A DNA stretch of 64,000 nt from Pagrus major (taxonomy: Eukaryota; Chordata; Actinopteri; Spariformes; Sparidae). How positions within the stretch are numbered: the first letter of the stretch is position 1; every line of letters starts with the position of its first letter. Positions 1-64,000 of this stretch are shown here, in pieces. Where the stretch lies: assembly GCF_040436345.1 (NCBI RefSeq), contig NC_133236.1, forward strand, positions 10,442,165-10,506,164. Reading direction: 5' to 3'. The position numbers and the translations under genes are program-made. The notes beneath the pieces were generated by a model. The model was not told the origin of the DNA. It saw nothing but the letters and a program-made list of their open reading frames with translations, and did not search any database.

Positions 1-81
1 TTTTAAAAAACGCACTCAGCTTCTCAAACATGAATATTATATTGTATTATAGATTATCCTGTATTTTGGGCCTAGAACGAT

Positions 82-1020
82 GGCACAACGATTGAATGGA
101 ACTAAGTACATTTACCCGAGTACTGTACTTAAGTACAATTTTGGCGTACTTGTACTTTACTGGTGTATTTCTAGTTAATGCTACTTTATACTTCTACTCT
201 GCTACAATATGTAAGCCAGTATTTAAAAACAAAATAAAGATCAACTCCACCTCCACCTTTACAAGCTGCAACATTAGTGATGTTTACACACAGTGTTGTA
301 AAAAGTACCCAAAAGTTATACGTGAGTAAAAGTAAAGATATCGTGTTAAAATATTACCGAGGTAAAAGTGAAAGTCACACATATGAATAGTACTTGAGTA
401 AAAGTCTTAAAGTATCTGATATTAAATGTAGTTAAGTATCAAAAGTACAGGTAAAAGTAAATTATAGATATATTTATATGTATGTATATATGTATACTTT
501 GAGTTGCCCAATTATCGCCTTTGTCGATTATTATATCCAATATTTTGTATCTTTCTGAATCTTCAGAATCAGTGCTGTTTTTATAATCTGATAGCTGATC
601 AAAAGATTATTAAAGAATCCACTACTTTGACTCTGATGCAGCCTGTAGTCTTCAGTAACTAGTAACTAAAGTTGTGAAATAAATGTATAGGAGTAAAAGT
701 ACAAGATTTGCCTCCAGAATGTGGTGGAGAATAAAGTAGAAAAACAAAATTGTACTTGAGGACAGAACTTGAATAAACAGACTTAGTTCCTTTCCATCAC
801 TGCTTACACATCAATGCATCAGTAATTATAATCCAGTGATATAAAATATATGTATTCTATAATGAGCCATCCACTTTTGGTAATATAAGTACGTTTTGGT
901 ACTAACTTTTATGTACTTTAACTTTAGTGAGATTTATTTACTTGTAATGGAATATTTTTATTCTAATGTAGCTACTTGTTCTTCAGTAAAATATGTGAGG
1001 ACTTCCTCCTACAGCACTGA
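82..1020. repeat. Rearranged copies of a TAAGTACTTTTACT-type teleost repeat
   Basis: This stretch is built of segments rich in AAGTAC, TTTTACTC and their complements. The left end reads as a forward arm (ATGGAACTAAGTACATTTAC near 95). Around 320-470 similar text is in reverse orientation (ACTTGAGTAAAAGTCTTAAA), 640-810 is reverse again and ends in TTTCCATCACTG, and 810-1020 is forward. A cleaner copy with the ending GTTACATTCCATCACTGG lies at about 49310-49545, and fragments occur near 31811 and 60510. This looks like a mosaic of several insertions of one non-autonomous element. I cannot assign a library name. The small open frame at 96-329 is repeat sequence and not a gene. Confidence 0.7.
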
Positions 1021-1070
1021 CGATATAAACCACTTTACTGCCAGCTGGAAAATGCTGAAGATGACACAGT

Positions 1071-1137
1071 ACAACACACACACACACACACGCACGCACA
1101 CACGCACGCACGCACACACATACACGCACACACACAC
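1071..1137. repeat. CA microsatellite with CG interruptions
   Basis: About 67 bp of alternating CA, interrupted by ACGC units. The two open frames on either strand here are low-complexity translations of it. Confidence 0.95.
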
Positions 1138-1183
1138 GGTGCAAATGGTGCATGAAATCTTAAATGTGGTGCCATATGCACCT

Positions 1184-1226
1184 TTCTCTCTCTCCCTCTC
1201 TCTCTCCCTCCCCCCCCCCCCCCCCC
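1184..1226. repeat. CT-rich tract ending in 17 C
   Basis: A CT/CCT run leads directly into an uninterrupted run of 17 C. The exact C count is the kind of position where sequencing is least reliable. Confidence 0.95.
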
Positions 1227-2169
1227 TGACTCTCTGAACCCTGATAATAATTTCTATAATTTCTACAGGATATTTTGTCTCCACCTCGGTGAGCGGTATC
1301 TCTCAGAGGCCTCAACATCTGCAGCCTGACAGTTACAGAACATGTCCAAACGTTTCCTTTATTTAATTATAAAACATCAGATTGCTGTCAGATCTTTTAA
1401 ACGTAGTGGACTGACTGACTCTGAAAGGTGAGAAGCAGCTGATGTGAGATCCCAAATCACTTCCAGCTACCTCGGAGTCTGCAGCCTGTCACACTTATTG
1501 ATTAGAGGTATGAGAAGAGATGCATCAGGAGGCCTCATGACGATCCGCTTTTTATATGACGACGATGTGACGACAGAGAAATATTTTCCACTTGATTAGT
1601 TTTATTTTCCGCATGTGAGCTGATATTTCTAATGTTAACATGAGGCTGCAGGAGGATGTTGAAGCCCGCCAGGTGTGTTTGTGCAGCAGCTGAAGAGAAT
1701 CTGTTGCAGAAAATTCATCTTATTTATTTGCGTTATTTGATTTGTTTGAGGTATTTTGGTGACGAAACACCAGCGCAAGATCACTTAATTATTAGGTTAT
1801 TATTTGTATTTTCATTATTTTGTTTAATGACTTAATGACTGTTTTGCATGTATTTTTTTTTTTAATAATTACAGCTCCAAAATCTACGTATAGGCCTATT
1901 TTTTCGCCTTATACAACGTTTTATTTACTCAAGCTGATTTTTGTCATTTTTGGAGAAGAATCATTTCAGTTTCTCTGCTAAAAAACATATTTTACGCTTT
2001 TACAGGCCAGTGAGTTTATCTTTTAAAAACCTAAACACGTCTTGCGCCAAAAATCTTACCATATAACCACACTAAAGATAATAAATCTCTCCGGATGTAT
2101 TTGTGGCACCTTAAAACACCTGCATGTATTTACTGTGTTGTCAGTCTCGGTGATTTCCGTCTCTTTCCG

Positions 2170-2380
2170 TCCCTCCTCATGCAGACTGGACGTGCAGCGT
2201 GCAGGGGAGAACCTGCCTCGTGCCTCCCTAATGACAGATGATGAGTTTTTAGCATTGCTCAGTGAGCTGGCCCGGGGCCATTTGTCACAGGCTGTCCAGA
2301 AACAAGCCAAGCATGGAAATGAATTTGTTCATTCACATAAAACAGCCCACAAGAGCCGGCAGCCTGCTTAACATGCACCA
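2170..2380. other. Possible conserved non-coding element or unrecognised exon
   Basis: A GC-balanced block in AT-rich surroundings, inside an open frame on the + strand (2042-2371). The translated tail contains DDEFLALLSELARGHLSQAV, which is not low complexity, but I do not recognise a family and see no clear acceptor or donor for it. The text style, with balanced composition and no repeats, fits a conserved enhancer as well as an exon. Cross-species alignment would decide. Confidence 0.3.
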
Positions 2381-2710
2381 CGGTAACAACACCGTGCGTT
2401 ACACACCAGCTTCACTACATGCAACAGCCACAACATAATCTGCACGCATCAGCACAATATTCACTTTGTGCTTCAAAAAAAAATCCTCAGACTTTCTTTA
2501 AACTTGAGTATTTCTTTTAAATTAAAATAGATGAATAAATTGCATGCATAATGTCACATTTCACAGGTAACTTATTCTCCATGCAGCTGCAGTCACATAA
2601 AACATGACATGTCCTCACCTTTGCAGTTTTAAAGAATACATTTTCGCGTTCTTCTCGTGTATCAGTTGAGATTTCTCCGAATTTGCAGCGTTATTATCCA
2701 TTTTCAGTAC

Positions 2711-2743
<33 letters not shown>
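2711..2743. repeat. ATT trinucleotide repeat
   Basis: Eleven uninterrupted ATT/TTA units. A poly-T run follows at about 2816-2828. Confidence 0.95.
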
Positions 2744-4769
2744 CACTCAACCTGCAGTCAGTCTGTGTCCCGTCTGAGAGGAGAAAAAAGAAGTACAGGT
2801 GATTTCCTTTTCTTCTTTTTTTTTTTTTGGAGGATGCTGCAGGAGTTGCCGAGTGGCTGAGAATCGACAGGTCCGCTTCCCTCTATCTTCACTCGACGCG
2901 GGGAAAAGTCAGCCGAGACCTCATTTCTGTGAGCAGTGAGACTTCAGGACAAAACGGATAAATTCCTTCATTGCGGCGCGGAGAGGCAGGAGGTGGAGGG
3001 AACCGTGTCTGAGGGAGGTTTTAATTAGGGCTGGAGTTGTAGCCTCGAACATGGAGCTGCAGCGACAGTGACAATGAGGCTCAGAGCTCTGAACACTGCA
3101 GCTGCTGTTAGTGGACAGGACAGGAGCTTCAGTACAGCCTGGTGCAAGCAGGACCTCCGGTGGGTGAATCATAATGGGACAAGCATCAGTGTGAACGAAA
3201 ATCAATTCATTCACAGACACACATTAAGCCTGGCTGTGCTTAAACTTTCCACTCACATAAAATACAACAAAAATATAAACAATATGTTAAAATTGAGATT
3301 ATTGCACAATGTTCGGCTCACATGTTTTTTCAAATGTCAGTTACACTTCATGAAATATGAGGATGTGTTGCAGATATTCAGATAAATCAGCGCAGATCTT
3401 TGTCCTGGATTTTAAATCAACTCTTCTTTCATACATTTAGGCGACAGGAGCGTGACATAGGGTGATGTAAAATAAGATTTATGCCATGTTGATTGATTTA
3501 CAGGCTTTATCAGAGCAAAACATCCACGCTTATCACAGATCATAAATGAAAAAGAAATTATACGATTTTTGGAAAAAATACTAATTTCTCTGTGTCTAAA
3601 TATGTACAAACAGATGAGAGTCTAAAACAATATTCCCAAACAAAAATTATGAAATAAATCAGGGCTGTTACAGTTTTATCGTTTATTTATAAATCTACAG
3701 ATGTGTCAGGTTAAAGAATATGCCGAAAAAGATTCACCATCATCTCATAAGATTCTAAAAAATAATCAGATTTCTGCAGCCAACATTCCCAAAAATAAAT
3801 AAAGCAAATTTATCTTTTAAAAGATCCATATTTAAGATACATAAAGTCCTTATGTCTAATAAAAATACTACTGCATGTACATGTATGTTATAGATGTATA
3901 TCTACTGGTGTCAGTCTTGTAAAAAATGGCTGTAGAATTTAGCTTTAGGCCTATTTATCTAAATTGATAGCATGAAAAACCGTTCAGCGTCAATAAAACA
4001 TACAAAATTATGGCTTTAAACAGTCAAAGACAAAGATGTAAACATGTAAATTATTAACTGATAATATAAAGTCCAGCTCTTTGTTATTAAATTGGTAAAA
4101 CAATGTGAAACAGGATCCAAAAATATAATGTAATACGGGTTTAACGTGGATTTGCGGCACTGCTCATCATTGATGACTGCCGCGCCAATGCTGCCTTCGG
4201 GTGCTGCTGGGACAAACGTAAATCTGTTAAGTTTTAATCATCTTGCCTTCATTGCGCTACTCTGAAGTTAAGTTTTCTACTTGTCATTTGTCAGCAATGT
4301 TTTTACAACTACAAGCATAAAAACACAATTTGCTTATTAATTATAATCCGAAATTACAATATCATTTCAATCTGAGTAATCTATCCTATTTGTTGTGTTG
4401 TTGCGACATTGCTCACCTTAAAACTGAGGATGTCAATGTTTTTGATAGCATAAAGAAACTCCTGTTATTATATGGACTTTTAAAAAATGTTTATCAAGTT
4501 TGTCTGCTTTATTTTGTAATGAATGTGTCCACTGATTATTTGGTCCCTGTTATCTCGTGGTTGGAATGGACTACCATGAAGCGTTTCACATTTCCTGACA
4601 GAAAATGCTCTGTGACCTCTCATGTGTAAGCAAATTAACACTAATCCGAACCCTCAGGAGTTCTTTAAAATGTATTTATTTTTTATTATTATTATTATTA
4701 GGCCTATTATTAACAGAAATAATCAACATATTTTCTAGATTACAATGGCACACTGTCTGATTACCATAA

Positions 4770-4845
4770 ATACAGCATCAGTTTACGTCCCTCAACGTCA
4801 TGACGTGTCCAGTGTTTGGTTTCCGCGCCGCACCGCCAAGCAGAC
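4770..4845 (+). promoter_or_regulatory. uckl1: Probable core promoter and 5' UTR of uckl1
   Basis: The sequence just before the uckl1 start codon is locally CpG-rich, has no TATA box, and contains the palindrome CGTCATGACG at about 4796-4805 and the E2F-like string TTTCCGCGCC at about 4820. This fits a TATA-less housekeeping promoter. The transcription start cannot be placed from sequence alone. Confidence 0.45.
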
Positions 4846-7800
4846 ATGGCAACAACAAGCTGCGAAAGTAAACCAGACGGACAGCAGACAGATGAAGGAA
4901 TGGACACAGACAGATCCATGTCGAGGTCCGACAGGTAAAACATGAAGTACTAATATCTGTGTCTGTGTCAGAACACTGTAAGGGAGTAACGGAGTGAAAC
5001 CTGGCTCTCGTTAGCTAGCTTACGCGGCTAGCAGGCTAGCTTCCACTGTCAGACCCACGCATTGTGTTCACGTGTACACAAAAGCAAAGGACAAAGAGAC
5101 GGAAAATTACAAATAACACTATAACAACAATAGGGTGGTTGTTGCTAAATCATAAAATATTTGGAAGAGGTTCGTTTGCAGTGTTATACCCAGCGACAGT
5201 TATGTTAACATTAGCTTTCTTCCCCTGGTTTCACTTGCGCTTATAACGGTTTATTCTGTTTTACTGAGGACGTCACGCCAAACTTCTGTGAAAATGTGAC
5301 GAATTATGCGAGTTATGGTGTCTGCAAACGTTTACAATGGACGTAACTTTACCTGACAGCGTTTCAGCCTGGCCTGGTAAATTCGGCATATTAACCACTA
5401 ACTAGAAACGAAAACTCCTTTCATTCTGCATTGTATGAATGTGTTTTAATGACGAGGAGCAAGTAATAACAAGTGAAACATGTAAATGGTTTCGATAGAA
5501 GATGGAGTCTGCTGTTGGTCTTCTCTTCTTAACGGAAGCTAATGCTACTTCGTGGCTAACACTCGCTCATTCATAACACGTAGCACTGAGGATGTGTAGG
5601 GGGGGTCAGGTGTCTGCCTGGCAGCCATGCGGACCTGGTTATGTTTGAACACCTGTCCCGTTGGGTTTGTTAGGGGTAGGTCTGTGATTATTACAGTACT
5701 ATATTTCCCACAAGGATTATTCTGAAATGAGGGCAAACTGAGTGGAACCCAGGTGGTTATTTGAGATGCATAGCTCTGATATGTGTCATTTTTATTTCAT
5801 GCACGAACCCATTTAAAATGGGTCAGGTAAATATTTGCTTGACTGATTAAAAATGACAGCTGCACAATCACACCCATTTATTCATCTTATTAGAGACTAG
5901 AAACTGAAGACCCTATGATTTGTGAATGCAAGATGTTCATGTTTATGGATAAAGCACCATTAGATTATCATATTTAAATGTTTTATTCAAACAGGGCTCA
6001 TTAAAGTACAAGGATAGTGAGATAGTTTGATTGTAGTCAAAAAATGTCCCTGCCAAGTGATGACAGCCTTACTCATGTGAATGCTGGCCCCACCTCATGC
6101 TATCCAGGGCAGCGATGTGATTTCCTGGGGAGTGTTGGAAAGTTCACCCTTCCTCCCCCTCAACCACACCGACAGCAGAGACCTCACTGTGGAGAGAAAA
6201 GTTAAGAGAGAGATACTCGAGTACTCAAACTCCCTCTCATCTCTCTACAGGACAGCAAAGTATCTGCAGGTCCACAAAAGGCAAAACATTTAAGCGTTAA
6301 GGATCAAATTTTGGTCCTTTTGCAGGTCTTACAATCAAAAGTAGCCTTTTGACTGTGAAACCGGTCTTAAAACTAGCTTTGTGGAACCTGCAGATGCTAC
6401 AGAATTAAATGCCTGAATTGGAGCAGCAGCATGGGGCCAACTATGAGCTAACAGGGCATCTCTGATGGCAACCAGCACAGATTAAAGTAGTTATCAAGCA
6501 GGCATGAAGTCACAAGGACTAAATTGGAGCCAAATCAGATCAATTCTGCCGTAAAGGCTCCAAGTAAACTCCTGTTATTTAGCCAAATACAATTCATTTG
6601 GAGTTATTTCTTTTATAATGATTTCAGGTATTTATAACACAGTGGTTTGCAATTGAAGTACAGTAAATAGAAACCTGTGAGCTGAACCTTTGGAACAAAG
6701 TCAATGTGCTGCTCTCTGATCTTTGCATTGGTTGTCCTCTTGTCTTTAACTCCAGTGGGAGTGGGGATGACTCCCTGGATGGGCTCTCAGAACGTGTCCC
6801 CCGGTGCCCTTTGACCCCGTCTTTATCGCCACAAAAACGGACCACAAGCCAGTCGAAGACGGAGCCTCCACTGCTGAGGACGAACAAACGAACCATCTAC
6901 ACCGCCGGCAGACCACCCTGGTACAACGTGACTGGGACCACCTTCAAAGAGGCATTTGTCATTGGTGAGATATAGAAAGCTGTCTCTACTTTCGTTCTTC
7001 TGTACTGTATTTCTAATTGGTAAGTGTCATAAAGATGGACGATGTGTCTCCACTTCCCCCCGCTGAACAAAAATGAAGCCAAAATATCCCACATACGAGT
7101 GCTGCCATTTTGCGCCGGTGGTGTCATTTGGAGTCAGACTCTGCGCAGGAGTGATCAGGCAGTGAAGCCATGAGATCAAAGTCCTGCCTGTAAACCCATC
7201 CACTCAATTGTGAGCAAGGCTCAGCTGTCAATCATAATGTTTTATCCCCTTTTATATAGCATCAAATAACTACTTTACTGATAATTTTGTTTTTTAATTA
7301 AACACTTGAAAATACATCAGCATGGTAAGAATGACCTGAAATGGCAGAAACCATCTCCAGGAAAAAATGTATTTGATGTGTACTTTGAGTTTTTAGTTTG
7401 GCTCATGTCACATCTGCTCCAGTACAGGGTCGGGTTTATGACCTGTATTGGCTTCACTTTTGGGGAGTTGTCAAGTTTTCCATCTTTGTACGCAGTCAAT
7501 GATTCAGAGAGCAAATCCCTGATCTCTGACGCCTGATGAGTTCCCAAATCAATGCCAGCAAATTCACCAAGAGTTTTTTGGATTCTCCATCTTGCCTAAC
7601 CCTAACCCTAACCCATCTATGTGCTTGAAAGCTGAACCCAAGTTGTTGAACCAGTCAGCATCCTATGAGAAACTACTGGCAGCTACAGGTGTGGATTAGG
7701 TGTGACAACCAGCAAGAGAAGCAATTGATTGTTTTAAAAACAAAAATGGCGGCTCCTCCAGAGATTAACATTGAAGCAGCTATCAACTTAGTTATATCAG

Positions 7801-10800
7801 AACTGTAGAGTTTATTTTATTGAAAGAAGAGGAAAGAACAGATTTGTAGAGTTTTCTCGATGGAAAACACGTTTGCTCTTTTCTTGACTGGCGTTTGCAA
7901 GTGTTTGATTACAAACCGGCTCGACTGGTAGCGTTCTTTTACTGGTGATACTGATTGGTTGAAGTTTGCCCGTGATAGATGGTGATCGACGGATGGTTTG
8001 TCCAATCACCCACCAAGTATTTTTTTAATGTGCCTGACCTTTTGCAAACAGTTTCTAGCAGCGCCTCTCCAGATGGTTCTGTGTAACAAACCATCTGGTG
8101 CGTCAGGTTTGGAGGCAAGTGCAAGAATACAAAATCTAATAGAACAGTAGGAAAAATAATTTTGAATTAGAATTAAATAAATTATTAAATTATCAGCAAA
8201 ATTGTTGATTAATTTCCTCAATCAACTAATTAATAAGTTGACTTTTTTTGGGGTACTGAACCTATTTTATGTAAAATAAATAAATAAATAAAAAATCACA
8301 CTGTCATTTTGAGTAACAGTTGTGTATATACGTGCCCAGACAGCAGTCTTAAATGTTCATGATGCTCTGGCCACCATCTTGCTGATCAGCACAGAAAAAT
8401 ATCTGCCCCAATGAACCATGACAGAGAGACTGTGTGTTTGTGTGTACACATCTGTATGTGTGTGTGGTGTGTGTTTGGCATTCACTGAGCTGATGTTCTG
8501 TGGTTAAACACATCAGACTGGCATGAATGGGAAGACGTGCAGGGAGAGGTGGACATTATCTTTAGTAGGCAATCTATTATTGTCAATGGGCCGCAGTGAC
8601 TGGTTACAATTTCACACTCTGCTGTCCATGTGGCTCCAATTAAAAAGGACCAGACTGTGTAACTGCAGGAAACTGGCCAGAGCATCATGGCTGGAGAGAA
8701 TGAACCAAAATGTATTAAAGGTCAGCGAAAGATAGAGAAAAACTGAGAAAGAGAAAAGCTTAAGGGGAGATAGGGATGGAAAGAAAAGATGGCTGGACAG
8801 ATGAACAAAAAGAGGAGGGATGAAGAGGGGACGTAAGGACAGGATGTGAAGCGTCATAGATACCAGAGGTTGTTTTCTACCCCCTCAGTCTGGTTTTATT
8901 GCTAATAGAAAAGGCAGTTTTATCTGCTTTAACAAGCCGCTTCAGTTGCCAGGCTTCACTAGAAATTTGTCACCTATGCTAAATCCATATGAACACAGTA
9001 AATAGGATTTTAATTCTTTTAATACATCAATTGTAAGTCAGAGCCAGTATTTCTACAACCCCTCTGGAGCTGTAATCATACGGAGAAATGAGCAGCACTG
9101 CAGTGTTTTTTCCTCAGTCTGCCAGTCAGCACTTTTGACCTTGATGGTTCTTATCTGAGCAAAAAAATCCCCCCCAACACCTCACTCAGAGTTGTTTATA
9201 CCACTGAAGTAGCTCTGTAGGCTATTTCTGTTCCTGTGCACACACACCAACAAACACACAAACGTTCACAGCAAATGCATCCTGTTTTTTCACCTCCTCG
9301 CCAGCCAGCCAGCATGTTCTTCTGGCCCATTTCCCAGCATTGTTGTGCTGAAGGCTTACTGTTGTGGTCTTTAACCCAGGAGATCAAGCACAGACTAACT
9401 TTTCTTACATCTGCGGTACTGATGACAATGTTTTTATTTCTTCAAGTTATTGATTACAGCACAAAATATGGTGACACACAAACATTTCTGCAGCACCAAG
9501 AAAGTAGATTTTCACACTGCCATTTTTTTCTAAACATCACACTTGCTATTAGGTCAACACTACAGATGTTCCTAAAGTCTAATTTCCCTGACATTAAATG
9601 GAAACTAAAATGATGTCGACAAGGAAATATTCACTTGGGCTTGGAGACTACATATTTTAAATAGAAAATTTGTGTTTTTACTTTTTAACCCTTTTTAGGG
9701 TTAAAAAGTTTAAAAGATGTGGCGGTAATAGGTGGCAAACACTATTAAGTAGGGCTGCAGGTAACAGTTATTTTTCAGCTTTGATTAATCCGACAGTTAT
9801 TTTCTTAATTAATCAGCTATCCATTTAGTTTAGACACAGATGCCCATCACAGTTCACTAAAGATGATGTTTTCAGATAACAAATGTTGTCCGACGGACAG
9901 TCCAAATCACAAATATTTTCAATTTAAGGGTTTGTACAAAGTCTCAGAAGTTTGAAAAATGCTTAATTTTGTCCATAATCTTTTCAAGAGTCTGAATATT
10001 CTTTAATTCGAATATAATTCATAGAAAAATGCTTCAGTTTTCAACACAATCTGGTGTTTCATTAACACAATCACTCATGTAAACAAAACATCTTTTTGAT
10101 ATTTGAAATGAAACAACCCTGTCATCATATTTGTGTGATGTCTCCTGGCATCAAAATCAGCATGAATAAAATATACATTCAAAGTTAATATGAAAAAAAA
10201 AGAAAGTTATAATATACATGGATTCTGTAAACTTTATTTTTAGAATTAAATCTTACTCTTAAAAAGCTGCAGTTAACTGTCACATAAGAATAGCAGCAAT
10301 TCATTAAAATTTGCTTCAAAAATGTTTTGAATCACTGCTCTACAGGTTCGCCAGATACATTGGAAATCTGATGGTAATTTTGACTTTAAAAACAAAAGAT
10401 CAGGATCAGTCATTGCTGATTCAATCTGACAAATATGTGGCTCCATTTCTCGATGTTTTCAGATTTTTCTTTATTTGTAACAGTTTGGTGTTTCTGTCTG
10501 TTTCCTTCCTGGAGGTCTGTGTGGAGGAAGTGCCTCTGGTAAAACCACAGTTGCCAATAAGATCATTGAAGCACTGGACGTTCCCTGGGTGGTTCTGCTC
10601 TCCATGGACTCTTTCTACAAGGTACACAATCCAGTTAATAGCGCTCTATGTAAACTGTCATTTAAAATATAAATGAAAGGTTTGATTGATGCCATTTAGC
10701 AGTGCATAGTTGTAAAAACTAATTACTTTATTTAATCAGTTCAATCATAATTCAGATTACTTGCTCAGCATTTTAAACTCAATGATCCGTAATAATTAAT

Positions 10801-13800
10801 TAGCTTTTGATTTTCAAACAACACCCAGTCAGTGTAAATTAAATATTAAGCTGATGTAAAATCAAACAGCTGCTCTTTCAATGCTCGTTTATCATTATTG
10901 CTGATTTCAGCACAATAAGTAAAAGCTGCTGATTGATAACCAATTGAGGACAATAGCTCATATCATTTATTCCATTCTCTCCTCTGAGAGGTCGATTGTT
11001 TTTTCAGTTTGCTTTACTCACAGAATCGAGCCCATTAGGTCTGCATGTTTCTATAGATTGAGACCCAGTTGTTGTATTCTTGTAGTCAATTGAACACTAA
11101 TGAGTAAAATAAGTGGAGATGGAAAACTGAACTCTAATGCCAAACAGTGTTGGATTAAAAAAAATGTGATTTCTAATGTTACGTACTTTTAAGTTAAACA
11201 GATTTCATCACTAATATAATATGTAGATATCTAGTGATGTAAGGACATTTTGGTGGTGGCACCTTAATTCAGAAGTATTTCACATATTGGTCTGTCAAGC
11301 CACCTTTATATATTTAATGTAACAGATGAGGAACTTGATTTTCTTTAAAATTGAAATTGGTTGAAGACACTTTGTGAAATTTTGCCATCAATATTTCCTG
11401 TATGAAATGTATCTTCCTACATCAAGCATAATTTTCTCATGATCTCACACTAATTTCAGTATTAAAAGATCAGCATTGACTTTGATGTTCCAAATTACAA
11501 TTGATAATTGAGGATTCATCCTCCATGGGAACTTTTATAATACTTACAATTGACATGATTCAAAGGACACAGATTGAATGAAAAGATTGATATCGTGTTT
11601 TTCGTCTGTGCTGTGTTTGTGTGTTAGGTGTTGAGTAAAGAAGAGCAGGAGCTCGCAGCTAAGAATGAGTATAACTTCGACCACCCTGATGCCTTTGACT
11701 TTGAGCTGCTGGTCAACGTCCTGAGGAAGCTGAAGAAAGGAAAAAGCATCAAAGTCCCAGTTTACGACTTTACATCTCACAGCAGGCGCAAAGAATGGGT
11801 AAGACATTCTCACTAACTTAATAGACTCTGGGGTAACTTACCTGGACATGCATGACATGAATCATCATTAGTTGGAGCAGAATTGATAATCCAATCTTTG
11901 TGGATTAAATATCTCTAAAGCTGTCTTCATAGTTAAAGAATTATGACCTAAACTTCAATGCAATCGACCATTTCACTTTAATTTTTAGACGATAATCTGT
12001 TTCACCAAAAAAAAAAAGCAGTAAACTGTATTTATTTATTTTCTCGTAATTTAGAGGACCAAATTACCATTGTGGTTACAAATCCCTGAACTCTCTCTGG
12101 AGATGTATTAGTCGTCTGGGCTGGTGCCAGCTGAGATGCCTGCTAATTTGCTAATTATTAAGGATTTAATGTACAAGACATTAACCCAAGCAAAGAGCAC
12201 AAATCCGCTCCCAGAAGCATTGTGAAGAATCAATCTAGCCGTGTAGCACTCTGACAACTCCTCTCTATTTCTTTGCAATGTAATTTCATGGCTGAAAGGC
12301 ACAACACCACGCGGGAAATCGCCTATCACGACTTGTGACTCTGAAATCATTTTATGGGCCTTTTGTACTGGGGTGAGTGTAATTAAGCCCCAGGCCCCGG
12401 GGGAGTTGAGGACTGAAAAGGGCCAGCTAGCTTCAGGCTGGATATACTGTGTATTCAATGGATGAAGAAGAGTTGCTTCTTCTTCTCTGGTAAAACAGGA
12501 GGTCACCTTCTCTCTCTTTTTCTCTTAAACATGTTAAAGAGCCACTAAATCATCTTCTAGCAAATACCAGGGAAATGAACAAATCGATAAACACTCATCC
12601 GTTTCTTTAGATTTCGCTTTCTGCTTTTCACACACAGCCTCGCATGGACGCTCTCTGTCTCTCTCGCTTTGTGTCTCCTAGCTGGTTCTCTCTCTTTCTC
12701 CAAATCAATACTCAAGTGTCCATTCCATTGACTTTTGCATGAAGCTGGTCAGAGGAAGGTAATAGGATTGTGACATACTCTGCACCATTTTCTCTTTGAT
12801 TGAGATGGTGATTAATCTTTCACACACGCTTGCTCTCCTCGGTAGTAAAGCAGGTTCACAATGAGTTTCATCAGATAACAGTGAAGCACATGCACGTGTG
12901 CTGAGGTTGTTTGTGGGGCTAGATGGCTGTAGGATTTCATGCAGCAGCGTTCAACTGATCAGTAGGGCTGCAACTAACAATTATTCTGCCATTACTTTTT
13001 TCAACATTAATTATTAATCAAATATAAAATGTGAAAAAATGCATACATACTTCAATATTTTGGTGTCTAAATGTCTAATTTGTACAAAAAGTTTCAGAAT
13101 TGGTTCAGCGGATTGCCTCAGTCGGCAGGTGTGAAACAGGCTGCAATGTAACAACTTCAACTGTCCACTAAAAGCTTTTGTTTTTGCCACTGAAACACTG
13201 AGATTGTTACTTTGAGTGTCTGACAGCGTTATGAAAATGATCCCTACCGAGATGGATCTTTTTGTTAGAAGTATAACATAGTAGAAGATACTTTTCTGTT
13301 TAACCAGAAACAGCAGCTATCATCATATATCATATACATATATAGCGGCACATATTGTGCAACGATAAAGCGGATACAGATATATCTATAATAGGCTAAC
13401 ATCAGCCAATAATATCAACCAGCATATCAATATATTGGTCGGGCTCCAGTCATGGTTTGTCTTTTCACTGTTCCAATAATCACCAACTCTGGTTTGGTCA
13501 AAATAAACCTTTTATTCACATAGCTGGGTGTGAAAATATTCTGGCCTACCCACGCCATATTTCTCTGTTGTCTCTCTGATGTCATCTTGGTTGTTTCCTG
13601 TCAGACGCGTCGCATATTAGAAATTATTGGCCCGACGTGGAAATCTGTCTGAACGAGAGACATACCAGACGCTTCTGCCAGAACAAATAAAACGTGAGCT
13701 CACAGATTTGCCTGGTTTTCCAGTCTAGCTTTATTACATCTCATGACTGACTTAGTCTGCAACTTTGGAAGACATTTGACATTTGATATGTCGACTTTAG

Positions 13801-16800
13801 ACTTCAGAAGTCTCAATAGCTTTGGTTTAACTTGAGGACGCACTTTGACTTGGAACTAGGGCTGTATTCAACCATCTTTAAATGTGCAACTGTGACATGG
13901 AAGCAACCTCCTCATGGCTATTGTGGACATGTGGAAATCAACATCTGTTAACACCTTCAACACACATCTGTGGTTCTGTGAGCTATAAGCTAGACTTAAA
14001 AATATTGAATCTGTCCTCCATAATTTGTTCATCTCAACAGAAAACAGTGTACGGGGCCAATGTTGTCATCTTTGAGGGCATCCTGGCATTTGCCAACAAG
14101 GAGCTGCTGAAGGTAAGAAAACTCTGTTTCTCCACTCTACTAAGTTTTCACTCTTTGTTTGCCCTGTCGCGTTGTTTTTAACTCATACATGCCTGAACAG
14201 TTTCACACATCAAGTGCCCAATGAATAACATACAGGAATGCAGACAGTGAATGCAGCACTGATTGGCAACTGGTCGACATTTCTTTAAATACCTTCAGAC
14301 ATTTATTGCATTGGCAAAGTTTTCATAATGCTCTCTTCTCTGCACCAGACCTGATTAATGGCTCCGTCAGCCCAGAGACAACCAACAGACTGATTAATAG
14401 TGAAATAAATTCTCTGATTCTGAGCAGGGATATTAAATCCACTAACTGCTAATTTATCTGTGTGATGAATTGTTTCATATGGGTGACAGAAGCGACTGGC
14501 GCAGATAAGGGCCTTTTATTAAATATCAGTCAGTCAGTTTTCCTCTAGGATCATGATGATGACTATCACTGTTTGATCATTTTTATCCATTAGTTTTTTT
14601 TAAATTGAATTATTATTTATTTTATTATTTATTAAAACAAAATTCCCATCTATTACTAGGAGCTCCACTTAGTGTTAAATAAGTAATTACATATTATAGG
14701 AAATAGATGGTAACATTTCTAGAGAAGCACCTATATTTTAACATTTTCTGTACATAAAAAAGCAAAAAAAATAGATGCATAAATAAATAAATGAAATAAT
14801 TAAAAAAATTTAAATGAGCATGTTTAAAAATATATATATATATTACAAACAATATCTTGCTGGTATTTACACCCATCTTTGTGTGCTTGTGTATAGGGGA
14901 CCTAGTTCATGGGGAAAATGTAATCCTGCATACTGAGGAAATCCATGAATCCATGAATTAAAAGGGAGTGGTCCTACAGCTGCTCCGCCTCGCTCTCCTT
15001 AACCTTTTGTGACGTGTATTTGTGAGACTGTGTGTGTGTAAGAGCTGGACCGTGGCGATAAGGCACGCAGCCTCCCCAGGGACTTGGCTGTGTAGTTGAT
15101 TACCCTCTGATTCACTTAATAACAGCCTTTGTCCGCGGTGATTAATTGCGTTTTGTGTCCATTCTTGTAATTTAAGTCAATTATAGCTTCAAATCTGATA
15201 TGCTAATGGAGAGGTCTGGTTTGAGAAACTAAGACGCTGCATTAAGACAAACTTTATGCTAGGATTCGGTGATATGATGGTATATACTGTGAGAAGATCA
15301 TAGAAGATTGATTTTTTAACACTGGTAATATCAAAGTGGTATATAAGTAGGACTTCATCATGGCAAAATTGGATTTACAGGATTTCAGCATCAGTGTGAT
15401 GAAGAAGCTTGGTTTATTGCAGTATTAAAAGTTTGACTCCAGGGTTTTAGTATTGCAATTCCACTCCCAAGAGACACACTTTTTAAAAATATGGACAAAC
15501 TCAAAGCAGCAGACGCAGAGAGATCTTGACTTTTAGACCCTCATATTGGTCAAGCTCCACTAGATCCTACATTTCCCTTGAGCACACAGGACACACACAA
15601 CACACTCATTTATCTCCAAGTTGACATGGACCCTAATGACCTCAAGGTTGTTATCTCAAACTTTGGAGGGCTCACTCTAGAGCCACAGAAGACATTGTGC
15701 AACTGTTTTCGCAGGCTGTATATAACTCCCTGTGACTGGTTAACTGACCTATATTTTTGAAGTCTACAGAATTCCCCTTTAATTCACTGGAATTGCCAAA
15801 AAGAGGGCATCCCATCTGTTTATGATGCATACATGAATGACGTTGGCTTGGCACTTACTTGGTTAGTTTAATTGCATACCACCAAGACATACACACAAAT
15901 AAACATACGTATATTATTAGGCAGGTACAATATTTTGCATTTCGCATTTTATTAAAGATATAGTACATGGATTCATACACACAAGGAGAAAATATGGGGA
16001 TCTGGACAATGAGAAATGAGTAAATTTGTTTTTTCATTTCTTCTCTCACTGTCCATGTTGGTAATAAATGATTAACATGGTTTGAAGGGAATTTACGTGT
16101 TAAAGTGAATCCGAGATTGATTTTAAATTAAGTGTTACCATAAACTCAAAAGACATTTTCTGGTTTCTCCATAGTCTCAGAATCGTTAAAGGTCGTTTGG
16201 CAGACACTTCCTGATATTTTGTTAAAACGTATACTGTATTCTATTTCTTGGTTGCCGGTATATTACTTCAGATTCACCTTATGTCAGATGATGATAACAG
16301 ATTGTTTAAAAAAAGCTTAACTGAAGGGTACAGTTTCGGTTTCATGTTTCAGTATTATAGCCAAAAACACCCCAGTGTTTTCCTGTTGGAACGGTTTAGA
16401 AAATGTACCTATTGCCTCAGCCTTGCTCTTTAACGTAACCTCTTCCTATAGCCTGACAGCCGTGCTTATCCAGCAACATGCTGTCTTTCAGTTGGTCAAC
16501 TTGTCAGATTTACAGCAGTCAGAACTGGACAGCTTGTTGTGCAACTGAGTTATACCTGAACCTGACTGTCCTCCTCATCTAAATCACTCACAAACTTCTT
16601 TTTTATTTCACTAGTCATCAATAGTTGTGTTGGTGAGCGAGGCTGTTGCCTCTTTGTTGTTCCACCTCTGTTGTGATTGCGGTGCATTGATTTTTCCTGG
16701 TTTTGCTGAGTTGAGGTTCAGTTTAATGGAGCTTACTGGACAGATCAACGGCTGACTTTCCCTTTTTAAAGTGACAGCAATAACTGATGTCTTCTCAGTT

Positions 16801-19800
16801 TATACGTTTGACTCTTTAACATGTCCTGACCCCAATGCCACATTTAAGCTATAAAAATGTAAATTCATGGAAGCAGCAGAAAAATGCTTTTTTATTGACT
16901 TTCAGTGTGCAGCAAAGCGCCGTTGTCTTTGGCTTTAAGAAATGAAGCCTTCAGTTTTTCTTTGATTCTGTCTGTCATTTGTTCCTCTCTCCTTAATATA
17001 AGTACAGTTATACTGTTTCTGCACACCACATATTAAATAAACTCAGAGGTGAAACAGTCAATTAGTTGAAATTTGGTTGCCAACAATTATGACAATCTAA
17101 CATTTTCTCCAGTTCAGCTTCTCCAGACCGAATATTTTCTGCTTCTTTATGTTTCGATGTTTATAAACTGAATGTCTTTGGATTTTGAACAGTAACTTAG
17201 ACAAAACAAGCAATTTTAATGATTAATCTTGTGCTGTGGGAGATTATAATCATCATTAATAGACCAAATATTAGTGAACATGAGGCATTTTATTGGTAAA
17301 CAATCGATCAAGAAAGTATTTGACAGATTAATCGAGAGTAAAATAAAATGATTAAACCAATATATTCTGACAATCCTGGATTTTTTTTTTTATCAACTAT
17401 CCAGACCTCACTGGATTATTCTGTAGTTTGCCCAATATCTTTTGTTTTGTTTTATTTGTTTTTTTCCTTGGCAGCTTCAGAGATCGCAGTCTAAAGTGGT
17501 GATCAAGTGATTATTGGCCTATCCAAATGATCAGATCTGACATTCATACATTTTTTTACCTTTTCTTGTCAGATTGCAGATAAAATAAATTATTTTTAAT
17601 AATGCAGATTGGCTACTTTAATTCTGATGCCAAATAATAATGAAGTATTAATAATCTGAGTCTAAAAAGCAACATGTAACTCGAATTTGTAAATAAAGGG
17701 TTATTCATTATGTAGAAATTGGCATTTTGTGTGATTTGGTGCCCCCCAAAGTTTCTGAGTACAACACAACTGTTGTAAATACAAATTCCAGGTCTGTAAC
17801 AATTTGTCAGACGTAATGTAGGTGTTTACTACAAACAAAACTCATCGTATCATAACAATGTTATCTGTTGAAAACTTGTATCTTGAAGTAAACATGTATG
17901 TAACGCTCTGATCCTCCCCTCTCACTGAAGTGGATTAGACAATTAGAAACCATTCACCCCATTACAAGACACTGTACCATCAATATGATTTTGAAGCTGT
18001 TATTTTAAGGTATAAAAGTTACATACTGTTGCTTAAAGTACAGAACCAGAGTAAATTGTACTTAATTGCATTCCATTATTGGTTATTCAAATTTTTCACA
18101 CCAAGATTTTCACTTTTTCTGCAAATGCACATCTGCACATCGGTCTTCTTGATTACTAATAATCAGTATCGGTTGATCACTTGTCTAAAGTAATCAGTAA
18201 AACATGCTTCAATCAACATGTCAGAAAAAAGTACGCACTACAACGTTTAACCTGGTATTTATTTTTATTCCTTTGTTTTGCTCAAAGAGAACTGTTCAAA
18301 AATAAATTAGTTTTTTTGTATTGCACTGCAGTCACAAGACAGATTGTGGGTGTTTGAAGCTGTTGTAGACAGCTGTTGTTTTAAATCAATGAGCAGGACT
18401 GCTTTATGACAGTGTTGGATTTGTATATGACTTTTACATCAATGTGATGAAGTACGTTAAAATGCAGTATTTGCCTCCTTTGGATAGAAAACAAAAGGGT
18501 GGAACCTACATTTCAGAGGATTTACATAGTTAGCATTTATAGTAGGGCGACTGTGTTGTGTCATGTTACACAACATACAGAGTGCCGAAAAAGCCCACAG
18601 AATGTTAATACTGACTTCTTTCCTTTCCTTCCCTTCCCTTCTGCCAGCTGCTGGACATGAAGGTGTTTGTGGACACAGATTCTGACATCCGCTTGATACG
18701 GAGGCTGAAGAGGGACATTTCACAGCGTGGACGGGACATCAGCGGCATCATCAAACAGTACAATAAGTTTGTCAAGCCGGCGTTCGAGCAGTACATCGAG
18801 CCTACAGTGCAGTCAGCTGACATCGTGGTGCCCAGAGGTCAGTGGAAATATAGATTACTGTGTAGAAATATAACATTACTACTTTTCAGTATGTGTACAC
18901 TTTACATATTATTTGATACTGGTGCTACTGGGCTCCTACTGGTCCAAAGTATATACACCAGTGTGCTGTTGTTGAAGCTTCTTTGCAGTCGTCAACAGCA
19001 GCTCATCTTAAGTGCTGCTCTTCAGGCCAAGACGACCTTAGGGAAAATGTAAGAACGAAAAAATGATGCCTTCAAAGAATGTTGAAAATGTGAAAATCTA
19101 ATCATGATTTTTGTCTTCACAGTTTCTTGCTTTGATATATGGTGTACTTTTTGGGGGGTCAGGTTCAATTCAAACAATATCACTAACTTCTTGTCCTTTT
19201 GTGTTTTAAATTCATTTTATTTCCAGGTGGAGAAAACTTTGTCGCCCTTGATTTGATTGTTCAGCATGTTCATAGCCAGCTGGAGAAGGTAAGGACTCCT
19301 CAGTCTGTTTCTGTTACTGTGTGAGAGTTGGAAATGCACTTTTCAACAGAAATTTACTGACTCAGCTGAACATTTGGTTTATCTTAGTTATTCCACCCTT
19401 ATTGATTGTAAATCTTAGGTCAGTCTGTGAGGGCTTTTTTGCAAAAGAAAAAAAAAGTGCTGCCTCAACTGCACGTTGTACTGATAAGTGTGACGCTATT
19501 TATTTTCTTCAATCTGCTGTTGCTGCTGTTGGAATATTATTTTAAACAATCATAACCTCCATAATATAGCTAGTGGGCTTCAAAATGAGCAAAATAATAA
19601 CTTTTGCAACACGTTTGACTGTTTTTTAAATTAGCTGTTTTCATCATAACTTGCCTCTTTAGATTTAAATGATCAGCGGTCCATGGACAGATAAATGCAC
19701 TTCTCTAAAATCTGAAATTTCATTTATCACCGAACTTGAGGTAAAAAGGGGGCAATCACTGTTTAGTAATCCCAATTGGCTTTCGGAGGGAAGGGTGGGA

Positions 19801-22800
19801 CATGTGTCACAACTTCCATCTCTGGCATTACAGACTTTCCGTTTCAAAATGCTTTGAGGGGGTTGTGTTTTGATATACATCTCTGGTTTAGGTTCCTTGA
19901 AAGTGTTTGAAAACTGCTTGAACTTAACTCTTGAAAAGCAACACAACAGTGCCAATGTGAAAGGAAGGATTTGATCTCACTAGGAGATTTTTTTCAGCCC
20001 TCCTCAGAAGTTTCATTAGAAAATATATGGTGCCATCTCCCACCTCTGTAAGCCTTATCTAAAACCCTGGTTAATGAAATTACTTTGGAAATGGATGAAT
20101 GGACTCCTGGGTCAGGTGACCATGGTACACTTGGTAAACCACATGTTGTCTCTTCCTCCCTCTGCTGGTTGAACAGCTAAATGATGCTGTTTTTTGCAGG
20201 TGAAAAACTGGATGAAACCATTCAGATTTCACTGTCTGTTTAGTTTCCTGTTACAGTAGACTTATAATTCAGGAGTTATACTTCAAGATGATTAAGTGAC
20301 ACCAAAAGCAAACTAAAGATTTATTTTCTCAATTCAAAATCTGCCTGGTCTCTGTATCCCCCTCATTTCCCCTCTATAGTCTTCTGAAATTGAAACAGAG
20401 GTTTACCTGAGATAAATGAGCACTTAATGTCAGGACAGGTGTCGTCCATCTCTCCTCACCTCCCTGTACCCTCAGCCACCTAATGACCTGCACCAAACTA
20501 TGATCTGTTCCACCTCCATCGTATTCATGCATGCCTTCAAGTAGACCTCACAGAATATCTTTCACACCTACAGTATGTAGCTCGGACATTTGGAAGTACA
20601 CACACTGGTTAGCATAATTATCGTCCCATTTTTGCTCTGTCAAAGCAGTGATCTCCTGACTCTTACTTCAGCATCACCAACAGGTCAAAGTGTCCACTAA
20701 TCCAGTGAAACATCCCAACATTCACCTCATGGATTCACACTAAATTTCATACACACATCCATGATCCCTTCAAGATGAATTGTTATAACACTGGTGACTC
20801 CTTAACTTCATCTAGCGCCATCATCAGGTCACATTTTTTGTTCTTTTCAATACTTAATAACCAAATTCCAGCAAATGGCTATAAAGAGAAAACTCAGATG
20901 ATTATCAAAAAAGGTGGCAAATAATGTTCTTCTTATCTAATTGTTGCAGCTCTACTGTTAATCAGTTGATTCAGGATTTTTTTTAAGCAAAAATGCCAAA
21001 CGTTTGCTGGTTCCAGCTCCCTAAATGTGAGGGTTTGTTGCTTTTCTTTGTTATTTATGACGGTAAATGAAGAATCTTTGTTTTTTTTAGACTGTTGTTT
21101 GGATAAAAGAAGCAATTTTGATGACATCATTTTGTGTATTTGAGCTTTTTTCTTACTTTTGACATTTTATAGACTAAGCTATTCATCAATTAAAGAAAAA
21201 AAATTGGCAGATTTATCAATACTGAAAATAATCGTTAGTTGCAGCCCAAGGACATTGTAAACCTTATACCTGTGAAACATAGTGTACTAGTGTTATAAAT
21301 GTGAGCATGCTGATGTTAACATTTAGATTAAAGTACCGCCTCACATGTCAGGAAGCTCTTTATTATGAAAATCTGTGAAACGATAACATGGTCATTTCAT
21401 ATAATTCTGCTGAAGATCGATATAAGTTAACATTGTTCAGGCCTTCATTCATATTTCAATGGTGGGATGTCATTGATACATTCTAACAAACATTTATTAA
21501 ACTTTAAATGTTTGGCTTGTTTCAAAGGTTTATGTTGCAGGTTTGCTTATCTCATGTTTTTTTCCCTTTCCTCATGTGTTTCACTGTTTACACACACAAA
21601 CCCACATGCGTGTTTGTGTCTCCTTGTGCGTGCACGACCCCCCCTTGCCTGGCTGAATGCTGTGTAACCATTCCAGCGTGAGATCACTGTGAGGTATGAT
21701 TGTTGCTTTTTTTTTATTAACCTTCTACATCTTCTCCCTCCTCCTTTTTTCTTTCCCCTCCTGCCTTCAACCAGACCTCATTTGAAAACAAAGACAAAAT
21801 AAATATTTGTCTTTGTTTTTGTCCCTTTAAATGGATCTGCGGTGGAAGTTAATGGGGTCTATTCGGTAGTTTTTGTGCAACACCGCTGACAAATCAACCA
21901 ACAAACGGACACAAAATAACCTCTGAGCAGCCTACAGGACACAGGCCAGAAGACGCATAAACAGTTGTAAAAAAGCTTGAGTTTACATAAAAAGATCGAT
22001 GCTCCGGTCAGTTTGTTAAATATGGTTGAATAGAGGCTGCTCTCAGGCTGTTAGTAAGCCTCCTGCAGTGTACCTACCTGTGCAGTAAAGACCTATGAGT
22101 CACCCTAAAATAAATCCACTTCAAGACAAATTGAATTGATCTAGCCTCTCTGCAGCCCTGAACTTGAAATGTTTGTTCAGTGTTGCACAGCAGTGATGTA
22201 GTGGGGCTGTTTCACTGCTCTAATACTCTTCTTTCTCTTCTGTATTTTTCTTTCTCTTCTCACTTTTTATCACTTAATCTCAACAAATGAATATCTGTCC
22301 ACTTCTTCAGAGGAAGCTCCGCTGGGATATGTGAGGTTCCCCTTGTGCATCCTCTTTTAGTGTCGTACTTTAAAAAGCAGTTTTGTAGTTTTTCTTTTTT
22401 TTATTGTTCAGACAGACTGTGCATCTTTAACTGAATGACTAAAGCCAACATGCTTGATTGTTCTCTTTGATGACCAAAATCTGACGATGAAACACTGAAG
22501 TTGTTTTGGCAGTAAAAGCATTAAACTCATTTGCAGCCAAAGCATGCTTTATTTCTTTTAGAGTTGGGTCAGAGCATGCAGCAAACACAGTATTTCATTG
22601 CTCTCTAACATTGTAAGCATGTGTTTGAAAGTGTGTTTGCTGCAACATGTGCTAATTTTCAGGACTTCATTTCTTGTTTTGCATCTTGTTGGCTTCAGGT
22701 GATGGCACACACTGTGTCAGTCTCTGTTTCAAGAACAACACAGAACTCTCAGCTAATGTTTGACTAATATGATGGCAACAATTTCTGCTACTACAACTCA

Positions 22801-25800
22801 AATATTACCCGAATGAAATTATTCAAATTAGAAACCTTGCAGGTGAAGTACCAACACCTTGGGTTGCTTGCTTTGGACGTTTTTCTAAACTTAAAACAAT
22901 CCTTTTTTCTTTTGTATTCATTTTGCTTTTAGATCACAGTAGCCTGTTTAACCCTGCAGTCAGTATTAGTTCAGTTAGTCCTGATTAAGATGGTCGAGAG
23001 TCTGAAACCAGCCCCTGTTCAGTCAAACAACATGTTGTAAACATCTGCTTCATATCACAAGTAGCTAGCATGTGTACTGGAAGCAACATACTGTATGTAG
23101 TGGGTAGTAATAATTTAAACATTTGCAATCGATTTGGTAAATTAACCAGGTGGCTTGTTAAGAAACGAGCTGCTTCTTTCTCAATCTGCGATCTTATCTG
23201 ATCATTTATTGCAGTAGAATCTATTTACTTGTCATAGTTGACCTGATTCGTTACAGTTCAGGTGACCAAAAATGGGACAATATGAAAATTTAGAGTCACG
23301 AATATCCTGGTCAACATAATTGCAATTCAAGATAATACCATGATAATCATCAAAATATACTTAAAACTCTTAAAATGGCATCACTTTACATTTTGTTAGG
23401 AAACAACTATTTTTATCTTTTTATATCTTCAATTCCCCTGCAGTTGGAGAGGAACCCTAGTCTGCTGCTACAGTATGTTACTTAAGAATTCGTATGATTC
23501 TCTTCTGCATGTGAGTCACTCTGTGTGTTTGTATATGTTTGATTTTTACAGATCAGCTCTGGCCTCGGCTCACCAGGGCCAGCCTTTACCCAAAACCCTC
23601 AGCGTGATGGAGAGCACACCGCAGGTCCGCGGCATGCACACCATCATCAGGTCAGAATACACAAGATTCAGACTTTTATTCCCTGGTGTATGTCAGGCTC
23701 GAACAATTTTCTTAACAGAGACTTAATGTTTTTCCTCCTCTCTGCTCCTGACCTCTGTGTGTTTGTGTAGGAACAAGGAGACAAACAGGGACGAGTTTAT
23801 CTTCTACTCCAAGAGATTAATGAGGCTCCTGATAGAACATGCCCTCTCCTTCCTGCCTCTCAAGGTGAGTTCTGGTGTTTCTGTTATTAAAGTGGAGATT
23901 ACTAACTGACCTGCTGCTGCGTTTTTTGAAGGTTGAATCTTGTTGGAATAGTGTTTTATGTATTCTCCATGATTTAATGTTCTGCTCTAAACATCCAGTT
24001 GACTGGTATAATTGTTAAAGTGGCAAGTTGACAAAATATTTTTCCACTTCCACTGTCTTTTTCTTCCTCTCCAGCCGGTATCTGTTGAGACACCTCAAGG
24101 TGGCGTCTATGACGGGAAAAGACTGAGCGGTAAAAGAGTAAGTCTTTCTTTAGGCTTCTGTTCACCTGGAGTTAATCACTTTTGTCACCTTTTAGTGCCC
24201 TCAGATCCAGTTAACATGCACATTCAAGTAAATATTACCTAAATGTATTGTGTGTGTTTTCTGCAGATCACAGGTGTTTCCATCTTGAGAGCAGGAGAGA
24301 CGATGGAGCAGGCTCTGATGGCTGTGTGCAAAGACATCAGACTGGGAAAGATCCTCATCCAGACCAACCACGACACGGGTGAACCAGAGGTATGTGAGTC
24401 TCAAACACTACAATCTGTACACATACAGCATTAAGTACACAAGTATTAGAAAGAAATACATTTTAGCAGGAGTTTAACGAGTGTGTTAATGGCTTCCACA
24501 AGCTTACATCACTGACAGTTCCCTCCTGGATTTAGAGATTAGTCACATGTTGGCAGTTGTAGGCATGTTTCTTTTTTGTGTGGAGAGCTGTATCAAAAAT
24601 GAAATGAAATTTTACAGCACCAGAACTCATCAGAAAGGAGTTGCTCATCCAACACAATATAATCCTAGATTTTCTGTCTGGAGGGAGTTTTCTGTTCTTA
24701 CTCATTGCTTCTTCTTTGTTATTGCTTGTACAACTTCATCATTCTGTTTTTGCTTTCCATGATCTTTTTTTCTTTTTCTGCAGTGATTGAATGATTTTAG
24801 TAGGTTTGTACAGAAGCTTTGGATGAATTTTTGAATTTGACTGTCAATATTATGAATGAACATCAAAATATAACGTAGAGCCTGAGTTTGAAGCTGGTAA
24901 CAGATACTAAATATGAGAATATCTGCACATTTCTCATGTCTTTCCTTTAGCTCCACTACCTTCGTCTGCCCAAAGACATCACTGAAGACTATGTCATCCT
25001 GATGGATAGCACCGTGTCCACCGGAGCTGCTGCTCTCATGGCCGTCAGAGTCCTGCTAGTGGGTCTACAGCTGTCATTAAAAAAAACTGATGAATATCAA
25101 CTTATAAGTGTTTCCTCAGTGGTTTGCTGAAAAACCTCACATTGCTATTGAAAAAATGTCATATAAAATAGAATAAGCCATCTAATCCATGTTAAGATAA
25201 TTGGAAGGCAGCTGGTATTGTGTTATTGCTAAAAACCTGTGAATACATTCAGTCAGCCTTGATGGAGACCAGTCCTTGAGGTTTTTAATGAACATCCTCT
25301 GTCTCTCTCCCCATTATCCTCTGAAGGACCACGATGTAGCCGAGGATAAGATCTTCCTGTTGTCCCTGCTAATGGCAGAGATGGGTGTCCACTCAGTGGC
25401 CTATGCCTTCCCTAAAGTCCGCATCATCACCACTGCTGTGGACAAGGAGGTCAACGACCAGTTCCACATCATACCAGGCATCGGTGAGGAGCTTTCTTTT
25501 CCCCTATAGGCTGAATTTGTAGTAAACAAGAAACATAGAAGTCAGTTTTCCTTAATTCATCATCTGTGAGAATTGTCGGAGTCCTGCTTTAGTATAAGTT
25601 GCAGGAAAAAAATTATCTTTTATTTATTATCTTAAACTATATATAAAAACTCTGCTGACTTTAATGTTTAAAATGTAGCCACACATATAGCATCTAATAT
25701 AATAAATTAAACTATACATTAATTGTAAATTACCTTTTGTTGGCGCATAAAACCAACAATCTGTTGATCTTTACAAATCCTGATGTGATAGTCTAACAAT

Positions 25801-26054
25801 GGCACGGCTGTCAGTGCTGATAAAAATGTTGAAATTAAAAGTCAAATTGAATCGTGACCTTAGAATCGAAATTCAAATCAAACTGAGGATGTCGAGAAGA
25901 AACCCTACTAATTACTTAGGATTAAGGACATATGGGGAAAAAAAACCTTATGTTACTTTGCTTTTTTCTTCCCAAAGGTAATTTTGGAGATCGTTACTTC
26001 GGCACTGACGCTCCGTCAGACTGGTGTGAAAGTGATGAAGGGATGGACTGCTGA
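4846..26054 (+). CDS. uckl1: Uridine-cytidine kinase-like 1
   Basis: The protein joins a uridine/cytidine kinase domain (phosphorylation of uridine or cytidine to the monophosphate, pyrimidine salvage) to a uracil phosphoribosyltransferase-like domain. Exons: 4846-4934, 6756-6964, 10515-10621, 11628-11798, 14041-14112, 18648-18837, 19227-19288, 21677-21693 (17 nt), 23552-23650, 23771-23864, 24075-24137, 24267-24389, 24951-25058, 25327-25483, 25978-26054. All have GT-AG borders and phases that sum to 545 codons plus stop; the human protein is about the same length. The start is the ATG in good context (GACATGG) opening the first exon. Residues 1-75 are a poorly conserved Ser/Thr-rich tail, then [13 protein letters not shown]. 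The P-loop GGSASGKT is at 103-110, the MDSFYK motif with the likely catalytic Asp at 131, NFDHPDAFD at 151-159, YDFTSHSRR at 181-189 and RRDI-type lid residues near 238-246. The UPRT-like part has [11 protein letters not shown] (394-404) and a PRPP-loop-like [10 protein letters not shown] (451-460), altered from active UPRTs, so phosphoribosyltransferase activity is doubtful. The C-terminus is short and acidic. Teleosts may carry two paralogues; I cannot say which this is. An alternative eighth exon is listed separately. Confidence 0.96.
7595..7614. repeat. Short CCCTAA interstitial run
   Basis: About three and a half CCCTAA units within uckl1 intron 2. It is far too short to imply a telomere. 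Confidence 0.8.
9751..9990 (+). repeat. Copy of the GGGCTGCAACTAAC interspersed repeat
   Basis: It opens with AGGGCTGCAGGTAACAGTTA and continues with the ATTAATCAGCTAT and GCCCATCACAGTTCA blocks shared with the copies at 31329 and 36652. This is a diverged teleost repeat lying in uckl1 intron 2. Confidence 0.7.
12060..12450. other. Possible conserved non-coding element in uckl1 intron 4
   Basis: A block of balanced composition without low complexity, between ordinary AT-rich intron sequence. It contains homeodomain-type strings such as TGCTAATTTGCTAATTATTA near 12140 and a GC-rich core CCCCAGGCCCCGGGGG near 12388. The reverse strand is open for 132 codons across it (12108-12506) but shows no known domain and no splice or start logic. 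I read it as a candidate enhancer rather than a gene. Confidence 0.4.
12964..13090 (+). repeat. Partial GGGCTGCAACTAAC repeat
   Basis: It begins AGGGCTGCAACTAACAATTA, the canonical start of this family, and fades after about 130 bp. It lies in uckl1 intron 4. Confidence 0.75.
13320..13450. repeat. Fragment of an ATATCGGCCGGGCTC-type MITE
   Basis: It ends in AATATATTGGTCGGGCTCCA, the usual terminus of a widespread teleost repeat. A more complete relative lies at 26661-27007. Confidence 0.55.
14340..14530. other. Possible conserved non-coding element in uckl1 intron 5
   Basis: A balanced, repeat-free block about 230 bp after exon 5. It contains two CTGATTAAT strings (near 14350 and 14390) and GCTAATTTATCTG near 14448. 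This has the style of a homeodomain-bound enhancer, but that is inference from composition and motif density only. Confidence 0.3.
14950..15220. other. Possible conserved non-coding element in uckl1 intron 5
   Basis: A GC-balanced island in AT-rich intron. It contains CACTTAATAACAGCC, GGTGATTAATTGCG and TTGTAATTTAAGTCAATTA in a row (about 15110-15185). It has no repeat signature and no open frame of note. Candidate cis-regulatory element. Confidence 0.35.
15221..18647. other. Remainder of uckl1 intron 5
   Basis: AT-rich intron. A diverged repeat related to the GGGCTGCAACTAAC family lies at about 17046-17352, with TCAATTAGTTGAAAT at the left and AACAATCGATCA near the right end. A C/T-rich acceptor tract precedes exon 6 at about 18617-18647. 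I recognise nothing else in it. Confidence 0.5.
20600..21345. repeat. Teleost repeat split by a younger insertion (uckl1 intron 7)
   Basis: The left part (20640-20935) has the phrases GGATTCACACTAAATTTCAT and ATCTAGCGCCATCATCAGGT, and the right part (21249-21345) has ACATTGTAAACCTTATACCT and GTGAGCATGCTGATGTTAAC. These are consecutive parts of one common teleost repeat. Between them sits a reverse-oriented copy of the GGGCTGCAACTAAC family, so the second inserted into the first. Confidence 0.6.
20939..21247 (-). repeat. Reverse copy of the GGGCTGCAACTAAC repeat
   Basis: It ends on the + strand in AATCGTTAGTTGCAGCCC, the reverse complement of the family start. It contains the shared internal phrases TGCTGGTTCCAGCTCC and TTTGTTATTTATGACGGTAA. 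Confidence 0.75.
21677..21693 (+). other. uckl1: uckl1 17-nt microexon (exon 8a)
   Basis: Acceptor ATTCCAG, 17 nt encoding REITV plus two bases of an Arg codon, donor GAG/GTATGA. It links exon 7 (phase 0 end) to exon 9 (which supplies the third base) and corresponds to the RELSVR segment of human UCKL1. It encodes residues 301-306, between the kinase and UPRT-like domains. Confidence 0.9.
21836..21935. repeat. Fragment of a CTGACAAA-CAACCAAC repeat
   Basis: It shares AGTAGTTTTTGTG and CTGACAAATCAACCAAC with the longer copy at 63480-63705. Only the terminal part is present. Confidence 0.55.
22226..22270 (+). promoter_or_regulatory. uckl1: CU-rich intronic tract upstream of alternative microexon
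   Basis: About 45 nt almost entirely C and T, with repeated CTCTTCTTTCTCTTC units, 40-85 nt before the 22311 acceptor and upstream of its own shorter pyrimidine tract. Tracts of this kind bind PTB-type splicing repressors and are typical of tissue-restricted (neural or muscle) microexons. Binding here is inferred. Confidence 0.45.
22311..22330 (+). other. uckl1: Candidate alternative uckl1 microexon (exon 8b, 20 nt)
   Basis: Acceptor TCCACTTCTTCAG, 20 nt encoding RKLRWD plus AT, donor TAT/GTGAGG. Its length (20 = 2 mod 3) matches the 17-nt exon 8a, so it can replace it without changing frame and gives RKLRWDI before SALASAHQ. Including both (37 nt) or neither shifts the frame, so the two should be mutually exclusive. 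Like 8a it begins with Arg followed by a charged residue. No transcript evidence was available. Confidence 0.6.
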
Positions 26055-26584
26055 AAGGAGAATCAATCAGGGTTGTGGAGGGTTGTTACAAAAGCACTTA
26101 AACAGCCATGACAACAGTGAACAGAGCCTCTGTCATCCCTCAATGCTCCCACCTGCTCATCGTTCTGACAGGGAGGTGACGCTGTATAAACCACTTCCTG
26201 TTCAGATGAGTGCACAGAGTTCACTGTCAGGTTGGTACAGTTACTGATCTGAGTATTACATTTGTGCCAGGCAGGATTCAGACCATTTTCCATTCCAAAT
26301 TTCCAGCGTTTTTTAAAGGGGTCCAAGTGTTGCCTGTTTTAACTCAGTTCCACTGCAGTCTCAACGGGCTGAGCTGCATTTACTGCCAGCTTTGAGACAC
26401 GCTTGATTACGATGTAAATAATTTTGCCAGTAATGTGTTTTTGTTGCTGCAGGCTGCCATGCTTCGGAATTGAAAATGTTTATATTCACGTACTGTGAGT
26501 TTACTGGGGGAGCCTTGAAATCGTTGAGTTTCTTACAGGATTTTGCACAGTAAGTCTTTTTGCCTTCATAAACCAGATGTTGTA

Positions 26585-26590
26585 AATAAA
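26585..26590 (+). terminator. uckl1: Candidate polyadenylation signal of uckl1 (proximal)
   Basis: AATAAA about 530 nt after the stop codon, just before a repeat. A second AATAAA at 29058-29063 is an alternative distal signal. Confidence 0.45.
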
Positions 26591-26660
26591 TCAGAGAGTA
26601 CGCAGGGAAGATTTGGCTAGAGCTATGCTCGGTTTAATCCTTAGCAGTTAAAAAAAAAAG

Positions 26661-27007
26661 TAGAGCCCAACCAACACTTGATTTTTGGGAACCTAAAAAT
26701 TTGGATACGAGATATTGGCCGATGTGCCCATTTCTTTTTTTTCTTTTTATGAGCAATTATTTATTTGTTTTATGATTTGGCAGCATATAGCAGGATGCAA
26801 ACATGAAAAATAAAATGGAATAATAGTAAGTAAAATTAGTGAGATAAATTGAATCAAATTAGGTTCTAGTCACATCATAAAAACCATAGAATAAAAACAA
26901 GAAATAAGTAACAAAAATGTTACATTTGGGTACGGTAGGACATCATATACAGTGATACTGATATATTGGTGATAATATGTGACAATCAATATATTGGGCA
27001 GGCTATA
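26661..27007. repeat. MITE of the ATATTGG/GGGCTCTA type
   Basis: It begins TAGAGCCCAACCAACACTTG and ends CAATATATTGGGCAGGCTAT, so the ends are imperfect inverted repeats of the phrase AGAGCCCAACCAA. It is a diverged teleost non-autonomous element; its fragment relative is at 13320-13450. Confidence 0.6.
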
Positions 27008-28377
27008 AAAAACAAAAATGTATGTGTTAGTGTCCTCCTGACTGTGTAATTCTTAATAATCGAATAATTTGTTTTGCAAATAGATGTTGTCTTTTAACAC
27101 AAGACAAATATTGGGTGTTTAGTGGAGAATAGTAAAGAATAGAATTATTCATGTATCACAGCTTTGCTCTGCTAATGAAGCTCCAGCTGTCTGTACTGTA
27201 AAATAATTATATCTCAGGCAACTTTGACTGAAAAAACAAGGATTCATACTTGAATGAAAGAAGACTGACTGATGATTAAGGGAAACAGTCAAATATTGTT
27301 GGTCATATTTGTTTTACGTTATTTTATTTTTTTTATCTCATTGTTAATTTGAACACCAATATGTTACAACAGCAATAACGCAGAGCCATGTTCTTTAAAC
27401 TTGAACATCGTCACTACATTACAGAAGAACATTTCATTTAGCTTTTGCTGATAATTAAGTCAATGTACAGCTAGCTAATGCTTTGTATTGCATTGTCTGT
27501 CAGAAGCTGCTGGTGTAACGCTCTGTGTGGCCTTTAATCATTTGTTACTAGCACTGTCCACATGTGCGCTTTGTCACTGGCTGATGATGATCGTATAAAC
27601 CAGGAGACCAAACGACACCAGGTGTTCTTGTTGTGGTCAAATATCCTGATTTAAAACAAAACTACAGCACTTGAGGTAGCATCAGATATTCAAATATACT
27701 TTGTCAGGCTTAAAGTCGTAAGCATTTCATGCTTGAACTCGTCATGTTTTGAGATTTCTTTTTTTTTTTGGATATAATACAGAAACTGATTGATATGCGA
27801 TGCTTACCTGTTGTGGTAATGTTTGCTGCTGCTTGTGACCTTTTTTTATGTTATTTATTTATTGTATTGTTAGCAGCAATTCCACATCTTCACATATCTG
27901 TTGTGCAGTACATTAAAGCCCTTAATCCAAGTTGTATAACCAACATATTGTTGTTTTAATGTTTTTACTCTGAAGGTCTGCAGACACAGTCTCTGTCCAG
28001 ATCATATCAGTCAAACACAAGGTCATTTTAACACTGTGATTAAATAGTCTTTTTTGCTCTCTAAATGCTAAGGAAAGGTGCTTCAATATTTCTTTCTTAT
28101 CTCCTTTAGAATAGGATACATTGGACCTTTCTTTACAAAAGGAAAGATGATAATGTCATCCCACAATACCTTGCGGCTCTGGTGTAAGTAAGCCGGCTGT
28201 CTTTTCTTAAGTCCTTACGAATTCTGCTTCACATCTCTCCTTGACCTCATAACTTTTTCCGTCAAGGAAAAAATGTTTTAAAGTATTTGACAGAAGATAA
28301 TTGTTTTGACTATTCGACAGCAGCCTAGGTCTTATTCACTGGACAGTTTGACCCATTAAACATAGGTTTAACTACCA

Positions 28378-28772
28378 TTAAAAGGGCAACTCCACCAATT
28401 TTACACATTAAAGTGTGTTTAAAGTGCATTACCGCATATGTGGAAAAAGTAGTATAAAGCTTTTTGTGGCTCCAGAGGAAGCTGCACATAATCTGATAAA
28501 TTGCCTCCAGTGTTGTCACTGAGTGGCTAAGTTGAATCATGGGTAATGTGAGCAGCAGGTTTTGAAAAGCAGTCCTCTGGCCAGAATTGCGCTCCTGTAA
28601 CACTGTTGGACTCGATACAGCAGAACTAGAGATATCTTTTTCAGTCCACACATTCTTCTTTCAAACAAAAGCCACAAAAGGCTTTATACTACTATTTTCA
28701 CATATGCAGTAGAACTCCCCAAGACCTGTATACACACTTTAATGTGCAAAATGTGTGGAGGTACCCTTTAAT
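28378..28772. mobile_element. MITE with long terminal inverted repeats
   Basis: The left end reads AAAGGGCAACTCCACCAATT and continues into TACACATTAAAGTGTGT. The right end is its inverted counterpart, ACACACTTTAATGTGCAAAA followed by GTGTGGAGGTACCCTTT. The repeats extend inward (GCATATGTGGAAAA against TTTTCACATATGC), giving an almost complete foldback of about 395 bp with no coding capacity. A truncated copy lies at 61821-61912. Confidence 0.8.
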
Positions 28773-29057
28773 AATGGCTGCCTTCTCTTCAATTAAATTA
28801 TTAATTACACCTGTGCTCTGGTCAAATGTCCAAACACCTGCATTGATTTTGTTAACATCCAGCTGTCCAGCCAACACAAGTCACACATGTATCTGAGAAC
28901 AAGAACTTGAAACAAAGTCAGCTGCTTTCACTTTTTATCTGTACTATACTTAATGTAAGTAGTTACACCTGTGTTGGCCAGTCAGCATTTCCTTTATGTG
29001 AAACATCTGTTGGTTTCCCTCCATTTTGTTTTTGTAAATTCCACTTCACTTGTACAG

Positions 29058-29063
29058 AATAAA
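29058..29063 (+). terminator. uckl1: Candidate distal polyadenylation signal of uckl1
   Basis: AATAAA after TTGTACAG, about 65 bp before the CTCF-like motif and the mpv17 promoter. If used, it gives uckl1 a 3 kb 3' UTR containing two MITEs. Confidence 0.35.
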
Positions 29064-29127
29064 AATATTAACTTAAAATAACTCCTCAATGTGGTTTTCG
29101 TTGTCATTTTGTTGTGCACCCGGGTTA

Positions 29128-29141
29128 CCCGCAGGGGGCGC
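29128..29141 (+). promoter_or_regulatory. CTCF-like motif between uckl1 and mpv17
   Basis: CCCGCAGGGGGCGC matches the vertebrate CTCF core (CCASYAGRKGGCRS) at 13 of 14 positions. It lies between the distal uckl1 polyadenylation signal and the mpv17 first exon. Confidence 0.5.
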
Positions 29142-29159
29142 CAGACTTTACAACCAGTT

Positions 29160-29180
29160 GTTTACAGCGGAAGTGACGCA
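29160..29180 (+). promoter_or_regulatory. mpv17: ETS/CRE-like element of the mpv17 promoter
   Basis: GCGGAAGTGACGCAC joins an ETS core (CGGAAGTG) to a half CRE (TGACGC), a combination common in TATA-less promoters of housekeeping and mitochondrial-protein genes. Confidence 0.45.
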
Positions 29181-29184
29181 CACT

Positions 29185-29273
29185 GCAGTTCTTATGCTGC
29201 CTTCCCTGGCTGTAGGAACTTTTCGGTTTGACTGTGTGCAGTCTATTTCGAGTCGGCAAAAACGACTAGGCAG
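29185..29273 (+). other. mpv17: Candidate non-coding first exon 1a of mpv17
   Basis: Sequence downstream of the ETS/CRE element ends in a donor GGCAG/GTGCGA at 29273. It can splice to the acceptor at 30600. The 5' end is approximate. It carries an ATG at 29194 in poor context. Confidence 0.4.
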
Positions 29274-29729
29274 GTGCGATTTTTCACTTTTCATTAGTAA
29301 AAGGGCTGCATACAGTGTACATCATACAAGTAAATTAAGTGAAAGGGTTTAATGAATATGAGACGAGATTTTGAATTTAGGGACATATTGCATTTAAGCT
29401 ATAATTACCAACGTCTCTTTTTAGTCTATGAAAATTAAATGCTTCATTCTTATCAAATTTGCTCACGTTTGCTTGTATTTTACTAACTAAAATACATGAT
29501 TGACGCCACCAAACCAAGCGTCTTTAATTTGTTCTTGACATTTAATCTATGGGGGGAATCATTTGACATGGTTAAGGTCTGAAGTCTAAAAGTACTCTCT
29601 TGAAGTAATGGTTTTGGATTGATTATAAATAAAATGTGTCCTCAGAAATGTTTTAATTGCACCTGCATTTATGGTTATGATTTACAATGAAGTGAATGTG
29701 CCTGGATGAAACATGAAACCATTTGTAGA

Positions 29730-29814
29730 AGCCCAGAGCGCAAACTTCCGAGCGAATGCGGAGACGTGAAGGCATCAGCAGCAGCTCTCTCATTAAAGCC
29801 GGGAGCTCACGCAG
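29730..29814 (+). other. mpv17: Candidate non-coding first exon 1b of mpv17
   Basis: A CpG-containing block ends in the donor CGCAG/GTACAC at 29814 and can splice to 30601. It contains an ATG at 29756 in poor context. Either 1a or 1b, or both, could be used; the 5' limits are guesses. Confidence 0.4.
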
Positions 29815-30608
29815 GTACACATTTCATTTACAGTGACTGTAATATATTGAGTATTAATACACAGGGCGGGCGCTTGTGGCTGATGTTCGTGTCTGTAAGC
29901 ACGTAGCAGCGCTGCTGTGTTTCAGTTATATTCCTAAACATTTAAAGAAACGTGAACATAAACAGGATAATAATGTGGGGAAGTGCCGTTATTTTGATGC
30001 AAAAGTTGTTAGAGACTTGGGGTCGTTGGCTGGAAATGACCTTTAACGTAACGCTGCACTTTAAACTTAAGCTAATGCCTGTTAGCTTAGCCAGGATGTT
30101 ACCGAACGTCCACCTTACGCCGAACCGCATTGAAAAACTGTACAGTTTAAAGTTACCCTTGTTGTTTATAAATCTACATGTGTGTCAGAACCTGATTTAT
30201 ACTTTTCTCTAAATTGTTTGGAGCCACTCTTTAATTCGGCGTTGATAAATTCCACAAAGAATGACAAACTTTAAGAAATATTTGACTTTTTCTAAAAACC
30301 ACGTCGCAGCTTCATCCAGTGGAGAGGATTTTAGCCAGCACGTTCTGTCGATAAAATGTTCACTCAAACTAAATGATCAGCTAGTTCTTGTCAATTGTCA
30401 GAAAACGGGATCTGTGAAAAGGTCTTTGTTAAACCAGGATTTAGTAGCAGTTCTACCTCAGCAGACCAGCTAATTGACAAGTGGTGGTCGCTTGATTTGA
30501 GTCACGCTGCCTGCCGGTGGGCGGGGTGGATTAATGGACAGATCATGTTTTTGCAGTTTCCCGTCTTGATAACTTTGTGATTTTTCTTTATTCCTCCTAG
30601 GCGGAATC

Positions 30609-33361
30609 ATGGCAGGCCTGTGGAGATCCTACCAAGTCTTGATGACCAAATACCCCTGGACAGTACAGATAGTGACTGCTGGTAGGAAAGGCTCCCTCTT
30701 ACACACTTCATTTAAATCCAACAGCTGCATCTCTCCACTGAAGATGCAGTAATCTTCAAAAGACAGTAGACAGATATCATATTCCAAATTAAGAGGTCTA
30801 GAAACGCACTGAAACTCACTTTTCGTGTTAAGATAAAGTGAGTGTAAGAGATGAGAAAAACAGGGGGCTGAAAATGTTCAACATCTGGTCACATTCATGA
30901 CCTTTGCTCCAGTTTACAGAGCACCTCAGTTTCAGAATCAACAATGAGGAAAGGCCTTTGAACCACACAGATGTTTTTTTTCTGAAATACGAATCCCTTC
31001 CTGATTTAAATAGCTTTTCCCCCCTCAGTATGTAAAACGTCCTCATTGTAAAACCTTGTAGGATCTTTTGACAGTAAATATAACAGGCTTATTTTGGGGA
31101 CATGGTAACATTTGATCCTTGAGGGACCTTTCGTCCACAAATGCAAAGAATTGCTTCAAGGTCCTTCTTTCTGAAAGTCACAGACATGTAAGGCAACACT
31201 TCCAGCTGTAGAAAGCATGTTAGAGCTGCTGTGTAACGATGAATTTGAATTCATCTGAACATGCGATTACTGCAAAATGAAACTCATCCTATGTCCAAAT
31301 ATCTGAGCAGTTATTTAATGTACACTTTAGGGCTGTAATTAACGATTATTTTCATTACCGATTAATCTGCTGATTATTTTCATATTTGTAAAAAAAAAAT
31401 TGTGAAAAATGCTCATCACAGTTTTCCCGAGCCCAAAGTGACCTTCAGATTTCCTTTTTTGTCCAACTAACAGACCGAAACCCAAACTCTTCAGACTCGT
31501 TACTGTCATAAATGACAAAGAGAAGCCACAAAAGTACTTAAAATCACTTAAGATGCTGGAACCATCAATTGTAACATTTTTGTTTAAAAATTAAATGAAA
31601 TGACTAGTTGATGGTTAGTAGGTCATAACTGTCAGAACAGAACCGATTCATGGATTAGCTCTTGTAGCTCCACTGCAAAATCTTTTCCAGTGTAGTACAG
31701 TTCAATCACCACTAGATGGAGGCAGTGCTCACCTGTCTGATGCACCTCAGCATCCAGCTGACAGAGGGTCCAGAGAAAGTAAAACATGTTGGATTCATCT
31801 ATCATTAACAGTTGTGGAATGTAACTAAGTAAAGTTACTCAGAAGCCAAATTGCTTTGATGGATTTAACAAGTGCAGCATCTACACATACAGTAGGCCAC
31901 TGTGTATCTTTACAGTTGGTTTGCTTGACGTCAGTCACACGAGGAAGAAGAGAAAGAGGAAGAAGTAGAGGAGGAGGAGCAGCACATGTTCAGTCAGGGT
32001 TCTGATGGGAAGGAAAATGTCTTTGACCATAGAGCTGTGGAATATCAACTCATCCATCTTCTCTAACTTCATTTCAGCCTTTCTTACCCTCAGGTCATTA
32101 CTCAGCTCTGATATAAAAGCCTTGTAAAAGCTTACATCTGTTAATATCAGTAAGTTATCAGACGATACACTGAATGTAATCAGTTTTGATTGTTGTAAAC
32201 AACGCACTCGTATTTACATCAGAAATGTAAAAACCGGAGCAACTTTTAAGACGATTGGGCCGATTGGGCAAATTAATGTCAATCAAATCTGGCAACACTG
32301 CTTGAGAGGTAACCTGAGCGTGAGTTGGACTGAACAGCTCTTTGATTTGAGATCAGACTTGAGGTGTAAAGTTTGATGTTAGGATACTTCTGTGTCCTCT
32401 CTGTGATCCTCGATTCTTTCCTCCATCAGCCCTCTGTGAGCTCTGAGTCTGTCTGTGAGAGTTTTCTAACAGAAATCGTTCTTTTTCTCATCATAAAGTG
32501 AAGTTCTGAGCAACAGACTGAAGCTGCTGAGCTGTAACTCTTCTCTCTCGGTGCTTTACTGCCCATCAAAGTGTCTGAGTCAAAGTGACAGAGGAAATGC
32601 TTGTATTTATTGCTCTCAAGGTGAGCAATTTTCTGTTTGAGTGTGTATGTGGGTGAGTGTCCACCTTGTGACACTAACTGCCTTTATTAGTTCCCCCATG
32701 ACATTTTAAGGAAAGGTTAGCTCTTGTTCAGCTGGGTCTATATTATTACACTGAGCTGTCAGTTTTAAGTATGTGGGCTGCAGTGGGTGATATTAAGTTG
32801 GTGAGTTTCAGAGCTTTTCCACCTGCTGAACGGCTTTTTTTATGAGTCAGGACAAAAACTCTACAGTAAATATCAGTCTGAAAGGAGTTATATGGACGGC
32901 TGTGCAGACTGGAGACTTGTTTTAAGGCTCACTGACTGTTTGGCTTCACTCTCATCAACCGTGTATCCAGCAGCAGCAGCAGCAGGCAGGATTTAAAAGA
33001 ACAGTTCACCCAAAAATGAAAATTCAGTCATGACGATGGAAATTTAGGTGAAGATTCATCAGTCACAAAACGCCTCTGGAGCTTGACAGCAAAACAGCTT
33101 GTGGTGGGAATTTTCTGCTCATTGCCATTCTCCGCTCCACTAAAATTTCACACACTCCATTCAAATCGCTCAATGCTCGCTCCAAAAACATTAAAAACTG
33201 CGCTGTATTTTAATTTTAGCTTCAACTGTAGCCTGGCATCCAAAATAACTGAGCAGACAACACCACATTTTCCAAGCAGAAATGATTTATTTCAACGTTG
33301 GGCATGTTTTGGGCTCATGGTGTGAGCGTTACCGGAGCGGGATTGAAACGGGAGATAATAC

Positions 33362-33400
<39 letters not shown>

Positions 33401-36400
33401 TAATATATAATAATATATAATAAACTTTATTTATATAGCACCTGTAAAAATAGAGTTTACAAAGTCCTTTGACAATCAAGCAAGGCATCACTCCAGTTTT
33501 TTTAAAATGCTCCTCTGCACTCCATCCAAAATCCTCCCGCTCACTCACACTCCGCTCACATGGTCTGATGGTGACCTGTTTTAAAACGTAAAAAACAACA
33601 AATTGAAAAACACAGAATGGCCCTATACAGCTCATTTTGCATAATCCAAGTGTCCAGAAGCCTAGAGATCCCCCATGGATTTAAAAAGGTGTAATTTACA
33701 CCCCTTTTAAGCGTAAAAGCGTCAGCAGACACCTCAATTTGTAATGGGTTTGTTTTTATTACATTTTAAGACCCCATCTACTTCAGTTGTCTACTATCTG
33801 TATTGATTTTTGGTCCGTTGATGCCAACGTTGCATTTTGTAAAAAGGAAAACAAAAAGTCCTGTTGTGAACGAGGGATCATACAGCGTTGTTGCCCCCTC
33901 TGCTCACAGCATAATCTATGCTAATGTGTTTTAATGTGTCCTGTTTTGAATGTGTGATGTTGTTTTTATAATGGACCTCTTTTGCACACGAAATGTAAAC
34001 AATTAAGTGTTTTTCTATTCTGTTCTATAATCACAGCAGTCGCCAAAATTAGCCATTTCTTATCATGTTACATATGTGAGGTAACCACAACATATGAACA
34101 GACTTTTAGAGCTTTGTATTCCTCTTTAATTAACTACAGTGAATGTGTCAGTGCTAACCCTAGATTATCTTTAGTTGTGACTCTACATGAGGTGGATTTG
34201 CAGTTACTTTCTCACCAGTTTGTGGACACACTAGGGCATGTAATAGCTGTCTGATTTTTTTGCACAGTGACTGAACAGTTTTATCCACTCGGTAAAATGA
34301 ATGAATACAAAAACCTCTTGTGTGAAAATATCATCTACAGGAATAATATCACCTGTGTCACCATACTCGGTGGTCTGAGACACTGCGTCTGTCTCCTGTT
34401 TGTCCTCCAGGGTCGTTAGTGGGTGTCGGTGATGTCATCTCCCAACAGCTGATTGAGAGAAGAGGATTGGCTCATCACAACGTGCAGAGGACGGCCAAGA
34501 TGATGAGTATTGGTTTCTTCTTCGTGGTAAGTAGTCTCCTCTTGACTCTTGCTGTATTTTTTTATTTTTTTAAACAAATTTTATTGGGTCATCACATCAT
34601 ATTTACAGCATCTGCAGGTACAAACATGCCCAGTTTTATATTTGTTCAAACAGAAACACTATGAACAAAGGAAATTATTTCAGTTGGTCCACCATAACAA
34701 CTCTTGTTGTATATGTTTTTGTAGCAAATTGTGTGATGATTTGCTTAAATTTTTTTTCCCCATCATAATTGTCCAATATTAATTAAAACAAAAAACTATT
34801 AATGACAAAACAGTCTTTAAATGAACTTATAATGAGTAAGTAAGAGATGAATGAGTAGATAAAAAATGAGTGAAAGTAGTCCCTGTTCACAGCTGCAGGA
34901 CATGACAATTTGACAGAGATGATTAGGGACACCGCTTTATATTAACTAACTGGTTTATTGGCTGTCTAAAACAAACTTCTCGTCTTATTGCTGTCAATAT
35001 CAAGAAGTATAAAAAATCACTTTATATAAATTGATTTAAAAACTGTTCTAACTCAATTAGTTGGTGGAGTCTTAATTGAGATTTAATGTACAACCGAAAC
35101 GGTGACAGACAAGTCAATCATCTGAATTTACAGAGCGTCACATTCACAACTTATTAAACACTTATAACCTGATATTAGGCTGAAAATTACACATACAAAA
35201 TTGTGATTTTATCTGAGATGTACTGCCAAACGTTATTTAGCGCTGATTTGACACCCTGTTGTGGTGGAGGAGGCAACGCGTGTTGATATTAGATGAGAGG
35301 GGAATGAGACGGTGCTGGCAGAGGTTACTGTGGGTTAATTGTCCAAATGAGGCGCCACGCATGCAGCACTTTAACATACAGACATGGAGGACTTAGTTCG
35401 CCCTCTGGCCAGTTTGGGAAGGAGAAAATGGCGAGCCAAGAGTTTTGACTGAGGCTACATGTTGTCTTTGCCGTGAGACAATATCATCGTCTATCACGAT
35501 ATTTGAGCAGGACAATATCAGGATATAAAAAATTTGGATCTCACCCGAGCCTAGCGCTGAAGTTCGTTTAATCTTTACCGATGTCTTCTTTAAAGATCGC
35601 CAGGATAATTGATGTTGACTCAAAGTAGACGTTCAGCAGTAGCAGGTCATCAATATATATTTTCCGAAGCTGCCGACACAGCTGGAGCATGCAGCATGTG
35701 CTTGGCGCCACTCTTTATAGTTACCGTTCTTGGTGTGGACGGCCCTTTACTCACTTTAATCATGTACTGTATACTGAAATGAAAAGATACATACATACAT
35801 ACAGCATAATTAGATTTTTTAAAATATAAAATAAGTGCTTTTTATGGCGTCTATTTGGTTGTTTAACATGAGAAAGCAAATGTAAAGCAAAATGAAGAAA
35901 TTCATGGGCAAACTCTACCTTCAACAGCATCAAAAATCGTATTTATAGATCTATAAGTGACTATTCAGAGTGTGTGGATGCTTATCTGTGTCACGTAGTG
36001 TTTCTTGAAGCCTTTGTGTGTTCGTGAGTCCTCTGACAGCTGAACAATTCACCTCTAAAGTAGCACATTTCTTTTCTGACATCACCGTGACGTTGACAAA
36101 GTTTATTTATATTTCCATAATCGTCTTACGTTCGTCCAATTGGCTGCCTCGTCCCCATGAATTATAGAAGGACGATGTATAGACGCTTGTCTTGAGAACA
36201 GCTCCTCTGCCACATATGGGAGTCATGTTACACTAAGACATGTTTGCTCATTCATCCAGAAAGACACTACTGTTTCATGACTCATACAGCATGTATCGCT
36301 CTTTGTCACATCAATAATTTATTACATTTGTTTGTTTAATTCAATTAATGTGCTGTCGGCATACAGATGCTAATGTTTGATGAGTAAAGCAATACGTTTT

Positions 36401-39400
36401 CTTTGATGTGAAGTTAATTTTACAGAAGAACTTCCAAGAAAACTGATGTCTGTAAGCGCGTCATGATTTTGTTTGATTTACATTAAAGGGTCCAGTAATC
36501 GGCGGCTGGTACAAAGTTCTGGACAGGCTGGTGGTTGGAGGAACTAAAAGTGCTGCCATGAAGAAAATGCTGGTTGACCAGGTGAGAGAAGCACAGTGTC
36601 CCTCTCCTCTTCTTCTTTTAGTTCCTGTTGGTTTTTTATATAAAACTACAGATCATTTTTATTGATAATTAATCTGCAAATTATTTTCACAATGAATCAT
36701 TCAATTAAATTGTGAAAAATGCTCATCGCAATTTCCCAGAGTCCAAAGTGACATCTTTAGTTTGTTTATTTTATCCAACCAACAGTCCAAATCCCAGATA
36801 TTTGTCATTTACTGTCATAAATGACAAAGAAAAGCAACAAATCCTCACATTTCAGAAGCTGGTACCAGCAAATGTTGCTTGAAAAAAGACTCATCACAAT
36901 AGTTGACGATTATTTTTGTTCCGAATAATTCCAAAGTCCAAATGCTTTCATCAATCAAAGCAACAAAGTGAAAACGAGCTCAGTGATACACCCATATTGT
37001 GTGTGAGTGTGTTTCTGTCTTCCACTCAGGCTCAGCTCATTAACTGAGCCTCAACTACAGAGATACAATTTCCTCGTATCAGGCTGACAGACGGCTCTCT
37101 GTTGTGCTGATGGGACAAATCTGTCAAATTATATGAGGAGTTTGGCACAAAGTGGGCTGAACTGTTTGGCTGTTTTCTGTGATTCCCCATCCTTCCCTCT
37201 CTATACAGCTGTTGAGCTGTATAGAGATTTACCAGACTTTTATCTGACAACCTAAAATAGATATACAGTCACAGATAAACTTTATAATGCTATACTTAGA
37301 CTGCAGGCATATCCAATTTGTTTTTCAAATCAGATGTGAACGACAGAGTTTCCGAGCTGTTATTCGTAAGTGATACAAATGGATCAAGTGTAGGCGTAGG
37401 TAACTACGTACGGTGACGAATCTACAGACTGTTCCTCTCTGTGTTGATTTCATACGTTCTGCAAGAAGCAGCCGGATTCTGCTCAGCTGCGCAGATGCAC
37501 TTCCGTCACTCTGGATTTGACGTCACCGAGTGACACAAAGGACACTTTGAAATACGATATGAGCGTCCAGAGCGTCCAGACTGAGACCCATCTGTAGAAG
37601 TCAAGATTTTTTTAATCACATTTCAAATCGCCTCCAAATGTGGTTTTGGATTTGAATTTCACATTTCACTTTTTTTTTTGCTGTCTAGACTTCCTAAAAT
37701 CGATGTGGATATGCCAAATGATGGATTTGGGCTGGTAGTGTGAACATAGCTTTAGACCCATCGCAGTGTGACATGTAGCGAACTTGTAAGATTTATGTTA
37801 ATGCACATGCTACGTGCACCTTTAAACAATTGTCAAATCGGTTTTGATACATTTTCTGCCAAGTGACTAATGAATATATTGACTAATCATTTCACCTTCA
37901 TTAAAATAGTGACTTTTTATTAAATCTAGATAGTATAAAGTATGACATTAAAATGTAAGGGAAGTAGTCGTCAGTTAGAAGAAGAATAAAGGAAGCAAAA
38001 ATAATAAAATACCAGGAATATAAGTGATTACAAAGAATAAGAAAAAAAGGCGGCAACAGGAATACAACATGTATCCGTACAGTGCATATGTGCAAATACG
38101 ATATATAGTGCTAAAATGCAGCTTAACTCTTCAGAACATGTAAAAAAAAAAGTTTTCCTCTCTTCACTCTGCCCTCTGCTGTTTGACTCGATCAAACTGC
38201 ACACACAAACACACAAACAAGCACAGCTTCCGCTAAAACCACCACAGAAGAAGACTTCAGAGCTTTCAACGCGCCCCCCTACTGAAATATTAACGTGAGC
38301 AAAGGGGTCCAGTCTCACGCTTGAATAGTGATGTGGTCACACTGAACGCTGCTCCCTCTGCTTCAGCAATAACTCGAGTGCCATTTGGCGACTTGAAAGA
38401 TTTAAGGTGAGCGGCGTCGATCTGCATCAGAGCTGAATAACAGATGGAAGGCAAGAGGCTGTTTTATGTAAGTTTCATATGGAAGGAGCAGTTTGACCTC
38501 GCTGTAAACAACTGAACAGAGATTTCAGATTTTCCTTGTGCATCCTTTGTGCAGAATACAGTCAGTAAAATACAGAAAAATCCATTGTACTGCAAATATT
38601 TACTACACCGTCTGTTAAAGCAAAAGTCTCTCAACTTAAACATTTATCACTCAGTTTTACGACTTATCAAACTGTCAGTCAACTGTCAAAATTAACATAA
38701 AATAGCCTAAAGTAGACAAGTGTAGCTTCACTTATAAATGGAGAGTGCTTCTTTTCTTATTTTAGACCAAACGAAACATGACTCAAACAACATAAACACT
38801 CACAAATTCAAAGATGATTGAAAGTCACATAAGTTCACACATCCTCTTTGCTCAATTAAAGCTTTAAAAATGTAGTTTTTTATTGCATTAACTATCAGCT
38901 GCACCCAGTGAAACTTAATCATCCTCTTTATCTTAAATACTAAAGTTTCAGATTACGCATTTAAACTGAACCCTCTTTTTTTTTTTTCAGTGCTACTTTT
39001 CGAGATTCAAAGATAAAATAAAAAACCTCCTTGTCCATTGATGCTGGCAATAATGGAAATGTGCCTTTCCCCAGTGCATGACTCATATAAAGATATAATA
39101 CAGTACATATAAGAATATCAGATGTGCATAAAAAGACAACTCTTACTCCTGTTAGTACACGTAATGTGTTAAGTTAAAAAGTTGAGCAGTGGAGGTTAAA
39201 AAAATGTAATACTAAGCATGGAGTGCTGTAGAGCAGTTCAGTAAGTCCATCGGTTCTTCTTTAGTTGTTTGTTTTTATTGCAGACATACTGTAATGTGAC
39301 ATTCCTATTTTATATTACATTTAATGTGACCCATCAATTGAAAGACCTTATAGCCATCACCACTAAAGTGATTTTAATTCGTCTTCTCTTGCGTCTTCGC

Positions 39401-41600
39401 ATCATAATGTTCGGATCATAAATCATTGATTTGTAAAGTCAGTTTCTTCTCTGCTTTTCGTGTCTTTCTCTGCAGTTGGGTTTTGCTCCGTGTTTCCTGG
39501 GAGCTTTTCTCTGTCTCTCCGGCGCTCTGAACGGTCTGACGGTGGAGGAGAACGTCAACAAGCTGAAGAGGGTGAGTTCACTTAATTTCAGCGCCACATT
39601 ACTGTGTCAGCGAGAAAGTTACTCTCTGTTCCCTCACAGCAAGAAGGTTGTGGGTATGATCCCTCTTGTCTTCTGTCTTCAGTTTCTGCAGTAGTTAAAG
39701 ATATAATATTTTTCTATCTAAATATATCTAGTCGCCTGTATGTATAACATCCAGGTCAACATCAGATGATTCGTCAGAGAGCGAGGAAAGAAGTCGGCGA
39801 ATGAGACTAAACATAACATTAATTCAAGTTAAAATAAAACCTCGTCCATTAACATTTCTGCCTGACTTACTTAAGAGAGATTTTTGTGGTTGTTTGACAA
39901 TGAAGACAACAACTCCCATGATCCCACGCTACTTCACAACATCATCAAACTACGTCTTTTGTTTTTATAGTTTTGTTTGAGAGACCCCAAGCTGTTTATA
40001 CTACATAATGTGTGTTTAAGTCAACTGGACACTCTTAATGAGACACGATCCCGATGTGTTTGCCTGCCTTCCACCAGTGCGCAGAATATAAAAATAGGAT
40101 GACTGTTTTTTTTATTGTTGTTCTTACATGAGTGTTCTTGTCTGTATTGTAGTGATGTGGAAAATATGCTTGCTCATGTAGGTGAGTTGAACCTGAAAAA
40201 CTGTCTGGGTCAAAATTATCTCCACTTGAGGTAAAAGTTCAGTGTTTGACCTGATTTGTCCTCGGCTCATTTTTCATTTATGAAGAGGCACGATGAGGAG
40301 GAGTGTGCCCCGTTCGAGCCTGATGGATATGAAATAAGATTCACGGCAAGTTGTAATGAAATATTACAACTTGAAGTTTGAACAATAACGTAGCAAAATA
40401 ATGTTTTATTTAAATTCTGGATCTAAAAGTCCTAATTTTGCACACATGAAGAAGTGAGTCTTTTCCATTCAACGGGTATTTCGGCTACCATTTTCACAAA
40501 ACAAGTCATTTTTGACATCGACAGGACCTCAAGGCTTTAAAGATACTTTCTAGCCTTTCAACTGGTTTCAAAAAGAAATCCGATTGTATGTAAGCTTATG
40601 AGAAAATGACCCTACTTCTCTCTTGATTTATCGTCTAATTAAACAGTTTGCTAATGAGTTTATGGTCTCAATCTCTAGTGTCAAGTCTTCTGCAGCACAG
40701 CATGATGTTCATTTGGTAAATCATGGTCCCATTTAGGGACTGTGTCCACATAGCATTTATTTGGATGGGAAAGTTCTGGTGTTGGACTCGGGAGCGCTGG
40801 GGTGTGGGAGAGAAAAAAATGTTGCACGTGGGTCTTGTGTCTATGACAAGAATATCTTGACAACCGCCGCTGTATGATCGACACGGTCCCTTTGCAGTTT
40901 ACTATCTGTTTGTTTTTTGATTTGATACCAGGACATCAGATCAAGGAGGATGTCGGTTTACAACGTGATCTGTATGAAACAAAAATATGGTGAATATTAT
41001 CGCCTAGGCCAGGAAAAAGAAAGAGAGCAAGGGTGACATCACCAGCGTCTTTCTGAAAAGCGATTTTTCAACTCAAAGCACAAAACAGGCGGAGTGCTCG
41101 CTGCACCTTTTCTATGGGCAGCTGCCTGCTGCTGCAGACGCCCGCTCCTCATTGGAAACAATTGAAAAAAGACGCTGGCGCTATGTGGGCAGCGGCCCTT
41201 GGAGTAAAATAACGACCACAATGTGTCCTTGGGTTCTCAGTCAGATCCAATCAGGATCAGCTCCACGCTGTTGTCCTTATTTGGACACTTCTGGTTCCGA
41301 AAAAACTAAGATGGCAATGACCAAATCGCCAAACTCTCCTCTAACCACAATGGGTGACGTAGTCTTTATTTTTACTTGGTACGAACTGGCTGGAGAGCAG
41401 TGTTTTCTCTGTATGAACAGAGCTCAGGTAAATGAGAGTACACAGTATCTGACCTCCAGCACTCACCTCTCATTATTATTAGAAACTATTTCCTGTGATC
41501 GAGGTAGAGACGAGAGGGGGGGCTGGGGGGGGACTGTAGAAATAGCTGGAGTGACTCATACCTTCATATATATGTGTGTGTGTGTGTGTGTGTGTTTGTA

Positions 41601-41634
<34 letters not shown>

Positions 41635-44600
41635 TATTTGTATGCCAGGTCAGAGCTAACTGTCATCTTGTGCCAGCTGCTCAAACGTCCGTCAGCGCCT
41701 TGCTTACCCAACATGCAGCCAGTCACCGTCAATTATTTACCAACGAAGCCGCGCGGACCTGAAAGGCCAACCTGGTAAATGTCAGAAAGGACAGAAAATA
41801 AATGACAAATGTGCTCATTACAATGAGGCCTGGCACTGAGGAAATGTGAGATGAAAATTAATGGAGCCGTCGACCAGACGGACGCCATGACTGTTAAAGT
41901 CTGACACAGGTGTAATCAAGACTTTAACCTTCTTGTTTACCTGTCACTTATCTACTTATCTGCTGCTACTGCTTAACTTAAGTGTATATGTTGCATGTCA
42001 AATGTATCGGTTTTGCATTGAGGTCAGAGCTTATTTTCTCCTTAAAGGTTACATTGATAATATTTTTATGGAGACAAATATTTTTTTTAAATAATTTTTT
42101 AAAATGAAATATAGGAGGTGCAGAATCTCTTTTCTTAATAATTTGAATGTGTTTGTCGGGTCCGAAATAATTGTTTTGTTTATGTCTGTGTAAGAGTCTT
42201 GTTGACAATTTGTGGGGAAAGTTAGCAACCTTAGCTACTGTTAGCAATGTGAGCTAGTGCACAAAACTTTTAATTTTGTAAGTTTGATCAATAACGGGCT
42301 AATTTGGCCTTTATTATTTTAAAGGCCGGCCGCAAGGTTCAAGGTGATTTATTTGTGATTGAACAACACGGGGGTGCATTACGAAATGTAAGTTCATAGT
42401 TCCTAGTTGCTACACAAACATGGAATCTTTATATACAGTCATTTATAGACGCGTCTGGGTGAATGTAAACAGAGGCAACAAGATGATGATGATGATGATA
42501 AGGTCAGCATTTTCACTTTAAAGGTTTGACATCTGGGGAAAACACTGTCTATCAACTTTGACTTGGTTTTGAGCACCAAGCATCAATGATATAAACACAG
42601 AGTCCAGCTCTCCTCGTCCCGCTGTTGTCCTGCGCTCTGTCGGGATGTTGTGGTGGAGACAGGTCTCTGTAAAGGTGTGGGTTCAACAGTCTCATATCTT
42701 CAGTTCCAGCCTGAGCCCATTCTCCATTTCATTTTCCTGCAACTGGACATTAGCCAGAGATTGATCCACAGTGTTTATTTACAAAGATTCTGGCTCTTGG
42801 ACAAATGTGGGTGAAGTCCCTAGCTCTACAGTGAGCTACAAGAAAAGTGTTTCTTGATGTTCTCCAAAGTTATTACTTTTCATTGTGAGGGGTTGAATGC
42901 ATGTACCAAATTTCACAGACATCTGTAGGAAATCAAATCAAATAATTTGATTTTGGAAAAGCATTTAACCTCATCTTTAAGTTTAATTGACATCTGTAGT
43001 CACATGTCACACTGAAGACTAAATATTTCTTGTTCACAAACTGCAAGAAAAAGGAAATTATACAGCCAGTTTAGAAACCCCTGGTAGAGCTGAGAAAGGT
43101 CCCGTCTTCTTCAGAGTGTGTGAGGAAACATTTTGACGTGTCTCTGACGCAGCGGAGGTAATTTCACCTCAGGTGGTCAAGGAGCTTGTTGACCATAATT
43201 AGAAAAAAAAAAAAAAACAACCAGAAAGAAAAGATTGTAACTGGAATATTGGCTCGTTGTTTTTATATGTCGAGACTTGTTGAGGTGACCTTTAAATGGA
43301 CGATGGAGGGATTTTTTGTGTGTGAGAGAGAGTTTGTGTATAAACACACACGTGCCTTCATATTTACTGTAGAGAGGAAAAGTCATTATTAAAAAGGTAA
43401 AGGAACTTCAAATAGATAACACACATTTTCACTTATTTCAATACATTTCTTTGATTATTTTCACAGTATTATCAGCATATTTTTCAGTATTTTTTAATCC
43501 ACATTAACACTTTTCTCTTTTGCCTGCACACAGTTAAAATTCTTTAAGAAACCTAGCGAACGGCTTACATAAATAATGAGCTTATGATAATGTGTATGAT
43601 CACTGATAGGGTTGATTTTGCAGGGATTTCTGCCAAGTTGAAAGTGGAGTTTTACAGGTCGATGGCCAGTACAGCTCTTGCTTTGGCATTATGTGCAAAT
43701 TAAATAATTGTGTTAAAAAGTGTGTGAGCAAGAAAGTTTCTTACCATCAACCAAACATTGACTTTCGTCCGCCAGGTTTCTGCGTAAATGCCGTCCAAGT
43801 CAGAAAGCCATGTTCCACAATTTTCACCGACTTTTACGAGTCTGTCTTCTGATCTGAGAGGCATTCACGTGAGTTTTCCAAGGGAGAACTTATTTTTCTG
43901 GTTGTACCAAAATCATACGGATGGGCTAAGAGGGTCTCAATGTTTCAGAACTGGTTACCAAGTGTATAAAGCTCCAATAGATTCTTCAGACACTTCATTT
44001 TGCATTATCTTCAGCAAGTGTAGCTGCATTAGTTACATTTTCCCATCTATAAAATATGATGCATTGCATTATGGGCTTGTTGTGTACACGTCAATGAACG
44101 CTACTTGTTTTGTTCCACTGTTGCAATTCTTAAGGGCACAACCTCCATTATAAAATGTATTGTTTCTTTCTTTCTTTTACATGCAGTAATGTTTCTTCAG
44201 TGTGAATATTCAACACTGAAGGAAAACAAAGCTGTTTCCTGTGTGATACTATAAAATGACTGACACACACTGTATCTATAGGGGGCTGAGAGATGTCGAT
44301 CGTTAACAATCACTCAACAATTACTCGGCCTCCCTGCTGCTGATACTTTGGCTATAAAACGTCCATCCTGCATTGTTTTTGGAATGAAAACTCCTCACCA
44401 ACTGGAGTTTCAGCACATCACCATTTCTCACTTCATCCCCCACTGATGTCTTCAACTGTTCTCTGATGAAAAGTGTTAGAGGGCTGAACCTGAAACCTGC
44501 CTTAGGCCAAAAGTATGAAAGTTTTATTTTCACAGGTTTGATATCAAAACAAACTCAACTATCAGCAACCTCTGACTAAAAATGTTTGTATGACTCTTTA

Positions 44601-46220
44601 AAAACTAATTTCAGTCCAGAGTCTTATCCTACGAGGCACTACTCATTAAAATGAATGCCGGTAGAATTAGTAACTGTTTTTAAACTTTGTTCACAGGACT
44701 ACACAGATGCCCTGATCTCAAATTACTATGTAAGTTTCTCCTGTATTATTTACCATTTTATTGAAATGTGCTTGTGAAGTAAATATTTGTTTTATTTTAA
44801 TTAACCTATTGATTGAAATACATTTTCACTCCACCTCATGTTGCATCAAGTGAGTTAAACTGAGTGTTTCCTGTTTGTGTTCCAGCTGTGGCCGCCAGTC
44901 CAGATTGCCAATTTCTACTTCATTCCACTACACCACAGGTAAGAGTTTAAAGGCCCTGTTCAAACAATCTGAGTGTCATCTCCCATTCCTTTTAAAAGTC
45001 AGGTGTGCCTGTGCATTGCTATTTAAACAGCAACACTTGTGTCCTCCAAGGGACAGGTATGTGGTCTTTGGCCATTGGACCCTCTGACTCTGTCGTTTCC
45101 CAATCCTCTGTCCCATCAACAAATCCCTTTCTCCTTCTGAGCTAAAAAAATGTGTTTCAGAAAAGTTAAATTCTGTTTCATCTGGAGAGTTTCCTCTGTC
45201 CTGTCAAGTTTATACTGCACATGGAAATGTTTAAAATGACTGAAAGCATGACTGAACCCACCTGTGGAGGAGCATCTTGCTATCTTAATAATGCGTCCTT
45301 TAAATAATCAGAATCGGATCAGAATCAGAAATACATTATTGGTCCCCAAGGGGAAATTGCTTGCGTTACAGCTGCTCCCATTTAAAAGTCTTAGAAAATA
45401 TGCAGAAAAATAAAAACTATGTATAAGCAAGAATAGTAAAAATAGAATGAAAAATATACGAAATGTACATTCTACTAGAAATATATCTATATATACAGAG
45501 TCATAAATAATGCTACTGTTGAAATATGGGTTATTGCACAATATTTGAGAAACAAAGCGTCCAGAGTCCTCCTATTGACTCAGAGTGTCTGACACTCAGA
45601 GCGAGGAGTTGAACAGTTTGATGGCCACAGGCCGGAATGATGTCCTGTGGTGCTCTGCGGTGCATCTTGGTGGGATCAGTCTAGTGCTGAATGTACTCCT
45701 GTGGCTGACCACCACGTCATGGAATGGATGAGAGCCAAGATGACATGCAACTCGATGACAGCATCCTCCTCTCTGACACCACCGTCAGAGAGTCCAGCCC
45801 CACCCCCACAACGTCACTGGCCTTGCGGATCAGTCTGTTAAGTCTTTTTGCATCCGCTACCTTCAGCCTGCTGCCCCAGCACACAACAGCATAGAGTATA
45901 GCACTGGCCACCACAGACTCATAAAACATCCTGAGCATAGTCCGGCAGATGTTGAAGGACCTCAGCCGTCTCAGAAAATAGAGACGACTCTGTCCCTTCC
46001 AACTGAAAGTTGGTCATACTTCCAGAACAACACTGTCCAATTTTGAACCAATCTCCTAAAATGTCATAAGATCATTTTAATTGTCATTTTTTTCTAGATT
46101 AAACTCATCAGACACACAAATTAAACACATAAACCTCCTCCTTCTTCCAGACTGGCGGTCGTCCAGATTGTCGCTGTCGGTTGGAACTCCTACCTGACCT
46201 GGAAGGCCAATAAGATGTGA
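30609..46220 (+). CDS. mpv17: Mitochondrial inner membrane protein Mpv17
   Basis: Mpv17 is an inner mitochondrial membrane protein of the Mpv17/PMP22 family. It is needed for mtDNA maintenance; loss causes hepatocerebral mtDNA depletion in human and pigment-cell defects in zebrafish. Coding exons: 30609-30681, 34411-34526, 36489-36581, 39476-39571, 44697-44729, 44886-44938, 46151-46220. All have GT-AG borders; the phases give 177 codons plus stop, the family length. Visible motifs: an N-terminus of the MAGLWRSYQ type, [12 protein letters not shown] (residues about 31-42), [16 protein letters not shown] (about 63-78), [20 protein letters not shown] in exon 5, [20 protein letters not shown] across exons 6-7, and the C-terminal signature [14 protein letters not shown]. 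The four hydrophobic segments expected for the family are present. The start ATG lies 9 bases into its exon with A at -3 and G at +4, better than the two upstream ATGs. It sits upstream of ucn in the same direction, as in mammals. Confidence 0.96.
31329..31625 (+). repeat. GGGCTGCAACTAAC repeat copy
   Basis: It begins AGGGCTGTAATTAACGATTA and includes GTGAAAAATGCTCATCACAG and TACTGTCATAAATGACAAAG, all matched in the copy at 36652-36930. It is a good pair for dating the family. Confidence 0.8.
33000..33800. repeat. Repeat mosaic: ACAGTTCACCC arm, AAT microsatellite, LINE tail and MITE interior
   Basis: It starts with the arm ACAGTTCACCCAAAAATGAA (about 33002), which also bounds the element at 56965. 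A run of about 15 AAT units lies at 33355-33400. A TTTATTTATATAGCACCTGT string at about 33428, typical of teleost LINE 3' ends, is followed by a block (about 33640-33780) whose GCATAATCCAAGTGTC to AAAGCGT phrases match the interior of the 56965 element. The right arm of that element is not found here. Confidence 0.6.
35215..35375. other. Possible conserved non-coding element in mpv17 intron 3
   Basis: A balanced block with TTATTTAGCGCTGATTTGAC, GGCAACGCGTGTTGATATTA and TGGGTTAATTGTCCAAATGA, free of repeat signatures, amid AT-rich intron (34527-36488). Candidate regulatory element only. Confidence 0.3.
36652..36930 (+). repeat. GGGCTGCAACTAAC-family copy, 70 bp after mpv17 exon 4
   Basis: It shares GTGAAAAATGCTCATCGCAA, CAGAGTCCAAAGTGACATCT and ACTGTCATAAATGACAAAGA with 31329-31625. 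The first bases of the family are missing or diverged. Confidence 0.75.
37040..37245. other. Unique block with a perfect 12-bp hairpin in mpv17 intron 4
   Basis: A balanced, repeat-free block. At 37199-37226 it carries CTCTATACAGCT, a GTTG loop and the exact complement AGCTGTATAGAG. It could be a conserved element or a small structured RNA; the flanks do not extend the stem enough for a typical microRNA precursor. Confidence 0.3.
37298..37755. repeat. Non-autonomous DNA transposon relic (mpv17 intron 4)
   Basis: The left end AGACTGCAGGCATATCCAAT and the right end ATGGATTTGGGCTGGTAGTG are imperfect inverted repeats. Internal phrases (CAAATCAGATGTGAACGACA, TTCGTAAGTGATACAAATGG) are those of a common teleost repeat. 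Confidence 0.55.
41572..41641. repeat. TG microsatellite with TTTGTAT interruptions
   Basis: About 70 bp of TG units broken twice by TTTGTATT. It is responsible for the overlapping valine/cysteine-rich open frames here. Confidence 0.95.
42482..42499. repeat. GAT trinucleotide run
   Basis: Six consecutive GAT units. Confidence 0.85.
45306..46003 (-). mobile_element. 3' end of an L2-type LINE (mpv17 intron 7)
   Basis: Read on the minus strand, 46003-45717 encodes the C-terminal part of a non-LTR reverse transcriptase ORF, with phrases such as [20 protein letters not shown] and [14 protein letters not shown] degenerate 3' UTR follows and ends in CAATTTCCCCTTGGGGACCA and a TTCTGAT-repeat tail, the usual end of fish L2-like LINEs. 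The frame degrades after VVSERRML. It is 5'-truncated, degenerate and antisense to mpv17, about 150 bp before its last exon. Confidence 0.8.
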
Positions 46221-46519
46221 GCGATGATGATCACAAGTCCGGCCTGTGCTGTTGTTGCTGACGATGATTTTACACTCATTTGTAGTGTTTGTGTGTGTGT
46301 GTGACATGGGCGGCTCTGGTCTAACTTACTTGATGCTACTTCGTCTTGTGGTATTTCCAATGTGTAAAACTGTGACTGAGTCACTTATAAAGGTCGGGAG
46401 AAAGTGCTCGTCTACTCTGAATGACACATTCACACTTACTTGAAAGTCAAACTTGCATTTGCAGAAATGTCTGTGAAAGATTGTTATTTATGGAAATGGG
46501 ATTTGGCGGCAGTGTTAGC

Positions 46520-46560
46520 CACACATACGCACACACACACATACACACACACACTCATAC
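46520..46560. repeat. CA microsatellite downstream of mpv17
   Basis: About 40 bp of CA with ATAC interruptions, 300 bp after the mpv17 stop, presumably in its 3' UTR. Confidence 0.9.
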
Positions 46561-46964
46561 GCTAACACCCACTGAAAGGAAACTTTTCTTACCATGTAAT
46601 GTATGTTAATCACTTGAAACAATTATGATAAAGGATATTTTGTTAAAGGTTAATAGTATCTTGTTTTGTCATATAACAACAGAAATAATTACCTCAGATT
46701 CTCAGAATTTATAATGTCTTGTTTTTTCTTAGATGTTTTTCATTTACTCTTCACCTCCTCTATGCACTTCTACTTTAGTATCTATTTTCTAACACTTCCC
46801 AAGAGCCCATTTTAACAACCCTCAGGAATGGACAAGCAAATATTTTGTATATTTCTGTCATAAATGTATAAAGTGAGTGATAAGAAAGCCACAATCCTTT
46901 ACCCACATATTAAAAAGTCTAATCAGCTGCAGAATGCAATCGTTCTGGTCTATTGAGGCTCCTT

Positions 46965-47830
46965 TGGATGGTGTAACTAACATCAATTGTCATGGAATCT
47001 GGAAAGGAGTGACAAGAAACCAACAAAATATTTTGATTTATTTTATTTTTGGGGGCAGTTTCACATTAGTTTGCCTTCTCGCCAAGAGTTTGAAGATACC
47101 GCTCACATCTGTATGGTAATTTTAAGTCTGATTAGCTTAGCTTAGCACAAAGACTGAAAACGGGGGGGATATGCTAGCCTAGTTCTGTCTTCAGGTAACA
47201 AAAAAACAACTGTCAAAATCTCTAAAGCTCAGTAACTAACACGTTGTATCTTGTTTGTTTAATCTTTACAAAAACCAAAGCGTCAAAACAAATTGTGGAT
47301 AAAGTAGATTCAACATCACCTTCATGCAACTGTGGTCATTTTCAGATCTATTTTTGCTGAGAGACGCACGCGTGGTGCAGGAAAAAAGGCGAGACGCTGA
47401 ATTTCTATATGACGCGTCACTCACACAGGCAATGTGGCCCAGGCGTTAAGTGGTATTATACACTGTACTACATCTTGACCAGGCGCAGGAACTTACTGGA
47501 GTCACGTCTGGTTGCCTGGCCAAGCAATACTCTGTAACCCGTTTTATGTGTGTTTTGTACAGACTGAAGGCATACAGCATTAATTAATGAGCTTTGGAGG
47601 TGCTGGTAGTTGGATTTGTTTCTTTCAAACAGAGTCAATCCAGCTGTTTCCCCCCGTGTTCACTTTTTGTGCTAAGCTAACTGGCTGCTGGGTTTGACTT
47701 CATATTTACCGTTCAGTCATGAGAGCGGTCTTGTTCATCCAACTGTGGACAAGAAATCGAGTTATTCTTTTCAACAGTCTGTGTCACAGAACTATTTCTG
47801 TCAAATTTCATTTTACAATAGTTGTTGGAA
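46965..47830. repeat. Foldback repeat with TAGCTTAGC arms
   Basis: The left arm at about 47131 reads TTAGCTTAGCTTAGCACAAA followed by GACTGAAAACGGGG. The right arm at about 47648 reads CCCCCGTGTTCACTTTTTGT followed by GCTAAGCTAACTGG, its inverted match. Flanking text on both sides (for example CATATTTACCGTTCAGTCAT) also belongs to this very common teleost family. Confidence 0.65.
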
Positions 47831-47970
47831 AATCACCACAAAACAACAAGACTCAGAAATCCCTGACAATCACTTTTAAAATGTGTATTTTTCCTTTATT
47901 TTTTTCATGTATGTGGAATCTTTATATTGATAATATTTGTAATAACAAAGGCCGTCTCTGGCATGAAGCT

Positions 47971-47976
47971 AATAAA
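47971..47976 (+). terminator. mpv17: Candidate polyadenylation signal downstream of mpv17
   Basis: AATAAA followed by a GT-rich stretch, about 1.75 kb after the mpv17 stop and beyond the foldback repeat. No closer canonical AATAAA was noticed, so this or a variant signal may end the transcript. Confidence 0.3.
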
Positions 47977-48528
47977 GTTTTACATGAAGAGATGTGAATG
48001 GTGCGTTTGACCTCGCTAACTTTGGTGGCCAGCTTAGCCGTGGCTGGGTGGGGTTTGTTTGGAGGGAGATGTGGAGGCTGCTGAGCTCGGCTGTCAACCA
48101 AATTAACTTCCACACAAACACTCTCGGGCTTTATCAGGGAAAAGCAAGCGGGGGAAAAAAAAAAGTCTGACGAATTCACTGAAAATCCGCCAAATAGCCT
48201 CTTCCCCCGAGGTGTACCAGCCTCTCCCCGGAAAGCTGGAATCCAGTTTTGATTCAGCACCAAAGCTCGCTGTGTTTTCACATTTACATCGAGGTAATTA
48301 AATTAAGAGACAGGACAGAGTCTTGTTAGCTCTCTAACCTGAACATGAGGCATGATGGAGCTGACATGTGTTTAATGTCATCAGACAGAGACTGAATGTG
48401 AGGCTTAGTGGCTTTTTTTTTTAGCAGTTTTACATTTGTACAGAGTCATAAATATTTAGTTTTTCCCCTTAAATACGAGAAGAAATAAATCCTTTGTTAA
48501 TATATTTCAACCCAATTGCCAAAATAGA

Positions 48529-48735
48529 TGTTGGCATTGTACGTTTCTGCAAACCACGAATATGTTTCTTTATGTGCAATTTTCAATTTGCATGCTTGTG
48601 TTCTGGTTTAGTATAAGCACAAAACCACTTGGATAGGGTTTAGGAAAAGATCATGGTTTGTCTTAGAATACCTGGTTCTGTTGCCACAAACACATCTGGA
48701 AAATGTCCAGACGTCTCATTCAAAATATCCAGGGG
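48529..48735. repeat. Left part of a TGTTGGCA-ended repeat
   Basis: It begins TGTTGGCATTGTACGTTTCT and continues to GGTTTAGGAAAAGATC, ATACCTGGTTCTGTTGCCAC and GGAAAATGTCC. The copy at 60088-60410 has the same interior and ends in the inverted form of the start (28 of 29 bases). Together they define an element with terminal inverted repeats. Confidence 0.7.
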
Positions 48736-49309
48736 TTTAGGTTTATAAATGTATAAATGTAAAATGAAACTGGGTGACACTACCGGTATATGGAAGTATG
48801 TGGGATCACCTTTCTTCAAACTGAGCCCTGCCAACTTCCAACTAGTGAGAGAAGCACAGAGAAAAACAAAAAAAAGACTTTGGTAGAAAATGTAATCATG
48901 TCAGACCTCATGGTTCATAATGAGAAGCTAAATAGGTTTTCAAGTGTATTTCACATTCACCATGCTATTTTGTCTGCCACCGTGTACCAAATCTCTCAGG
49001 AAAATGAAGTCTGACTAGATTTAGTCCTTGAGGATATTACAGTGGTAGTTGAGGTCTATGGAAGTAATATCTTCCCAGTTACAGAATGTACAGATATAAT
49101 AAGGTAGAGGTAATGTAATATTACTTCTCCCATCTCCAACCATTCAGAGCAGAGTGTTTTTACAGACCAAACTACTCATCATGTGAGTTCAGCACCATGG
49201 ACAGCTCCCAGATTCATACGCTCCAAGTTTTTAAAACAGATTTTACATCTTTTTGGAGTTTTAAGCAAGTTATTTGATTGGGTGGTTTCTGGTTGGAAGT
49301 CATAACCTG

Positions 49310-49545
49310 CTTGCTACTTTTGCTCTGATGCAGAATGTAATCTGCAAAAGTAACTAGTAGGCAAACCTAAGTTATAAAACAAATGTAGTAGAGTAAAAGG
49401 TAGAATATTTGCCTCCATAATTCAGTGGAGTGGAAGTATAATGTAGCAGAAAAGGGAAATAATCAAGTGAAGTACAAATTCTTTAAATATTTTCTTAAGT
49501 ACAGTACTTGAGTAAAAGTACTTAGTTACATTCCATCACTGGTCA
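49310..49545 (-). repeat. TAAGTACTTTTACT-type repeat, reverse copy
   Basis: It ends CTTGAGTAAAAGTACTTAGT followed by TACATTCCATCACTGG and has the internal phrases TAACTAGTAGGC and TTGCCTCCATAATTCAGTGG found also near 690-730. Confidence 0.75.
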
Positions 49546-49629
49546 AGGTAAAACATGCTTAAGTTGGACGTAAGACAGAGTAGATCTTTGTAACTGTGCA
49601 AGAGGAGATTCACTTCAGTTTAATTCAAT

Positions 49630-49680
49630 AAAATTCAAAATAACTTTATTAGTCCTTCAAGGGAAGTTTGAATAAAGTGC
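49630..49680 (-). repeat. Short L2-type LINE 3' tail
   Basis: The + strand AAATAACTTTATTAGTCCTT followed by CAAGGGAAGTTTG is the reverse complement of a fish L2 3' end. Only the tail is present. Confidence 0.45.
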
Positions 49681-49994
49681 AAATTACATCAGCCATTCAT
49701 TAACAATCACAGAAACAGCCAAAATAGAAAGAATTAGACAATTCTATGCAACAAGAAGGAGATGGTAATAACATTTTACTGATGAAGTGCCCTTGAAACT
49801 TTCTCAAGGAATCCCCAACCTCAAGGCCCCTGCAGCCCCTCTGTATCCTCCTCTTGCCCCCCTGCTGGGAGGTCCCTCTCCCAGACCCTCAGAGGAAAAT
49901 CAACCTGTCGACCCCCAGCTGTCCCTCAGGACTACACTGCCCTGTCGTCTCCATAGCTGTCCACTTTCCAATCCAGCTTCTCCGAGCCTTGCAT

Positions 49995-50002
49995 TGACGT
50001 CA
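49995..50002 (+). promoter_or_regulatory. ucn: Perfect cAMP response element of the ucn promoter
   Basis: TGACGTCA, 17 bp upstream of the TATA box. CRH-family promoters are known to be driven by CREB through such a site. Confidence 0.75.
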
Positions 50003-50019
50003 AAGCAGCAGGCTGGATG

Positions 50020-50026
50020 TATAAAA
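50020..50026 (+). promoter_or_regulatory. ucn: TATA box of ucn
   Basis: TATAAAA, predicting a transcription start at about 50050. The C-rich stretch at 49800-49990 upstream is the likely proximal promoter. Confidence 0.75.
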
Positions 50027-50049
50027 CGCTCCGTCCTCTCCGGTCGACG

Positions 50050-50127
50050 CTCACAGGGACTTTTCAGACTCAGAGGAGGACAGATCCCACCGGCCGAAGT
50101 TCAGCTGCAGCATCTGGACAGAATAAA
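50050..50127 (+). other. ucn: Non-coding exon 1 of ucn
   Basis: It runs from the TATA-predicted start to the donor AATAAA/GTGAGT at 50128. A two-exon layout with a non-coding first exon is the rule for CRH-family genes. The 5' end is estimated. Confidence 0.65.
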
Positions 50128-50714
50128 GTGAGTAGCTCTGCTTCCATTTAGTCTTTTATTATTTTATTTGGACAAATTTCTGCAAGTGAGAGCATGGCAG
50201 GTGGAGCATCTTCATCTTTGTGTCCTCTAGATACCCTCATTTTTATTCTCTTGTGCTTCTGTTAGGCTCAGCTGATATAGATGATAACTTTTGACATTTT
50301 TGTGCTTTTAAGTCAAGTTTAACCTTTTTAAAAGTTGAAAAAAATGGCTTATTTGTTCGTTTTCTCGCAGGATGCCTGCGTGATAAAATAAAAGCAGTTA
50401 AACCTAAAAATGGAGGTCAACTTTAACCAAAGCTCATGTTAAATTTGCTAGAATTAGTGACGGACTACAGTGGTAAAAATCACCCTCAATAGACAGCAAA
50501 TTAACTTAATTTGGGGGCTTTAGTGTCTTAACATGAAGCCGATTGACTTGTTTTATGTTTATTTATGCGTGACAGGGGAAAATAATAATAATTTTGCATC
50601 ATATGGAAGTCCAAAAAATCCAAAAGTGCGCAACATGAGTAGTTTTTAATGAGTTTTGTTGGCCGCCGCATGTTCCTGTGGATAAACTGTGTGTACTCCG
50701 TGTGGTCGCAGGAC

Positions 50715-51155
50715 ATGAAGCCAGTCCCCCTGCTCCTGCTCCTCTCCTCGGTCCTCCTCTCATCGCACCTCCGCCCCGCCGCCGGCAGACCGCGCACCCT
50801 CCCCGGCTGGCTGGATGGCAGCGGCCGCCTCCAGACGCAGCAACTTGACGAAGTGCTCCTGAGAGCGGCCGCCGCCGGAGACAGCACCGCCTCAGATCTA
50901 CTTAGCGACAACCTCCTGAGGCTTCTCCAGAGGAGGACCCCGGACCCTCTGCGCCTGCTCCCAGCTGAGGAGGAGAGCCAGGACGAGGCGGTGAGGACGG
51001 CGGCGGCGCAGCTGTTGAAGCGGAGCGAGGAGCCGCCGCTGTCCATCGACCTGACCTTCCACCTGCTGAGGAATATGATCCAGATGGCGAAGATGGAGAG
51101 CCAGAGGGAGCAGGCGCAGCTCAACCGCAAAGTGCTAGACGAGGTCGGGAAGTAA
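50715..51155 (+). CDS. ucn: Urocortin / urotensin I preprohormone
   Basis: A 146-residue precursor of the CRH family, secreted from brain and caudal neurosecretory cells in fish and acting on class B CRH receptors in stress and osmoregulatory responses. Exon 2 starts at 50712 after GGTCGCAG, and the ATG is 3 bases inside. The open frame reaches further upstream, to 50649, but that part is intron, since the next ATG follows the acceptor and opens a signal peptide (MKPVPLLLLLSSVLLSSHL, then a likely cut after ...PAAG). A GC-rich cryptic propeptide follows (residues about 25-101), then Lys-Arg (102-103), the 41-residue hormone (104-144), and Gly-Lys before the stop for C-terminal amidation. The hormone begins SEEPPLSIDLTFHLLRNM, which is closer to fish urotensin I than to CRH (NMI rather than EVLEM; LNRKVLDEV at the end). 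Position next to mpv17 confirms ucn/uts1 and not crh. Codon use is strongly GC-biased compared with the flanks. Confidence 0.93.
   Translation: MKPVPLLLLLSSVLLSSHLRPAAGRPRTLPGWLDGSGRLQTQQLDEVLLRAAAAGDSTASDLLSDNLLRLLQRRTPDPLRLLPAEEESQDEAVRTAAAQLLKRSEEPPLSIDLTFHLLRNMIQMAKMESQREQAQLNRKVLDEVGK
51024..51146 (+). other. ucn: Mature urotensin I / urocortin peptide (41 residues)
   Basis: It is bounded by Lys-Arg on the left and Gly-Lys-stop on the right. The Gly donates the C-terminal amide. It contains the core SIDLTFHLLR shared by the family. Confidence 0.92.
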
Positions 51156-51558
51156 AGCTCTATTTTTTTTTAATTATAGAGAAATGCCTCATTAAAACAG
51201 CCCAACCGCTGTCTATAAGTAATCAAGACCTCTGACATTAGTTGTTGTTGTGCGCCTGCCTTCTCCTCCACGCCATTTTACGCACAGATGGTGCCAAATT
51301 ACGCATCACAGCATCCGCGAGTAAAATTTAAAATCTTAAGTGTTAGTTAAAGACTTTGTTGGAAAATATGGAAACGGACTCCCTCACCCTCCTCACCCTC
51401 CTCACCCCCTCTCCTCTCCACACTGGACTTTTGGAATCACTGGATTTCACACTTTAACATTTGGACACATTTGATGCGGATGTGAGCAGCGATGTTCTTT
51501 GTCTTTTGTGCCGCTGATCAAATGCTTTGATGCTCGAAGTGAAAATGAGAGATGACAA

Positions 51559-51564
51559 AATAAA
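51559..51564 (+). terminator. ucn: Candidate polyadenylation signal of ucn
   Basis: AATAAA about 400 nt after the stop, giving a short 3' UTR typical of this gene. Confidence 0.6.
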
Positions 51565-53049
51565 TGAATCAAAGTGGGCCAACTGAAATATTTGAAAATG
51601 TTGCCCTCAAATTACAGTCTGATTTCTCAGATCTCAAAGTTGTTGACCTCAGTGTGAACGTTTTTATTTGACATTTTAATGATGCCCCTAAAATTTGCCC
51701 CCTTTCTAGGCTATTTGTTTGCCCCTGCAGAAAAACAATAAGGTGCATTATGGGTGTTTGGCTTGTAACCACCACACATCTTGAATTGTTTTATGGTTCA
51801 GACAGACATTTCTCCACATTTTCCTACTTAAAGTAGTGGCAAAAACAAACAAGGGGCAAATTTGACTCCAGTTTATGATCAAAATTATAAATAAACACCA
51901 AATTATATAAAATAAAAAAACTTAATAGACTTAATATAACTTATTTTAGGGTGATACTTAAAATTGACATGAATGGGTTAATGGTTAAAGTCAGACTACA
52001 GACATGTTAAAGTTTCTGTGTGGGGTTCTGGCACAAAAAAGGTTCAAATTATACTGATATTACTCATAACTGATCAATTTAAGGTGTCATTTGGCAACTT
52101 AAAGTGCTGAATCGAGCCATATTAGCCCACAACTGACCTTTAAAATGAAAGAAGATGACTATAGCTCTGCAGGATTTGGAAGTCAAAACTCCTCTCCGTT
52201 GATATCCAACTCTCCTCTGTCTCTTTGTTGTTTTAAATCCACAACTTAATGTCACAGGATTGATGGAATTTGTTTTGGAAATGTATCTGAGCTGGAAAGA
52301 AAGACAAAACACTCTTCACGTTGATTTGTTTTCCATCTTCTCGCCTTCCTTTCATCCTCTGTTCTGTTTCTTCAGTTCGAGCAGGAGCACTATCACCTGT
52401 ACTGTATCAACTGTAGCATGCTAATCTACAAAAAACCAAGAAAAAAAAGCTTTAATTTATTTTACTTTACTTTATTTTACTGTTTGACACTGATCACGTT
52501 GTCTTTGTTTTAGCAAAAGAAGAAAAAGCTTTTTTGCCATTTATATTTTGTAATAAAAAAGTTTGAAGTAAAACAAAAATCACTGCTTTCGATTCTGTTA
52601 TTGTGCTGATTATAAATGTGTGTCGACCGATCCTAATATACAACATGATATAAGTCATCTGATGTTTTCCCATTTGTAAAAAGATCCTCCCAAAAGACAA
52701 TACTGTAAAATGAAAACACTGAAAGGCAAAAATGTACCTGTAGGGAGGATTTAAATATAGTTTTCTGTTAGTTTGTCTGTCTGACAACACATTTCATTAA
52801 AATTTTGTTTATATTTCATGTCCCCTGGAGGATGATTCTTAATGATGATGGTGAACTTACTAACCTTCTTTATAGCATTACATTTACCCTTAATCAACAC
52901 TTGCACAACAAAGTATCTAAAAGAAAACACTGCTTACACTAATAAAATACTTTTATTACGATAACATCTGATAAATCCTCATGTTTTTTGTCGCTGTCCT
53001 CTAGCACCACCATCAGGCAAAATATATTCCCAGCGAACACAAAAAATAT

Positions 53050-53502
53050 TATAGGTCCCATATTATACTAATTTTCAGTTTCATGATTTTAATTTTGTCA
53101 TCTACTAGAAAATGTTTGCATGTTTAATTTTACCAAACACATAACTTTTCTCTTACTGCCCATTGCTGCAGCTTCTGTCTGAACACTCCTGTCTCTTTAA
53201 GACCTTCACCTCCTGCTCTGATTGGTCAGCTCTCACAAGCCTGAGCAGGCACCACCCATCCTGTTTCCTCATCAAATCTGCTGGTGTTTTTGTAACTGTG
53301 GCCGTACTGAGGGCGGTGACTGTATAGTTGTGATATCACAACTTAACAGAAGTCTTGATGGCTCATTTAAAAGAACAGTTGTGTGTATTTCTCTGTGGAC
53401 TGAGCACTTTGATACTTTCAAAGTATTTATACAGCATTTGACCTTATTTATAATCAGAAAGACCTGGAAATCTCTCTTTCTGACCTTATATTGGATCTTT
53501 AA
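53050..53502. repeat. GGTCCCATATTAT-type teleost MITE
   Basis: It starts ATAGGTCCCATATTATACTA, has the internal phrase GCTCTGATTGGTCAGCTCTC, and ends in ACCTTATATTGGATCTTTAA, an imperfect inverted match of the start. Confidence 0.7.
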
Positions 53503-54372
53503 AGTGTAAACTGTCAAAACTCTTAAATTTATTGAACCGATTTAAGCTCCTAAAGGAATAAACTTTTTCAATTTTGGCCACTTGCACAACCCTCAGGTCA
53601 AGTCATACATTTTGCTGAGCGTATTCATGCTCCTAAGGAAACAAACCCTGTTATTTTAGCATTTTTTGGCATCTGTAGCCATTCATAAGCTAACAGAGTG
53701 CAAGATAGACAGGATGAAGTGTAGCAAATGTCTCAGCTGGTCTTGAACCACTGACATTGCATGTGTGATTATCTTAAACCTCCAGCCACCAGAACGCCCT
53801 AACCCTTATGATTTTAATTACTTCTGTTGACTTTCCTCTAATACTCCCCACAGGACAAACTTTATACTTACATTCAGGTATTCAGACCAATACAAAGAAG
53901 CAGTGTTTGGGAGTTTTGTTTTATATATTCCTGGACATAAAACTGATGAATTTCGGGGTTAAATGTAATGTTTCTATCCTGTTGACTGCGTCCAGTAACT
54001 TCAGGTAAAAATAATCACTTGATGTGGCTTGTTAGTCGATAGTTTATTCCTTTATTTTCTTTTTTTATTCTGTGATGCAGAATACAAATGAGACCATGGC
54101 TGAGCTGTAGAACATAAAATATAAAAACTGCAGTGACATTTGAGTCTCAGTCACGTGTCTGTTGTATTTTATCGTTGCAAGCTTTTTTCTAGATCCATTA
54201 AGTCTGAAGGCTCAGACATGATGGAAGTGACAGTTAATGTTAATATTCTTAATGTTAATGAAACAGATAAGAGAGAAGAAACAAACACAGAAGTCAAAAT
54301 GGCCTCCAGGTCCTTTGTTTGGATGACTCAGTCCAAACTGTGGGTGTGTTGTTGATTCTTCTTCCTTATCGT

Positions 54373-54504
<132 letters not shown>

Positions 54505-55520
54505 GGTTCAGTTTCATCTCGCCCATCGTCCGTTACACGTCATTACACATCAATCTGTACATCAAAGCAATGACAAACGTGCGTGTCGGCGTACTTTAGA
54601 CTTTAATTGTTTATTTTAAAGGATAAAACGTGATGCAAAACCAAGTGCTGAAACACTTTGCGGCTGAGAGTACTTTATATTTTTCCAATCTATGGAGTGA
54701 TAGGATAAAAATAATAAATCTGTAAAATAAAAAATATACAGAAGAATATATTCATTTATATGCAAACAATACATTTCTTTAGAAATATGTACAGTAATAA
54801 GTTAAAAATAGGAAATACTTATTTTATACTTTGTTTTTCTTTATATTTCAGCGTTTATTATTTTATGCATTCCTTGTTATATTTCATGTCCTTTTTTAAA
54901 TTCTTAACTGTGTTTTGAACCCCAATTTTCCTATATCCCAAGACTTTTCTTCCACCAAAGAGAACCATGCAGTAACAGACTGACTAACAGCACTACAAAA
55001 ATTCATGAGGGCGTGACAATGTTTTCATAATTAAATAATGAATTACATTTAGATTTAATAAAATGAAAACTCAACAGTGGCTTCAGCTTATATTTGTGCT
55101 TTATTTGTAAAAGATCGAAAAAGCCATCAGCCAGCTAACCCTTAACACAAAAACTAATCATTTCTACCTAGAAACAAGCCTCAAAGCCCATAAACAGATC
55201 AGTAATACATTTCGGAGCTCAGCCTAAAAGGAGTAAATCTTTAAAAATCAATGCCAGTGTCAAAAAATAGTTGTTCGGGTGAGAGAAAAGGACAAAAATA
55301 TGGACTTTTCTTTGTAAATCAACTCTAATTCAACTCCACCACACCCAGTCTCCTGACGACCTCCACCCACCTCCTTCATACCTCATAGTTTAGACTTTCC
55401 TCCACATAAAAAAGAAAAAAATACCTCTTTGTTCAAACGCTTAAATACTTTATTAAACACTTTCTTGTCGACAACAGATCTCATAAAAATACTAAAACCT
55501 CTTCTTCATGCCTAAATTTC

Positions 55521-55930
55521 TTAATGGTCCTGTATGTAGGATTTAGTGGCATCTAGTGGTGAGGTTGCAGATTGCAACCAACTGAATACCCCTCATCTTA
55601 CACCCCGTTTAGGAGAAACCAGGGTGGCCTCAAAAACCTTAACCAAAGAGTCATTTTGAGGTTGTTATTTCCTAGTCATATGTATACAACAACCCAAAAT
55701 CCACCAGGCAGTCTTCAGGAAACCCTCCAGAAAAAGAAAAGCAAGTCATTTGCAGCACAGCCCACAGTAATGAGCTTTTCCTCCCACTCTTCAGTTTTAC
55801 ATCCAGCTCACTGGTATACTCATTCTCCTGCATTTATGCATAAGGGGGAAAAAAGGACAATTCTGTTCCTCAATATACAATTTGCTGCATAAATCGACAA
55901 AATAATTTAACTTACCCTGTTAGAAATGAG
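55521..55930. repeat. TATGTAGGATTTAGTGGCATCTAG-family repeat
   Basis: It opens with GTCCTGTATGTAGGATTTAG and GGTGAGGTTGCAGATTGCAA, phrases I know as a common teleost interspersed repeat. The 106-codon open frame at 55572 is inside it. Confidence 0.65.
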
Positions 55931-56964
55931 TCTCCACTGAAAGAAACCATTTCTGTCTTACTGACTTTAATCCCCACACTGTTTATTTTAATGAACATGT
56001 GAACACAAGTATAAACCTGGAGTCTTTACAGAAGCCTTGTGACAGAAATCTATATAAGGGCTTTAAATCCTGAAGACACACATGAACACAATCTTTTTAC
56101 TTTCCCTCCCACAACACAGAATACAGTGTTAAATCCATTGTATGTGTTTCCTGTGAGCTTTACATAGAGGGATATATTTACACACAATACACTGAACAAA
56201 AGGAGACAAAGTGGGAGGCTAAAATCTGGCCGAGTCGGTCCTCGTGCATCTGGGCTGGAAACAGAAGGATAATGCATATAAAGGTATGATTTTGATTATT
56301 TATGTTTTTCTCCCATGTTGTCTTTGTTGTTTCATGTTCGTCTTGAGCACTGTGTGGATTCCTTCTTCCGGAGGATTATGGTAAACCTCTATTTCCATCT
56401 GAATCTCCTCAGAGCCACAGTGAGGACCTCGAGTAAAGAACAAAAGATGAAATATCATGAGATCAGTGCCATCATCCCACGTCCAAACAATCACCAGTGA
56501 CTCTCCAGCTGCTCGCCCTAATGTACCCACGCCGCACCAATACAGCATGGATGCTGTTGTTGTTGTTGCCTTTGACTGAGTCAGCATGAAGACACTGATG
56601 CTGTCCCCTTCCTGGGTGGATGAGGGGAATCCTTTGCTCTCTGGCTGCGGCTCTCTTTACGTAAGTGGTCTCATTAGAGGCGATTTCACACTTGCCCTCT
56701 GTTCGATACACAGTGAGCTGCTGCTGACTTCAGACTGTGCACATTTCCAAATATTACAGTTAATCAGCAGAGCAACAAGAACATCTATAAACAGGCTCTG
56801 ACACATTGGTATCACGTCAGTACAGTGGCTTTCTTCTGCATCTTAGACACTTGTGTGTCTGCAGGAAGCACCTCATGAAGACGTTACAAGTGAAGCTATA
56901 ATGCATCATGTGTTTTTGTTTAAATACAGTATGTCACATCATATGACACTGTTCACTTAATGGA

Positions 56965-57393
56965 ACAGTTCACCCAAAAATGAAAATTCAGTCATTAAAG
57001 AGGTCATATAATGCTAATTTTCAGGTTCACAGTTTTATTTGGGGGTCCTAGTAGAATAGGTTTACATACTTTAATTTTGAAAAAACAAATTTTTTTCATT
57101 TGGTGCATTGCTGCAGCATCCCTATTTACACTGTATCACGAACACTCCGTTTTAGCTACGGAGTGAGACATCTCGGCATAATCCAAGTCTCTGGAAGTTT
57201 GAGATCCCAAATTGATTTGAAAATACGTTATTTACACCCTTTTTTTGGCCAAAATCTTCACTGTAGCTGCTAAGCTAAAAGCGTGAGCGCACATCGAGCT
57301 TTTTTTTTCTTTCTGTTATAAAAGAAGTCCCCACCTATTTCCTACTGCACTGGGGTAAATACATGACTGAATTTTCATTTTTGGGTGGACTGT
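56965..57393. mobile_element. MITE with 31-bp terminal inverted repeats
   Basis: The left arm (56965-56995) starts ACAGTTCACCCAAAAATGAA and the right arm (57363-57393) is its complement, ending ATTTTTGGGTGGACTGT, with one mismatch over 31 bp. The interior starts with TATAATGCTAATTTTCAGGT, which resembles the start of the 53050 element, so the element may be composite. A relative with only the left arm lies at 33000-33800. It has no coding capacity. Confidence 0.8.
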
Positions 57394-57538
57394 TTCTTTA
57401 AACTTGCTTGCTTCGTTTTGGCCACTTGGAGGCAGCAGAAACAAGTTGCAAATACAATATTGACATATCACCTTTTCAGTCTACAGGGCAAACTTGTTAG
57501 AAAATAGTTAGTCAAATTGTCACAGGACAACTTTATCA

Positions 57539-57544
57539 TTTATT
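57539..57544 (-). terminator. trim54: Candidate polyadenylation signal of trim54
   Basis: AATAAA on the minus strand (TTTATT on +), about 930 nt after the trim54 stop. Others exist further left, so this is only the nearest one I noticed. Confidence 0.3.
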
Positions 57545-58477
57545 TGGAGTCATGTTTGCGTCGACCTGATGAATCTAGGAACAATTTTAACTCTCTTTTA
57601 GCTCAGCTTTTGGAGAGGGAAATATCTGGCTTTTTAGATGCTACATGCGTCACCATCCTCACCAGCTAGACACTAACTTCATCATTTGGTGATAAGCAGG
57701 GGGTGGGGTGAGCTTTTTTTACTGAAAATGATGCAATGAAAGTGAACAAAACCAGTAAAGTTGTCAACTGAACAGCTAAACAATGAGCTCAAAATTTCAT
57801 GTAGGTATTCAGTTATATTCAGATACTATTGTTACATGAAACAAAAGGGATCTTAAAAAAGCTTTCAGTTCAGACTTTTGAATTTACAGTAATTTGTTGA
57901 AACCTCTGTCTCTGTTCAAAGATGGTCTGAACAATGTGACTGACCTCCATGACAACTGATAAACTACATCTGCTGATGAAGACCCTGAGATGCACTTCAA
58001 ATCTCCACAAAAGGTTAGTAAGTCAGTAACCTTGAGGTGTTTTTTTTGTTTGTTTTTATAAAAAAAAATGTATGCTGTTTTCTATAATCCAGGACTCAAA
58101 TGACAAATACAATCTTCCTTTACTAGTCCCTCACACTAGATGCTAGAGACTTACGCTACGAAGTCTAATATATGTTTGTTATAAAAACAACAAGAGGAGT
58201 CGGGCTACATCCCAGCTGATGACTGAGCCCTGTAGGCTGAATGACTAATGTGAGGAGTCTGACACTTTCTAAACCAAAATCAAACAAACCACAAAGCCTT
58301 GGCCAAGCAACACCTTGATCAATTCATCAATAGAGGTCAACAGGGAGATTCAGAACAGACACAAACACCTTGTATCGCCTTTGTTACTCTTTCAGAGAAT
58401 ATCAAATTATCTTCAACCTTTAAAAAGGCCCAAAACTGCACTTGAGTCTTTGAAAACAACGGCCACCTGTTTTGGTC

Positions 58478-61400
58478 TTAATATCTGGAGCTGAAGTCGG
58501 GTTCTGACTCTTCTCCACCGTCGTCAGGATCTTCTTCTTCATCATCTCCCACACCTAAAGACACACACAAACATGTGTACGTTAAATAAGCTCGTCTTTC
58601 CACTTAAGACACTGGTTTGACTTTTTGACCTAAGAAAATATTTATTCCAACCAAAGAGAAACAATCACATTAAGTGTTTACATTGTCCTATTGATTGGAC
58701 TATCAAAGGATTGGGGTGGTGTCTGCCAACTGAGGTGGTTACATGAGGCATATTAATTATTATCACGATTATTATTGGAATATTAGGGTCAATCTCTGTT
58801 ATTCTGTCACCAACATGATAAAACTTTACTCTTGTGTTGGACGACTGACTGTACATACCAGAGCAGAAGTCGATGTTCATCAGCATGACGGCGACGTCGT
58901 CTGTGTCGATGACGAAGTGGCTCATACTCTCATAACCGAGCTCTGGACGCTCAGTGTTAGAGGCCCTGGCTGCTGCTGTCATTCTGTCAACAAACACGTA
59001 AACACAGATGTCAAAATAAGACATGTTTAAGTCAAGCTGCCACAGTGTGAAAGTTTGAAACCAGTCAGATGAGTTTGACTCATACAAAGCACATCAACAA
59101 GTCAAGGCGGTTTTAAACATATCACACTTTAAAAACTGATGTATAAAATAATTCTTCAGCCTGTTGTGTTTAAATGTGACGACTCTAAATCATCTGTAGG
59201 AGAACACAAGCTGGTATTCTCTGTAACTTGACTGCAATCTGCAGCGTGTGTCGTATGGATACATTCATTAATAAATACTTAATGAGGCAAACATCCATTT
59301 CAAAGGTTATTGATGTTGATTTCAAATAAAAAGGTCAATACCGGCTCGATCCATCAGCAAACCAAACACACACACTCTGCGATCTCTGTGTCATCCCCAT
59401 GTGGCCGGTCAGTGACGGCAGCACTCGGAGCAGATTTGTTTGGTTTATTGGATCATCTGCTACATAATGTATACGAAGTGATTAAACGTCTGACACAGAG
59501 CTGAGGACTGTGAGCAACACACATATGCTGCACTCGTTTCAATCTAATGATCAGTATGTTTAAATCTTCTCGTTTATCGTAGTTCTCATCACAATAATTT
59601 GATTAGTTCATGTTACAGGTGTCGTTCATGTCAGCTCCTGCAAACCCTGTAATTCAGGGCGATGATGCATCCTGGAGGTATTTTCAGCCAGGATTAAAGC
59701 AGCACGTTGCTTCTACTTCAACGGAGAAGTTAAAAGGTTAAAAAGTTGAAATGACTATAGACTTGTGTGATGATCTGCAGGGAGGGCTTCTCTGCTACCT
59801 GCAGCTTGTGTGTGTCTGCTGATCTCTGAAGAGTAAATACGTAAAAACACAATTACAGACAGCAGTGACACGTTTTCTAATAGAATGTCAGTGTGTATTG
59901 TCTCTGCACCGTCTGAACCCAGTTGGTTAACATGGGCACCGAAAGGAAGCAGGCAGAGCTGCGGTGCTCTCGCTGCGCTTCGTCTTCATTGGCGTGATGG
60001 AGGGGGCAGAAAAAGGTACCGGCAGGTTGTGAGAAGAGAAGTGCCATACGCCAAAGAGTAAAATGTAGAAGTGCTGGTGATGTGTTTCTTTACGTTTCAA
60101 TTTTGTGTTTTGACAACGCTGTGCTTATGGTCTGGTTAGGTTGAGGCTCAAAAACCACGTGGTTAGGGTTAGGAAAAGATCCTATTATGGCTTAAAATAC
60201 CTGGTTTTGTTGCCACAAAGACGGCTGGAAAATGTCCCGACGGTAGCAAGTCACTTTCGTTGGTTGAAACTGGCAGCAAACAGTGCTCTCTCACTTGGAA
60301 ACTTTCAGCTGGTATACATGTAATCTGATCATAATACAGCACATATTGTAGAATTGTTGACAAACTTTACGTAACTGTGGTTTGCAGAAACGTACACTGC
60401 CAACATTTTATTTGGCCGACTGAGCTGCCTAATGTAGTTACATCTTCTGTGTTAAAACGCAGTGTATTTAAGATTGGTGTAGGGTTATGATGACTGCAAA
60501 CGTGTACATTAAACTGTCAAATAAATGTAATGGAGTAAAATGTACAATATTTTCCTCTGACATGTGGTGGAGTAGAAGCATTACGTATAATAATACTGGA
60601 GTTAAGGACCTCAGCATTCAGTTAGTAATGATTAAAACTTGACTGCAGTCACCACATGCAGAATCAGAGCTTCACCACAAACACTCAACTTACTTTTCCA
60701 GAATGACGTTGGCGCTCTGACAGCGAAGACGACAGACAGAAAGAGACAACATTAATCACATTGTGCTTCAGTTGTCCGTGCCAACCACATCTGTCAGAAG
60801 TGTTTGTTAGACACGTCAGCGTGTAAAATAAAAACATGATTTTAAGAAATACTGCCAGCTGCCAGATTGGCCTCACGATGTTTACTACCTGCTGCCACCA
60901 ACTCTATCTTCTTTAACACCTGCTGTGGCTGAACATAAAACAGTGACACCTGAGGCTCACACTTTCTCTCACTCACACGAACACACACACAAACACACAC
61001 TTTCCTCACAGGAGACAGAGTGACGCAGAGACGTTGCATCAGCAGTTAAGGATGCTGGATTTAGTAACAACCTGCCAGTCTCTTCAGGGACGACCGTCCG
61101 TCTGTCTGCTGTCAAGTTTAACTAACTTTTTAACTTTGGTCACGTTTGATCGACCCTCAAATGACGTCAAACGCTTCTTTTTAACACACAAATCCTTGGA
61201 TTTACAGGTCAGAGGGTTCATTGACTCAACGTTCCTTCTTAACCTTGGTGTTGGACTCGATCTTAATATTTGTACTACGCTGAAAGCTGTGATGAATTTA
61301 TGGCGAAACACTCTCAAACCCATGTGGTTAAGATTAAAATAGTTTTATTATGTGACTCTGGTTCACATTTAAGGTACGTCTGGTGTAGTAGATGTAATAA

Positions 61401-64000
61401 AAACAAATGTTTTCACGTGTGAAACCAAGTGTTTTTCATGTGTTATTTCCATTCATAAAAACCAAGTGACAGCAACAAAACAAAACAAACAAAAAAAATG
61501 GTTTGTAGAGTGCCGTATGATTCCCTAATTGGATGTTAGGTGAGGCATAATGTGGGCAGATACGGTTCAAAAGAGTTGGAAAGTTTGAAGATGCTTTGTA
61601 CAAAACTTTGAGTGAATTCTGATTCCTCAAAGTTAATCAATTCCAACCGTAGTGATGCAACACTGGTGTTTGTTTTCATCATGACACCATGATGCCACTC
61701 TGTCTGTCTGATTATGTGGGAATTAATCTGAAAGACTGAAATGTGCTTCAGGACGTGTAATGTAATGTGATATGAAATGCACGATCTGCACATCCCCTTT
61801 AAACAGACATGAGATTACGTTTAAAGGGTAATTCCACCAATTTTACAATTAAAGGGTGTTTACAGGTCTTGTGGAGTACTACTGCATATGTGAAAAAAGA
61901 AGGGAGAAGGGAAATGCTAGACCTGTGGACTGTTTTTTCAGTGTATCACCAAAAGACTTCTTGTTTATTAATAGTAGAAAAGCCTCGAAAACAGCTAAAT
62001 GGGAAAGCTAATCGATACTCTAATTTGGCTTATATGTTTCAGTTAAACGCTTCAATTAAAAATGAGTTTTTGTTGTAGACATGAGTTTAGAAGTCAGTGG
62101 ATTTAATGGAATCAATCCCATTAAAACAGGTGTTTGTTCATGTATGTGCATGTGATCAATTGGGTGATCAATACAGAGCACTGCAGAGACCGGCCTGCTC
62201 TTCATTATCTCTGCAGCTATATGAATTAATCATGTGTTTGTTATGTGTGAGGGTCTAAAGGTATGCAGGACCAGAGATCCAGCTCTCCTCAGGGAGGATT
62301 GTGGCAACACAGAGCCCGACACGGAGCCACCCTGCTGGGCTTACTGCTCCTGTTTCCATCCTCACCCTGCAGCTCTGCACATAAAGCTCTTCATCATCAG
62401 TGGCAGCAGCAGATATAACCTGGGGAATACTGAGAATGGATCAACCTGTCGAATGAAACCCGCAGCTGGGAAAATATCGACAGGTGGAAGGAAACTTTAA
62501 ATGAAGTGGAGGAGGTGAGAACAAAATACTGCTGGAGGATCACATTTTATTGATCATACGGTTAAAATGGGAAACGTGACATTTATATATTTTAGACACC
62601 AGTAAACTAAAAGGAAACTAAACACTCAAACAAATTGAGCAATGAAACTAAATTAAAAGTTTAAACTAAACTATAATGATATCGCCTGGTTAGAAAAGAA
62701 ATTAAAATAAAATAAAAAATGAACATCAATTCATTTCAGTTTTAGTTTTTTAGCACTAAGGTATCGAGTTGATTTAAACCCCTTTCGCACTGGTCAAACA
62801 AAAAACACTCGCACCCGCTAACTTCTGGCTTTTGTCTTCAGTGTGAATGTGTACAATCAGCACGTAATCCCGCGTCAATCACAGGTATGTAGCGGCCCCG
62901 GCTTCAATCGGCTGTGATGAAAACAAAACACCTGTGTGAACACACTAAGTTCCGCCCCTTCTCGGTCACGATGATGCGACGTGTGCTGAATTTACAGCTG
63001 TTAGCTTGTTAATACTTTTCCATCCGTCTCTGTTCAAGCAGCTTGAATATCATTGAACTTTAACGTTGTTAGTGGTTTCCCTGCCTGCCAGCGGCCTGAT
63101 CAGTACTGCGCATGTGCGAGTCTCAACAGAGATGACAAAAAAAATTGAGATGTGTCACTCCTCAGCAATTACTATTATGACCTTTGGAAAAAACGATGTG
63201 TCTAATTCAGAATGTCATTGATTCAGATTTAAAAACAAGTTTTAGTGTCTGTCTGAAATCTGATGAGGTGTATGAGCTGCTGTCTTTTACTGTTCTGTTT
63301 TTTCGTTGCATTTGTGATGACGAACGAGACATGAAAGGCAAACTCATCTCCTAGCAATGTGAAAAAGTCAAATGCTTATTTTTAGTGGGTTTACCTGCAT
63401 TTCAAAAACCCACATTTATCCATATACACTTTAATTTTGGTCTTAAAGTGGTATTATTGTCATTTTGCTATACAGAGTTGCACAATAGAGCGCAGACCTC
63501 CACCAAGGCCCAGCAGTGATGGATACCATATAACGAAAATGTAGAAAAATGCCCTTTCTTGTGTTGAAAAAACTACAAAAATATTCCTGGATCCATCTAC
63601 CCTGGGCCGAGACCAATCCTACAACAAGTTTTGTTCAGTAGTTTTTGTGTAATCCTCCTGACAAACCAACCAGCCACCAAACATACAGACACAGAAGTAA
63701 TTTAAGATAAAGCATCTAAAAACTATTGGATGCAACCTTTAAAATACTGACCATGCCCAGGTAAATCCTTGTATCACCCACTTGGATATTTTTCTGTTTT
63801 TGGATCAGCCGCTTAAACCCCAACAAAAGACATTGTCACGTAACTCCACCTGCAGGAGCGGGGTGATCTAAACTGTCACCCACCTGTATGAACAAAGGCA
63901 TTTGTGGCTCCTCCATCATCTGAATGGCCGACTCCACCAACGTCACTGCGGCCTCCAGGTCGTCATTTTGCCGACGAATGAGAGATCGAAGGTGCTTGAG
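58478..64000 (-). CDS. trim54: Muscle RING-finger protein (MuRF3 type), C-terminal exons
   Basis: Partial gene on the minus strand, running off the right edge. MuRF proteins are striated-muscle E3 ubiquitin ligases that bind microtubules and titin. Exons in transcription order: 64000-63884 (incomplete), 60716-60694 (23 nt), 58983-58859, 58554-58478 (stop TAA). Borders are GT-AG and phases agree. The visible protein reads a coiled-coil segment LKHLRSLIRRQNDDLEAAV with MMEEPQMPLFIQ, then SANVILEKMTAAARAS, then the COS box (ELGYESMSHFVIDTDD to LMNIDF), and an acidic tail ending DFSSRY. The MEEPQM and GYESM-HF-IDF pattern is that of TRIM54/55/63. The choice of trim54 rests on synteny with ucn and mpv17, and trim63 or trim55 cannot be excluded on this piece alone. 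RING, B-box and most of the coiled coil lie outside the window. Introns: 58555-58858, 58984-60693, 60717-63883. Confidence 0.82.
60088..60410. repeat. Right part of a TGTTGGCA-ended repeat (trim54 intron)
   Basis: It shares GGGTTAGGAAAAGATC, ATACCTGGTTTTGTTGCCAC and GGAAAATGTCC with 48529-48735 and ends GTGGTTTGCAGAAACGTACA followed by CTGCCAACA, the inverted form of that copy's start. Confidence 0.7.
60510..60600 (-). repeat. TAAGTACTTTTACT-type repeat fragment
   Basis: AATAAATGTAATGGAGTAAA and GACATGTGGTGGAGTAGAAG match the internal part of the copies near 690 and 49400. Confidence 0.6.
61821..61912. repeat. Truncated copy of the 28378 MITE
   Basis: TTAAAGGGTAATTCCACCAA, then TTACAATTAAAGGGTGT and ACTGCATATGTG, follow the left half of the element at 28378-28772. 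The right half is absent. Confidence 0.7.
61913..63479. other. trim54 intron, unassigned part
   Basis: Mostly AT-rich. A more balanced stretch at 62150-62480 could be regulatory. I see no additional trim54 exon between 60717 and 63883, since the flanking exons join in frame to give a continuous MuRF sequence. Confidence 0.5.
63480..63705. repeat. CTCCACCAAGGCC / CTGACAAACCAACC teleost repeat
   Basis: It begins GAGCGCAGACCTCCACCAAG and ends with CAGTAGTTTTTGTGTAATCC and TCCTGACAAACCAACC. A terminal fragment is at 21836-21935. It ends about 180 bp from the trim54 exon. Confidence 0.6.

Follow-up and report, generated by a model that had tools for sequence, protein, structure and literature searches.

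A conserved, frame-locked pair of microexons, very probably mutually exclusive, in the kinase-UPRT linker of a fish uckl1 gene

In a uckl1 gene of Pagrus major, two very short exons lie in the interval from exon 7 to exon 9, and the question they raise is whether both are real and whether cells use them one at a time, as alternative versions of the same exon. We analyzed a window of 64,000 nucleotides, the whole stretch of DNA studied here, which lies on contig 22 of the 786-Mb genome (25 contigs). A complete uckl1 gene with 15 coding exons was assembled from the sequence on the forward strand (4846..26054; Table 1), with GT-AG borders at every intron, and its open product has 545 aa with the first microexon (A) and 546 aa with the second (B). 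Pfam placed a uridine kinase domain (PRK, PF00485) at residues 98-285 and a UPRTase domain (PF14681) at residues 327-530 of this product, and the order of uridine kinase followed by UPRT-type domain identifies the gene as UCKL1 (uridine-cytidine kinase-like 1). An initial annotation of this DNA had given the coordinates and AG/GT borders of both microexons, the phase-0 end of exon 7 at 19288 and the start of exon 9 at 23552, all of which were exact, and the peptides that it had read, REITVR and RKLRWDI, match the assembled products.

Table 1. Exons of the window uckl1 gene, AG exclusion zones of its microexons, and paralogues on contig 7 (C7). Positions are those of the window unless C7 is named.
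Feature	Position	Strand	Remarks
E1	4846-4934	+	GT-AG model, open product
E2	6756-6964	+	GT-AG model, open product
E3	10515-10621	+	GT-AG model, open product
E4	11628-11798	+	GT-AG model, open product
E5	14041-14112	+	GT-AG model, open product
E6	18648-18837	+	GT-AG model, open product
E7, common upstream exon	19227-19288	+	ends at codon boundary (...HSQLEK)
E8, alternative (microexon A or B)	between E7 and E9	+	
AG exclusion zone of A, 134 nt, plus acceptor AG	21541..21676	+	rank 3 by length among 3,773 AG-free zones in window
Microexon A (E8a), 17 nt, CGTGAGATCACTGTGAG	21677-21693	+	AG before, GT after, in frame; REITVR, last codon finished by E9
AG exclusion zone of B, 107 nt, plus acceptor AG	22202..22310	+	11 of 3,773 window zones this long or longer
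Microexon B (E8b), 20 nt, AGGAAGCTCCGCTGGGATAT	22311-22330	+	AG before, GT after, in frame; RKLRWDI, last codon finished by E9
E9, common downstream exon	23552-23650	+	reads SALASAHQ after A or B
E10	23771-23864	+	GT-AG model, open product
E11	24075-24137	+	GT-AG model, open product
E12	24267-24389	+	GT-AG model, open product
E13	24951-25058	+	GT-AG model, open product
E14	25327-25483	+	GT-AG model, open product
E15	25978-26054	+	GT-AG model, open product
Paralogue P1	C7 ~7.89 Mb	-	tblastn on 30 kb around exon 9 match
Paralogue P2	C7 ~13.40 Mb	+	tblastn on 30 kb around exon 9 match

Microexons are exons of about 3-27 nt, and A (17 nt) and B (20 nt) both fit this size class. Both lengths equal 2 modulo 3, and either exon alone keeps the reading frame. 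With A and B joined together, translation ran for 330 aa to a stop in exon 9, leaving 591 nt to the last exon junction; with neither used, it ran for 368 aa to a stop in exon 11, leaving 440 nt to that junction. Since these stops lie ahead of the last junction, both combinations are predicted targets of nonsense-mediated decay (NMD), and the reading frame makes the single choice of A or B necessary. The two exons form a frame-locked pair, with non-triplet lengths that are equal modulo 3 and wrong combinations that stop early, and either neighbor completes the frame, as in a mutually exclusive pair, both in the window gene and in its paralogue P2. The phase match and the frame-forced single choice put forward in the initial annotation were thus borne out by the two open products and by the premature stops of the other two.

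Tandem exon duplication is not supported as the source of the pair, since A and B lack detectable likeness: when the RELSVR form of A was compared with B, the global alignment score was reached by 19.8% of 5,000 shuffles. The two peptides have R-x-L in common at their start. Incompatibility of U2 and U12 introns was rejected, since all intron borders are GT-AG; for the U12 donor consensus, the comparison was made only by eye.

By the window sequence alone, B stands modestly above chance, which is suggestive and no proof. At splice scores at the level of B, judged with matrices of approximate vertebrate frequencies and with thresholds set by B itself, B was the sole candidate in the 4,263-nt interval that kept the frame and held no stop. 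At least one equally good candidate was present in 39 of 500 simulated first-order Markov introns, and at the weaker splice scores of A the interval contained two frame-keeping candidates. The donor of B has T at position -1 and a low score (2.1); those of exons 3 (0.0) and 13 (0.6) are lower still.

Other copies of the gene provided a stronger comparison. Exon 9 matched two further places in the genome, which were identified as the paralogues P1 and P2; both are on contig 7, separated by about 5.5 Mb of the same chromosome. This brings the uckl1 genes of this fish to at least three. Order and phase in P2 are those of the window gene: it contains microexon A, CGCGAGCTCAGCGTCAG (RELSVR), and then microexon B, AGGAAACTTCGCTGGGATAT (C7:13397553-13397572), which reads RKLRWDM once joined to P2 exon 9. 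The frame and stop outcomes of all four choices are repeated in P2, where the stops of the wrong combinations fall within exon 10. The two B exons are identical at 18 of 20 nt, and both differences, at exon positions 6 and 9, are synonymous changes at third codon positions, leaving RKLRWD unchanged and all 14 first and second positions identical. The adjoining intron is identical at 12 of 54 positions upstream and 14 of 54 downstream, which is background. For a background identity of 25%, the probability of at least 18 matches in 20 is 1.6e-9; for 40%, which is near the identity at four-fold sites, it is 5e-6. When the exon 7-9 interval of the window gene (4.4 kb) was compared with that of P2 (3.7 kb) by blastn, with the low-complexity filter on and E up to 0.01, three matches only were found: exon 7, exon 9, and a 27-nt block made up of the acceptor AG, exon B and the donor GTGAG (E 5e-5). 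As a check on B, the initial annotation had proposed to look in other fish for conservation of its 20 nt and splice sites; in the paralogue P2, the exon, the acceptor AG and the donor GTGAG were all kept. The P2 copy lifts B far above chance, and because this near-identical copy has its splice sites in introns that are otherwise unalignable, B is very probably a real exon.

The genes that hold these copies are not recent duplicates. Four-fold sites agree at only 36-40% between the uckl1 genes (333 codons from 10 of 15 exons, those matched at 62% or more by equal-length ungapped placement in both paralogues), which indicates that the split between the window gene and the paralogues was no recent duplication; dating by synonymous sites gave no age because the sites are nearly saturated. 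P1 has microexon A, which reads RELSVR as in P2, and this is presumably also the reading of human UCKL1 at this place. The exon 7-9 interval of P1 is shorter (1.2 kb) and contains no recognizable B, its best 20-nt match being 12/20, like chance matches elsewhere. A degenerate A pattern with splice borders had a single match in each of the three uckl1 genes and none elsewhere in the genome, and a degenerate B pattern matched the 786 Mb three times, in the window uckl1, in P2 and at C17:12221676-12221695. The last of these, preceded by TG and followed by AC, has no splice borders and was taken as a chance match. A is present in all three of the uckl1 genes found and B in two. Exact B followed by GT had no match in IMG/VR.

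We examined the acceptors of the microexons for AG exclusion zones. At the ordinary acceptors of the window uckl1 gene, the AG-free zones span 29-62 nt; the zones of A and B, both in the window (Table 1) and in P2 (163 nt for A, 157 nt for B), all reach at least 100 nt, the length that marks exons with distant branch points. The zone of B in the window is pyrimidine-rich, with UCUU and CUCU motifs. The zone of A in P1, which has no partner B, is 64 nt. Zones of at least 100 nt were found at 4/4 microexons of the two-exon genes versus 2/36 other uckl1 acceptors (Fisher p 1.6e-4, with non-independent rows; the A of P1 stands outside this count and would give 4/5). The acceptor count leaves out exon 1 (no acceptor) and three exons for which equal-length placement failed, P1 exons 2 and 6 and P2 exon 2; paralogue exons 11 and 15, which could be placed at no more than 49-57% identity, are included. 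The two other acceptors above 100 nt are those of P1 exon 13 and P2 exon 9, and P1 exons 7 and 9 reach 95 and 98. Simple repeats are one possible source of long AG-free zones, and the zone of A in P2 contains a CA repeat, which makes that value weak. The longest AG-free zone of the window (about 1070-1266, 197 nt) holds CA and CT repeats, and the second longest (54332-54509, 178 nt) overlaps a CA/GT repeat. In human genes, according to the available text of one survey, 838 of 67,334 exons (1.2%) have an AG exclusion zone of at least 100 nt, and such exons are more often alternative (PMC1431707). The long zones of A and B suggest distant branch points, which are a mark of regulated exons.

Motifs for PTB, Rbfox, Nova, CELF, MBNL, QKI, hnRNPH and UGC were counted around the five microexons. 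The 150 nt before B contain 21 PTB-like tetramers in the window and 11 in P2, counts that were reached by 1.0% and 3.3%, respectively, of 696 uckl1 intron stretches. Such a stretch would be consistent with B being repressed in most tissues, but the regulator is a guess, because some ordinary acceptors match these counts (16 per 150 nt at P1 exon 5 and 14 at P2 exon 12, with 14 also at P1 A). Apart from these pyrimidine-rich tetramers, no excess among the motifs counted was common to both B exons. None of the five microexons had GCATG (Rbfox) in the 150 nt before or after it. Upstream of B in P2 there were 13 CELF-like motifs, which no window stretch reaches, and 7 Nova-like motifs (1.2%), and neither excess was found at B in the window. 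SRRM4-dependent neuronal microexons (3-27 nt) are mostly in-frame cassettes, included in neurons, with a UGC motif shortly before the acceptor. They have the size class in common with the uckl1 pair, which in contrast is a non-triplet swap; a UGC excess was found upstream of A in the window (7 in 150 nt, reached by 0.6% of the 696 stretches) but was absent upstream of A in P2 and of either B. No tissue-type motif signature was found in both two-exon genes.

From these results we put a probability of about 0.85 on the reading that exons 7-9 of uckl1 hold an alternative microexon pair, of which one member is used through regulated choice together with decay of wrong products, with an effect on the linker. 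Cells would use exactly one of A and B. A (REITVR here, RELSVR in the paralogues) would be the default and B (RKLRWDI or RKLRWDM) the regulated choice, made through branch points that lie unusually far from their acceptors and through pyrimidine-rich stretches which splicing regulators could cover, and NMD would clear the wrong combinations.

The observations could be read in other ways. B could be a poison exon that, joined with A or mistimed, lowers uckl1 output by NMD and makes no second protein. This is unlikely, although the premature stops of joint inclusion and of double skipping, which lie ahead of further junctions, and the long AG-free zones at B in both genes would suit it. A poison exon needs neither an open in-frame peptide, nor a length of 2 modulo 3 like that of A, nor change limited to synonymous sites, and the restriction of change in B to third positions points to selection on its peptide, an argument that is suggestive given that there are two changes only. 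It is more doubtful still that B is a conserved intronic element, such as a splicing enhancer, a small RNA or a DNA element, and no exon. Short conserved intronic blocks do exist in vertebrate genes, as is generally known, but this block has AG and GTGAG at its borders and the length class to replace A in frame, it changes at third positions only, and no Rfam match was found anywhere in the window at gathering thresholds. That B is a chance exon-like string in the intron is scarcely credible and was rejected on the comparison with P2: the simulated introns show that such strings do occur, but chance would hardly put almost the same exon, splice sites included, at the corresponding position of P2, within introns otherwise unalignable, and the only other match to the B pattern in the genome is the borderless one. 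A tiny recent gene conversion could have produced the P2 copy, but the flanks show no longer tract.

Steric exclusion, which the initial annotation had not proposed, grants that the pair is real and has the branch point of B within about 50 nt of the A donor, so that the two exons could not be joined, as in OGDH. Long AG-free zones are typical of exons of that class in the accessible parts of two reports (PMC7969005, PMC1431707), but the distance from the A donor to the B acceptor is 617 nt in the window and 1,154 nt in P2, and the zone of B starts about 509 and 995 nt, respectively, from the A donor. We rejected this very improbable arrangement on the length of the A-B intron. With steric exclusion ruled out, regulated choice and decay of the wrong products are left as the route to exclusivity, which agrees with the earlier proposal that decay enforces the single choice. 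We conclude that uckl1 holds a conserved, frame-locked pair in its kinase-UPRT linker that is very probably mutually exclusive.

The swap replaces residues 301-306 (A) with residues 301-307 (B), between the two domains and just beyond residues 297-298, where the alignment to solved UCK2 structures ends; none of the solved structures matched covers the linker. As read from the sequence, going from A to B lengthens the segment from six residues to seven, adds a Trp and raises the net charge from +1 to +2. The position at the linker, the charge change and the Trp in RKLRWDI that the initial annotation had claimed all held on the assembled product. The swap would fall directly after the last kinase-domain helix and shift the linker by one residue, and it probably alters the packing of the kinase and UPRT-like halves, or of partner proteins.

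Microexons, mutually exclusive exons, frame-locked pairs and distant-branch-point exons are all known, and the RBFOX1 exons B40 (brain, 40 bp) and M43 (muscle, 43 bp) are a close precedent. In the available text on RBFOX1, they are short exons annotated as mutually exclusive, as in uckl1, and B40 rose without a fall of M43 (PMC9153194). By our own modulo-3 arithmetic on the reported lengths, the exons of both pairs differ by 3, are non-triplet and are frame-locked. The RBFOX1 exons are, however, longer (40/43 versus 17/20 nt), lie in a splicing factor gene and have known tissues. OGDH exons 4a/4b, as far as the accessible text goes, resemble the uckl1 pair in being mutually exclusive exons of a metabolic enzyme gene and differ in that the human branch points lie 25-41 nt from the upstream donor, whereas the uckl1 A-B intron is far longer (PMC7969005). 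Exons with distant branch points are like A and B in having an AG exclusion zone of at least 100 nt, in the portion of that report at hand (PMC1431707). In a survey of human mutually exclusive clusters, the available text states that 377 of 629 clusters have non-triplet lengths, so that joint inclusion breaks the frame, and a section heading states that clusters mainly contain one ubiquitous exon with the others regulated (PMC5740500). Its prediction of new exons requires a minimum of 10 aa and similarity to a neighbor, annotated exclusive exons having entered separately; an unannotated, unlike pair of 6 and 7 residues would thus be missed by that prediction, and UCKL1 is not named in the main text (PMC5740500).

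Among the open-licence papers listed by literature searches, none was found to report the uckl1 microexon pair or RKLRWD. UCKL1 is among the alternatively spliced genes in cattle muscle, with the exon unnamed in the available text (PMC8116494), and the accessible part of a 2026 paper on non-triplet splicing does not name UCKL (PMC13247117). The B isoform may already be listed in gene annotation databases. A mammalian UCKL1 isoform may differ at the microexon place.

The gene neighborhoods bear on the age of the switch. Downstream of uckl1 in the window, the frame at 50649-51152 (+) encodes a CRF-family peptide (Pfam PF00473, E 1.8e-17), probably urotensin-1/urocortin, and an open stretch at 34347-34661 (+), which has no Pfam or NCBIfam support, we take to be MPV17-like. 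P1 is flanked by a LIME1-family gene (L015:5013-5771, E 2.7e-7) and an EMI-domain EMILIN-like gene (L017:4487-5086), and an open stretch near P2 (L021:5773-6180), without a Pfam match, is presumably ZNF512/ZNF512B-like. In human, we take LIME1 and UCKL1 to lie at 20q13.33, a neighborhood to which the flanking genes would tie P1, and MPV17 and UCN at 2p23, and DNAJC5 to mark the UCKL1 neighborhood; a short-motif search found DNAJC5 neither in the window nor within about 30-40 kb of either paralogue. In zebrafish, the available text of a mapping study places a mutation in 200 kb of linkage group 20, and its mapping section lists primers for slc30a2, uckl1, mpv17, uts1, trim54 and dnajc5ga (PMC3711038). 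The mpv17/urotensin-1 neighborhood of the window gene versus the LIME1 neighborhood of the paralogues suggests, from few markers, that the window gene and P1/P2 split at the vertebrate genome duplications, with B older than the split. Going further, we hold the chances evenly balanced that the A/B switch pre-dates 2R and that for some 450 million years a tissue-regulated mutually exclusive pair has preserved RKLRWD[I/M] as a second state of UCKL1, in conformation or in partner binding.

The uckl1 pair illustrates a class of unlike, frame-locked microexons that lies beyond the exon-prediction step of the human survey. UCKL1 is a little-studied fusion of uridine kinase and UPRT-like domains, and the either-or swap marks a joint in it that would be kept in two versions. 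The A and B isoforms would make a clean pair for comparing kinase activity, assembly and partners.
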